From Vibrio splendidus (GTDB taxonomy: Bacteria; Pseudomonadota; Gammaproteobacteria; Enterobacterales; Vibrionaceae), in NCBI RefSeq assembly GCF_024347615.1, contig NZ_AP025508.1, positions 1,798,001-1,862,000 on the forward strand: a stretch of DNA of 64,000 nt. Direction: 5' to 3'. Positions 1-64,000 of this stretch are shown here, piece by piece. Position 1 is the first letter of the stretch. Each line of letters begins with the position of its first letter. Below the pieces are notes generated by a model, which was not told where the DNA came from, ran no database searches, and saw only the letters and a list, made by a program, of their open reading frames with translations. Position numbers and translations under genes: made by a program.

Positions 1-577
1 TACTGAGTTTTAACGCCTGCTTGTCGCCCTTGCCAGAGTAATACCAGCCTGAGCTGAACGTGAAATCATCTTGTTCAAGATTGGTGGTGTGTCGAACAAA
101 AAGATCATTGCTGATCTTGTCTTTATCCACCACATTAAAACAGAAAATCCCCTCTGGTTTTAAAGCGCGATGTACGCTCTCAACACATTCTTTTAGCTTC
201 TCGAAACCATCGTTGTAATGGATTGAGTATAAGAAGCAGGTGATCAAATCCAGAGGTTCTGCCACTTCAAAACTACTCATGTTTTGCACCGAGAAATTGG
301 CTTCGGGGCAGCGAACCTGAGCGATATCTAGCATTGGCGCGTTGAGATCGAGTCCATTGCTTTGGTAACCAAAATCGATAAAGTGACGAACGTGTGGACC
401 AGTGCCACAAGCTAAGTCGAGGTGAGTCTTTCCACCATTTCCGAAAATTTGATGTAGCCTACGTACGCAGTTACTTTGCGCTTGATAGTCAATATCAACA
501 CACATTAAATCGTAGTAACCGGATAGGTCGGTATAAAGTGCGTTGGAAGAAATAGTAGCTGACATATTGGCGGACAT
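1..577 (-). CDS. Class I SAM-dependent methyltransferase (3' end cut by window edge)
   Basis: This gene reads leftward off the window, so only about the first 192 residues are visible and no stop is seen. The translation has the class I methyltransferase fold: motif I is LDLACGTGPH near residue 54, followed by an acidic LDLNAPML segment, a DLITCFLYSIHY strand and an RALKPEGIFCFNV strand typical of post-motif III. Substrate is unknown. The ATG at 577 is chosen, with a second in-frame ATG at 565. It could belong to the small-molecule or tRNA methyltransferase groups. The family is certain, the function is not. Confidence 0.8.
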   Translation of the reverse strand, partial: MSANMSATISSNALYTDLSGYYDLMCVDIDYQAQSNCVRRLHQIFGNGGKTHLDLACGTGPHVRHFIDFGYQSNGLDLNAPMLDIAQVRCPEANFSVQNMSSFEVAEPLDLITCFLYSIHYNDGFEKLKECVESVHRALKPEGIFCFNVVDKDKISNDLFVRHTTNLEQDDFTFSSGWYYSGKGDKQALKLS

Positions 578-759
578 AAGTGCCTACAGCGTTAGCTGAT
601 ATAATGAGGGTGGCGCATCATATACCGAAATGTCGAAATCGCAATCAAATATTCGATCAAGTTATGTGCTTTAATTCTCGGTGGCTGTACTTTAATTATG
701 TGTGGCTGTGCTCAATTTGTACGGTTAGCCGACTCATTTAGCGCAAGCTTAAAAAGGCG

Positions 760-906
760 GTGGATTATGAAGGAGAACTGGTGCGTTATGCAGGAGAGCC
801 AGAGGAACATGAAGGAGAGCTGGTGGGTTATGTAGGATAGCCAGTGGATTGTGAAGGAGAGCCAGGGGATTATGAGAGAGAACTAGTGGGTTATGCAGGA
901 GAACAA
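760..906. repeat. Seven copies of a 21-bp imperfect tandem repeat
   Basis: Seven back-to-back 21-bp units start at 760, 781, 802, 823, 844, 865 and 886. Each is a variant of a g-g-g-t-TATG-aGGAGA core. The unit is a multiple of three. On the minus strand it is open in the frame of the upstream diguanylate cyclase gene and would encode a heptad close to ALLHNPL. On the plus strand the equivalent frame is broken by a TAG at 838. The array fills most of the gap between the cyclase stop and the methyltransferase start; the rest (578-759) shows nothing else I can name. Confidence 0.9.
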
Positions 907-916
907 GGAGCTGCGA

Positions 917-2212
917 TCAAGCTAGTGCTTCATAGTAAACCACATCATCGTTGATCGAGACTTGGTTTTTACCATTCGCTTTCGCGCGATATAGTGCATC
1001 ATCGGTAACACGAATCAGTGTATCAATGGTGTTGGCAGAGTGGGACAAGCACTGGTTGGTAACGCCAATACTAACGCTCGCTGTAAAAGCGCGGCGATTA
1101 ATGCCATAGAAGGTATGTTGGTTAAAGGTGTGGCAGATTCGTTCGCTGATGATTTTGGTATGGGTCGATTTCGCTTTTGGAATGAACACAATAAACTCCT
1201 CGCCACCCCAACGTCCAACTACGCCACCTAACAACTCAATGTGAGTTTTAATGGTGTCTGCTAAGTGCCTAATCACCGTGTCACCCACGGTATGCCCAAA
1301 TCGATCGTTAATCGATTTGAAGTCATCAATATCAATCAACAGACATGACATCGCCATATGCTGATTAACCGGCTTCTTGAGCCAATCGTAAATAGCACGA
1401 CGATTGAACACATGCGTTAAGTCATCATGCATCGCTCGATGCAGCAACTCCCTTTCTAGTAATACTTTATCGGTGACTTCTTCAAGGATCACTTGTATCG
1501 CGTCTTCACCTTCCCAGTTAATCACGTTGTCATAGAGGTTGAAGTATTTGTGGGTGCCATCAAAGCATTGGTTAGACACCACGGAACTAAAGTTGGGTGT
1601 ATTGCCATTGAGAATGTTCTCACAGCGTCTGATGGCCGTTGAACGCTGATCTTCAGGTACGATGGATAGGATGGAGTCCATTGCAAGCACTTGCTCTATT
1701 GAGTCTGCACCTTGTTGTTCTACCCACGCTTGGTTGACCATTAAAGGTTTGAAGTTTCTATGGATCAGGATCCCTTGTTTCGATGTATTAAGTAGCTTGC
1801 GATACATGCGATCCGTTTCGTTACGTTTGCGCTGAGCTTCGACTACGGATGTGATGTCGATGATAGTGACTTGGAGGGCGGGTTTGCTATTGAGTTCAAT
1901 AATGTGTGATAGGCAAAAGATAGAGATGTTGCGGCCATTGGCTGGAATATCGGTGTACAACTTTCCTTTTTTTAGTTTGCCTTTTATGGCCTCTAAGTAA
2001 CGTTTCTTGGCTAGCTCTTGGTAACTGTCAGGAACTAACGCATAAACAAATTCAACGTTCAATAACAGCTTTTCACGGGTTCGGTAACCAAAGATCTGAG
2101 CGATTTCGTTGTCGACATCAATAATTCTGTGATTTTGCAGTGTCATGCGCCCTTGCGCGGAATCGAAGTTCTGGCAGGGTGTCGTGGTGGTTAAATCTAA
2201 TTGAATGCTCAT
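917..2212 (-). CDS. PAS-PAS-GGDEF diguanylate cyclase
   Basis: Predicted cytoplasmic diguanylate cyclase that condenses two GTP into cyclic di-GMP. Residues about 15-125 and 140-255 look like two PAS sensor domains, the second ending in a coiled linker that leads into HDDLTHVFNRRA, the usual entry to a GGDEF domain. The active-site loop is RWGGEEF, an active variant. The inhibitory RxxD site normally five residues upstream is missing (GGVVGRW is found), so product inhibition is probably weak or absent. There is no signal peptide or membrane segment. It is divergent from the GNAT gene at 2487. The TGA stop at 917-919 is followed in frame by 55 sense codons made largely of a heptad repeat. Confidence 0.92.
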   Translation of the reverse strand: MSIQLDLTTTTPCQNFDSAQGRMTLQNHRIIDVDNEIAQIFGYRTREKLLLNVEFVYALVPDSYQELAKKRYLEAIKGKLKKGKLYTDIPANGRNISIFCLSHIIELNSKPALQVTIIDITSVVEAQRKRNETDRMYRKLLNTSKQGILIHRNFKPLMVNQAWVEQQGADSIEQVLAMDSILSIVPEDQRSTAIRRCENILNGNTPNFSSVVSNQCFDGTHKYFNLYDNVINWEGEDAIQVILEEVTDKVLLERELLHRAMHDDLTHVFNRRAIYDWLKKPVNQHMAMSCLLIDIDDFKSINDRFGHTVGDTVIRHLADTIKTHIELLGGVVGRWGGEEFIVFIPKAKSTHTKIISERICHTFNQHTFYGINRRAFTASVSIGVTNQCLSHSANTIDTLIRVTDDALYRAKANGKNQVSINDDVVYYEALA

Positions 2213-2364
2213 ATCGACCTGGCTACTTATTCGTTAAATTGAAACAGGTGTTGTTCCTCGGCGTAGTGACCACACAGGCATTGTGGAACACTTTTATGAA
2301 GAGACTAGATAAGAAAAATATGCTATCTAGGTAAGGTCAGTATGGCATTTATAATTTTATGATT

Positions 2365-2384
2365 AATCAGTAATTTTACTGATT
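2365..2384. promoter_or_regulatory. Perfect 9-bp-arm dyad between divergent genes
   Basis: AATCAGTAA and TTACTGATT flank a 2-bp centre. The dyad lies between the divergent diguanylate cyclase (start 2212) and GNAT gene (start 2487). Its symmetry and place suit an operator for a dimeric regulator. No regulator is identified, and a chance palindrome in AT-rich DNA cannot be excluded. Confidence 0.35.
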
Positions 2385-2486
2385 CAAACGGAGTTCTTGG
2401 AAAGGAAACAATCAGGAAAGCAGGACAGTAATTAAAGCCAAATCACTCAAGCTAAATAAGCGAACTAAACAAGGAGAGTTGAGGTA

Positions 2487-3011
2487 ATGAAACCAGAAAT
2501 AAAAGCACAGGATTCAATGGGCAACGGAACAGCATTGGAAAGCAGCACATCAATAGAAATTAAGCTTGATGACTTGTCGGGTGGGGAAGTCGTTGAATTG
2601 CTTGAAGAACACCTTGCCGATATGTATGCCACGTCACCAGCTGAAAGCGTTCATGCATTGGATCTTGATGGACTTAAGTCGCCAGAAATTACCTTTTTCA
2701 GCGCTTGGAAAGACAGCCAACTGCTCGGGTGTGTTGCGATTAAAGAGCTTGATGCACAACATGCTGAACTGAAATCAATGAGAACCTCACAGTTTGCTCG
2801 AAAGTCAGGTGTTGCAAGCCAACTGTTACAGCATGTAATAGACACAGCAACCGTTCGCCAGTATCAAACAATCAGTTTAGAGACCGGCTCAGAAGACTAC
2901 TTTAAGGCCGCGCGTAACCTGTACGAAAAGTTTGGCTTTGGATACTGCGAACCCTTTGCTGACTATGTGTTGGATCCGCACAGCCAGTTCATGAGTATTG
3001 AGTTGCGTTAG
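2487..3011 (+). CDS. GNAT family N-acetyltransferase
   Basis: Predicted acetyl-CoA-dependent N-acetyltransferase of 174 residues. The GNAT fold is visible from about residue 22: a substrate-side strand ending in LLGCVAIKEL, the acetyl-CoA pyrophosphate loop FARKSGVASQLL (R-x-x-G-x-A type), then ISLETGSEDYFKAARNLYEKFGF, a typical motif B with the YEKFGF signature. The first 20 residues are a polar extension not usual in the family. A strong AGGAGAG ribosome site precedes the ATG. Substrate unknown; amino-acid or small-molecule N-acetylation is most likely. The stop codon is inside a 9-bp tandem repeat. Confidence 0.85.
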   Translation: MKPEIKAQDSMGNGTALESSTSIEIKLDDLSGGEVVELLEEHLADMYATSPAESVHALDLDGLKSPEITFFSAWKDSQLLGCVAIKELDAQHAELKSMRTSQFARKSGVASQLLQHVIDTATVRQYQTISLETGSEDYFKAARNLYEKFGFGYCEPFADYVLDPHSQFMSIELR

Positions 3012-3056
3012 ATGCGTTAGATGCGTTAGATGCGGTCGATGAGGTAAATGCGGTCG
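3003..3056. repeat. Six copies of a 9-bp tandem repeat across a stop codon
   Basis: Six 9-bp units close to atgcgttag run from 3003 to 3056. The first supplies the last codons and TAG stop of the GNAT gene. The later units are progressively diverged. It looks like slipped-strand expansion at the gene's 3' end. Confidence 0.75.
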
Positions 3057-3080
3057 AAATTGTAGATCGAAGTAAAAGAA

Positions 3081-3333
3081 AGATTCCCTATCACGTTCGT
3101 TCCTCACTGTAGGGAATGACAGGGTGGGATGTATCTCTACGTAGAAAGTGACACGGTTGTAGTTCCTCGCTGTTAAGAGTGAGGTGGTTGTAGCGCCTCA
3201 CAGTAGGAAGTGACGAGCACAACATTGACTTGATTCCCCAGCGTCATTCCAGAACCGAGGGACGAGGTATGTGGAATCTCTAATCTCAAAGCGAGATTCC
3301 CTATAACGCTCGTCCCTCGCTTTAGGGAATGAC
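3081..3333. repeat. Cluster of a ~40-bp dispersed palindromic intergenic repeat
   Basis: Two direct 40-bp copies (3081-3120 and 3294-3333) share agattccctat at one end and tagggaatgac at the other, so each can fold on an 8-bp ATTCCCTA/TAGGGAAT stem. An inverted copy lies at 3243-3279, and two half-units appear between about 3150 and 3215. The same element recurs at 14801-15012. This fills the 356-bp gap between the GNAT gene and the protease. It resembles a REP/MITE-like palindromic family of Vibrio intergenic DNA; I do not assign a name. Confidence 0.85.
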
Positions 3334-3367
3334 GAATATCTGGCATCAATGACTAATAGTTAAAGCG

Positions 3368-5086
3368 TTAGCGTGTTTCTAGTTCTGCAAATATCGCTTC
3401 GGCATCTACTACGCTGCCTGAAATAGAAAGGGTACTGAAAGGAACCAAATCTTCTGGGCTTGATGGCTTTTTAACAAGCAGCTCTGGGTAGATTTTTGAT
3501 TCACCCATTAACATCGCCTTTAGCTCTTTTACCGATAAATCAGGATAGCGCGACCACACCAACGCAGCGACGCCAGAAACGACAGGCGCAGCCATACTTG
3601 TGCCACTTTTCGAACCGTAAGTATTTCCCGGTGTGGTTGATAAAATGCGGTACCCAGGTGCAAACACATCAACCGATTTCTGACCGAAGTTACTGAAGCT
3701 CGCCACTAACGTTTCGTCGGCGTATTTTGCTGATGCACCCACATCTAACCATGTTGAAATAGGCTTTGAACGGTAGTGCTTCGCGTAGCGGTTTGGAAAG
3801 CTTGGTTTGATGTCGTTATCGTTGCGGCTGTTCCCCGCAGAGTGAACAATCAACACACCTTTACGCGCTGCATAACGGAACGCGTGGTCAACGATGTACT
3901 TACGTGGCGAGTAGCTCTTGCCGAAGCTCATGTTAATGACTTTAGCACCATTATCGACGGCGTAACGCACCGCATTGGCAATATCTTTGTCTCGCTCATC
4001 GCCATTTGGCACCATACGTACTGCCATGATCTGAGCATGATCTGCCACACCATCAATACCCACTGAGTTGTTACGCTCAGCAGCGATGATTCCAGCAACG
4101 TGTGTGCCGTGTGAGCCTACAGGGCCTTTCACATCGTTGTTGCCGTAGCCTTTTTCCCAAGGGTTAGAAATGTCATCCCAAACAATATCGCCACGCGTAT
4201 CGAGCTCTAGGTTAAGGTGAAAATCTAGAGAGTCTTGATAGCGGCTACGACGTGATTCTAGATATTCGAATGAATACCATGAATCAAATACGCTCAAAAG
4301 CCCTTCAGCTGCTGTAACAATGCTGGGATTTTCGTTATTCAATAGCGGTTGCAATCCGTTTACCGTGAAGTCTTTGTGATCGGTGAGTTCAAGGATTTCT
4401 GCTTTGTACTCGTTGGCTTGCTCAGTTGCTGTTGTTACACGATTCAATGCATCTTGGTCATCTTTTAGAGACGACAAGTAATCAGATTCAACACCTTGAT
4501 AGTACTTACGTTTCTTACGCGGAATCCAATGTCCGTTCTCTTTTAACTCAAGGTACTTTTTGTATTCTCTAGTGACTTCTAACGTGTCTTGGTCAACGTT
4601 AATGCCTAACGAGTTACCCAAAAAGTTCCAGCCGTGGACATCGTCAATGTAACCATTGCCATCATCGTCAATCCCGTTGTTTGGGATCTCGTCTTCATTG
4701 GTCCAAAGTTTGTTTTTGAGGTCTTCGTGTTCAACGTCGACACCTGAATCAAGAACGGCAACGATGACTGGTTGTGGTTGAAGAGGGGGCATCAAGTAGT
4801 CGTATACCACATCAGAACCCACACCCTGAATTCTTGTGTAGCTTGCCGTTAAGTTAAACCAATCTCCGCGTTGTTCATGAGCGTTGCTCATCATTCTCAT
4901 CGAGAAAAATGAAGGTTGAATAGTTTCTCGCGTGTAATCCTCAACAATTGTGCCTTTTACATCTTGGATGAAAGGTGAGTTGGCAGGTTGTGGCTCTGGG
5001 CTACTTTCATTCAGAGTCGTAGCTGATACGTGGGTCGAAGCCATAATTGCCAAAGCAAGCGTGGTGAGTCTTTGTCCGTGATTCAT
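3368..5086 (-). CDS. Secreted subtilisin-like serine protease (S8 family)
   Basis: Predicted secreted endopeptidase of 572 residues. A signal peptide of about 22 residues ends at VSATT. The catalytic triad is clear: Asp113 in VLDSGVD, His329 in GTHVAG, and Ser near residue 496 in SGTSMAAP. The roughly 215 residues between Asp and His are far more than in classical subtilisin. They include an acidic DDDGNGYIDD calcium-like loop followed by WNFLG, then a charged helical insert of about 150 residues. The oxyanion Asn is in VHSAGNS. There is no C-terminal PPC domain, so the product may stay periplasmic or reach the surface without C-terminal processing. A 16-bp tandem repeat lies just upstream. 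Good family confidence; substrate unknown. Confidence 0.93.
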   Translation of the reverse strand: MNHGQRLTTLALAIMASTHVSATTLNESSPEPQPANSPFIQDVKGTIVEDYTRETIQPSFFSMRMMSNAHEQRGDWFNLTASYTRIQGVGSDVVYDYLMPPLQPQPVIVAVLDSGVDVEHEDLKNKLWTNEDEIPNNGIDDDGNGYIDDVHGWNFLGNSLGINVDQDTLEVTREYKKYLELKENGHWIPRKKRKYYQGVESDYLSSLKDDQDALNRVTTATEQANEYKAEILELTDHKDFTVNGLQPLLNNENPSIVTAAEGLLSVFDSWYSFEYLESRRSRYQDSLDFHLNLELDTRGDIVWDDISNPWEKGYGNNDVKGPVGSHGTHVAGIIAAERNNSVGIDGVADHAQIMAVRMVPNGDERDKDIANAVRYAVDNGAKVINMSFGKSYSPRKYIVDHAFRYAARKGVLIVHSAGNSRNDNDIKPSFPNRYAKHYRSKPISTWLDVGASAKYADETLVASFSNFGQKSVDVFAPGYRILSTTPGNTYGSKSGTSMAAPVVSGVAALVWSRYPDLSVKELKAMLMGESKIYPELLVKKPSSPEDLVPFSTLSISGSVVDAEAIFAELETR

Positions 5087-5105
5087 CTGTGGTGCATCCT
5101 TATCA

Positions 5106-5167
5106 TTGTGCGACTAAATAGTTGTGCGACTAAATAGTTGTGCGACTAAATAGTTGTGCGACTAGAG
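5106..5167. repeat. 16-bp tandem repeat (3.9 copies) in the protease leader
   Basis: Units of ttgtgcgactaaatag start at 5106, 5122 and 5138 and are identical; a fourth partial unit begins at 5154. The array begins 20 bp upstream of the protease ATG, so it lies in the 5' leader or promoter. Identical units imply recent expansion, and copy number could alter expression. The rest of the 5168-5439 gap is AT-rich and shows no gene. Confidence 0.9.
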
Positions 5168-5439
5168 CTGACTCTTTCGAAAGAAGTGTAAAAAACACGC
5201 AGTAAGTCAGTTTTGTGAGAGGGAAATGCCCGCTCAAAACGCAATCAAAAGGTAATATGCAATCAGACTTGTATCATTCACCTGAGCAATGAAATGGTAG
5301 GAAGATCTCACTGTGATCGATTTTTAATTCTCAAAGTTTGAGCTGAATTCTATTAATAAAATCAACATTTATAAAATAAAGATTGAAGTCAAAGATGTTT
5401 AAAATCAATTGATTAGTTTGTTAATTGCAGGGGGTGGTT

Positions 5440-5480
5440 TTGGCTCTCACTCAGCATTAAAGTGCTTTTGAAAGAGCCAA
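5440..5480 (-). terminator. Hairpin downstream of the sphingomyelinase gene
   Basis: TTGGCTCT at 5440 pairs perfectly with AGAGCCAA at 5473, with a smaller inner stem. It lies 12 bp past the stop of the sphingomyelinase gene on the minus strand. No clear T-run follows, so it may be a 3'-end stabiliser rather than a strict intrinsic terminator. Confidence 0.45.
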
Positions 5481-5491
5481 GATCAAGGAGC

Positions 5492-6847
5492 TTAGTCTTC
5501 GTGAGAGCTAAATTCAAAGCTTCCGTTGACGGCAAAATGGTCTGAAAGGTGCCAACTTCCCCAAGTGTCAGAGCTCAACCTTTGATGAAGCTTGACCGTA
5601 TTAGTATTACTTGTTGCTCGTTTATGCATTCTGCTAACAAAAACGTAATCCAGATACTCTACATCAGCACCACCTGAATACTTATAAGCAGCATACGGGT
5701 TAATCGTCGGGTCAAAGGTTGCATTGGTGTAGCCTCTGAATTCTGGAGGATCAACATCCAACGTAGCTAGCATTAAAAGGTATTCCACGAAGTCGCTATT
5801 TTTATCGATATTGAAGTCTCCAGCATAGATAACCGCTTCGTTGGAAGGTATGCCTTTAGTCAGCATAAAGGTTCGCATCAGCCCTAGCTGTAGGCGTCTT
5901 AGACGTTTGGCTGCTGGCGTATTAAATGATGCTAGGTGAGTGTTGAATATATGGTATATCTCACCATCTTTGTCGACTTTGGTATAGACGACGCCTTTAT
6001 CTGCGTAACAATCAGTTCCGGAGCAGTGTTCAAAAACTATACTGTCGGTTTCAATAATTGGATGGCGACTAAAAGTGACCACGCCTCCGTCGTACATCGC
6101 ACTAGTGCCACCTCCTACTACCTCTGTTCTAAATGCATATTCCTCTGCTAGATCGTTGAATAGGATCTCTCGGTCTGAAGAAAAAGCTTCTTGAAGTGTG
6201 AGTACGTCATATCCGGAGAGAGTGTGGTCCAAGACACCTGCACGACTTGTAATGTTTGATGATACGCCGGGGAGCATCCATAGGTTATATGACCCAACGT
6301 TCAAGGTATTTGGGTCTTGATCAAAATCATTGATCGTATGTTCTGAGACTACAAATTCAACGTCGTCAAAGCCTGACGTGTATATAGCCTTAACACCGAA
6401 CTCAGAGTGATATCCATCTTGGTTATATCGATGAAGAATATATGGGTTGTAGTCGGTCATCATCCCTTGATCTTTATACCCATAAGACAACGTTGAGCCT
6501 GAACCGTGGCCAACTAACCTAAGTTGACTTACAGGTTCTTGCGGCTTAGGTTCCCAAGTACCTTCGTTTGTTAATCGTGAAATTGTTAGGAAGTAGTCAT
6601 ACGTTGCGCCATTAACAAGCCCATAATATCGATTAAAATCAGCTACTTTAGCTTTTTGATAAGGCCAAATAACTAAGTCATTTTCAGTCAACCTGTATTG
6701 GTAACCGTTACTTACGGGTTCACTGGAGTCTATCGAAAAGTTTATTAATATGGGTTTGTCGGTGCGGTTTATATAGTAAAGTGATGTTGCGAGTGCTTGG
6801 CTGGCTATTGCCCAAATTATCAGTGTTGAACACAGCTTTTTAATCAT
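5492..6847 (-). CDS. Secreted sphingomyelinase C-like phosphodiesterase
   Basis: Predicted secreted phosphodiesterase of the endonuclease/exonuclease/phosphatase fold, closest in motif order to bacterial sphingomyelinase C (hemolysin-type). A signal peptide of about 20 residues is followed by about 165 residues I cannot assign. The catalytic domain starts near NVGSYNLWMLPG, with metal ligand Glu in LQEAF (about residue 220). The stretch GGVVTFSRHPI, then a Cys pair in HCSGTDCYADKG, then NTHLAS matches the sphingomyelinase pattern. GDFNID near 343 and the SDHF catalytic His near 433 complete it. It would hydrolyse sphingomyelin or related lipids of host membranes. It is convergent with nothing; the protease lies downstream on the same strand. 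Confidence 0.87.
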   Translation of the reverse strand: MIKKLCSTLIIWAIASQALATSLYYINRTDKPILINFSIDSSEPVSNGYQYRLTENDLVIWPYQKAKVADFNRYYGLVNGATYDYFLTISRLTNEGTWEPKPQEPVSQLRLVGHGSGSTLSYGYKDQGMMTDYNPYILHRYNQDGYHSEFGVKAIYTSGFDDVEFVVSEHTINDFDQDPNTLNVGSYNLWMLPGVSSNITSRAGVLDHTLSGYDVLTLQEAFSSDREILFNDLAEEYAFRTEVVGGGTSAMYDGGVVTFSRHPIIETDSIVFEHCSGTDCYADKGVVYTKVDKDGEIYHIFNTHLASFNTPAAKRLRRLQLGLMRTFMLTKGIPSNEAVIYAGDFNIDKNSDFVEYLLMLATLDVDPPEFRGYTNATFDPTINPYAAYKYSGGADVEYLDYVFVSRMHKRATSNTNTVKLHQRLSSDTWGSWHLSDHFAVNGSFEFSSHED

Positions 6848-7033
6848 GTTTCTTCCTTTGATTACATTCCTAAAATCGAAAACAGAAAGTAGCCCTGATA
6901 TGCATTTGGTTGCAAATTAAAGATTTTGGTTTTGTGCTGTGTAACGCGCATGTGATCATATTGTAAATTTTATGAAAAATTACGCTGTTTTATAGTAACT
7001 TATGATTATTCTAACCGATTCGAAGTACATTCT

Positions 7034-7630
7034 ATGACGACTTATTTTGCTGGTTTCTCTCTGGGGCTTTCGCTGATTCTTGCGATTGGTTCTCAAAATG
7101 CATTTGTTTTAAAGCAAGGGCTTAAGAATCAACACGTATTGGCAGTTTGTGCTGTATGTGCCATTTCTGATGCCTTACTAATTAGCTTCGGCGTTACAGG
7201 CTTTGGCGCAATCGTTAAACAGTTCCCACAAATTGAGCAGCTCGCTCGTTATGGCGGCGCTATCTTTTTGGGTGTCTACTCATTCTTAAGCTTCCGTTCA
7301 GCATTTACTGAAACCCACGCCTTAGAAGCCACTGCTGAAACCAAAGACTCGTTAACCAAAGCGATTGCGATGTGTTTGGCGTTTACTTGGCTTAATCCGC
7401 ATGTGTATTTGGATACTGTGGTATTGCTGGGTTCTATCTCAACGCAATATCAACCTAATCAAATGTTGTTTGGCGCTGGTGCAGTATCGGCATCATTCGT
7501 GTTCTTCTTTTCACTTGGATATGGCGCACGCTTCTTGGCTCCAATGTTTAAGAACCCGAGAGCGTGGAAGGTGTTGGAATTTGTCGTTGGCATGATCATG
7601 GCGTCTATTGCAATATCTTTGATCGTTTAG
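7034..7630 (+). CDS. argO: LysE/ArgO-family amino-acid exporter
   Basis: Inner-membrane exporter of 198 residues with about five to six hydrophobic segments. The N-terminus has the signature IGSQNAFVLKQGLK and the central loop has TWLNPHVYLDTVVLLGS, both diagnostic of the ArgO (YggA) branch of LysE transporters that excrete L-arginine. Length matches the family. It is divergent from the sphingomyelinase gene, with an AT-rich 186-bp gap holding its promoter. No ArgP gene is in the window. Arginine is inferred from family; lysine export is the alternative. Confidence 0.9.
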   Translation: MTTYFAGFSLGLSLILAIGSQNAFVLKQGLKNQHVLAVCAVCAISDALLISFGVTGFGAIVKQFPQIEQLARYGGAIFLGVYSFLSFRSAFTETHALEATAETKDSLTKAIAMCLAFTWLNPHVYLDTVVLLGSISTQYQPNQMLFGAGAVSASFVFFFSLGYGARFLAPMFKNPRAWKVLEFVVGMIMASIAISLIV

Positions 7631-7818
7631 CCGCTCGTAATTAGGCATTCAAACATATTATCTAAAGTTCCTACCGAAAGTGACGACTTAAAGTGACTGC
7701 CTTTAGTTGCCTTCGTATTTAATTATTTCCATAAAAATAGAATTATTTTTCGTCTTTCGGTTTTGGCGTTCGTCTTAGGGGTACAAATACAAATTAATGA
7801 CCTAATTCGGAGTCAACC

Positions 7819-8475
7819 ATGATTAAACTTGTTAGCTTTAAAAACTGCCCATTCGTTCAACGTGTAATGGGTGCTTTAGTAATCAAAAATGTCCCATTTG
7901 AAATTGAATACATTGAGCTAAATAATAAACCTCAATGGTTCCTAGATATTTCGCCAAACGGACAAGTGCCAGTATTGATTACAGAAAATGACACAGTTCT
8001 GTTTGAGTCAGATGCAATTGTTGAATACTTAGACGATAAATATGCGCCGATAGAAGAGGTGTCTGCAGAGCAAAAAGCACTAGATCGCGCTTGGTCTTAT
8101 CAGGCAAGTAAACATTACATGCCGCAATGTGGAACGATGGGCAGTAAAGATAAAGAAACCTTTGAGACACGTTTAGCGAATCTTCAAAAATCCTTCCAAA
8201 AGGCCGAGAACAAGCTGGGTGACAGGGACTTCTTTAAAGGCGATTACATCTCTAACGTCGACATCGCTTGGCTACCACTGTTACACCGAGCGTCAGTGAT
8301 TAAAGAAGGCTCCGGTTTTGATATGCTTGAAGGCTTTCCGAAAGTACAGAAGTGGCAAGCGGCGCTGATTGAATCTGGCTTGACCGATAAAACCGTTCCT
8401 GCGGACTTTATTGAGAAGTTCAGCGGCTTTTATTTAACGAATAACTATTTGGCTAGTCTCGCTGAAGCTCGTTAA
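7819..8475 (+). CDS. Glutathione S-transferase family protein
   Basis: Cytosolic protein of 218 residues with an N-terminal thioredoxin-fold GST domain (residues 1-76) and a helical C-terminal domain. The start KNCPFVQRV carries a Cys at the active-site position, as in omega-like, dehydroascorbate reductase or SspA-like GSTs rather than Ser/Tyr types. The glutathione-binding cis-Pro loop is GQVPVL and the E-S-D motif is LFESDAIVEYL. The C-terminal NVDIAWLPLL fits the N-capping region. It probably catalyses thiol transfer or deglutathionylation. A good AGGAG-like site does not stand out; the ATG is fixed by the family N-terminus. Confidence 0.88.
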   Translation: MIKLVSFKNCPFVQRVMGALVIKNVPFEIEYIELNNKPQWFLDISPNGQVPVLITENDTVLFESDAIVEYLDDKYAPIEEVSAEQKALDRAWSYQASKHYMPQCGTMGSKDKETFETRLANLQKSFQKAENKLGDRDFFKGDYISNVDIAWLPLLHRASVIKEGSGFDMLEGFPKVQKWQAALIESGLTDKTVPADFIEKFSGFYLTNNYLASLAEAR

Positions 8476-8983
8476 TAATATGAATTAAATTGAAATATAT
8501 TTTAACAGCAAGCCGTTCTAAATAAATACCCTCCCAAAATTAAACTCATTCTTCTCTTTATATCTTTTATTGGAAAAAGAGAGGAGCAGGATGAGTTTTT
8601 ATATTTAGGCGTGAAGATTCAGGTTGTTTTTGAGAACGAGTAACAATTTAGTTAGTACGGTAACAACATGATTATAATGAACTTAATATTGATGATGCTC
8701 AGGTTTACTATCAGGTTTATACGTGTTTTAGTACTCGTTACTTCTCAGGAAATACACCTGTCTCATAAATAAGACTAAGCTAAATATCTATGATTGTTCG
8801 TTTGATGACCTAAAAATCTTGTGGTACTTTCTCATTCGCTCCGCAAATGAACAGTGTTTCATTATTCATTAGGAGCTGGTTATTTAATTTATTTTAAACA
8901 GTAACGCAACAGGCGGAATAGTGTCGGAAGCTATTGGCTGTTGGCCAACGTTGCTGTAGGACAGACAAAAAAAGGGTATTTTC
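8476..8983. other. 508-bp AT-rich gap with an imperfect hairpin
   Basis: No convincing gene is present. An imperfect inverted repeat at about 8543-8598 (aaactcatt against atgagttt, with ctcttt and gagagg-like inner pairing) ends in a short T-run and may terminate the GST transcript. The right part must hold the promoter of the outer-membrane protein gene. A 34-codon ORF at 8668-8772 lacks a ribosome site. Confidence 0.5.
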
Positions 8984-9562
8984 ATGCTTAAATCATCATT
9001 TCTATTGGGCCTAATTGGCTTAGTTTCACTTCCTACACTTGCTGCTGGTATTGAGGGCGGTCCATACATTGGCGCAGGCCTTGGTGTGTATCAAGACTCA
9101 GACACTGACGGCGCAGGTAATTTAGATGCTGAAAGCATGGGGTACAGCCTTTACGGTGGTTACCAATTTAACCGTATTGTTGGTATTGAACTTGGTTACA
9201 CGGATTACGCTGACTACGAAAAGTTTGGTACTAAGCTGCTTTCACCAACTTCTCTTTCTGTTGCAGCAAACGTAGGTTACACATTTGATAATTCAATTCG
9301 TCCGTTTGTAACCGCAGGTCTGAGCTACGTAGATTTGAACTCTAGCAACAGTGCTTTTTACGGTGACGATTCTGGTGCAGGTTTCCATTTTGGTATCGGT
9401 GTGGAATACAACCCAGTGGAGAACTTAACGCTTCGCCTGATCTCGCAAGCAGATGCTGTGAACATAGAAAACTACGCTTATATCAATGGCAATAAAGTTC
9501 GTCTAAGCAGCAAAGATGTAGCATTTAGCACAGTAACACTGGGTGCTTCGTACAATTTCTAA
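8984..9562 (+). CDS. Outer-membrane beta-barrel protein (OmpA/OmpW-size)
   Basis: Predicted 192-residue outer-membrane protein. It has a signal peptide ending in TLAAG, then alternating amphipathic strands of the type YIGAGLGVY, YSLYGGYQF and VGIELGYTDY. It finishes with VTLGASYNF, an aromatic C-terminal residue as required for BAM insertion. The size fits an eight-stranded barrel like the OmpA transmembrane domain, without a peptidoglycan-binding C-terminal domain. No enzyme motif was seen, so a structural or adhesin-like role is most likely. An AAGGG ribosome site lies upstream, and a strong terminator follows. Confidence 0.87.
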   Translation: MLKSSFLLGLIGLVSLPTLAAGIEGGPYIGAGLGVYQDSDTDGAGNLDAESMGYSLYGGYQFNRIVGIELGYTDYADYEKFGTKLLSPTSLSVAANVGYTFDNSIRPFVTAGLSYVDLNSSNSAFYGDDSGAGFHFGIGVEYNPVENLTLRLISQADAVNIENYAYINGNKVRLSSKDVAFSTVTLGASYNF

Positions 9563-9604
9563 TGGCTTCTATTAAATAGCTTAAAGCTAAAGCTATGGAC
9601 ACCT

Positions 9605-9633
9605 AAACCGCTCTAACGTTGAGCGGTTTTTTT
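9605..9633 (+). terminator. Rho-independent terminator
   Basis: AACCGCTC pairs with GAGCGGTT across a 7-base loop, followed by a run of seven T. It closes the outer-membrane protein transcription unit. Confidence 0.9.
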
Positions 9634-9774
9634 ATGTCAAAAATAACGATTGGTCACGCTGTGGGCGGAGTTGGTCCAAAGCCTGAAATTAGTTGGTTTT
9701 CACAAGCTTATAAAAGGGAATTATGTCGACTATTTTGGTAGATTAAAGGTATTACCGACTTCCAGTGAGCAGCA

Positions 9775-11028
9775 ATGAAGATTCTTCACACGTCCGATTG
9801 GCATCTTGGCCAAAACTTCTACAATAAAAGCCGTAAGAATGAACATGAACGGTTTTTACAATGGTTACTTGAGCAAGTTACAGAGCACGACATCGACGCG
9901 ATCATTGTTGCTGGCGACATTTTCGATACCAGCACACCGCCGAGTTACGCTCGTGAGATGTATAATAAGTTTGTGGTCGATTCGAACAAGATCGGCTGCC
10001 AATTGGTGTTGTTAGGTGGAAATCACGATTCAGTCTCTGTGCTTAAAGAGACCCAACAGTTACTCAAATACATGGGTGCAGACGTGATTCCTAATACCAA
10101 TGAAGATCATGCGACTCAGGTTGTTGAACTAAAAGGCAAGAACGGCGATGTAGAAGCGCTGGTTTGTGCTATTCCTTTTATTCGCCCTCGCGATGTGTTG
10201 ACCAGCCAGGCGGGCGTCACAGGCGTTGAGCGTCAGAAGCAACTCGGAGATGCAATCAAACAGCACTACCAAAGTGTTTATGATGCCGCTGTAGAAAAAC
10301 GTGCGGAGTTTGAAAACAGCGAGCACATGCCGATTATCGCTACGGGTCATTTAACGGCGATGGGTGTTCAACAATCGGATTCGGTACGCGACATCTATGT
10401 CGGTAACCTTGATGGTTTTGCCGCTGATGGCTTCCCAGACGCAGACTATATTGCACTTGGTCATATCCACCGCCCACAAGTGGTGGCAAAGCGTGAATAC
10501 ATTCGTTACTGTGGCTCACCAATCCCATTAAGCTTTGATGAACTTAAATCTCAAAAGCAGGTATGTGTGGTTGAGTTTATTGAGGGCGAGCGCACCATTT
10601 CTCAATTGCCAGTTCCAACGTTCCAACCCCTAGCTGAAATCAAAGGCGACTTGAGCGAGATCGAATCTCAACTGAATCAATATATAGGCTTAGATAGCGA
10701 CCAAAGCGTGTGGTTATCGATAGAAGTGCAAGCGCAAGATTACTTGTCGGATCTTCAAGAACGTATGCGCGCACTAACCGAAGGTTTGAATGTGGAAGTG
10801 CTGCAACTGCGCCGCGCAAGAGAACGCCGTAACCAAGCTTTAGAGCAAGAGTCGGTAGAAACCTTATCTGAATTGAGCCCGATGGACGTGTTTACGAAGC
10901 GTATTGCCTTAGAAGAATTTGAAACCGATTCTGAAAAAGCACGTTTAGAGCGCATGACGGTGAAGTTTAAACAAGTGATGGTTGAAGTGTCCGAGAGCGC
11001 TCAAGCGCCAAACAAAGTAGAAGAGTAA
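9775..11028 (+). CDS. sbcD: Exonuclease SbcCD, nuclease subunit D
   Basis: Mre11-type metallophosphoesterase of 417 residues, the nuclease half of the SbcCD complex that cleaves hairpins and protein-blocked DNA ends. Phosphodiesterase motifs are in order: HTSDWHLGQ (residues 5-13), VAGDIFDTS, GGNHDS, GHLTA and LGHIHRPQ. The C-terminal part (about 280-417) is the SbcC-binding and capping region. It starts 5 bp ahead of sbcC in the usual DC order, so the two are co-transcribed. Length agrees with E. coli SbcD (about 400). Confidence 0.97.
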   Translation: MKILHTSDWHLGQNFYNKSRKNEHERFLQWLLEQVTEHDIDAIIVAGDIFDTSTPPSYAREMYNKFVVDSNKIGCQLVLLGGNHDSVSVLKETQQLLKYMGADVIPNTNEDHATQVVELKGKNGDVEALVCAIPFIRPRDVLTSQAGVTGVERQKQLGDAIKQHYQSVYDAAVEKRAEFENSEHMPIIATGHLTAMGVQQSDSVRDIYVGNLDGFAADGFPDADYIALGHIHRPQVVAKREYIRYCGSPIPLSFDELKSQKQVCVVEFIEGERTISQLPVPTFQPLAEIKGDLSEIESQLNQYIGLDSDQSVWLSIEVQAQDYLSDLQERMRALTEGLNVEVLQLRRARERRNQALEQESVETLSELSPMDVFTKRIALEEFETDSEKARLERMTVKFKQVMVEVSESAQAPNKVEE

Positions 11029-11033
11029 CCAGT

Positions 11034-14000
11034 ATGAAGATTTTAAGCCTAGAATTTGAAAACCTGAACTCTTTGAAAGGACGTTGGAAGCTCGATTTTA
11101 CCCAATCACCGTTTGCGGAAAATGGCTTGTTTGCGATTACTGGCCCAACAGGGGCGGGTAAAACCACCATTCTTGACGCGATTTGTTTGGCATTGTTCCA
11201 CCGCACGCCGCGTTTGAAAAGTATCGCCAAAGGCAACAACGAATTAATGACGCGTGGCACGGGTGAGTGTTTTGCTGAACTGGAGTTTGAAGTACAGGGC
11301 AAAACGTATCGCTCTAACTTCCACCAAAAGCGAGCGCGTGGAAAACACGATGGCGCATTACAAACACCAACGTGCGAATTTGCGGATGCGGACACCGATA
11401 AAGTCTTAGAGACTATGTTGACCAAGAAGACAAAGTTAGTGGAGCAGGTAACTGGTCTCAATTTTTCGCGCTTCACTAAATCCATCATGTTGTCTCAGGG
11501 TGAGTTTGCAGCGTTCTTAAACGCCAATGCTAACGACCGTGCCGAGCTACTTGAAGAGCTGACGGGCACAGAAGTCTATAGCCTGATCTCTGAGCGCATC
11601 TACGATCATTTCAAGTCGAGTGAAGAGTCGCTTAATCACCTTAAAGCGAAAGCCGAAGGGGTGAGCTTACTCTCTGAAGAGCAAATCCAAGAGCTAACCG
11701 CAGAACGAGAAACGTTAGAAGCCGAGCAGAAGCGTTTGTCTGAGCAGTTAAAAGAGTGGCAAGCGCATCTTAGCTGGTGGAAAGACGTGACTAAAGCTGA
11801 GCAAACTATCGCGACCAGTGAGCACGATCTTAAAACAGCTCAAGATAAACTAGGCCGTAACCAACCATCACTAGAGCGTTTGGCATACAGTGAACCGGCT
11901 GAAAAGCTGCGCCCAATGCACAAAGATTTAAAGCGTTGCGAACTAGAGGTGAACACTACTCAAGCTCATTTAGATAACAGCACTAAGTTACTTGCCGTTC
12001 GTGATGCAGAGAAGCAAGACGCGCAAACTAAACTGACTCAAAGCAGTGCAATTGTCGAACAGGTTAAAACCGAGCAACAAGAACAAGAGAAGATCATCGA
12101 TCTTGTCCGCCCGCTAGATAACCAAATTGCCGTACTCAAAGATAAGCAAACTGCGGCCGTTACTGCAGCAAATACGCTAAACGAGCAACATACGCAGCAG
12201 CGTAATCAACAAGTCGTTTTGGTCCAAAAAACAGATGCACTGAAGCAACAAGATCAACTCAGCACTGAGTACTTAAATACACATCAAGCTGACCAACATC
12301 TGGAAAAATACTTAGGTCAGTGGCAAGCAAAGGTAGAGCAAGTTCGTACTCTAGAGCGTCAGCATGCAGAACAGTTAAACTCAGCGAAGCAAACTTTGTC
12401 TGCGGTTGATACTCAGCTAACGATCATCAAATCTGCGCAAGACGCTAAAGCAACGCAAGATAAGACCTTAGCTGAATTGGTGGTGCTAGAGAGTAGTGCA
12501 AAGCAACAGTGGGAAGCATTGCAAGGCAACACTAGCGAGCAAGTGTTGAATTCGCAAAAAGATCTGTTGGAGTTTTGGAATCGCCATACGCACTCATTAC
12601 TTGAGATCAATCGTGGTTTCCTAAATGCCCAGCATCAGCTGCATGCAAAAACACAGGCACATCAAACTAACATTCAGTTGGTCGACAAGCTTTCGAAAGA
12701 ACGTGAAGTGCTGGTGGAGCGATATAAAGAGAGAGAGACTTCGCTTGAACGATTAACGCGTTTGATTGATCAAGAAGGCGAGTTGGCAAAATACCGTGCA
12801 GCTCTAGAATCTGGGTCTGAATGCCCACTGTGTGGTTCAACAGACCATTCGATTGAACAGTCGCAAGATATTGCAAATTTAGTTGCTCAAAAAGATAGAG
12901 AAAACCTAGAGCTAACAGCTATCAAAAAAGAAGGCCAAGAGCATCGTCAGCAGTTAGATTCTCTTGCCCCTATGATTGCAGCGCTTAACGATGACATTCA
13001 ACGTGCACAAGCGGATATTCAGCAGGCTCAAATGAATTGGCAAGGCGTTGTCGGCAAGCTTCAACAGAGCTTATCTGATTTCGTTGGCACGGCTCCTGAA
13101 CTAGCGCTGCTAACAATTAACGATTTAGGCAATGAAGCTACAGTCGCGACCTTTGCTCAGCAGTGTGAAGTTCAACTAAGTCAGAGCTTGCAGCAACTCA
13201 AAGCGTTGGCTGATGCTAAAACGCACTATGCTGAAGCTGAGAAACAACGCTTGTCTGCAAGCGTTGTGGCTGACAAAGCGCAGTCTAATCTCGAGTTGGC
13301 CGAGCAACGCTTAGCGGATCTGAATAAGCAAAATCACAGCACGAACGAACAAGTGGCTCAGATAGCTCTAGCAAAAGAACAGCAATGGAACGCTCTGAAT
13401 GAGAGCATTGTTCAAACGGCTATCGAAGCGCCTGAACTTGAACATATCGATGATTGGTTTACTGCGAAATCACAAGCATCAAGCATGTGGCAACAGACTA
13501 AACAACAAAATGCCGATATTGAGAAGCAACTGATTACTCAAAATGCCGAACTGAAAACCTTAGATGACAAGCTAAGTAGCGCAGAGAAAGAGCTCGCGAC
13601 ACTGACGCAAGAGAGTGAGTCTTTAGTGTCAGAGCTCACTCGTGTAACGGCTGAAAGAACAGAATTGTTTGGTGATAAAGACATTCAAGCCACCAGCAAT
13701 GCGATGAAGCAAAAAGTCACTGAAGCGGTAAATGCATTTGATGCAGCGCAGTTAGTGCTTAACCGTTGCAAGCTGGAACATCGAACCGAGCAAACCAAAC
13801 ACACTGGTTTCTTGGACGAGTTGGTCAGTAAGCAATCGAGCTACACACAAGCGTCGAATGGTTGGTCAGAAGCGCTGAAAACGAGCCCATTCGAAGGTGA
13901 GGCTGATTTTGAAGCAGCATTGTTGGATGAAGAGGTTAGAACTCAACTTCAAAGCCTGAAGAAGTCTTTAGACGAAGCGACTGTCAGTGCACAAGCTAGG

Positions 14001-14750
14001 TTGAACACCGCCAAAGCGACGCAAGTGGAGCTACAAAACCACGCAAATGCTAAAGCATGGCAAGAGCAAGACCAACAGCAAGTTGAAGAAGCGACTACTG
14101 AATGCCAAAACGCACAACAAAGCCATGCGACAAAGATCGGTGCGATTTCTGCCAATCTTGAAACGGATAGCCAGAACCGCAGTAATCAGCAAGATCTGTT
14201 TAAGCAAATAGACGAGCAACAGGTCGACTTTGATGATATTTCACGTCTGAATTCACTTATTGGTTCTAAGAACGGCGACAAGTTCCGTAAGTTTGCTCAA
14301 GGTCTAACACTGGAAAACTTGGTGTACTTGGCGAACAAGCAGCTACAGCGTTTGCATGGTCGATACGAGCTAAAACGTAAAGCCGATGATGGCTTAGAGC
14401 TGCAAGTGCTTGATACATGGCAGGGCGATGTGATGCGTGACACTAAGACCTTGTCAGGTGGTGAAAGCTTCTTGGTTAGCTTGGCGTTGGCATTAGCGCT
14501 TTCTGATCTTGTGAGTTACAAAACCAGTATTGATTCTTTGTTCTTGGATGAAGGTTTCGGCACGCTGGATAGCGACACATTGGACATTGCCCTAAACGCG
14601 CTCGATAACCTGAATGCGTCAGGCAAGATGATTGGCGTCATTAGCCACGTTGAAGCATTGAAAGAGCGAGTGCCTGTTCAGCTTAAAGTGACAAAACACT
14701 CTGGCTTAGGTGTGAGTGAGATGGAGAAGCAGTACAAGGTTGTCGCTTAG
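11034..14750 (+). CDS. sbcC: Exonuclease SbcCD, ATPase subunit C
   Basis: Rad50-type SMC-like ATPase of 1238 residues that partners SbcD. Walker A is GPTGAGKTT at residues 37-45. A very long Q/E/K/A-rich antiparallel coiled coil fills about 180-1050. The zinc hook CPLC is near residue 598 (in SECPLCGSTDHS), allowing dimerisation at the coil tip. The ABC signature LSGGES is near 1140 and Walker B LFLDEGFGTLD near 1170. It is 190 residues longer than the E. coli protein, mostly coil. No defect is seen. Confidence 0.97.
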   Translation: MKILSLEFENLNSLKGRWKLDFTQSPFAENGLFAITGPTGAGKTTILDAICLALFHRTPRLKSIAKGNNELMTRGTGECFAELEFEVQGKTYRSNFHQKRARGKHDGALQTPTCEFADADTDKVLETMLTKKTKLVEQVTGLNFSRFTKSIMLSQGEFAAFLNANANDRAELLEELTGTEVYSLISERIYDHFKSSEESLNHLKAKAEGVSLLSEEQIQELTAERETLEAEQKRLSEQLKEWQAHLSWWKDVTKAEQTIATSEHDLKTAQDKLGRNQPSLERLAYSEPAEKLRPMHKDLKRCELEVNTTQAHLDNSTKLLAVRDAEKQDAQTKLTQSSAIVEQVKTEQQEQEKIIDLVRPLDNQIAVLKDKQTAAVTAANTLNEQHTQQRNQQVVLVQKTDALKQQDQLSTEYLNTHQADQHLEKYLGQWQAKVEQVRTLERQHAEQLNSAKQTLSAVDTQLTIIKSAQDAKATQDKTLAELVVLESSAKQQWEALQGNTSEQVLNSQKDLLEFWNRHTHSLLEINRGFLNAQHQLHAKTQAHQTNIQLVDKLSKEREVLVERYKERETSLERLTRLIDQEGELAKYRAALESGSECPLCGSTDHSIEQSQDIANLVAQKDRENLELTAIKKEGQEHRQQLDSLAPMIAALNDDIQRAQADIQQAQMNWQGVVGKLQQSLSDFVGTAPELALLTINDLGNEATVATFAQQCEVQLSQSLQQLKALADAKTHYAEAEKQRLSASVVADKAQSNLELAEQRLADLNKQNHSTNEQVAQIALAKEQQWNALNESIVQTAIEAPELEHIDDWFTAKSQASSMWQQTKQQNADIEKQLITQNAELKTLDDKLSSAEKELATLTQESESLVSELTRVTAERTELFGDKDIQATSNAMKQKVTEAVNAFDAAQLVLNRCKLEHRTEQTKHTGFLDELVSKQSSYTQASNGWSEALKTSPFEGEADFEAALLDEEVRTQLQSLKKSLDEATVSAQARLNTAKATQVELQNHANAKAWQEQDQQQVEEATTECQNAQQSHATKIGAISANLETDSQNRSNQQDLFKQIDEQQVDFDDISRLNSLIGSKNGDKFRKFAQGLTLENLVYLANKQLQRLHGRYELKRKADDGLELQVLDTWQGDVMRDTKTLSGGESFLVSLALALALSDLVSYKTSIDSLFLDEGFGTLDSDTLDIALNALDNLNASGKMIGVISHVEALKERVPVQLKVTKHSGLGVSEMEKQYKVVA

Positions 14751-14800
14751 CTTCTAGTCATATTCATCAGTGCAGAAATAGAAACAGAGCTGGATTAAGC

Positions 14801-15012
14801 AGATCCCCGACTCAGTCGTTCCTCCTTCTCGAGGATGACGGAGTTTCGGGGGGCTGTTATCAATCACTCCGCCGTCACGTTCTGCAGTAAAGAACGATTA
14901 GAGTAGCTGCCGCTATTCCCTAAAATGAGGCGCGAGCGTAACGGGGAATCTGAGTTTGTTGGTATTGCCTTCGTCACTCCCTAGAGCGAGGAATGAACCT
15001 AATAGAGAATCT
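14801..15012. repeat. Second cluster of the ~40-bp palindromic intergenic repeat
   Basis: Three diverged copies of the element described at 3081-3333 are visible: a forward copy at 14801-14839 and two inverted copies at 14913-14951 and 14973-15012. All keep the agatt-c-c start, a c-t-c-g core and the gga-tga-cg end. They fill most of the 304-bp gap between sbcC and the DUF2256 gene and may also act as a bidirectional transcript end. Confidence 0.8.
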
Positions 15013-15054
15013 CTAGTAGACGCGGGAAGTGGACTCATCAAAAAGGAAACGGCC

Positions 15055-15198
15055 ATGCACAAGAAGCCCCATTTACCAACTAAGACATGTCCTATTTGCA
15101 AAAAGCCTTTCTCATGGCGTAAAAAGTGGCAACGTTGTTGGGATGACGTGATTTACTGTTCTGAACGTTGTCGTCGTCATAAGCCAACTTTGGCGTAA
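15055..15198 (+). CDS. DUF2256 zinc-finger mini-protein
   Basis: A 47-residue basic protein with [14 protein letters not shown] followed by a second half ending in [10 protein letters not shown]. The paired C-x2-C and C-x3-C type ligands imply one bound zinc. This is the DUF2256 family, which is often encoded near cryptochrome/photolyase genes, as here (about 1.2 kb from the photolyase operon). The start is taken at 15055, after an AAAGGAAA ribosome site; a longer frame to 14956 would run through the repeat cluster. Function unknown; nucleic-acid binding is plausible from charge. Confidence 0.85.
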
Positions 15199-15291
15199 TT
15201 TCTGTTCGTTTTTAGGACACGTTGATAGTTTCGTCATTCATTTCTTAAGTTAATATTTCTATCTGTAAGACAACTAATGTATAAAGGCGGC

Positions 15292-16176
15292 ATGAAGATA
15301 CCTAAAAGAATACAGCCCTTAGTTGACGATGGTTTAGTCGACGAGGTGACAAGCCAATTAATGAGTGGCAAAGAAGCATCAGTGTACATAGTACGCTGCG
15401 GCGATACGATCCGTTGTGCCAAGGTATATAAGGAAATAAGCCAGCGCAGCTTTAAAAAAGCAACGGCGTATCGTGAAGGCCGAAAAGTACGTAATAGCCG
15501 CCGTGCCAGAGCGATGGAAAAAGGCTCTGGTTTTGGCCGAGAACAACAAGAGAAAGTGTGGCAAAGCGCTGAAGTGGATGCCTTGTATAAACTGGCAGAA
15601 GCGGGTGTTCGTGTGCCTGTTCCTTATGGCTGTTTTGATGGCGTGCTGCTTATGGAGCTAGTCACTGATGATGACGGTTATGTTGCTCCAAGATTGAACG
15701 ATGTTGTGATGCCGCCAGAACAAGCGATTGAAGATCATGCGGTGATGATGACTTACGTGGTTAAAATGCTTTGCGTTGGTTTGATCCATGGTGACTTGTC
15801 TGAGTTTAACGTATTGGTTGATGAATACGGTCCGGTGATTATCGATCTACCACAAGCGGTTGATGCTTCGGCGAACAACAACGCTGAGTGGATGTTGGCT
15901 CGTGACATCAATAACATCCGTGATTATTACGCTCAGTTTGCTCCTGAATTGGCGAAAACCGAGTATGCCAAGGAAATTTGGGCGTTATACGAGAAAGGTG
16001 ACTTAAAGCCAGACAGCAAGCTGACGGGTGAGTTTACAGAAACGGACGATTCGGCTGATATCGAAGCTATTATGCAAGAGATAGATGCTGCGCGAATTGA
16101 AGAACAACACCGACGCGAGCGTGTTAAAGAAGAGAAAGAAGGTGTAGACGACAGTAAGTTCAATTGGACTGAGTAG
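15292..16176 (+). CDS. RIO-type serine protein kinase
   Basis: Predicted cytoplasmic atypical protein kinase of the RIO1 group, 294 residues. It has the RIO nucleotide loop SGKEASVYIV, the Lys strand RCAKVY, the catalytic loop HGDLSEFNVLV and the metal-binding IIDLPQAVD in place of DFG. A charged Glu/Arg-rich C-terminal tail follows (about 235-294). RIO kinases act in rRNA maturation in archaea and eukaryotes; the bacterial role is not settled. The ATG at 15292 sits 5 bp after AAAGG; an in-frame ATG at 15277 is an alternative. Confidence 0.9.
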   Translation: MKIPKRIQPLVDDGLVDEVTSQLMSGKEASVYIVRCGDTIRCAKVYKEISQRSFKKATAYREGRKVRNSRRARAMEKGSGFGREQQEKVWQSAEVDALYKLAEAGVRVPVPYGCFDGVLLMELVTDDDGYVAPRLNDVVMPPEQAIEDHAVMMTYVVKMLCVGLIHGDLSEFNVLVDEYGPVIIDLPQAVDASANNNAEWMLARDINNIRDYYAQFAPELAKTEYAKEIWALYEKGDLKPDSKLTGEFTETDDSADIEAIMQEIDAARIEEQHRRERVKEEKEGVDDSKFNWTE

Positions 16177-16252
16177 TCGTAATGACCCGTTTTGATCTTT
16201 CGTAAAATGTCAGTCATAACGCCTTAAAAAAAAAGGCGCTCTTTCAAAAAAT

Positions 16253-16291
16253 AACCCAATGGAGCCTCAACTCTGTTGGGTTTTCTTTTTT
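16253..16291 (+). terminator. Rho-independent terminator
   Basis: AACCCAA pairs with TTGGGTT and is followed by TTCTTTTTTT. It lies between the RIO kinase and the convergent dehydrogenase gene and probably serves the kinase. Confidence 0.75.
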
Positions 16292-16323
16292 TAACACTCA
16301 TGAAAGACGGCCACTGGTATTAA

Positions 16324-17064
16324 CTACCACTTTAACTGCTCACCATCGTACGCGTAAAAGTGCCCACTGTTATCCGGTGTAGCAGTGCGAATAATATCGA
16401 CCAAGTGATGGGCGACATAGCTCGACTCAAACAACTTACCCTCAGGGACATTGGTCTGAAAAGGCTTAGATAGATCTGTGTCTGTTGTGCCCGGGTGCAG
16501 AGCCAACACGGTGCCTTTCTTTATGGTGCGTTGCCATTCAATCGACATGGTTTTGATAAACATATTGAGTGCCGCTTTCGATGAACGATAGCTATACCAA
16601 CCACCTAATCGGTTGTCTGAAATGCTACCTACCTTTGCGGAAACTACAGCAAACTTTGGATTGTCGCTCGTTCTAAGAACCGGTGTGAAGTGCTTTGCCA
16701 GTAATAAGCTGGGTAGGGTATTCACCGAAATGTTTTTCAGGAAAAACTCAGGGTCGATAGAAGACAAATTTTTCTCAGGGCCGAGTTCTGGTGTGTGAAG
16801 CATACCCACGCAGTTTATCAACCAGTCCAATTTTTCAAACTGTTTGCTGAGTTGCTCAATATCAGCTTCATTGGTTGCATCGACTTTGTGCCAGTTCAAA
16901 CGACTGTTTTCTAGTTCTGGCTGTTGAGAGTGGTAAGTCGCGTCTACATGCACATCAAGAAAATCAAACCGAGAGAGCTCAGATAATAGGTGTTTAACCA
17001 CGGCGAAACCGATACCGCCACTCCCACCGACAACTAGTATGTGTAATCTGAGTTGCTCAACCAT
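16324..17064 (-). CDS. Short-chain dehydrogenase (C-factor-like)
   Basis: NAD(P)-dependent oxidoreductase of the SDR superfamily, 246 residues. The cofactor loop is GGSGGIGFAV near residue 14, the NNAG-equivalent is INCVGML, the catalytic Ser lies in VVSAKVGS, and the Tyr/Lys pair is YSYRSSKAA. The adjacent pattern GTVLALHPGTTDTDLS is typical of C-factor/CsgA-like SDRs. Its start overlaps the stop of the photolyase gene by one base (TAATG), so translation is coupled. It is the third gene of the cryptochrome operon. Substrate unknown. Confidence 0.88.
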   Translation of the reverse strand: MVEQLRLHILVVGGSGGIGFAVVKHLLSELSRFDFLDVHVDATYHSQQPELENSRLNWHKVDATNEADIEQLSKQFEKLDWLINCVGMLHTPELGPEKNLSSIDPEFFLKNISVNTLPSLLLAKHFTPVLRTSDNPKFAVVSAKVGSISDNRLGGWYSYRSSKAALNMFIKTMSIEWQRTIKKGTVLALHPGTTDTDLSKPFQTNVPEGKLFESSYVAHHLVDIIRTATPDNSGHFYAYDGEQLKW

Positions 17065-18623
17065 TATAAATTCTCCAAGTTTGTGATTCGTTGTTCTGCG
17101 GTCTCGAGTATCGCTTGTTGGTCTTGTTCATCCATATTGTCCCAAGAGCGATATAACATGCCCATGCGTGGGTTACGGTTTAACGCATCGCGGTGCTGGT
17201 TCATAAAGCGCCAGTACAAGCTATTGAAAGGGCAAGATTGCTCTCCGCTGCGTTCTTTAATTTGGTAATGACAGCCTTTGCAGTAGTCACTCATACGGTT
17301 GATGTAAGAACCGCTGGCAGAGTATGGTTTGGTTCCGACGATCCCGCCATCCGCAAACAGTGCCATACCTCGCGTATTTGGCATTTCGACCCACTCAATC
17401 GCGTCGACGTATATACCAAGGTACCAACTGTCTACTTGGTCGGGGTCTATGCCCGTAATTAAGCAGAAGTTGCCAGTGATCATTAACCTTTGGATGTGAT
17501 GCGCGTAAGCAAACTCAAGGGACTGGTCAATCGCATGCTTCATGCAATTCATATTGGTTTGTCCGTCCCAAAAATAATGGGGCAGCTTATTGGTTGCTGA
17601 ATAATGGTTTTTATTGGCGTACGCAGGCATGTTTGCCCAATAAACGGCGCGTATGTACTCTCTCCAACCTAGAATTTGGCGCACGAACCCTTCGACTTGT
17701 GCAATATCGATAGTTGCTGCGTTTGGCTTAGAAGGAGCTTGATAAGCTGACAGCGCAGCATCAATCACTTCTTGGGGACTTAGCAGTTTACTGTTCAACG
17801 AAAAGGAGAGGCGGCTATGATACAAGCTCCATTTTGAATCGTGTTCTGTCGTCATCGCATCTTGAAACTGACCGAACAGCGGTAAACAGACTTGGCAGAA
17901 GTGCGCGAGTAAAGACAAGCTTTGTGCGCGGTTAACTGGCCATAATAATTGGTCGCCAACTTCACCAATGGTTTGAATTTGATGACGCTCGATGCGTTCT
18001 AAAATCGCGGAAATGTCGTTGGCAAACATCAGAGGTTGAGGCAGGCTTTCAATGTCTTGTTTCTTGAGTTTCTTTCGATTGTTCGCGTCGTAATTCCATT
18101 TGCCGCCAACTGGCTTTCCGTCTTCTAGCAAAATGTCGAAGTGCTTTCTCATTCGGCGATAGAAGTGTTCCATCATGATGTGTTTGTCTTTCGGAAACTG
18201 TTGTTCGATTTCTTCGAATGGAAAGAGGAAGTGTTCCGTATCACAACAACCTTTGGTCGCATTAGTGAGCTTTAGCTTGTTCATCTGCTCTAAAAGGCGA
18301 TATTCATCTGGCCTTTGATATTCGAATTTCTCTGCGCCGAATTCGCGTACGTAGTGTTGCAATAGAGCATCGAGATTTTCAAATTGCGTGGTGTCATCAA
18401 GAGTGAGGTGGAGTACCTGATGGCCTTGTTGTTTGAGTTCGTTGGCAAAGTAGCCCATCGCAGAGAAAAAAGCGGCCACCTTTTGGATGTGCGATGCAAC
18501 GTAGTCAGTCTCTTGCTTAAGTTCGGCAATGATGTAAATGACCTCGTCATCAACCTGTTGGTACCAAGAGTGCTGGATATTGAGTTGGTCGCCTAAGACA
18601 AAGCGAACGGTTTTGAAGTTCAT
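17064..18623 (-). CDS. Iron-sulfur photolyase/cryptochrome (bacterial 6-4 photolyase type)
   Basis: Protein of 519 residues of the FeS-BCP family, light-driven repair enzymes for (6-4) photoproducts that bind FAD, a lumazine antenna and a 4Fe-4S cluster. The N-terminal half has the Rossmann antenna domain beginning RFVLGDQLN. The C-terminal FAD domain includes GWREYIR, TGNFCLITG and WYLGIYVDAIEWVEMPNTRGM. The four cluster Cys are in NFCL, the CKGC pair and SCPFN. It overlaps the upstream cryptochrome gene by four bases (ATGA) and the SDR downstream by one. Confidence 0.93.
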   Translation of the reverse strand: MNFKTVRFVLGDQLNIQHSWYQQVDDEVIYIIAELKQETDYVASHIQKVAAFFSAMGYFANELKQQGHQVLHLTLDDTTQFENLDALLQHYVREFGAEKFEYQRPDEYRLLEQMNKLKLTNATKGCCDTEHFLFPFEEIEQQFPKDKHIMMEHFYRRMRKHFDILLEDGKPVGGKWNYDANNRKKLKKQDIESLPQPLMFANDISAILERIERHQIQTIGEVGDQLLWPVNRAQSLSLLAHFCQVCLPLFGQFQDAMTTEHDSKWSLYHSRLSFSLNSKLLSPQEVIDAALSAYQAPSKPNAATIDIAQVEGFVRQILGWREYIRAVYWANMPAYANKNHYSATNKLPHYFWDGQTNMNCMKHAIDQSLEFAYAHHIQRLMITGNFCLITGIDPDQVDSWYLGIYVDAIEWVEMPNTRGMALFADGGIVGTKPYSASGSYINRMSDYCKGCHYQIKERSGEQSCPFNSLYWRFMNQHRDALNRNPRMGMLYRSWDNMDEQDQQAILETAEQRITNLENL

Positions 18624-20011
18624 AACACATCCTGATTGTTAGTTAAGACAGGTTCTTTGCTGCTCGCATTCCACTTGTTGATAAACGTATGGTCTGGATC
18701 GTACATATTCGTTTGCTTACCCAAATCAAAATGTCGTGATTTAGGTTTGGTTTTAGGTTTAGGTTGCTTAGCATCATTTTGCTTATTGGCTTGAGTGTTT
18801 ACCTGAGAGTTCAGTGCTCCGGCTATATACGCCCAATTGCCCCAGTTTGATGCCACGTCATAGTCGATAAGTTGGCTCTCAAAATAGGCTGCGCCGTGTC
18901 GCCAATCGATCCCTAATTCGTAGATCAAGCAGCTGGCTGCTAGTTGTCTTCCTCTGTTCGACATATAACCAGTTGTATTGAGCTGACGCATACACGCATC
19001 GACAATCGGGTAGTTGGTATTGCCACTTTTCCATTTAGCGAAATCGCGGTTCGACGTTGCCGAGGAGTTAGGGCTGTAGAGTTCACGGTTTGAAGAATCA
19101 CCGAACAACGACGAGCCCAGTGATAAGCACTTCCAATAGAAATATTCGCGCCATAACAACTCAAAGTAGATCCAATAGGTCGAATCGTTACTGCCTTGTT
19201 CGGCTTCGAACTGTTTCAAATGGCGATAAATCGTTTTAGGCGAAACGCAGCCGAGCGCTAACCACGGCGAGAACTTGGTTGAATTTTCGATGCCGTCAAA
19301 CGCGTTTCGAGTCTGTTTGTAATTAAGAGCGTAATCATGTGAAAAGTAGTTGTCTAAATGCGCTAGTCCTGCGTCTTCTCCACCCAAATACTCGCTTGTT
19401 ACTGCGCTTTCATCATTTGGTGAACTGAATAGTGAGATTGCCGATTTTTGTGCTGGTGTCAATGCTGGTGGTAGACGTGAAATAACCGTCTCATCATTAA
19501 CGTCCAAGTGTTCGACTAGCTTTCTAAACTTGGTAAACGAGCTCGGGACTTTTGATAATTCGAACGGTAGCTCATGTGAGTCAAACAAGGTCGAGTGATG
19601 TGGTAAACACATTACTAAGTTAGGGGACTGTCTTTGTATTGAACGAATCAATTGTCGCTCGTCGTAACCACAATGTGCGTTAGCGAAAAAGTGGGTGACG
19701 TGTTGTGACACAATGATATGGCTGAGTGTTTTCTCTGCAGTGTCGGGTTCTAAATGATTACTGCGAATCACGACAAGTTGCTGCCCTAGCTTTACTAAAT
19801 TCGATTCTAAATTGGCTATCGATTGTGAAACAAAAGCCTGGCGATGTGCGCTATAACTTTGCTCTTGCGCTAAATCAGCCGAGAAACGAACCAAAGTGGG
19901 TTCGACAATCACGCAAATGAGTTTATCGACGCTCTGCGCAGCGTAATAGAGCAATTGATTGTCGTTGATTCTTAAGTCGTTCGTAAAAAGATAGAGACCA
20001 ATCTTTTTCAT
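18620..20011 (-). CDS. Cryptochrome DASH / photolyase
   Basis: FAD-binding blue-light protein of 463 residues with an N-terminal antenna domain starting KKIGLYLFTNDLRINDNQ, which is typical of the DASH class. The FAD domain has TKFSPWLALGCVSP, WIYFELLWREYF and CMRQLNTTGYMSNRGRQ, with the N-WG-N-WAYIAG segment near the C-terminus. A basic, low-complexity tail (KQPKPKTKPKS) precedes the conserved FDLGKQTNMYDPD. DASH proteins repair cyclobutane dimers in single-stranded DNA. ATG 20011 is chosen on homology; a GTG at 20020 is in frame. First gene of the three-gene coupled operon. Confidence 0.93.
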   Translation of the reverse strand: MKKIGLYLFTNDLRINDNQLLYYAAQSVDKLICVIVEPTLVRFSADLAQEQSYSAHRQAFVSQSIANLESNLVKLGQQLVVIRSNHLEPDTAEKTLSHIIVSQHVTHFFANAHCGYDERQLIRSIQRQSPNLVMCLPHHSTLFDSHELPFELSKVPSSFTKFRKLVEHLDVNDETVISRLPPALTPAQKSAISLFSSPNDESAVTSEYLGGEDAGLAHLDNYFSHDYALNYKQTRNAFDGIENSTKFSPWLALGCVSPKTIYRHLKQFEAEQGSNDSTYWIYFELLWREYFYWKCLSLGSSLFGDSSNRELYSPNSSATSNRDFAKWKSGNTNYPIVDACMRQLNTTGYMSNRGRQLAASCLIYELGIDWRHGAAYFESQLIDYDVASNWGNWAYIAGALNSQVNTQANKQNDAKQPKPKTKPKSRHFDLGKQTNMYDPDHTFINKWNASSKEPVLTNNQDVL

Positions 20012-20137
20012 TACTTGCACTCGTGATTTGTTAGTTATTAGACGGTTACGAGTGGATGAACAAACAAGATCACAAATGATTACGTCAAATGGGTAATGGT
20101 TGAATTTGGGGAAAGAAGAGGATTGAGGAGGGAATAG

Positions 20138-20170
20138 AAGCCAACCAATAATACCGATAGAGGTTGGCTA
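20138..20170 (-). terminator. Hairpin past the universal stress protein gene
   Basis: AGCCAACC and GGTTGGCT form a perfect 8-bp stem around a 15-base loop, about 80 bp after the stop of the minus-strand stress-protein gene. Only a weak T-rich tail follows on that strand. It separates that gene from the cryptochrome operon. Confidence 0.5.
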
Positions 20171-20248
20171 ATGAAGCCTGGCTTTATAAGCTCAAACTAC
20201 TATTTTTTAAGAGCGACAGTCTTTAGGAACCGTGGGTCTCTAGAAGCT

Positions 20249-20671
20249 CTAGTCCATAGGAACGACGAGTATGTCGACGGGAGAAGAGTCTATCAATTGC
20301 TTCGAGTGCGAGATGATCTTATGCCAAAAATCATGATGATGACCACAGAGCATTAGATCAATGTTGTGTGTTTTCACAGCATCTTTGAGTTTGTCATTCA
20401 AATCACCCGTACCTACAAAAATATGCTGAACCGGATGTTTAGCGTAAGCCTCAAACTCTCTTAAGTGTTTTATCGCATCATCATTGACAGGTAAGTCACC
20501 ATTATTTTGTTGAATATCAACGAGTTCTGGGTAGATTTCTCCGTGAGTACCGTCGATATAAACAAACGAAAGTTCAGTTTCTAGTTTGTTCGCGAAGAAG
20601 GTTGCTCTATCAATGAGTATTTTCGAGTCATCAGACATTTCAAGTGCGACCAGAATATGTCGGTATTCCAT
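20249..20671 (-). CDS. Universal stress protein (UspA family)
   Basis: Single-domain Usp of 140 residues. It starts YRHILVALEMSDDSKIL, with the usual first strand and alpha-1 helix. The ATP-binding G-2x-G-9x-G(S/T) motif is degraded (LCGHHHDFWHKIISHSKQLI), which suggests the UspA-like branch that does not bind ATP. The C-terminus VDILVVPMD is typical. It could support stress survival, consistent with the light-damage genes next to it. It has its own upstream region at 20672-20914, shared with the divergent PcfJ-like gene. Confidence 0.9.
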   Translation of the reverse strand: MEYRHILVALEMSDDSKILIDRATFFANKLETELSFVYIDGTHGEIYPELVDIQQNNGDLPVNDDAIKHLREFEAYAKHPVQHIFVGTGDLNDKLKDAVKTHNIDLMLCGHHHDFWHKIISHSKQLIDSSPVDILVVPMD

Positions 20672-20914
20672 AATTAAAGCCTCTTGTTATTAGTGATGTT
20701 ACAAGCATAGTTTCTCTCTAAGTAAATGATATCGAAGAGGTCTCATATTGCGTAAAATCATCATTCAAAGATCTTCTAAGTACTCTCGTATTTATATCGC
20801 TTTGATTGATAAGAAATTTACAAAAGGTTGTTATAGTGAAGTGAGTTCGATCTTTATGCTTTTTGCTATTAGATAAGCTCGCTAGTCCAACTCGTCAATA
20901 ACCAAGAGGCATTA

Positions 20915-22045
20915 ATGACAGCATTACTCACCATCCCAACTCGAACATTAGGCTTTGACTACGATATTGAGATCCGCGATTGGTCTCAAAAACTTGTCGG
21001 TTTTCACGTATTTGAAGATGGTAGACGACCGCTCGATGGTGGTATTGGCTTGAGCTTAAACCTCGTTGAGCAGTTTGATGTGAATGGTCGTTGGTTAGAT
21101 TCATTGCCAGCTCGTTATCGTGAGATCACCGATGATTTCCCAGAGTATCAATACCAGATGTTGTGGCTCGCGGCGAATACTTATGAAGCAGCTCAACTGC
21201 TTGAATTGAGGCCGGTTATCTTGGCGCTGATTTGCATGAAACACAGTGTCGATAACAAGAAAGCATTGGAACTGAGTCGTTTAGGGCAGAAGAGAATCTT
21301 AACCAAACTGGGCTTAGACGGCAGTAAAGCCACACTCAAATTTATCGATAAGCTAGAGCTTCATTACAACGTCGGTGATGAGCTTGACCACATTGTGCGA
21401 ATTCTCGAACCCCTGCAAAGACGTGTTCTTAAATTCAAGCATTACTCCAAAGTTGGCTACACAGCGCTTCGTTTGGATCAAGTTCATCCATTTCTAACCG
21501 GCAGTCGATTGGGCATTGCGATGGTGGAAGAGGGCAGGCTTAATGCGCCTTCAAAAATGGCCATGTTCCAAGATGCGATATTGTTAGGACTAGATTTGGA
21601 GATGGATGATCCATTACGCGCCATTACCAGCCAGAACTCATTTGCGATGTTCGAACAGCTTCACGATAGATGGACAGAGCAGCGTCAACTGCGTCGTTTA
21701 GAAGGTAACCGCCCAATGGATAAAGACATTCCTTACCCGGTTCCTTTGCTAGGTAACGACAACATTCATCCGCTCACTGATTATTACGACCTTGAACACG
21801 AAGGCATAGAGCAGAAGCACTGCATTGGTGTTTATCACAATCGAATCATGAGCGACCGCTATGTGGTATTCCGCATGTTCAAACCTCAGCGTTTAACCAT
21901 AGGTTTACGTCGTGTCCCGAGCATAGCGTTTCCGTTTGAGATTGACCAAATTTGCGGAAAACGAAATGCACCACCGTCGGAGTCGGCTCGCCAAGTCATC
22001 CATGACTGGTTAGAAGCGAGTAAGCAAAAGTACCCTAAGCAATAG
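20915..22045 (+). CDS. PcfJ-like domain protein
   Basis: Cytoplasmic protein of 376 residues. The C-terminal third has the PcfJ-like pattern EGIEQKHCIGVYHNR, then RYVVFRM, a TIGLR strand, FEIDQICGKRN and a terminal WL helix. The first 250 residues are helical with no family I recognise. PcfJ was named from an enterococcal conjugative plasmid, but chromosomal homologues have no established biochemical role. No conjugation gene is nearby. It is followed 24 bp later by a 44-residue zinc-ribbon gene that may be its partner. Confidence 0.72.
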   Translation: MTALLTIPTRTLGFDYDIEIRDWSQKLVGFHVFEDGRRPLDGGIGLSLNLVEQFDVNGRWLDSLPARYREITDDFPEYQYQMLWLAANTYEAAQLLELRPVILALICMKHSVDNKKALELSRLGQKRILTKLGLDGSKATLKFIDKLELHYNVGDELDHIVRILEPLQRRVLKFKHYSKVGYTALRLDQVHPFLTGSRLGIAMVEEGRLNAPSKMAMFQDAILLGLDLEMDDPLRAITSQNSFAMFEQLHDRWTEQRQLRRLEGNRPMDKDIPYPVPLLGNDNIHPLTDYYDLEHEGIEQKHCIGVYHNRIMSDRYVVFRMFKPQRLTIGLRRVPSIAFPFEIDQICGKRNAPPSESARQVIHDWLEASKQKYPKQ

Positions 22046-22069
22046 CCATGAAGTAGAAGGAATAGCAGG

Positions 22070-22204
22070 ATGTTTCAACAAGGCGATTTATGTCCGCATT
22101 GTGGTTTGATTATTATTATGCCAACAGATTTGCAAGCCGAATGCTTAGGGTGTGGCGAAGAAATCAATCAAGACCCTGCAGACGATTATGACGAAGAAGA
22201 GTAA
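22070..22204 (+). CDS. 44-residue zinc-ribbon protein
   Basis: Tiny protein with CPHC near residue 8 and CLGC near residue 25, spaced as in a four-Cys zinc ribbon, ending in a strongly acidic tail (DPADDYDEEE). It follows the PcfJ-like gene by 24 bp with an AGCAGG ribosome site, so the two are likely one operon. It could be a regulator or a cofactor of the PcfJ-like protein. I do not know a family name. Confidence 0.7.
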   Translation: MFQQGDLCPHCGLIIIMPTDLQAECLGCGEEINQDPADDYDEEE

Positions 22205-22270
22205 CTTTACCTACACTGATATAAACCAAGGCTAGGATGGCCAAATTACTCCCTTTCAAAGGACGGAAAC

Positions 22271-22723
22271 ATGCAGAAAGTAATCTTTAGAAATTGCGAT
22301 GAAAGTTCGCCATATTGGAGTGAATTAGAGCGCTTGTTTCAAAGTGAATGGTCGGATTTTAAGTTTAAAGATACCTATAAAGACTGCGTACAACTCCCTC
22401 CAGTAATAGTAGTGCTTCGCGATAATGTGGTCATTGGTGGCTTGGCATATTCCCATTTTCAGGAACCTCATCAAGTTCGGGATGTGGTGTGGATTAATGC
22501 TGTTTATGTTGATGCTCAATGGTGTGGCCAAGGTATTGCAAGTGAATTGATTAAACGAGCTGTTGAACAAATGCCAGTTTACTATCAATCTCAATCCTCG
22601 AAAGATTCAACGTCTAACTTGTACGCCTATACCAATATTGAGCCTTTGTACCTTTCTCTTGGTTGGTCAATCGTCGAGATTGAAACCGAACCCAATCATC
22701 ACGTCATGAGCGTTTTGTTTTAG
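22271..22723 (+). CDS. GNAT family N-acetyltransferase
   Basis: Acetyltransferase of 150 residues. The GNAT core shows PPVIVVLRDNVVIGGLAYS, then WINAVYVDAQWCGQGIASELI with the acetyl-CoA loop (C-G-Q-G-I-A), and EPLYLSLGWSIVE near the C-terminus as motif B. AAAGGACGG precedes the ATG. Substrate unknown. Confidence 0.85.
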   Translation: MQKVIFRNCDESSPYWSELERLFQSEWSDFKFKDTYKDCVQLPPVIVVLRDNVVIGGLAYSHFQEPHQVRDVVWINAVYVDAQWCGQGIASELIKRAVEQMPVYYQSQSSKDSTSNLYAYTNIEPLYLSLGWSIVEIETEPNHHVMSVLF

Positions 22724-23040
22724 GCTGAATATTCGGAAACAGCCTAACAGCCACGAAACTCTCTGCCTTCCTCATCCATCGATTTATGAGCACCTTTTCA
22801 TAAATGCTTAAACTTCGTTGCGACAAGATCTTGAATCAATTTTAGATTTCATTCTCTAAATTAAACTTCTAACTCTTTAAAATATAGGCATAAATTAGTA
22901 CGACATGCAGTTTAATCTAAATGAAAATCGTTTGCGTTAGCGTTTTTGCAAGTGTATAAAAGCGTGTCTGTTAATGATTTTATGAATATGTTCGTATTTC
23001 ATTAATTCTTTAGTGAATGATGTGTTTTAAGGTTGAAGAT
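22724..23040 (+). promoter_or_regulatory. Promoter region of fhuCDB with a weak Fur-like site
   Basis: The 317-bp gap is AT-rich and has no gene. A segment at 22918-22936 (aaatgaaaatcgtttgcg) resembles one half of a Fur box (TGAAAAT against TGATAAT), but the other half is poor. Iron control of the import operon is expected from its function; the site itself is tentative. Confidence 0.35.
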
Positions 23041-23816
23041 ATGCTCGAAGCAAAGGGACTTGGTTTTAGCGTAGGGGATAAGCAATTGCTCAAGACATTT
23101 GATGTGTCGTTTGAGCAAGGAAAAATCTACGCTTTGGTTGGGCATAACGGCTCGGGGAAATCGACCTTATTAAAGTTGTTAGCGAAGCAGCAGCACGCCA
23201 CTTCAGGCGATATTTTCCTGAAAGATAAAGCGGTCGCTAAATGGTCTGATAAGGACTTCGCACAACAAATTGCTTACTTACCTCAACATTTACCTGCAAC
23301 CGACAGTTTATCCGGCAAAGACCTGGTGAGCTTTGGTCGCTACCCTTGGCACGGCTTATTGGGTCGACTTTCAAGTAAAGATAAGCAGTATGTTGAAGAG
23401 GCGATGCAACTTACCGACACAGCGCAATACGCTGATCGTTTGGTGGATACTTTATCGGGTGGTGAACGCCAACGTGTGTGGCTTGCGATGTTGTTGGCTC
23501 AACGCACCAAATACCTTTTGCTCGATGAGCCTTTAGCAGCGCTCGATATCGGCCATCAGATTGAAATGCTGACATTGATTAAGCGTCTGAGTAAAACATT
23601 AGAGATTGGCGTGATCATCGTAATTCACGACATCAATATGGCTGCACGTTTCTGCGACCACATTATTGCCTTACATAGTGGCGAGCTATTAGTCGAAGGT
23701 GAGGTTGATGAGGTGTTCAAAGAATCGACCTTGAAAGATATCTATGGTGTGCCTATGCACATTACTCAACACTCTGCGGGTTACCCAGTCGCGATGCCTG
23801 GTGATTTGGAGCCAGC

Positions 23817-23820
<4 letters not shown>
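23041..23820 (+). CDS. fhuC: Ferric hydroxamate ABC transporter ATP-binding protein
   Basis: ATPase of the siderophore importer, 259 residues. Walker A GHNGSGKST is near residue 34-42, Q-loop YLPQHL, signature LSGGERQR, Walker B YLLLDEPLAALD, and switch His in VIIVIHDINMA. ATG 23041 follows AAGG by a normal gap; an upstream ATG at 23017 lacks a ribosome site. It overlaps fhuD by four bases, which fixes the operon order fhuC-fhuD-fhuB, as in E. coli. Confidence 0.93.
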
Positions 23821-26728
<2,908 letters not shown>

Positions 26729-26740
26729 CTTAGTCGCTTG

Positions 26741-26767
26741 TAGTCCTTGTAGTCCTTGTAGCCCTTG
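26741..26767. repeat. Three copies of a 9-bp tandem repeat after fhuB
   Basis: tagtccttg occurs at 26741 and 26750, with a one-base variant at 26759, 12 bp after the fhuB stop. Minor slipped-strand array; no function proposed. Confidence 0.7.
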
Positions 26768-26899
26768 TCGTTACTTATCGCGACTACTGAACGCTTGTTA
26801 ACGGATTTCTGTTGAATGAACGGGTTGAGCTTTTAGAGGCCAAGACTAAACAACAAGATTATTGAGCTTGGTTTAAATGGGATTCTCTTTTTCTTTATT

Positions 26900-26920
26900 G
26901 ATAATGATAATCACAATAAT
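26900..26920 (+). promoter_or_regulatory. Fur box upstream of the YojI-type exporter gene
   Basis: gataatgataatcacaataat matches the first 14 bases of the classical 19-bp Fur consensus perfectly and is weaker in the last five. It lies 16 bp ahead of the likely start codon. Iron-loaded Fur would repress the exporter and, by read-through, the receptor gene. Confidence 0.8.
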
Positions 26921-26935
26921 AATTAATTAAATGGT

Positions 26936-28600
26936 GTGTATGAAATGGGTTTGATCCTATTGCTGGCTGAAAAACAGAAAAAATCACTTTCCTTCGTGAT
27001 CTTGTTGAGTATAGCGAGTGCGTTCCTGAGCGTTGGCGTGATTGCGTTTATTCAGCACAAATTACTTGAAAGCAATGGGTCACTTTCCAATACCCTAATT
27101 CAGTTTACTTTGCTGTTGATTGGTTTGTTGGTGACAGCTACCGTTGCTCAAGTCGCTCTCCATAAACTGGGTCACAAATTCGTTTATAACAAGCGTTGTG
27201 AATTGGTCTCTCAACTATTGAATACCGATATTGAACAAGTCGAGAAGGTTGGAAGTGCGGGGGTACTCGCGTCACTGAACACAGACATTCGCAATATCAC
27301 TATCGCGTTCGTACATTTGCCAGAGCTGATTTATGGCTTGGTATTGACGGTGGTGGCACTGGTCTACCTGGCTTTTCTGTCTATGCCTCTGTTTGGTGTC
27401 AGCGTTTTAATGCTGTCTTTAACCGGTGTCATTGGCTATCTACTTGTTACGCGCATCACTAAACACGTTAAACAAGTTCGTGAGTACGACGACAAGTTGT
27501 ATCACGATTACCAGTCCTTAATTGATGGACGTAAAGAGCTGTCTTTAAATCCATTCAGAGCCAAGCGTTACTTTGATGAAACCTTTTCAGTCAATGCTGA
27601 AGGTTACAGAAATGAAGTAACACAAGCCGATATCCTGAATGGTTTTGCAGCTAACATGGCGAACACCGTGGTATTGGCGTTGATCGGCTTGAACTTTTAT
27701 CTTGCGACTGGCTTAGGTTGGGCAACATTAGAAGTCGCGTCTACATTCGCATTGGTCGTGTTGTTTATGAGAACACCATTGATGTCTGCAGTAGGTTCAA
27801 TTCCAACCTTGATTACTGCTAACATTTCGATGAAGAAGTTGTCGTCGTTAGAGTTGAGTACTGATCGAAGCCTGAATCCGAAATCGGCAAAAACCAAAGT
27901 ATTCAGTTCACTAGAACTCGTGGGGGCTAGTTATCGCTATCGCTCAGATTCTGATGGCGACGCATTCAGCGTAGGTCCAATCGATTTCAAAATAGAACGC
28001 GGTGAACACATTTTCATTATTGGTGGTAATGGCAGTGGTAAATCAACCTTTGCTCGTTTGCTTACCGGGCTCTACCGACCGCATCCTGGCCAAGTTTATG
28101 TCGATGGTAATGAGATTACTCAAGCGCATTGGCAAGATTATCGCCATCAATTCTCGGCTGTGTTCAGTGATTTTCATCTATTCCATCAAATTGTCGATGG
28201 TGAAGGTCAAGACATCGATAGCAAAGATATTGACGAATGGATGGTACGTCTTGAAATGGCACATAAGGTCGATCACTTGCAAGGTAAGTTGAGTGATGTT
28301 CGCTATTCACAAGGTCAACGAAAGCGACTGGCACTGATGATGTCAGTACTCGAAAAACGTGGTTGTATTCTGCTGGATGAATGGGCCGCTGATCAGGACC
28401 CGCGCTTTAGAAAACTGTTTTACCGCCAGTTACTACCACTGCTTAAACAGCGTGGCGTGACTGTAATCGCGATTACTCATGATGACGCTTATTTTGATGC
28501 CGCAGACCGAATTTTTAAAATGGATACCGGCAATCTTATTGAGTTGAGTAAAGGGAATTTGGCTCAAGCACACCAAGCACTAGAAAGTGTAGTCGCTTGA
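26936..28600 (+). CDS. yojI: YojI-type cyclic-peptide/siderophore ABC exporter
   Basis: Half-size ABC exporter of 554 residues. Six membrane segments occupy about 1-300, with LGHKFVYNKRCELVSQLL, NTDIRNITIAFVHLPELIYG and DGRKELSLN matching YojI closely. The nucleotide domain has Walker A IGGNGSGKST, a variant signature YSQGQRKR (YojI has LSKGQKKR), Walker B ILLDEWAADQDP and switch His in ITHDD. E. coli YojI exports microcin J25 through TolC. Here it is preceded by a Fur box and followed by a FhuA-like receptor, which points to export or recycling of a siderophore. Start is GTG 26936 or ATG 26945. Confidence 0.88.
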   Translation: MYEMGLILLLAEKQKKSLSFVILLSIASAFLSVGVIAFIQHKLLESNGSLSNTLIQFTLLLIGLLVTATVAQVALHKLGHKFVYNKRCELVSQLLNTDIEQVEKVGSAGVLASLNTDIRNITIAFVHLPELIYGLVLTVVALVYLAFLSMPLFGVSVLMLSLTGVIGYLLVTRITKHVKQVREYDDKLYHDYQSLIDGRKELSLNPFRAKRYFDETFSVNAEGYRNEVTQADILNGFAANMANTVVLALIGLNFYLATGLGWATLEVASTFALVVLFMRTPLMSAVGSIPTLITANISMKKLSSLELSTDRSLNPKSAKTKVFSSLELVGASYRYRSDSDGDAFSVGPIDFKIERGEHIFIIGGNGSGKSTFARLLTGLYRPHPGQVYVDGNEITQAHWQDYRHQFSAVFSDFHLFHQIVDGEGQDIDSKDIDEWMVRLEMAHKVDHLQGKLSDVRYSQGQRKRLALMMSVLEKRGCILLDEWAADQDPRFRKLFYRQLLPLLKQRGVTVIAITHDDAYFDAADRIFKMDTGNLIELSKGNLAQAHQALESVVA

Positions 28601-28628
28601 GTTTTTTAGAGCCGAGTTAGGCTCAAAT

Positions 28629-28667
28629 ACAAACAATTGATTAATAAAAATCACAGTGATTGTTTGT
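28629..28667 (+). promoter_or_regulatory. Hairpin in the fhuA leader
   Basis: ACAAACAAT pairs perfectly with ATTGTTTGT around a 21-base loop that contains a further small GATT/AATC pairing. It lies 44 bp ahead of the receptor ATG, and its 3' side runs into gttttatt. It could weaken read-through from yojI or be a 5'-leader structure. Confidence 0.45.
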
Positions 28668-28710
28668 GTTTTATTGCAATTGGTTCATAGCCGTATTGAA
28701 GGAGAAATAT

Positions 28711-30927
28711 ATGAATCGGCACTTTATGCGCACCCCAACAGCACTTGCGGTCGCTTTAGTTATAACGTCAGGAATGGTTCAGGCCAACGAAGATGAAACC
28801 GTTGTTGTTATTGGACAGCAGCTTGAAGACAGCTCAATAGGTCCAGATTTTAGTTACGTTGGATTAAGTAGTCGTACTGCTACAAAAACTGATGTTGCGA
28901 TAGGCGAGACACCACGTGCGATCTCGATTGTGACTCGTGAACAGATGGACGACCGAGCGTCAATCAGTATTGCAGATGCACTACAGTACACGCCTAGTAT
29001 TCAAGCGAACTACTTCGGTGAAGACAACAAGCAAGATTGGTTTGTTATCCGTGGCTTTAAGCAAGCTAACAGTGGTTTGTATCAAGATGGTACGCGTTTG
29101 TATTCATCGGGTTTTTACAGCTGGCAAATCGACCCGTTTGGCTTGGAACGAGTAGAAATCTTGCGTGGTCCAGGATCAGCGCTATACGGTCAAACCCCTC
29201 CGGGTGGTGTTATTAACGTAATCAGTAAGCGTCCACAGTTTGATGGTGGCTCGGGTCAGTTTGCTATCGAATACGGTACTGATGATCGCAAGCAAATTAG
29301 TTTAGATGTGAACTCTGAAGTTAACGATAAAATGGCGTTTCGCTTGCAAGCACTTGGTCGTAAAAATGGCAGCCGTGTCGATGGTGTAGAGGCTGAACGC
29401 ATTTTTATCGCTCCTTCTCTGGCTTATAAATTCACAGACGACACAAAAATCACACTGCTAACTAGCTACCAGAAAGATGATTCCGACCCGTACCTCCAGT
29501 TCCTACCAATGGAAGGAACGTTAACGTCGAATCCAAATGGCACTATTAGTGACAGCACTGCGTTAGGTAATACGGATTGGGAAACGTTTGAGCGTGAACA
29601 AATCTCAGTAGGTTACGAATTTGAACATCATTTCAATGATCGTACTTATTTCATGCAAAACACACGCTACAGCCAAATGGACATCAACTTACGTCAAATG
29701 TATTACTCGCAGTATGTTGGTGATACGGCTCTAGCACCTTACGATCCAACACGTTCTTCTATTATCCGCCAAGCATCAACTGAAGAAGGAACATCCGACG
29801 CATTTAACATCGATAATCGTTTGATCCATAAATTTACGACAGGTTCAGTCGAGCACACCTTGCTGACTGGTATTGATTACCAGAGCATCGATATTGATAG
29901 TAAAGATTACGCTGCTGATCCAATCATTGGTGACGGAAACAGTCTTTTGCCTGTGCCGGGTGTAGGAAATATACCGAACCCAATCTTTAACGTGTTTGAC
30001 CCGTCATACAGCACAAATGTAGCTTTGTTGAATCCAACAACGTTTGCGCCACTTGATGAATCAGATCGTCAAACCACTAAAACGAAAAATAATCAATTAG
30101 GCCTTTATTTACAAGACCAAATGATGATTGCGGATAAGTGGGCGGTACAAATCGGTGTTCGTTACGATGATTCCCAAAACAAGACACATAACACGACTAC
30201 TGGTGCTAAAACGAAGGTTGATAACGAAGAGTGGACAACCAACTTCGGTGTTGCTTACCTGATGGATAGTGGCTTTACACCTTATGCGAGCTATGCTCAG
30301 TCGTTTAACCCAATCATTCAGCTTGATCAAAATGGTGACCCAGCGAAACCAGAACGTGGCGAGCAATACGAAGTCGGTTTGAAATACCAACCGCGTAGCT
30401 TCGACGGTTACTTCAACATTGCCGCATTCGAAGTGTCGAAAGAAAACTTAGCGCGTCAAGTTGCCGGTCAACTAACACAAATTGGTGAAGTTCGTAACCG
30501 CGGTCTTGAGTTAGAAGCTGTCGCAAACGTAACTGAAGCATTAACCTTGATTGGTAACGTTTCATTCATCGATTCCGAAATAACTAAAGATGCGACAAGC
30601 AGCAATGTAGGCAATACGCCGTCACAAATTGCTGACCAATTGGCTTCAGCTTGGGCGAACTACCATTTCCTAAATGGTCCACTAGATGGCTTAACTATTG
30701 GTGCGGGTGCTCGTTATGTTGGTGATTCTTACGCTGACAATACCGAGACAAACAAAGTGTCTTCTTACACGCTGTTTGACGCAACATTGAGCTACCGTAT
30801 TGAAGATTATAAGTTCCAAGTTGCAGCGAAGAACTTAGCAGACAAAGAGTACGTCGCGACGTGTGATTACTACTGCTTTTACGGTGATCGCCGTAACGTG
30901 ATTGCGAGCGTAACTTATGACTGGTAA
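28711..30927 (+). CDS. fhuA: FhuA-type TonB-dependent siderophore receptor
   Basis: Outer-membrane receptor of 738 residues. ATG 28711 follows AAGGAG and starts a signal peptide ending near MVQANE; the TonB box is DETVVVIG. The plug domain (about 45-180) includes TPRAISIVTREQM, the RGF motif, and EILRGPGSALYGQTPPGGVINVISKRP. The barrel ends in VTYDW with an aromatic terminal residue and has a Cys pair in ATCDYYCF, as in the ferrichrome/ferrioxamine branch. It is the outer-membrane partner of FhuCDB. A strong terminator follows. Confidence 0.93.
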   Translation: MNRHFMRTPTALAVALVITSGMVQANEDETVVVIGQQLEDSSIGPDFSYVGLSSRTATKTDVAIGETPRAISIVTREQMDDRASISIADALQYTPSIQANYFGEDNKQDWFVIRGFKQANSGLYQDGTRLYSSGFYSWQIDPFGLERVEILRGPGSALYGQTPPGGVINVISKRPQFDGGSGQFAIEYGTDDRKQISLDVNSEVNDKMAFRLQALGRKNGSRVDGVEAERIFIAPSLAYKFTDDTKITLLTSYQKDDSDPYLQFLPMEGTLTSNPNGTISDSTALGNTDWETFEREQISVGYEFEHHFNDRTYFMQNTRYSQMDINLRQMYYSQYVGDTALAPYDPTRSSIIRQASTEEGTSDAFNIDNRLIHKFTTGSVEHTLLTGIDYQSIDIDSKDYAADPIIGDGNSLLPVPGVGNIPNPIFNVFDPSYSTNVALLNPTTFAPLDESDRQTTKTKNNQLGLYLQDQMMIADKWAVQIGVRYDDSQNKTHNTTTGAKTKVDNEEWTTNFGVAYLMDSGFTPYASYAQSFNPIIQLDQNGDPAKPERGEQYEVGLKYQPRSFDGYFNIAAFEVSKENLARQVAGQLTQIGEVRNRGLELEAVANVTEALTLIGNVSFIDSEITKDATSSNVGNTPSQIADQLASAWANYHFLNGPLDGLTIGAGARYVGDSYADNTETNKVSSYTLFDATLSYRIEDYKFQVAAKNLADKEYVATCDYYCFYGDRRNVIASVTYDW

Positions 30928-30960
30928 CGTAACTTTATAATCAGTGATTACTCGTTTATG

Positions 30961-30993
30961 AGCACTCAGTCCAACGGGCTGGGTGCTTTTTTT
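30961..30993 (+). terminator. Rho-independent terminator after fhuA
   Basis: AGCACtCAG and CTGgGTGCT form the stem around a ccaacgg loop, followed by TTTTTTT. It ends the iron cluster. Confidence 0.9.
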
Positions 30994-31201
30994 ATATTAG
31001 GGTAATCATTCTTAGCTTCGCTAGAAATGTTGAAATCTGTGAAAGTTTTGTTTTGAAATGCTGCAACTACCGCCTTTAAATCAAACAACTCGCTGTTGAT
31101 TAAAACGATCACTACGATTTATTGCAGCAGTTGTTGAGCACAAAGCCTATATTGACTAGAATGGCGCACTTTTTTTATTTACGTACATACAGGTAATGAA
31201 C

Positions 31202-31456
31202 ATGAGCGATACTAATTCAAAACCAGCTTTACCAGATCATCTAGCAGGTAACCCACGCAGCCCACACCACGTGGCTGAGTGTTTCGAATACCCAATCGGC
31301 ATTCGTCTAAATGGTAAAGAGCGTACTGATGTTGAAGAATACTGCATCAGCGAAGGTTGGGTTAAGATCCCTTCTCCAAAAGCGCTAGACCGCCGTGGTC
31401 AGCCAATGCTTATTACTCTAAAAGGCTCTGTAGAAGCTTTTTACATCGAAGAATAA
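31202..31456 (+). CDS. DUF3297 family protein
   Basis: Small soluble protein of 84 residues of the DUF3297 family, recognised by LPDHLAGNPRSPHH, RLNGKERTDVEEYCISEGWVK and the end ALDRRGQPMLITLKGSVEAFY. The family is common in proteobacteria but has no known function. The start is taken at ATG 31202 (MSDT, as in homologues) rather than at 31196. It has its own terminator and is probably monocistronic. Confidence 0.85.
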   Translation: MSDTNSKPALPDHLAGNPRSPHHVAECFEYPIGIRLNGKERTDVEEYCISEGWVKIPSPKALDRRGQPMLITLKGSVEAFYIEE

Positions 31457-31545
31457 TCGCTTTGTGTGACGAGCTAATGCTTCGTGTAGTTAGCAAATGT
31501 TTTGTCTAATTAGCCAACATAAAGTCACTAAGAGTTATTACTTGA

Positions 31546-31575
31546 AAGGGTCTAGAGAAATCTAGGCCCTTTTTG
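31546..31575 (+). terminator. Rho-independent terminator
   Basis: AAGGGtCTAGA and TCTAGgCCCTT pair across a gaaa loop, followed by TTT. It ends the DUF3297 transcript. Confidence 0.85.
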
Positions 31576-31961
31576 TTTGCATTAATGCTGGCGAACTTGT
31601 TTAACCAATAACCAATAACCACCTCCATAACTCCACAAAGCTTATCGAACTTGTCGACGTCTACTATGCATACGTAGGAATAATGCGTTTACTGCTGGTT
31701 GATTTATGTTCGCTCGCTCGTTTTGGGTTGATTCATATTCGAAATCACTGCTGATAAATTAACCCATCAAAAACAAAAATATGAAGCGTAGTCTAATTAA
31801 ATGAAACTAAAGTGCTGTATTTAAGGTTATTTATTGTTAATGGCTATCTCTATCACAGAAAATAATCCTGAAGCACATACAATGCCCTGACTTTCGAATG
31901 AGCGCCTAATTTTTTCGTTCGAGCATTTTTATTTCTATCGCCCAATACACATGAGGTTCCT
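31576..31961 (+). promoter_or_regulatory. 386-bp promoter region of glpT
   Basis: No gene is seen. A segment near 31706 (tatgttcg followed by cgctcg) resembles one half of a GlpR operator, and ttttttcgttcgagcat near 31910 resembles a compressed one. Neither is a full match. Control by glycerol-3-phosphate or CRP would be expected for this operon but is not shown. Confidence 0.35.
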
Positions 31962-33335
31962 ATGTTTGGAATATTCAAACCTATGGCGCATATCGATCGC
32001 TTATCTACCGATAAGATCGATAGCACCTACACACGATTACGATGGCAGCTTTTTCTCGGCATCTTTGTTGGTTATGCGGGGTACTATTTAGTCCGCAAAA
32101 ACTTCAGTTTGGCGATGCCATATCTTATTGAACAAGGATACAGTCGCGGAGAACTCGGGGTTGCATTAGCGGCGGTATCTATCGCTTACGGCTTATCTAA
32201 GTTCCTAATGGGCAGTGTTTCTGACCGTTCTAACCCTCGTTATTTCCTCAGTGGCGGCTTGTTAATGTCGGCATTGGTCATGTTCTGCTTTGGTTTCATG
32301 CCATGGGCGACAGGCAGCATCACTGCGATGTTTATCCTGCTGTTCTTGAATGGTTGGTTTCAAGGCATGGGCTGGCCAGCTTGTGGGCGAACCATGGTTC
32401 ACTGGTGGTCGCGTAAAGAACGTGGCGAGATAGTGTCGGTATGGAACGTTGCTCACAACGTGGGTGGTGGTTTGATTGGACCAATGTTCTTATTGGGTCT
32501 TTGGGCTTTTAATGACGACTGGCGAACCGCTTTTTATGTTCCTGCATTTTTTGCCACGCTCGTTGCTATTTTTGTTTGGTTCACCGTAAGAGATACGCCT
32601 CAATCTTGTGGCTTACCGCCGATTGAAGAACACAAAGACGATTACCCAGACGACTACGATACGTCTCATGAGAAAGAAATGACGGCGAAAGAGATCTTCT
32701 TTAAGTACGTTTTCTCTAACAAGTTGTTGTGGTCAATCGCGATTGCTAATGCGTTTGTTTACCTTATCCGTTATGGCGTGCTTGATTGGGCTCCGGTCTA
32801 CTTGAAAGAAGCAAAAGACTTCTCAGTAGATAAATCTTCTTGGGCTTACTTCTTGTATGAGTGGGCGGGTATTCCTGGAACGCTACTGTGTGGTTGGATT
32901 TCAGATAAGTTGTTTAAGGGCCGACGCGCACCAGCAGGGATCCTGTTCATGGTTCTTGTGACTGTCGCTGTATTAGTGTACTGGCTAAATCCGGCAGGTA
33001 ACCCAACGGTTGATATGCTGGCACTTATCGCGATTGGTTTCCTTATCTACGGACCAGTAATGCTAATTGGCTTGTATGCACTTGAACTTGCACCTAAGAA
33101 AGCGGCAGGTACGGCTGCAGGTCTTACTGGCTTGTTTGGTTACTTAGGTGGCGCAGTTGCTGCCAATGCCGTGCTTGGTTTCATGGTTGACCATTACGGC
33201 TGGGATGGCGGCTTCATTATCTTGGTCGGTGCTTGTGTTGCTTCAATAATTTGTCTGCTTTACGCCTTCTTAGGAGAGCGTGAACACCACAAACAAAAAG
33301 AACGCGAACAACAGAAAGAAGCATTAACTCAGTAG
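31962..33335 (+). CDS. glpT: Glycerol-3-phosphate transporter
   Basis: Major-facilitator antiporter of 457 residues that imports sn-glycerol 3-phosphate in exchange for phosphate. About 12 membrane segments are visible. Diagnostic stretches are [55 protein letters not shown] and [11 protein letters not shown]. The two halves are joined by an acidic [14 protein letters not shown] loop. Followed by glpQ, forming the glpTQ pair. Conserved Arg residues for phosphate binding lie in LVRKN and LIRYG. Confidence 0.96.
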
Positions 33336-33367
33336 TTCATTCACTGGACAACGTCATACTAATAAAC

Positions 33368-33400
33368 AACAGAGGCAGGTATATCCTGCTTCTGTTTTAT
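33368..33400 (+). terminator. Hairpin between glpT and glpQ
   Basis: AACAGAgGCAGG and CCTGCtTCTGTT form a 12-bp stem with one mismatch and a 5-base loop, followed by TTAT. It probably acts as an attenuator or 3' stabiliser that lowers glpQ relative to glpT. Confidence 0.65.
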
Positions 33401-33413
33401 CAAGGAAACAATA

Positions 33414-34469
33414 ATGAAAACAACGCCACTGTCTCTGACTTTATTAGCACTTAGCTTATCTGCCAATGCGTTCGCCGACCCTTTAGTGATAGCGCATCGC
33501 GGTGCTTCTGGTTATTTACCTGAGCATACATTGCCGGCTAAAGCACTCGCTTACGCAATGAAACCCGACTACATCGAACAAGATGTCGTGATGACCAAAG
33601 ACGACCAACTGGTGGTATTGCATGATCACTATTTAGATCGCGTCACCGATGTTGCTGACCGCTTTCCAGATCGCGCACGAGCTGATGGCCGCTATTACGC
33701 GATTGACTTTACGCTTGCTGAGATCAAATCATTAAAAGTGACAGAAGGTTTTAACCTAGATGAGCAAGGCAACAGAGTGGCAGGGTACCCAACACGTTTC
33801 CCTATGTGGCAGTCAGATTTTCGCGTTGCTACTTTTGCGGAAGAAATTGAACTGATTCAAGGCTTAAACAAAACGCTGGGTTATGACGTAGGCATTTATC
33901 CTGAAATCAAAGCGCCTTGGTTCCATCGTCATGAAGGCAAAGATATCTCGAAAGCGGTGCTTGCCACCTTGCAGCAATATGGTTATCTATCAAAAGACGA
34001 CAAAGTATATCTACAGTGTTTTGATGCCAATGAGCTGCAACGTATTAACGATGAATTAATGCCTGCGATGGAAATGGATCTTAAGCTTGTTCAGCTGATG
34101 GCCTATACAGATTGGAACGAAACCATGACTTACAAGGGCGATAAAGCGACGCCGTACAGTTATGATTGGATGTTTGAGAAAGGCGGCATGGCAAAAGTCG
34201 CGAGCTACGCTGATGGCATTGGCCCTTGGAAACCTATGCTGGTGGATGATGCATCGACCAAAGATAACATCATTATTAAACCATTGATGAAGTCAGCAAA
34301 AGACGCTGGCTTAGACGTTCACCCGTACACGTTCCGTGCTGACCCAGGAAGAATCCCAGCTTATGCTGATAACTTTGATGGCATGTTGGATGTCTTTTAC
34401 AACCAAGTCAAAGTCGATGGTGTGTTTACCGATTTCCCAGATAAAGCGGTCGACTTCTTAAACCGTTAA
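33414..34469 (+). CDS. glpQ: Periplasmic glycerophosphodiester phosphodiesterase
   Basis: Secreted hydrolase of 351 residues that splits glycerophosphodiesters into glycerol-3-phosphate and an alcohol, feeding GlpT. A signal peptide ends near NAFAD. The GDPD motifs follow: IAHRGASGYLPEHT, EQDVVMTKDDQLVVLHDHYLDRVT and YPEIKAP. Near the C-terminus DGVFTDFPDKA completes the barrel. The metal ligands Glu, Asp and His are all present. Length matches E. coli GlpQ (358). Confidence 0.96.
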   Translation: MKTTPLSLTLLALSLSANAFADPLVIAHRGASGYLPEHTLPAKALAYAMKPDYIEQDVVMTKDDQLVVLHDHYLDRVTDVADRFPDRARADGRYYAIDFTLAEIKSLKVTEGFNLDEQGNRVAGYPTRFPMWQSDFRVATFAEEIELIQGLNKTLGYDVGIYPEIKAPWFHRHEGKDISKAVLATLQQYGYLSKDDKVYLQCFDANELQRINDELMPAMEMDLKLVQLMAYTDWNETMTYKGDKATPYSYDWMFEKGGMAKVASYADGIGPWKPMLVDDASTKDNIIIKPLMKSAKDAGLDVHPYTFRADPGRIPAYADNFDGMLDVFYNQVKVDGVFTDFPDKAVDFLNR

Positions 34470-34499
34470 TTTCCTGCTTAGATACTAGTAACGAAATAC

Positions 34500-34544
34500 G
34501 AAGAGCTAAAAGCACTGTCTTAAGGCGCTTTTAGCTCTTCATGC
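34500..34544 (+). terminator. Strong hairpin after glpQ
   Basis: GAAGAGCTAAAAGC pairs perfectly over 14 bases with GCTTTTAGCTCTTC around a 13-base loop. The T-rich part is inside the stem, so it may work as a bidirectional terminator. Confidence 0.6.
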
Positions 34545-34705
34545 ATTAGTCTTAAAATCCTACCCATATTCTTCTTTCTCAACCCACATTTTGATATTCA
34601 CTCAGTTTACAGCCATAACGCGGCTTGATAGGTTACTTCCAGTGCAGTCAAATGCTTAATCTATAGTATTTATCGACTCGACCTTATATTGAATTTGGAA
34701 AGATC

Positions 34706-35173
34706 ATGGAAGAAAGAAGCAAAGCTTATCTCGATAGCTACCTCAATACATTGTCAGCAGACGTTGCTTCGCAATATACCTCCTTTAGTGCTGATTATTA
34801 CTGTGCTGATGAATACAACGCCAACCTCTGCGCTCAGTTGATTTTAAAAGGTGAAAAACAGGCGTCCAGCGGCCTTGAACACTGGTATACCCATGAAGGC
34901 GAGACGAGACCCATCGTTGGTCACTTGCAAGTCGTCACCGATTGGGATGGTGAGCCCGTCTGTATTGTTGAGATCACGTCGGTGTCGTCGTGCAAATACA
35001 ACGAAGTGAGTGCGGAGTTTGCTGCTGCAGAAGGCGAGGGTGACAAAACACTAGAATGGTGGAGAAAAGCTCACTGGAACTTCTTCTCTCGTGAATGTGA
35101 AGAGCTCAAGATCTCACCAAGTGAAGACATGTTACTTATGTTGGAGCGTTTCAAAGTGGTTTATCAACAGTGA
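34706..35173 (+). CDS. ASCH domain protein
   Basis: Cytoplasmic protein of 155 residues with an ASCH (PUA-like) domain: AQLILKGEKQASSGLEHWY at the start, VGHLQVVTDWDGEPVCIVEITSVS in the middle, and a final EGEGDKTLEWWRKAHWNFF. ASCH domains bind RNA or modified nucleosides, and some act as amidohydrolases of acetylcytidine. The E-G-x-G-D-x-S/T-L-x-x-W-x-x-H stretch is typical of the family. It opens the plus-strand accessory run. Function inferred only from fold. Confidence 0.82.
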   Translation: MEERSKAYLDSYLNTLSADVASQYTSFSADYYCADEYNANLCAQLILKGEKQASSGLEHWYTHEGETRPIVGHLQVVTDWDGEPVCIVEITSVSSCKYNEVSAEFAAAEGEGDKTLEWWRKAHWNFFSRECEELKISPSEDMLLMLERFKVVYQQ

Positions 35174-35266
35174 AGCCCCAGCGAGTGCCGTGTTGAATCT
35201 CGATACATGGCACTTTGATCTTCATTTGACCAATACAAGATAACTAACAATCACAAGGAGAGTGAT

Positions 35267-36211
35267 GTGAAAATAGCGATATTGGATGACTACCAGAACG
35301 TCGTTAAAGACCTCGATTGCTTCAACAAACTCGAACAACACGATGTCACGGTATTTACCGAGACTTACTCGAAGCAAGATCTCGTCGCTAAGTTGGTCTC
35401 GTTTGAAGCCATTGTGCTTATTCGTGAAAGAACCGAGATCACCGAATCTCTGTTATCACAACTCCCTAACCTCAAACTGATTAGCCAGACGGGCAAAGTG
35501 AGTAACCATATCGACTCGCAAATGTGCGAACGATTTGGTGTTACCGTTTTAGAAGGTCGAGGCTCGCCTGTTGCGCCTTCCGAGCTATGCTGGGCGCTGA
35601 TTATGGCTGCATCGCGCCACATTCCTACTTACGCGTCAAACCTTAAGCAAAACCAGTGGCAAGATTCTGGCTCGTTAGGGTTAGGTCGAACTTTGAAGGG
35701 CTTGAAGCTTGGTATTTGGGGCTACGGCAAGATCGGCAAATGCATTGCACATTATGCCCAAGCATTTGGGATGTCTGTCGTAGTGTGGGGCAGCCAAGCT
35801 TCACGCGATCAAGCACAAGCAGATGGCTTCGAAGCAACAGCAACCAAACAAGACTTCTTTCGAGAAGTTGATGTTCTTTCTTTGCATTTGCGTTTGAATG
35901 ATGTCACCAGAGGATGTGTTACGGCACACGACCTTAGCTTGATGAAACCGAACTCACTGTTTGTGAACATCAGCCGTGCCGAGTTAGTCGAACCGATGGC
36001 CTTGTATCATGAACTACGCGAGGTACCGACCAAAACTGCCGCTATTGATGTGTTCGATTGTGAGCCCCTAACAACAGACGCCGAACCGCTACTGTCCTTA
36101 CCAAACGTCACTGCGACACCACATTTAGGCTATGTTGAACAAAATAGCTACGAACTCAACTTCGATATCGCTTTCGACAACATTCTGTCCTATCAAAGAG
36201 ATCGCATGTAA
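35267..36211 (+). CDS. D-2-hydroxyacid dehydrogenase family protein
   Basis: NAD-dependent oxidoreductase of 314 residues. The NAD-binding loop is LGIWGYGKIGKCIA near residue 150. The catalytic residues are Arg in NISRAELV, Glu in DVFDCEPL and His in TPHLGYV. The family includes hydroxypyruvate reductase and phosphoglycerate dehydrogenase; the substrate is not clear. It starts with GTG after a perfect AAGGAG. It has no serine-binding ACT domain, so it is not a typical SerA. Confidence 0.9.
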   Translation: MKIAILDDYQNVVKDLDCFNKLEQHDVTVFTETYSKQDLVAKLVSFEAIVLIRERTEITESLLSQLPNLKLISQTGKVSNHIDSQMCERFGVTVLEGRGSPVAPSELCWALIMAASRHIPTYASNLKQNQWQDSGSLGLGRTLKGLKLGIWGYGKIGKCIAHYAQAFGMSVVVWGSQASRDQAQADGFEATATKQDFFREVDVLSLHLRLNDVTRGCVTAHDLSLMKPNSLFVNISRAELVEPMALYHELREVPTKTAAIDVFDCEPLTTDAEPLLSLPNVTATPHLGYVEQNSYELNFDIAFDNILSYQRDRM

Positions 36212-36250
36212 CGATAGAATCTGCCCAAAGCAATAAAAAGGTAGAGAAGC

Positions 36251-36751
36251 ATGAGCTTAACAATCAGAGAAGTAACAGTAGAAGATGCACAAGGCATTAT
36301 TGATGTCTTGAATCCAATCATTATCGAAGCGCGTTATACGATCTTGGATCAGACTTTTACTGTTGATGAAGAAAAGGCATTCATTGAGTCGTTCCCTGCG
36401 CGTGGTGTGTTTAGCGTTGCAGTTAACGAAGCTACGAGTCAGTTACTTGGCTTCCAGAATGTCGAACCATTTGCTACTTATACTAAAGCCTTTGACCATG
36501 TTGGTATCATTGGAACCTATGTTGATGCCAATAGCCGTGGGCAGGGCGTCGCCAAGCAGTTGTTTGATTACACATTCAAATCAGCGAAAGCCAAAGGTTA
36601 TGAAAAGCTGTTCGCCTATGTAAGAGCAGACAACGAGCGCGCGTTAGCGGTATACCTTAAGCAAGGTTTTGAAATCGTCGGAACGGCTAAGAAACACGGT
36701 AAGATTGGTGACCAATACTTTGACGAGATCCTGATCGAGAAGTTTTTATAG
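36251..36751 (+). CDS. GNAT acetyltransferase (phosphinothricin-acetyltransferase-like)
   Basis: Acetyltransferase of 166 residues. The N-terminal EDAQGIIDVLNPII and later FDHVGIIGTYVDANSRGQGVAKQLF match the Pat/Bar-like branch of GNATs, with the R-G-Q-G-V-A acetyl-CoA loop. ADNERALAVYLKQGFEIVGTAKKHGKI is a strong motif B. This branch often acetylates phosphinothricin or methionine sulfoximine, but substrate cannot be assigned here. It follows the dehydrogenase by 39 bp. Confidence 0.87.
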   Translation: MSLTIREVTVEDAQGIIDVLNPIIIEARYTILDQTFTVDEEKAFIESFPARGVFSVAVNEATSQLLGFQNVEPFATYTKAFDHVGIIGTYVDANSRGQGVAKQLFDYTFKSAKAKGYEKLFAYVRADNERALAVYLKQGFEIVGTAKKHGKIGDQYFDEILIEKFL

Positions 36752-36794
36752 GCTCGCTTAAACATTAGATAATTCATCGTATGCAGGAGGCAAG

Positions 36795-37298
36795 ATGACA
36801 AAGCTAATCGAATTAACAGAAATAGTCTTATTCGACTGGGGCAATACGCTGATGGTCGATTTCCCAGACGCACAAGGGAAGATGTGCGACTGGGAAACCG
36901 TACAAGAAGTGAGTGGTGCTCGTGCATTACTGGCTGAACTATCGAAAACTCACCAAGTGTATGTTGCCACCAATGCTGGTGATTCCAGTAAAGACGACAT
37001 CATTAGAGCCTTTGAGCGCGTTGGCCTATCTCAATATATCTTGGGTTACTTTTGTAAGGCGAGCATTGGCTTTTCTAAGTTCGAGTCGGGCTTTTATCCG
37101 GCCATCATTTCCAAACTCGGTGTTGCACCACAAGATATCACCATGGTAGGTGACACCTTAGAGAAAGACATTTACCCAGCACTTGAAGCGGGTTTGCAAG
37201 CGGTGTGGCTGAACACGGAAGGAGTTGAGCTTAAGTCAGAGAATCCGAATGTCGTACAAGTTCAAAGCCTAAGCGAACTGTTGGAGAAGCGCGATTAA
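36795..37298 (+). CDS. HAD-superfamily hydrolase
   Basis: Predicted phosphatase-like protein of 167 residues. Motif I is LFDWGNTLM: the nucleophile Asp is present, but the second Asp normally two residues later is Gly, which occurs in some HAD groups and would change the acid/base step. Motif II is YVATNAGDSSK and motif IV MVGDTLEKDI. There is a long Rossmann body and only a tiny cap. AGGAGG precedes the ATG. Substrate unknown. Confidence 0.85.
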   Translation: MTKLIELTEIVLFDWGNTLMVDFPDAQGKMCDWETVQEVSGARALLAELSKTHQVYVATNAGDSSKDDIIRAFERVGLSQYILGYFCKASIGFSKFESGFYPAIISKLGVAPQDITMVGDTLEKDIYPALEAGLQAVWLNTEGVELKSENPNVVQVQSLSELLEKRD

Positions 37299-37410
37299 CT
37301 CTCTGATATTAAGCCCAGATAAAGTGCTTGTTCGTTTTGATGCCAACCTCTCATCTCTTTGTTATTTAATCCTCTAAGCTAACTCTAGTTTCTACTTTGA
37401 GGGCTAGGTT

Positions 37411-37791
37411 ATGAGTATCGAACGTCACGGAATATCGGTTGGAATTGAACGTGTTAGCGGTGAAACTATCGTTGTGTTCAAAGCGAAAGGCAAACTCACA
37501 CATGATGATTATCAAGCAATGATACCAATTCTAAATACCACGCTAGAAGAACTCGATTCATCGAAACTCAAGATGCTGGTCGACATCTCTACCTTAAGGG
37601 GCTGGGAGTTGCGTGCTGCTTGGGATGATTTCAAACTGGGATTAGAGCTCAATTCGAAGATAGACAAAATCGCGATTTATGGTGATAAAAGCTGGCAAGA
37701 ATTCGCTTCAAAAGTAGGGAGTTGGTTTGTGTCGGGTGAGATTAAGTCATTCGAAGACCACGACTCTGCGCTTAAGTGGCTAGTTGATTGA
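37411..37791 (+). CDS. SpoIIAA-like (STAS-fold) protein
   Basis: Protein of 126 residues. It has the SpoIIAA-like fold seen in a widespread family: VVFKAKGKLTHDDYQAMIPIL, then LKMLVDISTLRGWELRAAWDDFKLG and a final IKSFEDHDSALKWL. It is related to lipid-binding or anti-sigma antagonist folds, but the phosphorylatable Ser of true SpoIIAA is not evident. Role unknown; membrane association is possible for this family. Confidence 0.78.
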   Translation: MSIERHGISVGIERVSGETIVVFKAKGKLTHDDYQAMIPILNTTLEELDSSKLKMLVDISTLRGWELRAAWDDFKLGLELNSKIDKIAIYGDKSWQEFASKVGSWFVSGEIKSFEDHDSALKWLVD

Positions 37792-38020
37792 TTCTATCTA
37801 CGGACAGCTAGAGAGCAATCCGTAAACAACGCTAATGACGGTTAACGAGCATTGTGCTTAAAGGCTGTCATTTTTTGTTTTGGCTATGATATTTCCCATT
37901 CGATTCAATAGAGTATATTCATTCCAGCGTGTAACATACCCAGGCTTTGTTTGGTCGCGACTAATGGTGTGGCTAGATTCAGTAATAACGAGAACTAAAA
38001 CAGAAATAAGGTCTAACGAC

Positions 38021-38422
38021 ATGCATAAGGTAATTGATAAGCTGGCTTGGATATTCATCAAAGACGGCAAGCTGTTGATGGTGAGATCAAAAGGCAAAGA
38101 ACTGTTCTATCTACCGGGTGGTAAGCGTGAAGCTGGCGAGAGTGACGAGCAAGCACTGGTTCGCGAAATAAAAGAAGAGATCTCCGTAGATTTAGTGCCT
38201 GATTCAATCGAATACGTTGAGACCTTTACAGGCCAAGCTGATGGCAAGGCGGAAGGCGTATCGGTGCAATTGACTTGTTATCTTGCTGATTATACTGGCG
38301 AACTGTCTCCAGATGCCGAAATTGAAGAGCTTAAGTTTGTTGACGGCAACGACAGAGCGGTATGCTCATTGGCGGCACTGGTTGCGCTTGATTGGTTAGA
38401 AGCGAACCAGTATTTGGCTTAA
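38021..38422 (+). CDS. NUDIX hydrolase
   Basis: NUDIX hydrolase of 133 residues, predicted to cut nucleoside-diphosphate-linked substrates. The NUDIX box starts at GGKREAGESDEQ and continues ALVREIKEEISV, with the catalytic R-E-x-x-E-E; the final Gly is Ser. The start is taken at ATG 38021 (MHKVIDKLAW) after AAGG; the longer frame from 37880 has an unusual N-terminus. It could be a housecleaning MutT or a diadenosine-type hydrolase. Confidence 0.85.
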   Translation: MHKVIDKLAWIFIKDGKLLMVRSKGKELFYLPGGKREAGESDEQALVREIKEEISVDLVPDSIEYVETFTGQADGKAEGVSVQLTCYLADYTGELSPDAEIEELKFVDGNDRAVCSLAALVALDWLEANQYLA

Positions 38423-38475
38423 GGTTTTAGCGGCTATTAGCTCATGCTGAAGATTGATCTTCAAAAGATCATCGC

Positions 38476-38910
38476 TTACGAATAGCTTGAAGGGCGGCTG
38501 TCTTTCATCAACAGGTCGAGTTTCCTTTGAGCTTTCTTCGTGTCATGCAAATCCACCACCTCAATCATTTCACACTCATCTCGTACCATCTCATTAATCA
38601 GGCTTGGATAGTGTCTGCAATCTTCTGGTCGGTCTAAGTAAATGCTGCATGTGTACTTGGCTTGAGCCTTGGTGTCTTTCGTCGGAACCAGCTCCAGAAA
38701 AGGGCAGCGAGTTAAACGTTCACCAGATTCAGGGTCAAACCAGATCTCGCTTCCTCGGACATACTCAAAGATGTCTGGATTGAACAACTCCCACAAATCA
38801 ATCTCTTCTTGCGTTGCGGCAAGGTCACCATCTCCGTATTTGATACAGCATTTCCCGCATTGATTACAATTTTTCATTAGTGACTTCATTGGTTGGTGAG
38901 CTTTTATCAT
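38476..38910 (-). CDS. YkgJ-type cysteine cluster protein
   Basis: One of only two minus-strand genes in the accessory run. The 144-residue product starts its cluster with CNQCGKCC, followed by CPFLE and CSIYLDRPEDCRHYP, the pattern of the YkgJ/CxxCxxCC family (Fe-S or zinc binding). No catalytic assignment is known for the family. A downstream ATG at 38889 is an alternative start. It is convergent with the NUDIX gene, 53 bp away. Confidence 0.83.
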   Translation of the reverse strand: MIKAHQPMKSLMKNCNQCGKCCIKYGDGDLAATQEEIDLWELFNPDIFEYVRGSEIWFDPESGERLTRCPFLELVPTKDTKAQAKYTCSIYLDRPEDCRHYPSLINEMVRDECEMIEVVDLHDTKKAQRKLDLLMKDSRPSSYS

Positions 38911-39085
38911 TTTACCACTGATAGGCGTGGCACGTTGACTTTGTTGTTCATGGTTAAGCCGTTACGGGGCGAGAACATGGAATGGCGGCGCTTAAAAACA
39001 ATTTATCTATGCACCACCACTCCAATCAAAGCTGTAAACAGTGATACAATTTGCGCCTAGCAAGTTATTAAAACAAGGTATAAAA

Positions 39086-39247
39086 ATGAGAACCGTATAC
39101 ACCACCGAAGGCAACATCAACGCAAAGAAACAGAAAGACGCTTACCCAAAGTTGGCGCTATGTGATAACTGCGTTCGAGACTATGTGGTGATTGCTCAAG
39201 GCGAACGTACTTACAAGCCATGCGCAAAATGTGGTGCCGACGATTAA
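39086..39247 (+). CDS. 53-residue zinc-ribbon protein upstream of rsuA
   Basis: Small protein with CDNC and CAKC pairs about 23 residues apart, so a zinc ribbon is likely. The ATG at 39086 follows AAGG at a normal spacing; the frame extends upstream to 39041 but without a good start. Its stop overlaps the rsuA ATG by one base (TAATG), implying coupled translation and a link to ribosome maturation. Family not named. Confidence 0.78.
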   Translation: MRTVYTTEGNINAKKQKDAYPKLALCDNCVRDYVVIAQGERTYKPCAKCGADD

Positions 39248-39945
39248 TGCGCCTTGATAAATACCTATGCAAAAGCACTGACCTAACCAAGCCTGAAGCT
39301 ATTGAACGCATCCATAATGGTGAGGTGAACGTAAACAGTGAGACGGTCACCGATGAATCGACTCAGGTTCACGAAAGCAACACCATCTTGTTAAATGGTA
39401 CTCCGCTTAAGTTACGAGAATTTCGATACCTCCTAATGCACAAGCCTGCGGGTACTATCTGCTCTAATATCGATGAAGTTTATCCTTCACTGTTCAACTA
39501 CATCGAGATAGACAAAGCATCAGAACTGCACATCGCAGGGCGCTTAGATGCAGACACAACAGGCTTAGTCTTGATTACCGATGATGGGCGCTGGTCATTC
39601 AACATCACGCTGCCAACCAAGTTATGTAAGAAGGTGTACCGCGTGACATTGTCACGAGATATCAAAGACGATGTTGCTGACAAGTTCAAACTGGGCGTTC
39701 AATTGCAAGGTGAGCAACAACCGACGCGTCCGGCAGAGCTCGAAATGATTACCAATAAAGAAGTGCTGTTGACCATTACAGAAGGCAAGTTTCATCAAGT
39801 GAAACGAATGTTTGCTGCAGTAGGAAACCGAGTTGTTGGCCTACACCGTGAACAGATTGGTGATGTTCGTTTAGATGTTGAAGCAGGTCAGTGGCGTTAT
39901 CTAACTAAAGCCGAAGTCGACTCATTTCAGCAAGACTCTGAATAA
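39247..39945 (+). CDS. rsuA: 16S rRNA pseudouridine-516 synthase
   Basis: Predicted RsuA, which makes pseudouridine 516 in 16S rRNA. The N-terminal S4 domain starts MRLDKYLCKST, the catalytic Asp is in GRLDADTTGLVL near residue 101, and the C-terminal TEGKFHQVKRMFAAVGNRVVGLHRE matches RsuA closely. Length 232, as usual. The start at 39247 overlaps the zinc-ribbon gene. No defect seen. Confidence 0.93.
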   Translation: MRLDKYLCKSTDLTKPEAIERIHNGEVNVNSETVTDESTQVHESNTILLNGTPLKLREFRYLLMHKPAGTICSNIDEVYPSLFNYIEIDKASELHIAGRLDADTTGLVLITDDGRWSFNITLPTKLCKKVYRVTLSRDIKDDVADKFKLGVQLQGEQQPTRPAELEMITNKEVLLTITEGKFHQVKRMFAAVGNRVVGLHREQIGDVRLDVEAGQWRYLTKAEVDSFQQDSE

Positions 39946-40010
39946 ACGCTGTAACCACTTAAAGCGTTAAGCGTGTCAGGACCAGAATATCAGCACTATA
40001 AGGATGTAAG

Positions 40011-40385
40011 ATGGAAAACCTAAAAGTCTCAGAAATTAAGTCTTTCGTGCCCGCGAAAGACTTCGATTTATCTAAGCGTTTTTACCAGTCAATCGGCTTC
40101 GAAGTGATGTCTGAATTTCACGATATCGCCTATCTACGACACGGCAGTTGCGCCTTCCTTTTGCAAAACTTTTATGAACCTGCGCACTGTCACAATTACA
40201 TGATGCACTTGCTGGTTGAAGACGTAAAAAGTTGGTATCAACACATCCAAAACTCTAATGTAGTGTCGGAATTTGAAGTTACCGTTTCCGAGGTTGTTGA
40301 ACAGCCTTGGGGAATGCTTGAGTTTTGTATCACTGACCCAAGTGGTGTGCTGTGGCGTGTGGCTGAAAACATCAGGTCGCGCTGA
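40011..40385 (+). CDS. Glyoxalase/bleomycin-resistance (VOC) fold protein
   Basis: Single VOC-domain protein of 124 residues. It begins KSFVPAKDFDLSKRFYQSIGF and has a paired beta-alpha-beta-beta-beta fold ending WGMLEFCITDPSGVLWRVAE. Metal-ligand type residues are present in HLLVEDV and the final E. It could detoxify an electrophile or bind a drug; no substrate is evident. It is one of four such proteins in the accessory run. Confidence 0.83.
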   Translation: MENLKVSEIKSFVPAKDFDLSKRFYQSIGFEVMSEFHDIAYLRHGSCAFLLQNFYEPAHCHNYMMHLLVEDVKSWYQHIQNSNVVSEFEVTVSEVVEQPWGMLEFCITDPSGVLWRVAENIRSR

Positions 40386-40480
40386 TTCATCCAACTTGCA
40401 TTGAGGCCAGTGAAACTTCAAATTATCCATCTGTTTCTTTATTTATGCCGACATAAGGCAATGATCAAATAGGTTCAAAC

Positions 40481-41089
40481 ATGGATATAAAGGCTAAAAT
40501 GCACAGCCAAGACGTTTACTACTGTGACGACGTTGATTTGGTTGCTGAGCAAACTCAATGCTTAGAAGTGCTATACGATTTCAACCATACTCGCCCGAGC
40601 GAAGGTGATAAACGACAACAAATCATGAAGCAGTTGTTCGCCGAAGTCGGTGAGGGCTGCTACATTGAACCACCATTACATGCGAACTGGGGGCGTCACA
40701 CGCACCTAGGCAACAACGTATACGTGAACTTTAATCTAACTCTGGTCGACGACACAGACGTATTCATCGGCGACAACGTGATGATAGCGCCTAACGTGAC
40801 CATTGCCACTGGCACACATCCCATCAGCCCAGAACTCAGGCTAAAAGCAGCGCAGTTCAATGTTCCCGTTCGTATTGGTAACAACGTATGGCTTGGCGCG
40901 CACACAGTCGTACTTCCCGGTGTCACCATTGGTGAAAACTCAGTAATAGGCGCAGGCAGCATCGTCACCAAAGACATCCCAGCCAATGTCGTCGCAGTTG
41001 GCAACCCATGCAAAGTGATACGCGAAATCAACGAGAGCGACCGAGAGTATTACCACAAAGATCGCCGCATTCCAGATGAACTAAAGTAG
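40481..41089 (+). CDS. Sugar O-acetyltransferase (maltose/galactoside type)
   Basis: Left-handed parallel beta-helix acetyltransferase of 202 residues. It has the N-terminal helical cap, the hexapeptide repeats from GCYIEPPLHANWG onward, the catalytic His in GTHPISPELR, and the closing IGAGSIVTKDIPANVVAVGNPCKVIREI. It acetylates a sugar or nodulation-type factor with acetyl-CoA; the exact acceptor is unknown. Length matches LacA/Maa (about 185-203). Confidence 0.92.
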   Translation: MDIKAKMHSQDVYYCDDVDLVAEQTQCLEVLYDFNHTRPSEGDKRQQIMKQLFAEVGEGCYIEPPLHANWGRHTHLGNNVYVNFNLTLVDDTDVFIGDNVMIAPNVTIATGTHPISPELRLKAAQFNVPVRIGNNVWLGAHTVVLPGVTIGENSVIGAGSIVTKDIPANVVAVGNPCKVIREINESDREYYHKDRRIPDELK

Positions 41090-41123
41090 GCGGTTTTTCA
41101 CACGCCTGAAATTAGCTGTGACA

Positions 41124-41148
41124 TAAGCCATTGTTATGCAATGGCTTA
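41124..41148. terminator. Perfect 10-bp hairpin after the acetyltransferase
   Basis: TAAGCCATTG and CAATGGCTTA pair around a 5-base loop. No T-run follows. It could end the acetyltransferase transcript or be the palindromic arm of a lost recombination site; GTTAGGC stands at 41228, 22 bp ahead of the next gene. Confidence 0.5.
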
Positions 41149-41249
41149 GTTGCATATTACTTGTGCATCTTAGAAACTAGACAGAATTAATCAGTATTCA
41201 GGTACAGAATTTTTCTGTCTAATAGCAGTTAGGCTACAAGGAAAAGTAT

Positions 41250-41828
41250 ATGAACGAAACAGTGGAAGTTTATCCCAAACAATATGAATCGATATTGAAA
41301 GCCACACTCGCAATGGGCTTTCCGCAATTATCAGAACTTCCGATAGGTTCATTTTTAGCTGCTTTAGCTGCGAGTAAGCAATCAGGGTACTTGTTAGAGC
41401 TTGGGACTGGTACTGGTCTATGTACGTCGTGGATATTGCATGGAATGTCAACAGATTCCAAATTAACAACGGTGGATAATTCGGTAGAAAATATTGATAT
41501 AGCTCGTCGTTATCTGGGGGCAGATCCGCGAATTGATATTGTTTTATCGAATGGTGAAGATGTTATTGATCGAACCTCGCCATTGTCGGTTGACTTGATA
41601 TTTGCTGATACTTGGCCAGGTAAATACCACTACCTAGATGAGGCGCTAGCTTGTCTTAAAATTGGTGGCTTCTATATCATAGATGATATGCAAATTCGTT
41701 CGGATTGGTCAGAAGAGCATAATGAAAAGGTACGTGAGTTGATTGAGCAATTAACACAGCGGGATGATCTTGTTGTTGCAAAGCTTTGTTGGTCAACAGG
41801 CATAGTTATGTGCGTAAAAGTAGCCTAA
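41250..41828 (+). CDS. Class I methyltransferase, O-methyltransferase-like
   Basis: SAM-dependent methyltransferase of 192 residues. Motif I is LLELGTGTGLCTSWI near residue 49, followed by LTTVDNSVENIDIARRYLG, then LIFADTWPGKYHYLDEAL and a GGFYIIDDM strand. The pattern suits O-methyltransferases of the catechol/caffeoyl type, including the D-D pair for metal binding. AAGG is upstream. Its final codons and stop overlap a decayed attC site, as in a gene cassette. Confidence 0.85.
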   Translation: MNETVEVYPKQYESILKATLAMGFPQLSELPIGSFLAALAASKQSGYLLELGTGTGLCTSWILHGMSTDSKLTTVDNSVENIDIARRYLGADPRIDIVLSNGEDVIDRTSPLSVDLIFADTWPGKYHYLDEALACLKIGGFYIIDDMQIRSDWSEEHNEKVRELIEQLTQRDDLVVAKLCWSTGIVMCVKVA

Positions 41829-41919
41829 CAAAGCCTCTAAATCTGATTCGTAAACGCGTGCCGAACTCGCTCCGATCAAACATGGCACACGTTCACTCAA
41901 AGCTTAAGGCAGCGTTATA
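41823..41919 (+). repeat. Degenerate attC (VCR-like) site
   Basis: GCCTAAC at 41823 and a GCGTTAT core at 41912 bound an imperfect palindrome. Inner arms are AACGcGTGCC and GGCACaCGTT. It begins in the last codons of the methyltransferase gene and ends 20 bp before the deaminase start, the position of a cassette junction. Confidence 0.75.
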
Positions 41920-41938
41920 GCGCTCGATAAAATTGAAT

Positions 41939-42355
41939 ATGGATGGTCATAATATCGAAAGAGAGCTTTATCAAGCAGCAGTAGAACTAGTAAAGGTTCG
42001 GTATCCATCAGGTTGGGGTGGCGCAGCGGCTGTTCGAACAGATTCAGGAAAAATATTAACAAGCATTGCTCCTGATACTAAAAATGATGCTCTTTCACTA
42101 TGTATGGAAGTGGGGGCGTATTTAGAGGCTCACAAACTCAATGAGCGAGTGACCCACTCGTTATGCCTGTGTCGTGAAAGCGAGAACGATGAGTTTTTAA
42201 TCTTGTCACCATGCGGAGTTTGCCAAGAGCGCCTTGTCCATTGGGGTGGGGATGTTAAAGCAGCAATTACGACTCCAGATAATTCATTGGTTTTTAAAAC
42301 TATACGTGAACTAATGCCTCACCATTGGTCACTGGTAAACGGTAAAGCACTATAG
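41939..42355 (+). CDS. Cytidine/blasticidin-S deaminase-like protein
   Basis: Zinc-dependent nucleoside deaminase fold, 138 residues. The catalytic motif is CMEVGAYLEA (C-x-E in place of H-x-E, as in tetrameric cytidine and blasticidin deaminases) and the zinc pair is SPCGVCQERL. It could salvage pyrimidines or detoxify a nucleoside antibiotic. Start taken at ATG 41939; a TTG at 41933 is in frame. Its TAG stop is inside the 5' end of the next attC-like site. Confidence 0.85.
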   Translation: MDGHNIERELYQAAVELVKVRYPSGWGGAAAVRTDSGKILTSIAPDTKNDALSLCMEVGAYLEAHKLNERVTHSLCLCRESENDEFLILSPCGVCQERLVHWGGDVKAAITTPDNSLVFKTIRELMPHHWSLVNGKAL

Positions 42356-42457
42356 CAAACCGTTTAAGATTGATTCACAATACGTGGCATTTTTACTATG
42401 CGTTGCGCTTAGTGGTTAAGGTGGTATTACGTTGATCACCACTTAAGCGGGCATCAT
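42351..42457 (+). repeat. Degenerate attC, close to Vibrio VCR
   Basis: This is the clearest VCR relic. It starts tatagcaaaccgtttaag, contains gattcacaatacgtggcat and actatgcgttgcg, and ends cacttaagcgggcatcat. The outer cores have decayed (TAGCAAA for TAACAAA, GGGCATCAT for GGGCGTTAT), so it is probably not a substrate now. Confidence 0.85.
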
Positions 42458-42581
42458 CCCCCTGTAATTCTTCGTGAGTAAAAGCAACTACCATATCTAG
42501 TCTTAATAGTTTGTTTAGGTTCACGGTGCCTTTCTTAACTATTTGGTAGAGTGACATTTCAATGAGCATGGAGGTTTTGTA

Positions 42582-42716
42582 ATGGGAACTGTAATCGGTT
42601 TGGTGATTCTAGCTGCTATAGATTTGTATCTTGTTCGTAAAACAGGGCTTCATATTCATAAATGGATCTCTAAAAAGTATGCCGCGTATCTGTCGGATAA
42701 GGGAAACAAAAAATAG
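42582..42716 (+). CDS. 44-residue single-span membrane protein
   Basis: Starts at 42582 after a GGAGG ribosome site. It has one hydrophobic segment (about residues 2-18) followed by a basic tail. It is in the plus-strand cassette run after an attC relic. Function unknown; small membrane proteins are common in cassette arrays. Confidence 0.65.
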   Translation: MGTVIGLVILAAIDLYLVRKTGLHIHKWISKKYAAYLSDKGNKK

Positions 42717-42794
42717 CCTTTTCTTATTAAGTCATCGGTATAAAAAACGTTATCTGCTATTCATTTTACACACATTGCAAAGATTGGAGGATTC

Positions 42795-43208
42795 ATGAAA
42801 GGTAAAGGAAAGTGCCTATGTGGCTCGGTTGAGTTGGAAGTAGAGTACGCCAGTAATGAATTGGGGGCTTGTCATTGTAGTATGTGTAGAAATTGGTCTG
42901 GCGGTCCGATGTTAGTCATTGATTGCGCTGACTCAGTTAAAATATCAGGTGAATCAAATGTAGTGAGATATAAGTCATCCGAGTGGGCTGAGAGAGGATT
43001 CTGCGGTAAATGTGGTACTCACTTGTTTTACTTTTTAGTGCCAAATAATCAGTATCATCTTCCTGTCGGTTTATTGATGTCTGGGGATGACTACAAATTA
43101 ACTCATCAGATATTTATCGATGAAAAGCCCGAATACTACGAATTTAAAAATGAAACACAAAATATGACTGGCGCAGAAGTATTTGCCCACTTTGAAAGTG
43201 GAGAGTAG
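42795..43208 (+). CDS. GFA-family (formaldehyde-activating-enzyme-like) protein
   Basis: Protein of 137 residues with the zinc-binding pattern of the GFA family: KCLCGSVELEV, CHCSMCRNWSGG and FCGKCGTHLFY. GFA proteins include glutathione-dependent formaldehyde-activating enzymes and many of unknown activity. A short EDDYKLTHQIFIDEKPEYYEF-like region follows the zinc fold. A TTGGAGG ribosome site precedes the ATG. Catalysis here is not certain. Confidence 0.88.
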   Translation: MKGKGKCLCGSVELEVEYASNELGACHCSMCRNWSGGPMLVIDCADSVKISGESNVVRYKSSEWAERGFCGKCGTHLFYFLVPNNQYHLPVGLLMSGDDYKLTHQIFIDEKPEYYEFKNETQNMTGAEVFAHFESGE

Positions 43209-43327
43209 CACTTAGTTTTTATTAGCTTAAGACTAATTCACAACGCTCGGCATTTTTTAGTTTCGGTCGAGTTTTGTGTTTGCGGTGTAATGGTTTCGGT
43301 TAGGTGGTGCTCACGCCTAACATCCCA
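43208..43327 (+). repeat. Degenerate attC (VCR-like)
   Basis: Contains gcttaagactaattcacaa, the gctcggcattttttag loop side and ggtggtgctcacgcctaac. It fills the gap between the GFA gene and a small membrane-protein gene. Core sites are decayed. Confidence 0.75.
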
Positions 43328-43437
43328 GCATCAACCCCCAACTTGAAGTGCCTCGAAACTCGATTATGTGAACTCCTAATAGCTGAATAGTTACTCTAAT
43401 ATACAATGAGTTTTCTAATGGCTCTGAGGGGGCGGAA

Positions 43438-43689
43438 ATGACAGATATGGCAATATCAAGTTACCTTGGCTGGTTGTTACTTATTATAGGTTGTTATCCT
43501 TTCTTGCTTGTTGGTGTCAGTATGTTTTTCTATGATGCAGAGCGTAAACAAGCATTAAGGTGGTTGAACGGAGTTAGTTTTCTATTGGCTGCATTCCTTC
43601 TTTACATGCACATGCAGACAGAAGTCATCTATGGTCGGGAACTGCTCGAAGCTTGGTATCGTGATAACCCAGAAGATAGGCCTCAATAA
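43438..43689 (+). CDS. Two-span small membrane protein
   Basis: Protein of 83 residues with two hydrophobic segments (about 8-32 and 43-60) and a charged C-terminal tail ending in a cytoplasmic-looking DNPEDRPQ. A GAGGGGG ribosome site precedes the ATG. No family recognised. Typical of cassette cargo; the gene lies between two attC relics. Confidence 0.65.
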   Translation: MTDMAISSYLGWLLLIIGCYPFLLVGVSMFFYDAERKQALRWLNGVSFLLAAFLLYMHMQTEVIYGRELLEAWYRDNPEDRPQ

Positions 43690-43694
43690 AAAGC

Positions 43695-43840
43695 ACATAA
43701 CAAGTGTTTGTCATCCATTTCGGTATATAAAAATGATGCTAAACGATTGGCATTTCCAGCTAGAATCAACTTTAGTGTTTTCGGCACAATGGGTGAGGTG
43801 AGGTGATCGCGATGTCAGCTACTTCAAGCGGCGATAACTC
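43695..43840 (+). repeat. Degenerate attC (VCR-like)
   Basis: Starts cataacaagtgtttg, includes aaacgattggcatttcca and gtgttttcggcacaatggg, and ends cttcaagcggcgataac. It begins 6 bp after the previous stop, where a cassette junction should be. Confidence 0.7.
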
Positions 43841-43924
43841 GTCTATCCAATTATGCCTATCCGAGTGAACCATGTTCTCTTACAAAGTGTCTGACATTTT
43901 AGATATTCAAATGTCGAGGCTCCG

Positions 43925-44134
43925 ATGAATTTTCTCCGTAAGTATAAAATCAGTTTCCTTTTCTGCATTAGTGGTCTTTTGTGTTTCATTGCTTATAACA
44001 CCATAGGTTCATACGTAGATAAAAATGGTGTGTTGGTTGAGCCATTCGGGCTTATTCCTCTATTTTGGCTTTTTGAGCTACTTGCGTTGCTGGCTTTGGT
44101 TGTAGCCTTCGTTAGACACAGAAAGTGTCAGTAG
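43925..44134 (+). CDS. DUF3955-like small membrane protein
   Basis: Protein of 69 residues with two hydrophobic segments and the pattern GSYVDKNGVLVEPFGLIPLFWLF, which resembles DUF3955 proteins. Function is unknown for the family. It sits between two attC relics with its own GAGG ribosome site. Confidence 0.72.
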   Translation: MNFLRKYKISFLFCISGLLCFIAYNTIGSYVDKNGVLVEPFGLIPLFWLFELLALLALVVAFVRHRKCQ

Positions 44135-44167
44135 ACCAGTTAAGCTGCGAGTAAACGAAGATGTTTC

Positions 44168-44319
44168 GTTATCACAAACAACTTAGGCGCGATTCGGTAC
44201 GCTTGGCATTTTGGCATGCGCCGGTATTGGTGTTTCCACTCGTTTTAACTTCAGTGGGTTAGGTGTTAAATTTGAGAGCATTAGTAGCGTTGCCACCTGC
44301 TCAAGCGGGCGTTATGTTA
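44168..44319 (+). repeat. attC with a near-intact 3' end
   Basis: Begins gttatcacaaacaacttagg, contains gcttggcattttggcatgcg and gtgttaaatttgagag, and ends gctcaagcgggcgttatgtta. The 3' half keeps the VCR form. It ends 32 bp before the next start codon. Best candidate in the window for residual recombination. Confidence 0.85.
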
Positions 44320-44351
44320 CTAATTGAATTCAACGTTTATAAAGGATGAAT

Positions 44352-44828
44352 ATGGTAGTACTTAGAGGAATGCGCCAAGACGAATATCCAGCTTATTGTC
44401 AGTATTTTATTGACGATTACAGTCAGGAAATAGCTAGAAACTATGGGCATTCTTTAGACGTTGCAGTCAAATTGGCAAAGAAGGACTTGCATCGCAGCTT
44501 CCCTAACGGACTAGAGAGCAATGAGCATTCGCTATTATGCATTGATGTTGAAGTCGATGGTGAACGTAAGCTTGTGGGTTACCTTTGGCACTCAGTCAAT
44601 CTTGGGGATAAATCTACGTTTATCTATGACTTCTTCATTTCGAATGAACATCGAGGCCTAGGTTATGGTACTCAATCAATTTCTGCGTTAGAGACCCAAC
44701 TACTTGCTATTGGCATCAATCAAATAAAACTGAGGGTCGCATACCATAATGAGCGGGCGCTTAAGTTGTATAAAGAAGTTGGCTTTGAGGTTACCGGTTT
44801 CAATATGTCTAAGAAACTAAGCGGATAG
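44352..44828 (+). CDS. GNAT family N-acetyltransferase
   Basis: Acetyltransferase of 158 residues. DFFISNEHRGLGYGTQSI carries the acetyl-CoA loop R-G-L-G-Y-G, and VAYHNERALKLYKEVGFEVTG is motif B. The N-terminal part (RGMRQDEYPAYCQYFIDDY) looks like the phosphinothricin or streptothricin-type fold. ATG 44352 follows AAAGG; an in-frame ATG at 44346 is an alternative. Substrate unknown. Confidence 0.86.
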   Translation: MVVLRGMRQDEYPAYCQYFIDDYSQEIARNYGHSLDVAVKLAKKDLHRSFPNGLESNEHSLLCIDVEVDGERKLVGYLWHSVNLGDKSTFIYDFFISNEHRGLGYGTQSISALETQLLAIGINQIKLRVAYHNERALKLYKEVGFEVTGFNMSKKLSG

Positions 44829-44889
44829 CCTCAACATATCAAGCAACATACATAGACCGGCAGGTTTCATTCAAACATGGAGTGAAAAT

Positions 44890-45522
44890 ATGAAGTCAGA
44901 CTTTTCAAAACTTGCGACAACCGAGTACGGAAACATACTAAGTAACGACCACTTTATTAATTTTAGTATTGGTCCTCTTTGGCAGGGAATGCCGCCAATT
45001 TTTGGAGAAGCGTTTACTGTCCAGTTAACGTCTGGTGATAATTTAATGCTTCATTCAGCCATATACGAAGCACCAAAAGGTTCCATCATTGTAGTGGATG
45101 GAGTTGATAGCGAATATGCAGTAGCCGGCGGTAGTGTATGCGAAGTCGCTAAGAGTCGAGGTATCAAAGGTTTTATTATTGATGGTGTCATTCGAAATTT
45201 GAGTGAAATTTCAGATATGAAGTTTCCAGTTTTTGCGAAAGGTGTTCATCCAGTACCGGGAAAGAAAGAGGTCTATTCTGAATTGGGCGCTCCAATCGCT
45301 TGCGGGGGAGCAAAGGTGTCTACGGGAGATATCATTGTTGCTGATGCAGAGGGTATTGTCGTTATTCCTAAATCAAGAAAAGATGAAGTGTTTCTAATGG
45401 CTTCAAAGAAAGCAAGTGACGAAGCTTCATTAACACTCGCTGAGTGGGAAACGAGTCATAGGGCTAAAATAGCCCAAGCAATAACGTCTGCGAAACGAAA
45501 ATCTGAGAGCACTTTAAACTGA
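44890..45522 (+). CDS. RraA-like / HMG-aldolase family protein
   Basis: Protein of 210 residues of the RraA-like fold: GEAFTVQLTSGDNLMLHSAIYEA, VVDGVDSEYAVAGGSVCEVAKSRGIKGFIIDGVIRN, then VPGKKEVYSELGAPIACGGAKVSTGDIIVADAEGIVVIP. The family includes RNase E regulators and 4-hydroxy-4-methyl-2-oxoglutarate aldolases; the G-x-x-x-R/D ligands (GGSVCEVAKSRG, DGVIRN) favour an aldolase-type enzyme over pure RraA. Its C-terminus and stop overlap an attC-like remnant. Confidence 0.85.
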   Translation: MKSDFSKLATTEYGNILSNDHFINFSIGPLWQGMPPIFGEAFTVQLTSGDNLMLHSAIYEAPKGSIIVVDGVDSEYAVAGGSVCEVAKSRGIKGFIIDGVIRNLSEISDMKFPVFAKGVHPVPGKKEVYSELGAPIACGGAKVSTGDIIVADAEGIVVIPKSRKDEVFLMASKKASDEASLTLAEWETSHRAKIAQAITSAKRKSESTLN

Positions 45523-45570
45523 TTCGCAATGCGCGGCATTTTCATCAATTAACAGGTGTTAGGCGACAAC
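45510..45570 (+). repeat. Internally deleted attC remnant
   Basis: Contains actttaaactgattcgcaa, then gcgcggcattttcatcaa, and ends with a consensus GTTAGGC core at about 45558. It is 40-50 bp shorter than the other relics, so the loop arm is probably lost. It overlaps the RraA-like stop codon. Confidence 0.7.
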
Positions 45571-45584
45571 GAATAAATTCATCC

Positions 45585-46073
45585 ATGGAGAAGAGAGTGA
45601 TCGTACGGACTGCGACGAAAGAAGACTCAAGTGTCTTGTTAGAGTTTATTGAACAAAAAGCTGACTTTGACCGGAGTATGAGAGGGTTTAGTGGTGAAAT
45701 CTCGACAACTATAGAGAAAATCGAACGCACACTATTTGGTGATTACGCATTTGCTCATGCATTAATATTGGAACGGAATTGTGAGCCTTTTGGCTTCGCA
45801 CTGTATCACTATCGATATTCATCCTTCAGTGGAGAGCCATCAATCTGGCTTGACGACTTATTGGTTACAGGAAGTCAAAGATCAAAAGGGTATGGCCGTG
45901 AACTTATGTTGGCTTTAAAGTCACAAGCGGAGTCATCATATGCCTCTCACATCTTATGGACGGCAAGTCCACATAATAAGAAAGCGCATGATTTCTACAA
46001 AAGGTTGGGTGCAGAGGTTGAGCGAATGGATGGTCAAAGACCTTATTTCCGTTGGGCAATGTGCGATTCGTAA
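45585..46073 (+). CDS. GNAT family N-acetyltransferase
   Basis: Acetyltransferase of 162 residues related to the diamine/spermidine branch: EIS-like start, then PSIWLDDLLVTGSQRSKGYGRELM with the S-K-G-Y-G-R loop, and SPHNKKAHDFYKRLGAEVERM. Substrate could be a polyamine. The next gene starts directly after its stop. Confidence 0.86.
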   Translation: MEKRVIVRTATKEDSSVLLEFIEQKADFDRSMRGFSGEISTTIEKIERTLFGDYAFAHALILERNCEPFGFALYHYRYSSFSGEPSIWLDDLLVTGSQRSKGYGRELMLALKSQAESSYASHILWTASPHNKKAHDFYKRLGAEVERMDGQRPYFRWAMCDS

Positions 46074-46091
46074 ATGAATCAAAAGGGAACT

Positions 46092-46937
46092 ATGAAAATA
46101 ACGACGCTGGTTGATAACTCTCGACTGGATAACAGGAAAGATTTAGCCGTTGAGCGCGGACTATCACTGCATATTGAAACTGAATCGCTAAAGATCTTGT
46201 TCGATATGGGAAGTGGCGATACGTTTTGTCAAAACGCACCAGTACTGGGTATTGATATCAAAGATGTAGACCTCGCTGTCATATCACACAGGCATCATGA
46301 TCATTGTAATGGCACCGCTGATTTTGTTGCTCATAACTCTAAATCCAAAGTGTTTCTGAAAAATTGCGAACAGAAAAGCTATCATTTCCGGGCTTTCGGT
46401 TTCAAAAGTGATGTCGGGATCAATCCGGACTTACTAGAAAACAGCAACGAGCGGTTAGTCTTCGTTAATCGTACGACTGAGATCGCCCCAAATGTCTTTG
46501 CTATCACAGATATTAGCGTGAAACACGAACAACCTAAGGGTAATAAATACCTTTATACACAGTCGGAAAATCGACGGGAGCGCGACTCATTTGATCATGA
46601 ATTACTGTTAGTGATTAAAGAGCCAGATGGTTTAGTTATATTCACGGGATGTGCGCATAGTGGCGTTCTTAATATGGTTGATACAGCGGTTACTCTGTTC
46701 CCAGGAGAGAGAATAAAAGCGGTTGTCGGGGGCTTCCATCTAGTGGGCTTACCATTGTTCAATAGTATTGGTGGCACAAAGCAAGACATTAGAGATCTTG
46801 GATTGACGTTGTCTCAATACCCCATTGATAAACTGTATACAGGGCACTGCACAGGCAAGAAAGCTTATGACCTGTTGAAAGAAGTATTAGGCAAGCGTCT
46901 GGAAGCAATGCCGACAGGTCGGCGTATTCATGTGTAG
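46092..46937 (+). CDS. Metallo-beta-lactamase-fold hydrolase
   Basis: Protein of 281 residues of the MBL fold (COG1237-like). It starts KITTLVDNSRLDNRKDL, has the metal site SHRHHDHCNGT, and later GCAHSGVLN and a C-terminal YTGHCTG. No beta-lactamase residues are visible, so a phosphodiesterase or dihydropterin-pathway-like role is more likely. ATG 46092 is chosen over 46074. It follows the GNAT gene with 18 bp and probably shares its transcript. Confidence 0.84.
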   Translation: MKITTLVDNSRLDNRKDLAVERGLSLHIETESLKILFDMGSGDTFCQNAPVLGIDIKDVDLAVISHRHHDHCNGTADFVAHNSKSKVFLKNCEQKSYHFRAFGFKSDVGINPDLLENSNERLVFVNRTTEIAPNVFAITDISVKHEQPKGNKYLYTQSENRRERDSFDHELLLVIKEPDGLVIFTGCAHSGVLNMVDTAVTLFPGERIKAVVGGFHLVGLPLFNSIGGTKQDIRDLGLTLSQYPIDKLYTGHCTGKKAYDLLKEVLGKRLEAMPTGRRIHV

Positions 46938-46975
46938 CGTTGGTCAAACCTTAGATGGATGTTAGTTAGGTCACG

Positions 46976-47533
46976 ATGAATAAACAAAAACTAAAGAACC
47001 TCATTCAACAAGTTCCTGAGCTAATCGAAACAGCCAAAGTATGTCGTGAGGTGGGCTTGCCAAACTTCTATATTGCAGGCGGTGCTATCACGCAAATCAT
47101 CTGGAATGATATCGAAAACAAACCGCTTCTAGACCAAGTCAAAGACTTCGATGTTGTCTATTTCAATAGTACCTCAGCTATCAATGAAGATGAGTTCAAA
47201 AACCGCATTCGTTCGCGGTTAAGTCATTGTGTCGACGTGGACGTAAAGAACCAAGCGACCATTCATGAGCATTACGCTAAGAAGTTTGGTTGCTTCATTC
47301 AACCATACGATCGTGTTGAACAAGGTATCGAGTCTTGGCTCTCTGCATTTACTATCGGGTTTACTTTGAATGATTCAGGCGGCATCAAGTTGTTTGCCCC
47401 ATACGGTGTAGAGGACGCTTTTGATATGCTGATTAAGCCGAATAAGCGAGCAATGACAGAAGTAAATTACAACAAAATGACCACTGGTTATAAGGCTCGA
47501 TGGCAGCAAGTAAAAGTGCTTCCTTGGAATTGA
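46976..47533 (+). CDS. Nucleotidyltransferase-fold protein (DUF925 type)
   Basis: Protein of 185 residues with FYIAGGAITQIIWN (the G-G-x-x-x nucleotidyl-transferase start) and KDFDVVYFN carrying a D-x-D, then DVDVKNQATIHEHY. It matches the uncharacterised NTP-transferase family of DUF925. A GTTAGGT core-like sequence lies directly ahead of the start. Activity and acceptor are unknown. Confidence 0.85.
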   Translation: MNKQKLKNLIQQVPELIETAKVCREVGLPNFYIAGGAITQIIWNDIENKPLLDQVKDFDVVYFNSTSAINEDEFKNRIRSRLSHCVDVDVKNQATIHEHYAKKFGCFIQPYDRVEQGIESWLSAFTIGFTLNDSGGIKLFAPYGVEDAFDMLIKPNKRAMTEVNYNKMTTGYKARWQQVKVLPWN

Positions 47534-47647
47534 TCTATAAAGCTTTGTGGGATTGCTCTTAACATTGGGTATTTAATTCAGTTTGGCGTCAGTGGTAAAT
47601 TTGAATCTAGTCTCAGCATTGTTAGTGACTTAGTTGTACGTTATGTG
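47534..47647 (+). repeat. Degenerate attC (VCR-like)
   Basis: The gap holds gctttgtgggattgctctta, then ggtatttaattcagtttgg and gttagtgacttagttg, and ends tacgttatgtg. It keeps VCR-like phrases but has lost the outer palindrome. It starts at the nucleotidyltransferase stop and ends 26 bp before the CsaA start. Confidence 0.65.
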
Positions 47648-47672
47648 ATTTGGAAATAACGAGGTCTGGTTT

Positions 47673-48026
47673 ATGAAATACGCTCCAATTAAAGATGAAA
47701 TTACGTTTGATGATTTCGCAAAATTAGATATTCGTGTCGGCTTAATCGTAAAGGTTTCTGAAGTCGCTAAATCAGATAAGCTGATGAAACTCACCGTCGA
47801 CTTTGGCGATCATCAGCGATCAATCTTGGCTGGCATTAAACAAGAGCGAGAAAACCCGAAAGAAATCGAAGGCAAGCAAGCTTTGTTTGTTGTGAACTTG
47901 CCTGAAAGAAAGATGGCGGGTGAAGTGTCTCAAGGGATGTTGTTTGATATTGGTTATGAAGACAAATTAAATCCGTGTTTAGCTTGTCCTGAAACCGAAA
48001 TGCCTAATGGTGCTCGAGCTGGGTAA
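47673..48026 (+). CDS. CsaA-like tRNA-binding protein
   Basis: OB-fold protein of 117 residues. TFDDFAKLDIRVGLIVKVSEV, GDHQRSILAGIKQ, LFVVNLPERKMAGEVSQGM and the ending PNGARAG match the EMAPII/MetRS C-terminal domain family. CsaA has chaperone-like activity in Bacillus, but tRNA binding is the more general activity. Length fits a dimeric stand-alone form. Confidence 0.87.
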   Translation: MKYAPIKDEITFDDFAKLDIRVGLIVKVSEVAKSDKLMKLTVDFGDHQRSILAGIKQERENPKEIEGKQALFVVNLPERKMAGEVSQGMLFDIGYEDKLNPCLACPETEMPNGARAG

Positions 48027-48122
48027 CGTACACATAAACGTGAACAATAATGTAAGACGGAATAACGCGTATCTTAACTTAAAGCGAACATCATAGATGG
48101 AACACAAAACAGGGTACAAGAG

Positions 48123-48380
48123 ATGAAAGCTGGTACGCCAAGAGATTATAGCGAAGACATGTATAACGTTTATTTTGAAGTTGGAGAGTGGGAAGGAACG
48201 GCTCTCAGCATACTTGAGTCGTTTGTTGGTCAGTCACCGTCAACGTCTATTTCACATTTGGAGTTTGGGTATGAACTTGCGATGCCTATCCAATGTGTAC
48301 CAGATCTCGTGAGGCTTTTGACTGAGAAAAATATCGCTATTTATCAGATCGTACGTGGTAACAAAATACTAGAGTCATAA
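48123..48380 (+). CDS. Hypothetical 85-residue protein
   Basis: Small soluble protein, no family recognised. It reads as alpha/beta: YSEDMYNVYFEVGEWEGT, then LEFGYELAMPIQCVPDLVRLLTEKN, and a final basic segment. The frame is well formed and the coding style matches its neighbours. It lies between the CsaA gene and an attC-like fragment. Confidence 0.6.
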   Translation: MKAGTPRDYSEDMYNVYFEVGEWEGTALSILESFVGQSPSTSISHLEFGYELAMPIQCVPDLVRLLTEKNIAIYQIVRGNKILES

Positions 48381-48411
48381 AGATATTGGTCGAAGTAGAA
48401 CAGTGAATTAA

Positions 48412-48460
48412 TCGAGATTGATTCGTTATACATGGCATTAATCGTTGAAGGTTGGATTTC
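48412..48460 (+). repeat. Short attC-like fragment
   Basis: gagattgattcgttatacatggcattaatcg carries the VCR-internal gattcgt and ggcatt words. Both ends are lost. It precedes the first of two tandem NUDIX genes. Confidence 0.5.
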
Positions 48461-48478
48461 TTTCTTAAGGAGTTTTAA

Positions 48479-48895
48479 GTGAGTCAGGAAGTAAGAGCAG
48501 GTGTAGCTGCGGTTATTCTACGTGAAGGACGAGTACTACTTGGAGAACGAATTGGTTCTCATGGGGCTCATACATGGGCAACGCCGGGCGGACACCTTGA
48601 GTGGGGTGAAAGTATCGAAGAGTGTGCCAAACGCGAAACACTCGAAGAGACTGGCTTAGTTGTTAGTGCATTTGAGAAGCTGACTTTTACCAATGATATT
48701 TTTGAGAAAGAGAACAAGCACTATATAACGCTGTTTGTTGTTGCTTCTGACGCTAGCGGCGAACCACAGATAACAGAACCTGATAAATGTAAGCAATGGA
48801 AATGGTTTAAGCTAGATGAGTTACCTGAGCCACTGTTTCTTCCTCTGACGAATCTGTTGAGCGATCCGGTCATCCTTGGGAAGCTAGCGCAGTAA
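48479..48895 (+). CDS. NUDIX hydrolase (MutT/NudC-like)
   Basis: NUDIX protein of 138 residues. Box is GGHLEWGESIEECAKRETLEETGLV, which matches G-x5-E-x7-R-E-x-x-E-E-x-G-U. A preceding GERIGSHGAHTWATP is typical of the dCTP/UDP-type nucleotide hydrolases. GTG start after AAGGAG. It is followed 25 bp later by a second NUDIX gene. Confidence 0.88.
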   Translation: MSQEVRAGVAAVILREGRVLLGERIGSHGAHTWATPGGHLEWGESIEECAKRETLEETGLVVSAFEKLTFTNDIFEKENKHYITLFVVASDASGEPQITEPDKCKQWKWFKLDELPEPLFLPLTNLLSDPVILGKLAQ

Positions 48896-48920
48896 ACGCG
48901 AATGATTGGAGGGCACATCA

Positions 48921-49358
48921 ATGAGAGCACCTTTTCAGGTTTTAGTCTTTCCCTACAAAACAGTCGATAACAAATATCGATTTTTAATCGCACGCAGAAG
49001 GGACAATGGTGTTTGGCAGGCAATATCGGGTGGTGGCGAAGACAATGAGTCATTACTTGAAGCAGCAAAACGAGAGCTCTCTGAAGAGACTCAGCTAGTC
49101 GGTTGTAATTGGCAGTTGCTCGATTCAATGTGCATGCTTCCAAAAGTCTTTTATGCAGGAAATCACAATTGGACTGAGCATCCATTCGTAATTCCTGAGC
49201 ATTCCTTCTCAGTTAAAGTGACGGAAGATCCTCAATTATCAAATGAACACACAGATTACCGTTGGTGTGACTACCAAGAAGCTATTGAACTTCTAACATA
49301 TGACTCGAACAGAAACGCGCTTTGGGAGATCAACGAAAGGCTTTACAAAGCTAGCTAA
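48921..49358 (+). CDS. NUDIX hydrolase (second of a tandem pair)
   Basis: NUDIX protein of 145 residues with SGGGEDNESLLEAAKRELSEETQL, a box whose final Gly is Gln. It resembles dihydroneopterin-triphosphate-type or RppH-like members, but residue patterns outside the box do not decide. ATG 48921 follows TTGGAGGG; TTG 48906 would be inside that site. Not obviously duplicated from the preceding gene. Confidence 0.86.
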   Translation: MRAPFQVLVFPYKTVDNKYRFLIARRRDNGVWQAISGGGEDNESLLEAAKRELSEETQLVGCNWQLLDSMCMLPKVFYAGNHNWTEHPFVIPEHSFSVKVTEDPQLSNEHTDYRWCDYQEAIELLTYDSNRNALWEINERLYKAS

Positions 49359-49445
49359 AGTACACAGATTAATTAACTCTATATTAGAGTGGAAATCCTG
49401 ATTAGATTCTTACTAATCTCTCGCTATTTAGTGAATAGGTAAATC

Positions 49446-49853
49446 ATGACATTACGAGTAGTTCCAGAGCTTTATTGTTTCGATATTAATGTGAGCAAAT
49501 CCTTCTTTGTCGATGTGTTGGGGTTTGAAGTGAAATACGATCGCCCAGATGAAGAGTTTGCTTATCTAACGCTTGATGGTGTTGATGTGATGCTTGAAGG
49601 GATTGCGGGCAAAAGTCGAAAATGGCTTTCAGGTGATCTGGAGTTTCCGCTAGGGCGTGGTGTTAACTTCCAATGGGATGTTATCGATATCGAACCTCTA
49701 TATCAGAGAGTTAACGAAAGCGCCGCTGATTCTATTTACTTAGCGTTAGAGTCGAAGTCTTATCAATGTGGTGATTCGATCGCGACTCAGAAGCAGTTCA
49801 TCGTTCAAACTCCAGACGGTTATCTCTTTAGGTTCTGCCAAGATATTCATTAA
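49446..49853 (+). CDS. Bleomycin-resistance-type VOC protein
   Basis: VOC-fold protein of 135 residues: VPELYCFDINVSKSFFVDVLGFEVKYD and a final IVQTPDGYLFRFCQDI. The pattern is that of dimeric Ble-like drug-binding proteins that sequester bleomycin-class compounds. Whether this one binds any drug is unknown. Its place in a cassette run suits a resistance-type function. Confidence 0.85.
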   Translation: MTLRVVPELYCFDINVSKSFFVDVLGFEVKYDRPDEEFAYLTLDGVDVMLEGIAGKSRKWLSGDLEFPLGRGVNFQWDVIDIEPLYQRVNESAADSIYLALESKSYQCGDSIATQKQFIVQTPDGYLFRFCQDIH

Positions 49854-49932
49854 ATCATGACCTTGTGGTTGGATACCAAATACTGGTCTTTGCTCGAGAT
49901 TATTGGATAGACTAAACGTATTAACTGAGTAC

Positions 49933-49972
49933 TAAGGTTGCATTGCTCACGCCCCAGTAATGCGTTATACAA
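49933..49972 (+). repeat. attC 3'-end fragment
   Basis: ggttgcattgctcacgccc followed by agtaatgcgttatacaaa matches the closing part of a VCR. It ends 33 bp ahead of the DUF2000 gene. The 5' half of the gap (49854-49932) has no clear palindromic partner. Confidence 0.6.
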
Positions 49973-50004
49973 ATACTGTGATTAAGAATGAATGAGGATA
50001 TGTA

Positions 50005-50436
50005 GTGAGCCATTTACCAGACGAAAGCCAAAAACGATTCATAGCGGTTTTAAGCAAAAAGATGGATTTAGGAAGAACATTGAACGTGCTAGGGCACTTG
50101 AGCGTTGGCCTATCTAATCAATTAGAAAGTGACGAGACTTGCTACGTTGACTATGAAGACTTGGATGGCAATGTCCACCCTAATTTATCTCATTACCCTT
50201 TCATCGTGCTGAAAGCAGACAACTCAAATAAGCTTAGAAAAGTGCGTGAAGAAGCCTTCAGCCGTGGTATTAAATTTACCGATTTTACGAGCTCAATGAT
50301 CGAAGGTGGTTCTGTTGAGCAGCAGCAACGAACCAAAGAAACCAAAGAAGAAGACCTTGAGTATCTTGGTGTATGCCTGTTTGGTGACACGGAAATCCTG
50401 CGTGAGTTTACAAAGAAGTTTAGCTTGTATAAGTAA
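50005..50436 (+). CDS. DUF2000 family protein
   Basis: Protein of 143 residues: RFIAVLSKKMDLGRTLNVLGHLSVGLSNQL, then SHYPFIVLKADNSNKLRKVREEAF and LEYLGVCLFGDTEILREFTKKFSLYK. This is the DUF2000 fold, which is related to peptidyl-tRNA hydrolase 2 but has unknown function. GTG start after GAGGA. Confidence 0.85.
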   Translation: MSHLPDESQKRFIAVLSKKMDLGRTLNVLGHLSVGLSNQLESDETCYVDYEDLDGNVHPNLSHYPFIVLKADNSNKLRKVREEAFSRGIKFTDFTSSMIEGGSVEQQQRTKETKEEDLEYLGVCLFGDTEILREFTKKFSLYK

Positions 50437-50658
50437 ATGTCCGTATTACCTATAAATTAATAACACTATTAATGCTTAGTCTTCGAGATCAAACTTAGAT
50501 TTGCTGCTTTGGTTTGAAGCATTTATGTAGTTATTGCTCTCGGATTATTAAGAATCTGAACAAGAGTTTTAATTGAGCTCACAAATTAAAACTGTATGTA
50601 TGTACATGCCTTTCTTTTGGTATATCATCCCTCGATTTTTCAATCATTGAGTCATAAA

Positions 50659-51579
50659 ATGACGAATCATTTAGAACCAGGCATTAAAGATCTAGTCGAA
50701 GACTTCCAATCCAATGGTAAACCTTGCCCATCACTCCAAACCATCGAAGAGCGACGTACTGGCTATATTGGCAGTACCGTTTTAGCGGGGAAGAGTCCTA
50801 AAATAGAACACGAATTCTTAGATGCATTAAATGGTGTGCAGATAAAAGTTTATAAGCCTACGACCGAATCGAATCTACCTATCACAGTGTACTTCCACGG
50901 TGGTTGCTTTATCAGCGGTGGCTTTGAAACACATGATGTTCAATTAAGACAGATTGCCCTTCAATCTAACTCAATTGTTATTTGCATCAAATATAGACTG
51001 GCACCTGAGCATACATATCCAGCGGCGCACGACGATGTGTATCAAGCTGTACTTGGTATCAAGGAGTTTGGTCGCAAATATGGTGGCAATATCGAACAAA
51101 TGGCGTTTGTTGGTGATAGTGCCGGTGGGCAATTAGCGTTGGCGACAACATTGAGACTAAAAAAGTATGAGTCTTGGTTACCGAGCCAGCAAATTCTTAT
51201 CTATCCGATGCTAGATCCTAAAGGAAGTTCACGCAGTTACGTGGAAAATGGCACAAACTATATTATAACGGCAAACATGTTGCTTTCCGGCTTCGAGTTA
51301 TACACAAATAATAAATCTAATGCATTCAATGAGCCTGAACTCAACCTTTTGAACTGTGATTTTAACGGACTGCCAACGACAACCATCATCACTGCCGAGT
51401 TCGATCCATTACGTGACGAAGGCGAACAGCTCTATAAGTTAATGGTGTCGCAAGGTGTTGATGCTAGTTGCCAGCGCTATTCGGGTGTAATCCATGGTTT
51501 CTTTCAGTTATCGGGTGTTAGTCAATCAGCAAAGCATTGTGTTGAGTTAATTTCAAAAAAATTGATGACTCGAAATTAA
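50659..51579 (+). CDS. Alpha/beta hydrolase, HSL-type esterase
   Basis: Carboxylesterase of 306 residues. The oxyanion motif is YFHGGCFISGG, the nucleophile elbow GDSAGGQLAL, the Asp in TAEFDPLRDEGEQLY and the His in VIHGFFQL. The motif order is that of hormone-sensitive-lipase-type esterases. No signal peptide from the ATG at 50659; the frame starting at 50596 has an odd N-terminus and is rejected. Confidence 0.9.
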   Translation: MTNHLEPGIKDLVEDFQSNGKPCPSLQTIEERRTGYIGSTVLAGKSPKIEHEFLDALNGVQIKVYKPTTESNLPITVYFHGGCFISGGFETHDVQLRQIALQSNSIVICIKYRLAPEHTYPAAHDDVYQAVLGIKEFGRKYGGNIEQMAFVGDSAGGQLALATTLRLKKYESWLPSQQILIYPMLDPKGSSRSYVENGTNYIITANMLLSGFELYTNNKSNAFNEPELNLLNCDFNGLPTTTIITAEFDPLRDEGEQLYKLMVSQGVDASCQRYSGVIHGFFQLSGVSQSAKHCVELISKKLMTRN

Positions 51580-51610
51580 AATTATAGATAGTACAATTAG
51601 TTATGGTTAA

Positions 51611-51645
51611 TCTGGACGCTGTGTATATCTCAATTAGCGCCAGAT
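51611..51645. terminator. Hairpin after the esterase gene
   Basis: TCTGGaCGCT and AGCGcCAGA pair around a loop of about 16 bases. No T-run follows. It could be a 3'-end structure or an attC arm remnant. Confidence 0.4.
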
Positions 51646-51705
51646 AGACCTTATTTAAGACTCAATTATTATAAGACAATCGGTTAATCTATAGATAGGA
51701 AGTCA

Positions 51706-52125
51706 ATGGAATACCAATTAGATATCGAGCCCTCCGATGACGACATTAATGAAGTCCGAGGCGGGTTAATCAAACACAACACACCGTTTCTCGAAGGGAT
51801 ACCCAAGTCTCAAGTTGCGTACTACGCGATGGTGGAAGGCAACAAAGTTGGTGGTATTGTCGCTGATCTTTGGGGAAACTGGTTACTGATTAAGTTTCTC
51901 TGGGTCGATGATTCGATGAGAGGAAAGCAAGTCGGCAGTAAACTACTTAAGCGTATTGAAGAGTATGCACAGTCTCAAGGCTGTACGTCGTCATTGGTCG
52001 ATACATTAAGTTTCCAAGCCAAACCTTTCTATGAGAAACGAGGGTATGAATGCCAGGTGGTGTTAGAAAATTACCCTGTAGATTCCTCGCTATCGTTTCT
52101 CACCAAGTCGCTCGTCAAAAAGTAG
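51706..52125 (+). CDS. GNAT family N-acetyltransferase
   Basis: Acetyltransferase of 139 residues. The acetyl-CoA loop is DSMRGKQVGSKLLKRIE and motif B ends FYEKRGYECQ. It has the shape of small GNATs of the Gcn5-like type, e.g. with a VDTLSFQAKPFYEKRGY tail. Substrate unknown. Its stop is 2 bp ahead of an attC-like fragment. Confidence 0.85.
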   Translation: MEYQLDIEPSDDDINEVRGGLIKHNTPFLEGIPKSQVAYYAMVEGNKVGGIVADLWGNWLLIKFLWVDDSMRGKQVGSKLLKRIEEYAQSQGCTSSLVDTLSFQAKPFYEKRGYECQVVLENYPVDSSLSFLTKSLVKK

Positions 52126-52126
52126 C

Positions 52127-52151
52127 GTATTAAGCGCCCGTTTATACAAGG
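52127..52151 (+). repeat. attC 3'-end fragment between two GNAT genes
   Basis: gtattaagcgcccgtttatac followed by aagg resembles VCR ending taagcgggcgttatac. It overlaps the ribosome site of the next gene, which starts at GTG 52160. Confidence 0.55.
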
Positions 52152-52159
52152 AGAGTAGA

Positions 52160-52594
52160 GTGGTCAACATTCGGGAAATGGCAATTTCAGACTACGACTC
52201 AGTGATTGCGTTGTGGTGCCAGACAGAAGGCATGAGTATTCGAGGTGCCGATTCGAAAGAAAGCATTGCGAGCTATTTAGATCGTAACCCCGGTCTGAGT
52301 TTTGTGGCTGAAAGTAACAACGAGATCATTGGCGCTGTGTTAGTCGGAACGGATGGACGTCGTGGGTATTTACAACATTTAGCTGTCTCGGCCAACTTTA
52401 GAGGGCAAAAGTTAGGTTGTAAGCTTGTCGCAGAGGCGGTCAACGCCCTTGCAGGGTTAGGCATCCCGAAGACCCACTTGTTTGTCTATAACGACAACAT
52501 CAATGCTCAACAGTTTTACGAAAAGTTGGGCTGGTTTCCTCGCGATGAAGTTCGAATGTACTCGTTTAATAGCTCGGATAATAGTAACGTTTAG
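52160..52594 (+). CDS. GNAT family N-acetyltransferase (RimI-like)
   Basis: Acetyltransferase of 144 residues. The core is LQHLAVSANFRGQKLGCKLV (loop R-G-Q-K-L-G) and YNDNINAQQFYEKLGWFPRDEVRMYSF. It resembles the YpeA/RimI group that acts on small molecules or N-termini. GTG start after AAGGAGAG. It follows the previous GNAT by 34 bp but is not a close copy of it. Confidence 0.85.
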   Translation: MVNIREMAISDYDSVIALWCQTEGMSIRGADSKESIASYLDRNPGLSFVAESNNEIIGAVLVGTDGRRGYLQHLAVSANFRGQKLGCKLVAEAVNALAGLGIPKTHLFVYNDNINAQQFYEKLGWFPRDEVRMYSFNSSDNSNV

Positions 52595-52683
52595 CCTTAA
52601 AGGTTCGCGCTGGCTGAGCTTTAATTTGTAACAGGTTCGCGCGCATACGCCCAATATCAAAACAATCTTTGGAGTATTTAGAA

Positions 52684-53040
52684 ATGTTGTTTTCTAGTCT
52701 GTCTAAACCATTGGTTCATGGCTCCGAGTTATGTTCTGAACTGCTCAACTTCTTAACCGAGCATAAACGTGAATTCGAAGAAAAGTTAATCCCTGATCTG
52801 TCATACATCGATGATATGGCACATGTGGTGAACGGTATCAAAATCAAAGACGTTCTACACATCAACGCGAATCAATACCGACTTCAATATTCGTTTGATT
52901 GGGAGCTGTTTCTAGGATGTTCAGATAGGAACGAAACCGGTGTAGAGAATGGAAGTGTTCTATTCACTCTTGAGGACGATAACGTTCTTAATATCAACTT
53001 CCCAAACTACGGTTCTCGAGACACTAGCGATGAGCTTTAG
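52684..53040 (+). CDS. Hypothetical 118-residue protein
   Basis: Soluble protein, no family recognised. It begins with a short hydrophobic stretch (LFSSLSKPLVHGSE) and then an acidic helix, then a beta-rich C-terminal half (QYRLQYSFDWELFLGCSD). ATG 52684 lies 8 bp after GGAG; TTG 52669 would be part of the ribosome site. Real gene by codon style and spacing. Confidence 0.6.
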   Translation: MLFSSLSKPLVHGSELCSELLNFLTEHKREFEEKLIPDLSYIDDMAHVVNGIKIKDVLHINANQYRLQYSFDWELFLGCSDRNETGVENGSVLFTLEDDNVLNINFPNYGSRDTSDEL

Positions 53041-53076
53041 TCGGTTTTTCGTGCGTGTTATACAGAAGGAACAACA

Positions 53077-53547
53077 ATGATAACTATCGAAAGGCTTGAA
53101 GAATCCCATGTGGCGTCAGTTCAGGCCATCCAACTCGCCGATGAACAGGTTAAGTTCGCTGGTACAGCTGCAGAGTTTTTATTAGACGGCAGTGAAACGA
53201 CGCACTTGCACGTGATTAAGTCTGATCACGAAATTGTTGGTTTCTTTAAGCTGGATATCGCTTACGCAGAGCACTACCAATTCTGCCCTGAAGGAAGCAT
53301 TGGGCTAAGAGCTTTTGTGCTTGATAAAAACCAGCAAGGTAAAGGTTTAGGAACTGGCACGGTCAAAGCTTTGTTTCCATATTTAAAAGCGAATTACTCA
53401 GCGTATCAGTCGATTTACTTAACTGTGAATTGCAAAAATCCCGCAGCATTTAACTGTTATCAGAAAGGCGGCTTCGAAGATACCAATGAACAGTATTTAG
53501 GTGGCGCAGCAGGCCCGCAATTTATCATGCGCGGTCGAATTGCTTAG
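53077..53547 (+). CDS. GNAT family N-acetyltransferase
   Basis: Acetyltransferase of 156 residues. GLRAFVLDKNQQGKGLGTGTVKAL bears the Q-G-K-G-L-G loop, and LTVNCKNPAAFNCYQKGGFEDT is motif B. C-terminal MRGRIA. AGAAGGA precedes the ATG. A GTTATAC core-like word lies at 53057, 20 bp ahead of the start, as at other cassette junctions here. Confidence 0.86.
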   Translation: MITIERLEESHVASVQAIQLADEQVKFAGTAAEFLLDGSETTHLHVIKSDHEIVGFFKLDIAYAEHYQFCPEGSIGLRAFVLDKNQQGKGLGTGTVKALFPYLKANYSAYQSIYLTVNCKNPAAFNCYQKGGFEDTNEQYLGGAAGPQFIMRGRIA

Positions 53548-53635
53548 TAATATGAAACCGATTAATTGTTGATGGGACACTCCTGAACAGCTATATGCAG
53601 GTTGAGAGTCTTAAAGAACACGAAAAGGAAATTTG

Positions 53636-53980
53636 ATGAAGGTTCAATATCTTGAAGTGGTTACCCCAGAAGTCGATGTTGTTTGTGCAACATACGCTCA
53701 GCTCTACAACGTGAAGTTCAGTGGTGCAGATGTAAACCTTGGTGGGGCGCGCACTGCAAAGCTATCTAATGGCGGGGTAATTGGCATTCGAGCACCGCTT
53801 CGTGAAACTGAAAACCCAACTGTTCGTCATTACACGCTGGTTGAGGATATTCAGTCTGCAGTAAATGCAGCCGAGAAACTAGGTGCCGAAGTCGTGGTGC
53901 CGCCAATGGAGTTACCACGTCACGGCATGTGTGCCATTGTTATTCAAGGTGGCGTCGAGCTCGGGTTCTGGCAATTATAA
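53636..53980 (+). CDS. Glyoxalase-like VOC protein
   Basis: VOC-fold protein of 114 residues: VQYLEVVTPEVDVVCATYAQLYNVKF and a final IVIQGGVELGFWQL. A cofactor-free dehydratase or binding role is possible. ATG 53636 follows AAAGGAA; TTG 53633 is part of the leader. The downstream 119 bp to the next VOC gene has no gene or palindrome. Confidence 0.8.
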   Translation: MKVQYLEVVTPEVDVVCATYAQLYNVKFSGADVNLGGARTAKLSNGGVIGIRAPLRETENPTVRHYTLVEDIQSAVNAAEKLGAEVVVPPMELPRHGMCAIVIQGGVELGFWQL

Positions 53981-54099
53981 ATGATGTATACCTTTTTGAT
54001 TGTGACGGACGAGATACTACGATTTATGATGCGACACCTAGTGTCTTTGTCAGCTTCATGGCATCATTCGACGCAGCTAAAACCCCAACAAGGTATGTT

Positions 54100-54516
54100 A
54101 TGAAACAGAATATTGTCCACATTGCACTCGTGGTAAAAGACTACGATGAAGCGCTTGATTTCTATGTAAACAAGCTTAAGTTTGATCTCATCGAAGACAC
54201 GTATCTACCAGAAGAAGATAAACGCTGGGTTGTTGTTGCTCCACCAAATTCAACCGGTGTGAGCCTGTTACTTGCTAGAGCTTCTAAGCCAGAGCAACTT
54301 GATTTCATCGGCAACCAAGCTGGTGGACGCGTATTCCTATTCTTAAACACCGATGATTTCTGGCGTGATTACGAACGCATGACGTCTTTGGGCATTAACT
54401 TTGTCCGAGAGCCTAAAGAGCAAGGCTACGGCACCGTTGCTGTGTTTGAAGATCTTTACGGTAACTTGTGGGATCTGCTTCAGTTAAACCCTGAACATCC
54501 TATGGCTAACAGTTAG
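54100..54516 (+). CDS. Glyoxalase/VOC-fold protein
   Basis: VOC protein of 138 residues starting KQNIVHIALVVKDYDEALDFYVNKLKF. The metal-type residues and the ending YGTVAVFEDLYGNLWDLLQLN are those of active VOC enzymes (lactoylglutathione lyase-like). The start is taken at ATG 54100; the frame extends back to 53929 but the extra part is shadow. A second VOC gene is 120 bp upstream. Confidence 0.85.
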   Translation: MKQNIVHIALVVKDYDEALDFYVNKLKFDLIEDTYLPEEDKRWVVVAPPNSTGVSLLLARASKPEQLDFIGNQAGGRVFLFLNTDDFWRDYERMTSLGINFVREPKEQGYGTVAVFEDLYGNLWDLLQLNPEHPMANS

Positions 54517-54568
54517 AAAAGCTTAACCCACAACCTTAATTCTAGTCATACGGATATGCAGGAGCGAC

Positions 54569-54988
54569 ATGGAAGTCACAAGGCATCAACCCAAGTATTT
54601 AACCGCTTTACAGGCGCTCTATCTAGAATCAAGACAGAACACCTTTCATTGGGCTGATGCCGACGCTTTTAAGTTATCCGATTTCGATTTAGATACAGAA
54701 GGAGAGCAAATATGGGTGGTTGTTTCTGGCGACAAGGTTTTAGGTTTTGCCTCTGTTTGGGAACCTGAAAGCTTCATCCATCACCTCTATGTTTGCCCGC
54801 GAACGCTACGTTCTGGGGCTGGTTCTGCTTTACTCAATACTTGCAAACAACATTACTCTGGTCTGACATTGAAGTGTCTGACTGCTAATGAAAATGCGAT
54901 TGGCTTTTATCAGTCGCAAGGCTTTGTTATCTCATCCACAAAAGGAGAGGGACTAGAGCGTTATCACTTAATGACTTACCAAGTTTAG
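54569..54988 (+). CDS. GNAT family N-acetyltransferase
   Basis: Acetyltransferase of 139 residues. HHLYVCPRTLRSGAGSALLNTC is the acetyl-CoA loop (S-G-A-G-S), with LKCLTANENAIGFYQSQGFV as motif B. Resembles the YjdJ/PhnO group. GCAGGAG precedes the ATG. Substrate unknown. Confidence 0.85.
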   Translation: MEVTRHQPKYLTALQALYLESRQNTFHWADADAFKLSDFDLDTEGEQIWVVVSGDKVLGFASVWEPESFIHHLYVCPRTLRSGAGSALLNTCKQHYSGLTLKCLTANENAIGFYQSQGFVISSTKGEGLERYHLMTYQV

Positions 54989-55077
54989 TAATAATAAGCT
55001 AAGTAATAACAACCATGGCAATCACAAGCGATGCAATTACAACAAGGGTCATCAAGTCGGGAGTTTAAACCGAGAAT

Positions 55078-55485
55078 ATGGAAATAAAACAGCTTTCAGC
55101 GACGGAGGTACTTCCGGTTAGGCATCAAGTGCTTTGGCCTGATAAACCGATGTCGTTTTGTATGGTGCCAGATGACGAACACGCAACGCATTACGGTGCG
55201 TTTATTGGTGAGCAGTTGGTTTGTGTCGCGTCTATCTATATCCAAGGCAATGAAGCGAGGCTGAGAAAGTTTGCGACGCTGCCTGAATTCCAAGGGCAGG
55301 GAATCGGTTCAAACGTGATTGAACATGCAATCTCGAACCTCAAAGATTTAAACATCCAATATTTTTGGTGCGATGCGCGTACAACGGCTTTAGGTTTTTA
55401 TCAAAAATTTGGGATGGCTGTAGAAGGCTCTGAATTTGAAAAATCGGGCGTTGCCTATTACAAAATGTCGGTTCATTGGGAGTAA
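55078..55485 (+). CDS. GNAT family N-acetyltransferase
   Basis: Acetyltransferase of 135 residues of the ElaA-like group: KQLSATEVLPVRHQVLWPDKP, then LRKFATLPEFQGQGIGSNVI and CDARTTALGFYQKFGMAVEGSEF. This branch is common in Vibrio and of unknown substrate. Follows the previous GNAT by 89 bp. Confidence 0.86.
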   Translation: MEIKQLSATEVLPVRHQVLWPDKPMSFCMVPDDEHATHYGAFIGEQLVCVASIYIQGNEARLRKFATLPEFQGQGIGSNVIEHAISNLKDLNIQYFWCDARTTALGFYQKFGMAVEGSEFEKSGVAYYKMSVHWE

Positions 55486-55551
55486 CGCTTTTCTTTCGTT
55501 GGGTTAACCCTCCGCACCGCTAAATCACAACTTAAGTTAAGGAAGCTCATC

Positions 55552-56133
55552 GTGGAAGAAATCAAAGGCATTCTGCAATTCATGGTCGAAATTGAACAAT
55601 TAAAGGATGTTCATCGACAAACAAAACCGGTTGGATTGGATCGATATGAAAACTCGGCCGAGCACAGTTGGCATGTCTGTTTGAGCGCACTTATGTTGAA
55701 AGACTATGCCAATGAAGAAATCGATATTACCCGAGTAATGAAGATGTTGCTGATTCATGACCTTGGGGAAATCGATGCAGGAGACACCATCATTTATGCC
55801 AGTGAAACCGAAGAAAACAAGCTCAAAGAGAGAAACTGCGTCGAGCGCTTGCTCAAATCATTGCCGAGCCATTTAAGCACCGAGTACTTGGATCTATGGC
55901 TTGAGTTCGAAGCGGGTGAGTCGCCGGAAGCCAGATTTGGTAAGGCGATCGATAGAGTGCCGCCTTTGCTTCATAACATCCATGGTGGTGGTCATAGCTG
56001 GAAGAAGCACAACATATCCAAAGACAAAGTACTGAGCTTCAATGGCGAGCGTATTTCTAAAGGCAGTCGTGCTCTATGGAAAGAGCTAGAAGTGCAACTT
56101 GAAGGTGCTGCGGACAAAGGGTTATTAAAGTAA
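55552..56133 (+). CDS. HD-domain hydrolase (5'-deoxynucleotidase-like)
   Basis: Predicted metal-dependent phosphohydrolase of 193 residues. The first His is in SAEHSWHVCLSALML, the HD pair in LLIHDLGEIDAGDT, and the last Asp in FGKAIDRVPPLLHN. The layout is that of YfbR/HDDC2 nucleotidases, which hydrolyse deoxynucleoside monophosphates. GTG start after AAGG. It follows the run of GNAT genes and may be another cassette-type gene. Confidence 0.9.
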   Translation: MEEIKGILQFMVEIEQLKDVHRQTKPVGLDRYENSAEHSWHVCLSALMLKDYANEEIDITRVMKMLLIHDLGEIDAGDTIIYASETEENKLKERNCVERLLKSLPSHLSTEYLDLWLEFEAGESPEARFGKAIDRVPPLLHNIHGGGHSWKKHNISKDKVLSFNGERISKGSRALWKELEVQLEGAADKGLLK

Positions 56134-56255
56134 AAGTTAACTATCTTGCCAAGGAATGACAAAGAAGTTTCAACCTAACAACGTTTAAATTAAACTCGGG
56201 AATTCATAGTGTTACTTCAGCGTAGCAAGCCCATTGTTAAAGGAATAAGAACAAC

Positions 56256-56648
56256 ATGAAAACCACTGCTTTAGCTTTATTGCTGCTTAGTGTTTCTGGT
56301 AGTGCATTTGCAACCAATACCAATATTGAAGCGATCGATTACCAAGTGTCGGTCACTGTCGAGGATTCTGAATCAAAACTCAACTTCCCAACCTTTAAGT
56401 TCGACTCTTTCGGACAGGAAGTCACATCTCAAACTGAAAAGTGCATTTATTCGGGTGTTCTTTCTAAGCATGAAGCTAACGCTATTCTATTAGAGGCCAA
56501 AATGTCATGCGATTATGAAAATGGTGAGTCTAGTAGTGAGATGCCGGTTTTTATTCTTGATCAAGAGGGTGGAGAAGCAAGTATCGAGCTTGGAGAAGAT
56601 GAAGCAAACCTGTGGAAATACACGGTTCTAATTAAAGCGCTAAACTAA
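56256..56648 (+). CDS. Hypothetical secreted/periplasmic protein
   Basis: Protein of 130 residues with a signal peptide of about 20 residues (hydrophobic LALLLLSVSGSAFA) and an acidic beta-rich mature part. Cys in CIYSG and CDYENG could form a disulfide. No family recognised. AAAGGAATAAG precedes the ATG. It is real by signal peptide and spacing; the role is unknown. Confidence 0.65.
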   Translation: MKTTALALLLLSVSGSAFATNTNIEAIDYQVSVTVEDSESKLNFPTFKFDSFGQEVTSQTEKCIYSGVLSKHEANAILLEAKMSCDYENGESSSEMPVFILDQEGGEASIELGEDEANLWKYTVLIKALN

Positions 56649-56847
56649 ACTTCAAACGATACACGGTTACTCTTTTTGTTCTGCTATTGAACACCGCAAC
56701 GCCAATTAAAGTAGATGCATGACACATGGTATTATCTTGTGTCTCATTTCTTTCTAATAAAACTCTAATGGACAACAATAAGTTCGAGAACCGAGTGATA
56801 AGTTGTTAGTATGCATCAACTTTATAAATGTTAGTTGGCTTATATAA

Positions 56848-57105
56848 ATGCTTGATAATAAGTATATTAAACACCCTTATCACTGTGAGCAGTGCAACGC
56901 ACTTACCCCGCACCTTGCTGTTAACGCTTCCGATGCTCAATCTAAAGCGGACGCTGAATCTGAAAAGAAACAATGGAAATTAGGCGTGTTGATGGAGTAC
57001 CTGATGACGTTATTGTTCAAAGGTGACCATAATGTTCCCGGTTTTTATGTCGACAGTGATTACGAATACCAGTGTGAAAAGTGTGGGACTAAGTCGTGGC
57101 ATTGA
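56848..57105 (+). CDS. Small zinc-ribbon protein
   Basis: Protein of 85 residues with CEQCNALTPHLA near residue 12 and CEKCGTKSWH at the end, so a split four-Cys zinc site around a helical insert (EYLMTLLFKGDHNVPG). It resembles the 80-residue protein at 59774 in layout. No family name. No clear ribosome site; a leaderless or weak start is possible. Confidence 0.65.
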   Translation: MLDNKYIKHPYHCEQCNALTPHLAVNASDAQSKADAESEKKQWKLGVLMEYLMTLLFKGDHNVPGFYVDSDYEYQCEKCGTKSWH

Positions 57106-57244
57106 TTGGGTATGAACATTTGATTCAACCTTAATTTTTGAGCTCTAATCCCGAAATCAACTCGCTTAAAGAACTCGTTCACTTTAATAATTAGTGAGTT
57201 TCAATCAGGCGTATTATTCCTATTTTGTTATGGAGGACAAACGA

Positions 57245-58249
57245 GTGATATACCCAAAAGCTTTAAATATCGGTGACAAAATCGGATTTTTCTCACCGTC
57301 ATCGCCCGCAACTGTCTTTGCACCTAATCGATTTGCTCGTGCTAAACGTTATTTGGAAAAGCAGGGCTTCATTCTAGTTGAAGGTTCGTTAACTGGAGAG
57401 TCAGAAGGGTATCGTTCTGGTTCCATTCAAGCGCGAGCCGAAGAACTCAATCAGCTCATTCGAGATCCTGACGTACGCTGCATTATGTCGACCATTGGTG
57501 GTAACAACAGCAACTCACTGTTGCCATACATCGATTATGACGCCTTAAGAAATGACCCCAAGATTATTATCGGCTATTCAGATGCCACCGCATTACTATT
57601 AGGCATCTACGCCAAAACTGGATTGGTGACTTTCTATGGCCCGGCACTTGTTGCGTCATTTGGTGAGTTCCCGCCATTAGTCGACGAAACCTTCCAATCG
57701 TTTACTGACATTTTATGTTCGGATTCACACCAACACCAGTACACGATGCCTGAGAGTTGGACGGACATTAAACACGATTGGGAAACTCAAGATTCGGCAA
57801 AGCCAGTTTACAATAACGAATGGCACTTCATGGGAAGAGGTCAAGTAAGCGGTCGCGTGATTGGTGGCAATCTGAGTACGATGGCGGGGATTTGGGGCAG
57901 CGAATACATGCCAGAAATTCAGTCTGGCGATATTCTGCTTATTGAAGATTCGCTAAAAGGCATTGAAGCGGTCGAGCGTTTATCCGCACACTTATTGGCT
58001 TGCGGAGTATTCGATAAAGTAGGTGCGCTTGTGCTTGGCAAACATGAACTGTTTGATGACAAAGGGACAGGACGAACACCACTCGATGTACTTATTGAAG
58101 TGCTGAATGGTAAAAATGTCCCGATCCTGTATGGTTTCGACAGTTGCCACACTCACCCTATGCTAGTCACTCCACTAGGTGTGCAAGGTACCATCGATTT
58201 TGATGACCACACATTCAAGCTTCAAAGCCAATGGTTAGCGTCGAGTTAG
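57245..58249 (+). CDS. MccF-like S66 peptidase (microcin C immunity type)
   Basis: Predicted cytoplasmic S66 serine peptidase of 334 residues. LNIGDKIGFFSPSSPATVFAPNRF, the STIGGNNSNSLLPYIDYDAL stretch, the nucleophile GYSDATALLLGIYAKTG, and GNLSTMAGIWGSEYMPE match MccF, which cleaves the aspartyl-adenylate moiety of processed microcin C. A late His in CHTHPM completes the Ser-Glu-His triad. GTG 57245 follows GGAGG; earlier starts at 57194 and 57230 lack this. MccF-like proteins also include LD-carboxypeptidases of peptidoglycan, so the substrate is not proven. Confidence 0.9.
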   Translation: MIYPKALNIGDKIGFFSPSSPATVFAPNRFARAKRYLEKQGFILVEGSLTGESEGYRSGSIQARAEELNQLIRDPDVRCIMSTIGGNNSNSLLPYIDYDALRNDPKIIIGYSDATALLLGIYAKTGLVTFYGPALVASFGEFPPLVDETFQSFTDILCSDSHQHQYTMPESWTDIKHDWETQDSAKPVYNNEWHFMGRGQVSGRVIGGNLSTMAGIWGSEYMPEIQSGDILLIEDSLKGIEAVERLSAHLLACGVFDKVGALVLGKHELFDDKGTGRTPLDVLIEVLNGKNVPILYGFDSCHTHPMLVTPLGVQGTIDFDDHTFKLQSQWLASS

Positions 58250-58400
58250 CCTAAACTGATGATAATAAGACGCATTAGAAAAGTGATCCTCTCTGCAAAC
58301 TGAGAATGGAAACGCGTCTATACTGACATGGGTTACGTCACTGATTTAAGAAGTGGCGCTATGAATGTAAGTTTGATTAGGCTAAATCTCAGAGGTGACG

Positions 58401-58859
58401 ATGAAAAAATTACTACCACTATGCGCCATTTTGCTCTCGGCATCATTTTCAGCTGCGGCTTCTGATGGTTTGATTAAATACCAAAGTAATTACTCAGTGA
58501 AAGAGACTGCTGACCGCTTTGAAGAAATCGCCAAAAGCAAAGGTTTGACCTTGTTTGCGAGAATCGACCATCAGAAAAACGCGAGTAAGGTTGGTCTTGA
58601 ATTGAGACCAACGGAAGTCATCATCTTTGGTAACCCAAAAGTAGGGACACCATTAATGCAATGCGCTCAAGATGTCGCGATAGATTTACCGCAGAAGGTG
58701 TTAGTCACTGAGGATTCTAATAAAGAAGTATGGCTATCTTACAACGATCCTAATTATTTGGTAGAGCGTCACGCAATCAATGGCTGTGACGAAGTGGTTA
58801 AGAAGATCTCGGGTGTACTAAGCAAGCTTTCAGAAGCGACAGTGGCGAAAGCTGAATAA
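58401..58859 (+). CDS. DUF302 family periplasmic protein
   Basis: Protein of 152 residues with a signal peptide ending SAAASD. It has the DUF302 core: YSVKETADRFEEIAKSKGLTLFARIDH, then LELRPTEVIIFGNPKVGTPLMQ and DLPQKVLVTEDSNKEVWLSYNDP. DUF302 is widespread in proteobacteria with unknown function. ATG 58401 follows AGAGGTGA; GTG 58395 is part of that site. Confidence 0.87.
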   Translation: MKKLLPLCAILLSASFSAAASDGLIKYQSNYSVKETADRFEEIAKSKGLTLFARIDHQKNASKVGLELRPTEVIIFGNPKVGTPLMQCAQDVAIDLPQKVLVTEDSNKEVWLSYNDPNYLVERHAINGCDEVVKKISGVLSKLSEATVAKAE

Positions 58860-59060
58860 CCGAGCCAATAAGCACTCATTTAGACCATTAATGGGTGCGA
58901 CTTGACGATGATATAGCTTCCCAATCAACGTTTGGCTGCATTGACAACTAAGCAACAATATATAAAAGTAGTGTTATGAAACTGAATTTAGCGTCATCTA
59001 ACCAACGAATTATCATCATTCCATAGGAATGGTGGGATTGTTGATGCGCTTTGTTTATCG

Positions 59061-59086
59061 AACCCACCCGTAAGGTGGGTTTTTTG
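59061..59086 (+). terminator. Rho-independent terminator
   Basis: CCCACC and GGTGGG pair around a cgtaa loop, followed by TTTTTT. It lies 200 bp past the DUF302 stop and 40 bp ahead of the kinase-like gene. It shows the upstream part of the frame from 59051 is not coding. Confidence 0.9.
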
Positions 59087-59125
59087 TCGCTGTCTTATGG
59101 GTTTTATCTGAATAGAGGAAGTCAT

Positions 59126-59641
59126 ATGAAAAAGGTCGCGGTTTTTGGCAAGCCTGGGAGTGGAAAGTCCACAATCAGCAAAGCGTTAGCACTAGCTACA
59201 GGCATAGAGCTTCACCAGTTGGACTCTATTGTTTATAAGGCCAACGGAGAGTTGGTTGAGCGTGAAGTGTTCGACCTAGCACACGACAACATAATCAATT
59301 CTGAAAGCTGGATCATCGATGGTTTTGGCCCTCTAAGCTCATTCAACACACGTTTAGAAGCTGCAGATACTTTGGTTTATATCGACCTTCCTTATCCAAT
59401 TAGCTACTGGTTTGTTACCAAGCGAATGCTTAAAGGGTTGTTCGTTAAACCTGAAGGCTGGCCTGATGGAAGCTCAGTGATAAAAGGGACGATACAAAGT
59501 TACAAGACACTAAAACTGTGCCCGAAATTTTGGAATGACGACTTTAGACTACGGTTAGAATTACGCGCAAAAGAGAAAGAGGTTCACATCATCAGAAGCG
59601 TGAGTGAATTGAATAACTTTGTCCGTCAACACGTCACTTAA
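59126..59641 (+). CDS. P-loop NTPase, adenylate-kinase-like (FlaR-type)
   Basis: Nucleotide kinase-like protein of 171 residues. The P-loop is FGKPGSGKSTISKAL, followed by HQLDSIVYKANGE and IIDGFGPLSSFNTRL. A C-terminal Arg-rich ELRAKEKEVHIIRS segment follows. The family is annotated as topology-modulation or adenylate-kinase-related ATPases; the real substrate is unknown. The ATG at 59126 follows AGAGGAA; a frame back to 59051 includes the terminator and is rejected. Confidence 0.88.
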   Translation: MKKVAVFGKPGSGKSTISKALALATGIELHQLDSIVYKANGELVEREVFDLAHDNIINSESWIIDGFGPLSSFNTRLEAADTLVYIDLPYPISYWFVTKRMLKGLFVKPEGWPDGSSVIKGTIQSYKTLKLCPKFWNDDFRLRLELRAKEKEVHIIRSVSELNNFVRQHVT

Positions 59642-59773
59642 CAGGTGAGAGCTTACCTTTCTTTGAAACGCTTTAATTTGCTCATAACTTCATGAAAATA
59701 TTTAGATTTAATTCAACATGTGGCATATTTGCCATGTGTTTAATTTGTGCTTTGAGTTAAGGCTATAGATATT

Positions 59774-60016
59774 ATGTATGGAAGTGAGAAGACGAGAGCG
59801 TTCTGCTGTAACTGTAAGGAACTTACACTGTATAGGTACACGATGTTCAGTAGCCAAGTGCAAAAGGCACCACAAGCTGAAGATAAAGAACCGAGCTTAC
59901 TCCAACGAATTTTATCGGAGCTTCTATCTTTTGGTGTAACAGGTTCGGGCGCGACAGGTGATTACAAATGTACCCAATGTGGAACATATCTGAATACACC
60001 AGACAACCTCGACTGA
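59774..60016 (+). CDS. Small zinc-ribbon protein
   Basis: Protein of 80 residues with CCNCKELTLYRY near residue 11 and CTQCGTYL near the end. The halves are joined by a helical segment and a glycine-rich GVTGSGATG loop. It looks related to the 85-residue protein at 56848. No strong ribosome site. Function unknown. Confidence 0.62.
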   Translation: MYGSEKTRAFCCNCKELTLYRYTMFSSQVQKAPQAEDKEPSLLQRILSELLSFGVTGSGATGDYKCTQCGTYLNTPDNLD

Positions 60017-60041
60017 GTTTGTAAGTTTGGCTTAGGCAAAT

Positions 60042-60074
60042 AAAAACGGGAAGATCAGCAATGATCTTCCCGTT
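60042..60074 (-). terminator. Strong rho-independent terminator of the SEC-C gene
   Basis: AACGGGAAGATCA and TGATCTTCCCGTT pair perfectly over 13 bases around a four-base loop; on the minus strand a T-rich run follows. It is 48 bp past the stop of the minus-strand SEC-C gene. Confidence 0.92.
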
Positions 60075-60121
60075 AGGTATTACTTAACTCATCGTGCTAT
60101 TGGCAGTTTGAGTGAGAAGCC

Positions 60122-60454
60122 TTATGCACAACACTTCTTGTATTTCTTACCGCTACCGCAAGAACATGGGTCGTTACGGTTAGGTGTCTTTTCGAACGTC
60201 ATTGTTTTTGGCTTGTTTAACAACGTGTCGAACTCAAGCGTGTTTTCTTCTTTAGTTGCATCAACAGATACAGTAACAAAGATTGAATGCTCGGCCGCGA
60301 TTGCTTCAACTTCTGCTTTACGAGCTTCAGTTTGAACCATTACAGCAACTGGTGACTCTTCAGTACCCACTTTAACATCGCGGTTTACATTGTAGCCAGC
60401 AAGAACGTGGTTCTGTCTTGTTTCGATACGGCCTTTGAAAAATAGTTTCGACAT
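60122..60454 (-). CDS. SEC-C/SWIM-motif metal-binding protein (PBPRA1643-like)
   Basis: Protein of 110 residues. The C-terminus is the SEC-C motif [16 protein letters not shown], which binds zinc through Cys/His-type ligands as in SecA. The N-terminal part (about 1-90) is a beta-rich domain with [20 protein letters not shown]. The combination matches a Vibrio/Photobacterium family of unknown function. It is one of two minus-strand genes in the accessory run and is isolated by its own terminator. Confidence 0.9.
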
Positions 60455-60707
60455 TGGGTACTCACAAAATTTGGGATGACGCTATTCCTATGCTAGGTAG
60501 CGTTATAGAGCGGGGGATTATACGCATATATTCCAATTGATAAAGCAGTGATGTGAGTAAAGATTGTTGGTTTTTGTTTGCTAGCAATTATTTGTTTTAT
60601 TGCTTTGTTCTAGTCAGACTAATTTTGAAACTCAAGACAATAAGATTTCCCTTAACAGGGCCTCAAGTGATAAATTGAAATCGTCAATTTAAACAACGAG
60701 ATACCCC

Positions 60708-61424
60708 ATGAAGTTAGATGCCATCCTGTGGGATTACGATGGAACCTTAGTGAATTCAGTTCCAAAGAATATCGCAATTACTAAAGATATTATCTCTGTG
60801 GTCGCGCCACGCTTATCAGGTGAGAACTTACCTAAATATCTGCTGAGCGAAGCGCTTTATCATGAAGCCAACCACGGCGCTAAAAACTGGCAAGCCTTAT
60901 ATGTCGACTATTACGGCTTATCCCATGATGAAATGTTGATCGCTGGTGGAATGTGGGCAGAGCATCAAGAGAAAAACCGAACATCTGTTGCCTTGTTTGA
61001 AGGAATGGAAACCGTGGTTAATCAGTTTGCTCATCTTCCTCATGGGATCTGCTCTCAAAACTCTCAATTGAATATTCGTGGCGTGCTCGACAGTTATGGC
61101 ATTGGCGATTTGTTTAAATCGGTAGTGGGCTATGACGATGTCTCGAATGGCCACCAGAAGCCACACCCTTTTGGTGGCGTGAAATGTGTTGAGAACATAT
61201 TTGGCGCCGATCAGTCTAACGAGCTTTGTTTGATGTACATCGGTGACCATGAAGCGGACACACAGTTTGCTCGCAATATTGAAGCAGCATTGGGTAACAA
61301 CGCAAAAGTGATTGCGGTGGCTGCCGGTTATAGCCGATCTGAGCCTGAAAACTGGCAAACCAAGCCCGATTATATTGCCAACCATGTCGATGATCTTTTA
61401 ACGATCATCGGTAAGTATACGTAG
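60708..61424 (+). CDS. HAD-superfamily phosphatase (phosphoglycolate-phosphatase-like)
   Basis: Phosphatase of 238 residues. Motif I is LWDYDGTLVNS with both Asp residues, motif II HGICSQNSQLN, motif III KPHPFGG and motif IV MYIGDHEADTQ. An alpha-helical cap lies at about 20-95. It follows the Gph/PGP-like pattern, but the substrate is open. ACGAG-type ribosome site. It is the intact counterpart of the HAD gene at 36795. Confidence 0.88.
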   Translation: MKLDAILWDYDGTLVNSVPKNIAITKDIISVVAPRLSGENLPKYLLSEALYHEANHGAKNWQALYVDYYGLSHDEMLIAGGMWAEHQEKNRTSVALFEGMETVVNQFAHLPHGICSQNSQLNIRGVLDSYGIGDLFKSVVGYDDVSNGHQKPHPFGGVKCVENIFGADQSNELCLMYIGDHEADTQFARNIEAALGNNAKVIAVAAGYSRSEPENWQTKPDYIANHVDDLLTIIGKYT

Positions 61425-61520
61425 AGGTATATAGTTTAAGTACGCTTAAAGCGATCTCTTCACGTACCTAAATAGCTATGTAAAAAATTCGTTATAGCTG
61501 AACGATTTTAAGGAAGAATA

Positions 61521-61904
61521 ATGACACCAAAACAAGTGGTATTAGGTTTTTGGGATGCAATGCGCAGTAATGATTTTGCCAAGGCAAGCGAATGGCTAGC
61601 CGCAGATTTTGAAGGCTATTGGCCTCAGTCATCTGAACTCACATTAGGGCGCGATAACTTTACGGCAATCAACTCTGAATACCCAGCTAATGGTGTTTGG
61701 GAATTCACACTCAATTCGATTGTCTGTGAAGGAGATTCCGTAGTAACGGACGTTTCGGTTACTGACAGTGTATTGAAAGACCGAGTGATTACCTTTCACA
61801 CGGTTGCTGATGGTTTAATTCAAAAGCAAACTGAGTTTTGGCTAGACTCATTCGAAGCGCCGGCGTGGCGATCGCAGTGGGTTCAGGTTGTATCGAAAAA
61901 TTAG
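61521..61904 (+). CDS. SnoaL/NTF2-like polyketide-cyclase-fold protein
   Basis: Protein of 127 residues with an NTF2-like fold: VLGFWDAMRSNDFAKASEWLAADFEGYWPQ and HTVADGLIQKQTEFWLDSFEAPAWRSQW. This fold hosts many enzymes and binding proteins. Its last codons and stop come from the first unit of an 18-19-bp tandem repeat, so the C-terminus may vary between strains. Confidence 0.82.
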   Translation: MTPKQVVLGFWDAMRSNDFAKASEWLAADFEGYWPQSSELTLGRDNFTAINSEYPANGVWEFTLNSIVCEGDSVVTDVSVTDSVLKDRVITFHTVADGLIQKQTEFWLDSFEAPAWRSQWVQVVSKN

Positions 61905-61977
61905 TTTGTATCGATACGATCAGTTTGTAACGAAAACCCAGGTCGTATCGAACGATCAGGTTTCATCGAAAAATCAG
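61887..61977. repeat. Five degenerate 17-19-bp tandem units over a stop codon
   Basis: Units start at 61887, 61904, 61923, 61942 and 61960, each gtt-gtatcga followed by a variable end. The first unit encodes the last residues and the TAG of the NTF2-like gene. The array stops just before the ribosome site of the dehydrogenase gene. Confidence 0.75.
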
Positions 61978-62010
61978 GTTATAACAAACAAGTGGCATTA
62001 GGAGGTTTCA

Positions 62011-62742
62011 TTGAGCAAGGTAGTGATTGTAACAGGCGGAAGCCGAGGCATTGGCGCAGCGACGTCTAAATTGTTGGCCAGTAAAGGCTATGCCGTATGC
62101 GTTAACTTTATACACAATGAGTCGCGAGCTGAAGATCTAGTGAACGAGATTCGCGAGCAGGGCGGAACCGCGATAAGCGTGCGTGCGGATGTGTCTGTTG
62201 AATCGGATGTGAAATCTTTGTTTGAGATTGCTCGTAACAAGCTAGGCCCAGTGACTCATTTGGTCAATAATGCGGGGATCTTGTTTACCCAGTCACCATT
62301 AGTTGACATCGAATTGGATCGCTTTGAAAAGGTGATGAAATCGAACGTATCAAGCTGCTTCTTGTGCAGTAAAGCCTTTATCAAACAAGCTGATGGTGCA
62401 GGTTCTATTGTGAATGTATCGTCTGCGGCTTCTAGAACAGGTGCGCCGTTTGAATATGTGGATTACGCAGCATCCAAAGGTGCGATGGATTCACTCACCA
62501 AAGGCTTATCACTTGAATTGGCTTCACGCAATATCCGAGTGAATGGCGTAAGGCCAGGCTGTATTTATACTGAGATGCACGCAGACGGCGGAGAGCCAGA
62601 TCGCGTAGACAGACTAGCTTCGCAGTTACCATTACAACGAGGTGGCACGCCAGAAGAAGTCGCTAACTCTATCGCATGGTTATTATCGGACGAAGCTTCG
62701 TATGTAACCGGCTCATTTATTGATATTGCTGGCGGTCGATAG
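62011..62742 (+). CDS. Short-chain dehydrogenase/reductase
   Basis: SDR oxidoreductase of 243 residues. The cofactor loop is VTGGSRGIGAATS, the NNAG motif LVNNAGIL, the catalytic Ser in NVSSAASRTG and the Tyr/Lys pair YVDYAASKGA. The ending SEASYVTGSFIDIAGGR-type strand is complete. The start is TTG 62011, seven bases after a strong AGGAGG, an unusual but well-supported start. The shape is that of FabG-like 3-oxoacyl or sugar reductases. Confidence 0.88.
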   Translation: MSKVVIVTGGSRGIGAATSKLLASKGYAVCVNFIHNESRAEDLVNEIREQGGTAISVRADVSVESDVKSLFEIARNKLGPVTHLVNNAGILFTQSPLVDIELDRFEKVMKSNVSSCFLCSKAFIKQADGAGSIVNVSSAASRTGAPFEYVDYAASKGAMDSLTKGLSLELASRNIRVNGVRPGCIYTEMHADGGEPDRVDRLASQLPLQRGGTPEEVANSIAWLLSDEASYVTGSFIDIAGGR

Positions 62743-62835
62743 GGCTCGTTAGCTTTTACACTAAGATAGACCAGTAAAAACCATAAACACGTAACACAAG
62801 TACCTAACTAAAAGAACGAAACTAAGAGTACAAAG

Positions 62836-63462
62836 ATGAAAAACTATTTTGAAAGTCCGTTTGTCGGAAAGTCACTCAAAGAACAAGTGACCAACCCAAA
62901 CATTATTGTGGGCAAGCACAGCTATTACTCGGGTTACTACCATAACCACAGTTTTGATGACTGTGCGCGTTACCTATTACCGGATAGAACCGACATCGAT
63001 AAGCTGATCATCGGTAGCTATTGTTCGATTGGTTCTGGCGCAGTCTTCATGATGGCGGGCAACCAAGGCCACCAAAATCAATGGGTGAGTACCTTCCCGT
63101 TCTTCTACCAAGACGACGAGAAGTTTGAAGATGCAATAGACGGCTTCGAACGCTCTGGTGATACCGTGATTGGTAACGATGTGTGGATTGGCACAGAAGC
63201 CATGATCATGAGTGGTGTTAAGGTCGGTGATGGAGCCATCATCGCAAGTCGAGCGGTTGTGACGAAAGACGTCGCGGCATACTCGATTGTGGGTTCAAAC
63301 CCAGCGCGTCACATCCGTTATCGTTTCAATGAGACTGAAATCGCTCAGTTGCTAGAAATGAAATGGTGGGAGTGGGGCGAAGAACAAATCAAAGGCGCAA
63401 TGTCGTTGATGTGCTCTTCAGATATCGATGGGCTTTATCAATATTGGAAAGCGCTTAAGTAA
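62836..63462 (+). CDS. catB: CatB/Vat-type xenobiotic acetyltransferase
   Basis: Left-handed beta-helix acetyltransferase of 208 residues, type B chloramphenicol/streptogramin class. FGKSLKEQ-type start, [18 protein letters not shown], the hexapeptide repeats with the catalytic-site region [15 protein letters not shown], and [30 protein letters not shown] match CatB and Vat closely. CatB9-like genes are known integron cassettes of Vibrio. Activity on chloramphenicol is not shown here. Confidence 0.9.
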
Positions 63463-63544
63463 TCGCTGTTACCTGAGCACTTTGTCTCATCGCTACCGCT
63501 TTAGTTTATCGCTTTGGTTTATCGGGTAAGCACAGCGTAATGAA

Positions 63545-64000
63545 TTAGATACCAGCACCGACTTGGAAGTAGAGGGCGGTATCTTCTTCACTGAACGCAA
63601 TATCAATCCCTGAAATCAAACCATAGCGTCTTGCGATAAGGTATCGGAAACCGACACCGTAAGCCGCGTGAGAGCTTTGATCAAACATGTCTTTATCGCT
63701 GTCACCCGCATAGCCAATTCCCGTAAACACCGCGGTTGACCAACGTGGTGTCCACTGTTTGCTTACTTGAACTTCTGCCGCGACCGTGTGTTCACCTTGA
63801 TAGCGATTGCGGGCGATACCTCTCAGTTCAATGTCTGGGTAATATTGAGGAGAAAGCACTCGTTCGTTGGTCGACAATGATTTGTACTGTCCTCGCAACG
63901 CTAAGTTCCACTCTTTGTTTAACTCCCAATAATTCAGCCCTTCCAAATTAAACGTTTGATAGGTGTAATCACTGCCAATCGCATCACCAAACCAAAGGTA
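63545..64000 (-). CDS. Omp85/D15-type outer-membrane barrel (N-terminal part cut by window edge)
   Basis: Only the C-terminal 151 residues lie in the window; the open frame continues past 64000. The visible part is strands such as ALRGQYKSL, AAEVQVSKQW and AVFTGIGYAGD, then AYGVGFRYLIARRYGLISGIDIAFSEEDTALYFQVGAGI-type closing strands. The R-Y-G-L-x-x-G-x-D-x-A and final x-F-x-V-G pattern fit the bacterial surface antigen family. It could be a BamA/TamA relative or a lipoprotein-transport barrel. Confidence 0.75.
   Translation of the reverse strand, partial: YLWFGDAIGSDYTYQTFNLEGLNYWELNKEWNLALRGQYKSLSTNERVLSPQYYPDIELRGIARNRYQGEHTVAAEVQVSKQWTPRWSTAVFTGIGYAGDSDKDMFDQSSHAAYGVGFRYLIARRYGLISGIDIAFSEEDTALYFQVGAGI

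Follow-up and report, generated by a model that had tools for sequence, protein, structure and literature searches.

How does a string of small genes with relics of attC sites between them come to lie in a Vibrio splendidus genome in which no integron integrase is found? Integrons are usually described as one integrase, one attI and one array, and a cluster of attC sites lacking an integron-integrase is called a CALIN in the terms of IntegronFinder. The window analyzed here is a stretch of 64,000 nucleotides, which the initial annotation had read as a fossil cassette array without an integrase. This description was borne out: the relics are recognized by covariance models, and no intI was found over the cut-off in the window, as had been stated, or in the complete genome, where there is likewise none at E <= 1e-40. 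The best score of the intI search in this genome is 71 bits, compared with 265, and the frames of 317 and 311 aa are read as XerC/XerD-like; similarly weak matches are given by 14 of 14 control genomes.

Organization of the Cassette Array

The array is headed by an attI (Table 1), although the annotation had reported none in the window. The sequence between maa and the first cassette was aligned with nine integrase-side attI of related Vibrio among the 29 rows of alignment A3, and by this homology it is an attI. The GTT of the core is kept, and the upstream attI repeat is lost. A crossover at this site would fall between G41228 and T41229. As for the parts of a complete integron, an attI (by homology) and attC sites in one orientation are present, and intI is absent. 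The window array does contain two or more attC without intI, as a CALIN does. The absence of an attI, which is implied by the picture of a CALIN as a cut-off cluster and by no formal rule, is not observed.

Table 1. Features of the array and its left neighbor (positions in the window)
Feature	Position	Strand	Remarks
maa, putative acetyltransferase gene	40481..41089	+	Name read from sequence; conserved left neighbor, anchor of the locus
Orphan attI (by homology)	41166..41234	+	Between maa and first cassette; core GTTAGGC 41228-41234
Cassette 1	41229..41914	+	Methyltransferase gene 41250-41828 (Pfam Methyltransf_3) + attC; from attI core to attC core
attC 1, short type	41822..41921	+	Both core triplets kept; R2 56.9 bits, E 3.4e-12; R1 31.5 bits
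Cassette 2 gene, cytidine deaminase per annotation of two plasmid matches	41933..42355	+	89.8 and 90.8% DNA identity to the two matches; no match in Pfam search
attC 2 relic	42349..42460	+	Both core triplets mutated; R1 60.8 bits, E 3.5e-12
Cassette 3 gene, GFA family	42795..43208	+	PF04828
attC 3 relic, ends lost	43212..43335 (outer limits estimated)	+	R1 44.2 bits over 43230-43318
Cassette 4 gene, 83 aa	43438..43689	+	No Pfam match
attC 4 relic	43714..43840	+	Both core triplets lost; R1 42.2 bits
Cassette 5 gene, DUF3955	43925..44134	+	PF13127
attC 5 relic	44168..44318	+	Right core GTT kept, left core lost; R1 23.0 bits over 44168-44265, 30.8 bits whole site; nhmmer 38.0 bits over 44174-44316
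GNAT acetyltransferase gene	44346..44828	+	PF00583; no attC detected behind it (covariance model and nhmmer)
RraA-like gene	44890..45522	+	PF03737
attC 6 relic, internally deleted	45511..45570	+	nhmmer 15.1 bits over 45511-45544; fuller copies at this place in L048 and L049 (23.9 and 31.7 bits)
Probable attC 7 relic	47557..47659	+	By homology only, alignment to L051/L053, whose copies are weak attC matches (16.7 and 19.1 bits)

The RraA-like gene is also found in integron contexts elsewhere. In V. qingdaonensis (L055) it is a cassette with a full attC after it, and in L054 it is situated directly behind another attI. On the plus strand upstream of cassette 1 there are zero promoter-like matches, and the total for 40900-42900 is 6, compared with a shuffle mean of 4.8. 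An Rfam scan of the window matched zero families.

Decay of the attC Sites

Ten arrays that lie beside an integrase in relatives supplied the sites for two attC covariance models, R1 and R2, the true attC being extracted by k-mer counts and folding-based extraction. With filters off, the R1 scan of the window yields five strong sites, all on the plus strand and spanning 41822-44318, with scores of 23.0-60.8 bits. The candidates at 48412-48488 (5.4 bits with nhmmer; R1 at 48405-48519, 16.8 bits, E 0.077) and at 49927-49968 (6.4 bits) are at background level. The best nhmmer score on the reversed window is 6.0. No attC is detectable by covariance model or nhmmer at 50-52 kb. Of the ten VCR-like relics claimed at the outset, the kind is therefore real, but the tally is six clear sites, one by homology and two weak ones at background. 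The sequence words quoted for them are present, at 42372-42452.

The annotation had most core sites mutated. Among the five near-full sites, both triplets (AAC and GTT) are kept in the one at 41822, one triplet in that at 44168, and none in the other three. Overlap of attC with the stop codon of the gene before it, said to occur at several sites, was seen for the first two (stops at 41828 and 42355, matches from 41822 and 42349). Folding as single strands did not set the relics apart: the six are near their shuffles (z from -1.36 to +0.69), compared with a z of -5.45 for one intact site in another array of the same genome. A functional attC retains the two R core triplets and folds into a stable hairpin on the bottom strand; here both triplets occur at 41822 only. 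The cassette genes themselves show a median dN/dS of 0.03-0.42, indicating purifying selection. A separate mechanism for the gene-precise junctions was considered and dropped, as gene ends simply recur wherever retained genes have lost the attC that used to separate them.

The Same Place in Related Genomes

A DNA match to maa at E <= 1e-60 is found in 42 of 227 Vibrio genomes, this one included. The element beside maa is kept in 22 of the 27 relatives for which the flank was read, and the GTT core is lost in five of these 22 (L118, L119, L123, L125 and L127). The relatives are conserved up to the core, after which varied first cassettes follow; one first cassette is common to five loci (L114, L119, L120, L121 and L123). 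The array had also been called fixed. Its genes are retained, yet gene content still differs among species, with the distance from maa to the start of nudB ranging from about 2 to 15.6 kb.

These observations bear on the origin proposed in the annotation, a CALIN cut from the superintegron by rearrangement. The missing integrase and the attC relics would agree with it, but the array has its own attI and a conserved place, and relatives with an integrase elsewhere (e.g. G105, G173, G097 and G244) also have the port beside maa. Together with the further attI copies described below, this leads us to read the locus as a port, and we consider a rearranged fragment quite improbable.

At the maa place the decay gradient runs the opposite way in two of 15 loci (L121 and L125). 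Loss of the upstream repeat was compared with low attC score over all 23 loci (11 versus 12, medians 73 and 30.5), an earlier test having covered 16 of them (10 versus 6). A single deletion in one lineage probably underlies the association. The upstream repeat is also missing from L115 and L117, yet these keep attC sites of 64 and 82 bits.

Further attI Copies in the Genome and the Genus

All whole-genome counts of attC and attI given here are lower bounds. The V. splendidus genome has at least five attI matches, at C1:1839k (the window), C1:1878k, C1:2200k, C2:269k and C2:992k, all at E <= 1.3e-12, and the four outside the window are weaker than the window copy. Four of the five head attC arrays, and intI is beside none. 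Among the attC matches listed (E <= 0.01), 24 of 33 are located downstream of one of the first four attI, at a distance of up to 12 kb and on the same strand. The other nine are alone or in pairs without an attI and would fit cassettes inserted off target at attG-like sites of the genome. As the source of the window array such insertion is the least credible of the explanations considered, because a homologue of attI of about 65 bp heads the array, far beyond an attG core.

At a strict cut-off, at least 49 of 227 Vibrio genomes contain this type of attI, and at least 37 of those contain two or more. Among the matches listed, 16 of 135 attI copies adjoin a listed intI, with the proviso that contig ends in draft assemblies may separate the two, and no genome was found to have more than one copy next to an integrase gene. 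Downstream attC are present in 61 of 66 attI loci, which fall into six place classes, and in 30 of 35 arrays the attC score declines the farther a site lies from attI; these arrays share ancestry and are not independent.

The upstream repeat outscores every decoy in 58 of 70 attI loci and is positioned at -149 to -163 in 55 of them. Between place classes, the sequence separating it from attI has near-random identity. Because the repeat recurs at a fixed spacing while the intervening sequence is near random, attI and repeat appear to be selected. The median identity left of the core is 0.79-0.96 and right of it 0.50-0.56 over the six place classes, in a gapped comparison in which unrelated sequence scores about 0.5. 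A promoter or a LexA-type operator could also be conserved in this manner: most copies have a CTG-N10-CAG box, which we take to resemble a LexA site, and a cassette promoter is expected at the element. However, conservation ends at the core, where varied cassettes start, in all six place classes, and the best copies are nearly identical to the attI beside intI, so that a purely regulatory element is very unlikely.

A different history is that every port started out as a complete integron and that all but one integrase were lost separately, with no action in trans. The attI and upstream repeat at fixed spacing, common to the ports, look like parts of a whole platform, and loss of the integrase is frequent: among the 31 genomes that match maa at >= 80%, 19 have no intI at E <= 1e-40. 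In contrast, no IntI, neither a close one nor a piece, was found at the 59 attI loci that do not belong to the integrase class, in flanks that mostly reach about 2.5 kb to the upstream side and 8 kb to the downstream side, and first cassettes vary among related species, so insertion continued at such ports. We regard separate loss as unlikely, although less so than the other alternatives. The C1:2200k port may be an integrase scar. Its homology to the spacer between intI and attI breaks off about 180 bp short of the core, as would fit a lost integrase gene at that array, and this speaks for the CALIN origin. When the port was compared with the integrase place, the sequence on the far side of intI had no match there.

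Cassettes Common to Several Ports

The C1:1878k and C1:2200k ports have a first cassette in common (97.3% over 437 bp). In G108 a cassette is shared between the integrase port and a port on chromosome 2 (99.0% over 582 bp), and the intI-bearing genome G140 has attC types and a diverged 384-bp cassette family in common between its ports. A search for shared blocks returned 78 matches, of which two were counted as clear cassettes; most are IS110-like, unidentified blocks of 1.18 kb or 2.3 kb, or the G140 family. Sharing of attC type between ports of one genome was seen for 36 of 143 nearest neighbors, compared with a permuted mean of 8.7. Without G140 it is 11 of 102 versus 6.9, a value reached by 232 of 2000 permutations. 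The signal, which at first looked general, thus rests on G140, and our confidence in the model is slightly lower for that reason.

A Probable Multi-port Integron

We consider it probable that the locus belongs, as one of several ports, to a multi-port ("distributed") chromosomal integron, and it was most likely served in trans. In Splendidus-like Vibrio, several copies of one attI occupy conserved places on both chromosomes, and an integrase encoded at one place would insert cassettes at distant attI through recombination of attI with attC at the G|TT core. Because insertion would occur at attI, the freshest cassettes would adjoin it, and older ones further off would lose their attC. The integrase gene would then have gone from the V. 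splendidus genome, and from the window port the upstream repeat as well, so that this port would receive nothing more, its attC eroding or being deleted while genes that pay stay as a compact string. The window port is dying: its repeat is lost, its attC have decayed, and purifying selection keeps its genes in place. The evidence for this reading (anatomy, attI homology, number and places of the copies, intI not found, decay and selection) comes from computation on sequence data, recombination was not observed, and we infer both the course of events and that the integrase acts in trans.

Several docks on both chromosomes of the relatives suggest that one gene-capturing enzyme may serve many. 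Among the matches listed, 17 of the 37 genomes with at least two attI have no intI at E <= 1e-40, and several of them keep good attI and attC. A simple model of no integrase followed by quick decay does not predict such intact ports, and their persistence calls for recent loss of the integrase or a visiting one. With somewhat less confidence than for the window locus, we favor the general form of the model, in which one integrase acts in trans on two to seven ports on both chromosomes and the port is the lasting unit, remaining under selection long after the ports separated and even where the resident integrase has been lost repeatedly.

Should many Vibrio maintain several attI ports that are supplied in trans, not every array without an integrase is a dead end, and cassettes can be expressed from more than a single position near a promoter. 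Real capture sites may then also be present in genomes now classed as "no integron" or "CALIN". The conserved places, with from a dozen intact attC down to none, form a natural series from cassette array to ordinary gene string, in which the window would be an example of how a port dies.

Comparison with Known Systems

In our literature search, in which subscription journals were mostly outside coverage, no report of orphan attI ports was found, and the parts seen of three papers (PMC3108266, PMC11551772, PMC2709254) do not mention extra attI sites. The CALIN resembles the window array as an attC cluster without intI, but the window array is headed by attI and its place is conserved across the clade. 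The origins proposed for CALINs in the portion consulted of one account are off-target insertion, loss of intI and rearrangement, and a separate attI port is not among them there (PMC8618304). The Delta-attI type cassettes of mobile integrons also have attI-derived sites off the usual place; in the sections available these are fragments of attI located at the ends of cassettes within a mobile array, whereas the type described here is a whole attI heading separate chromosomal arrays (PMC12901181). The closest system is the sedentary chromosomal integron of Vibrio (intIA, attIA and VCR-type attC), with the same attI core, attC type and kinds of cassette genes. In this superintegron new cassettes likewise enter at attI, and insertions at attIA of V. 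cholerae numbered 24 of 24, 96 of 96 and 222 of 222, and 108 of 111 in a recA mutant, in the part of the report consulted (PMC8191803). The V. cholerae integrase is reported in the abstract of that paper to lack activity in other bacteria. Unlike the superintegron, the arrays described here are several per genome, each headed by attI and distributed over two chromosomes, with at most one beside an integrase and, in the V. splendidus genome, none.

attC Relics of the Window Array

Two covariance models were built from 40 long and 12 short attC, taken from ten integrase-side arrays in relatives. When the whole window was searched with these models, five strong attC were found; the other strand and the remaining window contain no attC comparable to them. 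Searches with nhmmer agreed and added a truncated site, and a control with the reversed window peaked at 6.0 bits. A further relic is recognized by homology. The ten relics of the initial annotation are therefore real in kind but fewer in number. Both recombination triplets are kept in one of the five near-full attC, one triplet in another, and none in three. Folded as bottom strands, six relics are roughly on a par with shuffled sequences, in contrast to one intact site of another array in the same genome (G000).

Features of the window and of the compared genomes (bare positions are window coordinates; C1 and C2 are chromosomes)
Feature	Position	Remark
maa, acetyltransferase gene	40481-41089 (+)	conserved left neighbor
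attI-like element	41166-41234	between maa and first cassette
Inverted repeat of window attI	41166-41231	TAGACAGAA...TTCTGTCTA
Start of first cassette	41229	methyltransferase gene
attC of first cassette	41822
Five strong attC	41822-44318	covariance models
Truncated attC	45511	nhmmer
Genes head to tail	46073/46074
Further attC relic	47557-47659	by homology
Small plus-strand genes	50000-63500	many
attI, G000	C1:1878k	E 3e-9, DNA search
attI, G000	C1:2200k	E 6e-9, DNA search
Weak attI match, G000	C2:269k	E 0.04, DNA search
Weak attI match, G000	C2:992k	E 0.07, DNA search
attC distant from attI, G000	C1:839219, 1396351, 1396949, 1422089, 1423954, 1682900, 2774233, 2866650; C2:477436	single or paired
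Transposase genes in port, G000	C1 ~1880.6-1881.6 kb	L047/L078
Four attI copies, G198	C1:3511408, 3553673, 3583164, 3625448	mirror layout

An attI at the Head of the Array

The attI-like element next to maa is homologous to the attI adjoining intI in V. splendidus 12E03, V. tasmaniensis, V. chagasii, and further relatives, which overturns the earlier view that the window has no attI. It is conserved up to the core in relatives and then changes; among loci at the same place, the median gapped identity drops from 0.79-0.96 over the 48 bp on the left side of the core to 0.50-0.56 on its right side. This drop places the start of the first window cassette. The attI copies form an inverted repeat, and most have in the middle a CTG-N10-CAG box that resembles a LexA operator; the box of the window copy is mutated.

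On the maa side, 27 of the 41 other genomes with a maa match were fetched, and the element is present in 22 of these 27. It has an internal deletion in L117, and the GTT core is lost from an otherwise present element in L118, L119, L123, L125, and L127. The element is lost in two loci (L124, L126), and the flank is unrelated in three (L138-L140). Four additional fetched loci are without maa. The first cassettes behind these attI vary among relatives, one being common to L114, L119, L120, L121, and L123; those of L118 and L127 resemble each other.

Ports in the Same Genome and across Vibrio

The G000 genome is 100% complete, with two chromosomes of 3.87 and 2.01 Mb, and the window is C1:1798001-1862000. 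Judged by its RraA-like gene (90-95% protein identity), its close relatives include V. splendidus, V. crassostreae, and V. tasmaniensis strains as well as undescribed Vibrio. A sequence model identified five attI copies at E <= 1.3e-12, among the matches listed; at E <= 0.01 it gave 10 matches, including reverse-strand matches of the palindromic attI. The copies in the window and at 1878k, 2200k, and C2:269k each head an attC array, an arrangement we call a port. Within 12 kb downstream of these four, on the same strand, lie 24 of the 33 attC detected at E <= 0.01. The other nine, some of them strong (up to 105 bits), have none of the listed attI nearby. At C2:992k, the attI copy is accompanied by a single weak attC (26 bits). 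No integrase was found beside any of the five copies or across the G000 genome, so the reported absence of intI from the window stands. Transposase genes, which we take to be IS110/IS1111-like, occur inside ports of G000 and at L183, L079, and L080, in blocks 95-100% identical within one genome.

attI matches occur in 26 of 30 hand-chosen genomes; the other four are outsiders having their own intI. Across 227 Vibrio genomes (E <= 1e-12), at least 49 carry an attI copy and at least 37 carry two or more, for at least 135 copies; among the intI matches listed, one is no more than 0.4 kb away from 16 of these copies. intI at E <= 1e-40 is absent in 17 of the 37 multi-attI genomes. The mirrored copies in G198, two of them behind maa-type genes, suggest a large inverted duplication. 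G095, G107, G228, G097, and G108 carry an integron integrase of a second type (E about 1e-114 to 1e-118); it has an internal stop codon in G095 and G107, and the three upstream regions read (G095, G097, G108) differ.

Seventy attI loci were compared, the window included. Most sort by upstream sequence into place classes common to several species, and some stand alone. attC lie within 8 kb downstream in 65 of the 70, and 61 of the 66 loci of six place classes have attC downstream. Among the best two matches per locus, a close IntI beside attI is confined to the integrase class (11 loci), and L135, L163, and L164 gave distant recombinase matches only (27-47% identity). Between classes, clear conservation is limited to two parts, the 62 bp that lead up to the core and a 28-bp repeat ~160 bp upstream, with the rest mostly near random identity. 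Probed with the repeat of one class A locus, 58 of the 70 loci exceed the decoy maximum (8.0, 67 decoys), 55 of them at -149 to -163. We read the two conserved parts as probable selection on the recombination site long after the ports separated. At L147, L135, and L164 (three genomes, three port classes), a near-identical element starting GAACTAAGCCGCTTCGCGGAGG lies directly at the attI core; it encodes a 285-aa tyrosine-recombinase-like and a 368-aa protein and presumably resembles an IS91-type element.

Signs of Activity

Of 35 arrays having at least four sites and related by ancestry, 30 show a declining attC score away from attI: 7/7 in class A (permutation p < 0.0004), 6/7 in B (0.010), 4/4 in C (0.064), 5/7 in D (0.065), and 8/10 in the integrase class (0.003). 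At the window place, the score declines in 13 of 15 such related loci having at least three sites. Two G000 ports have the same first cassette (97.3% over 437 bp). The cassette that comes first at the G108 integrase port recurs inside a chromosome-2 port of that genome (99.0% over 582 bp). Ports of the intI-bearing genome G140 share attC types strongly; once G140 is left out, sharing within genomes is not significant. The V. cholerae integrase is reported to insert at attIA (PMC8191803). Taken with the port observations, this would make insertion of cassettes in trans the simplest mechanism.

Decay of the Window Port

The window port is probably dying. It is without the upstream repeat, its core reads GCAGTT in place of GCTGTT, and it is among the most decayed of G000, where the best attC of three other ports still score 109, 119, and 122 bits. 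At the window place, the median first-attC score is 73 with the repeat (11 loci) versus 30.5 without it (12 loci), L115 and L117 being exceptions; this association probably reflects one deletion in one lineage. The genes of the window port have median dN/dS values of 0.03-0.42 (1 to 12 comparisons each), which indicates that they are kept; three left neighbors have values of 0.04-0.11. Loss of attC brings window genes head to tail. The small genes at the right of the window differ in presence among relatives, and no attC is detectable in their region (50000-63500), which might represent an earlier stretch of the array where erosion is complete.

Comparison with CALINs

The initial annotation took the array for a CALIN, probably split from the superintegron. 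The window array does fit the rule of an attC cluster with no intI. Unlike a CALIN, however, it has its own attI, a conserved place, and sister ports, and on these features it is probably a single port of a multi-port integron.
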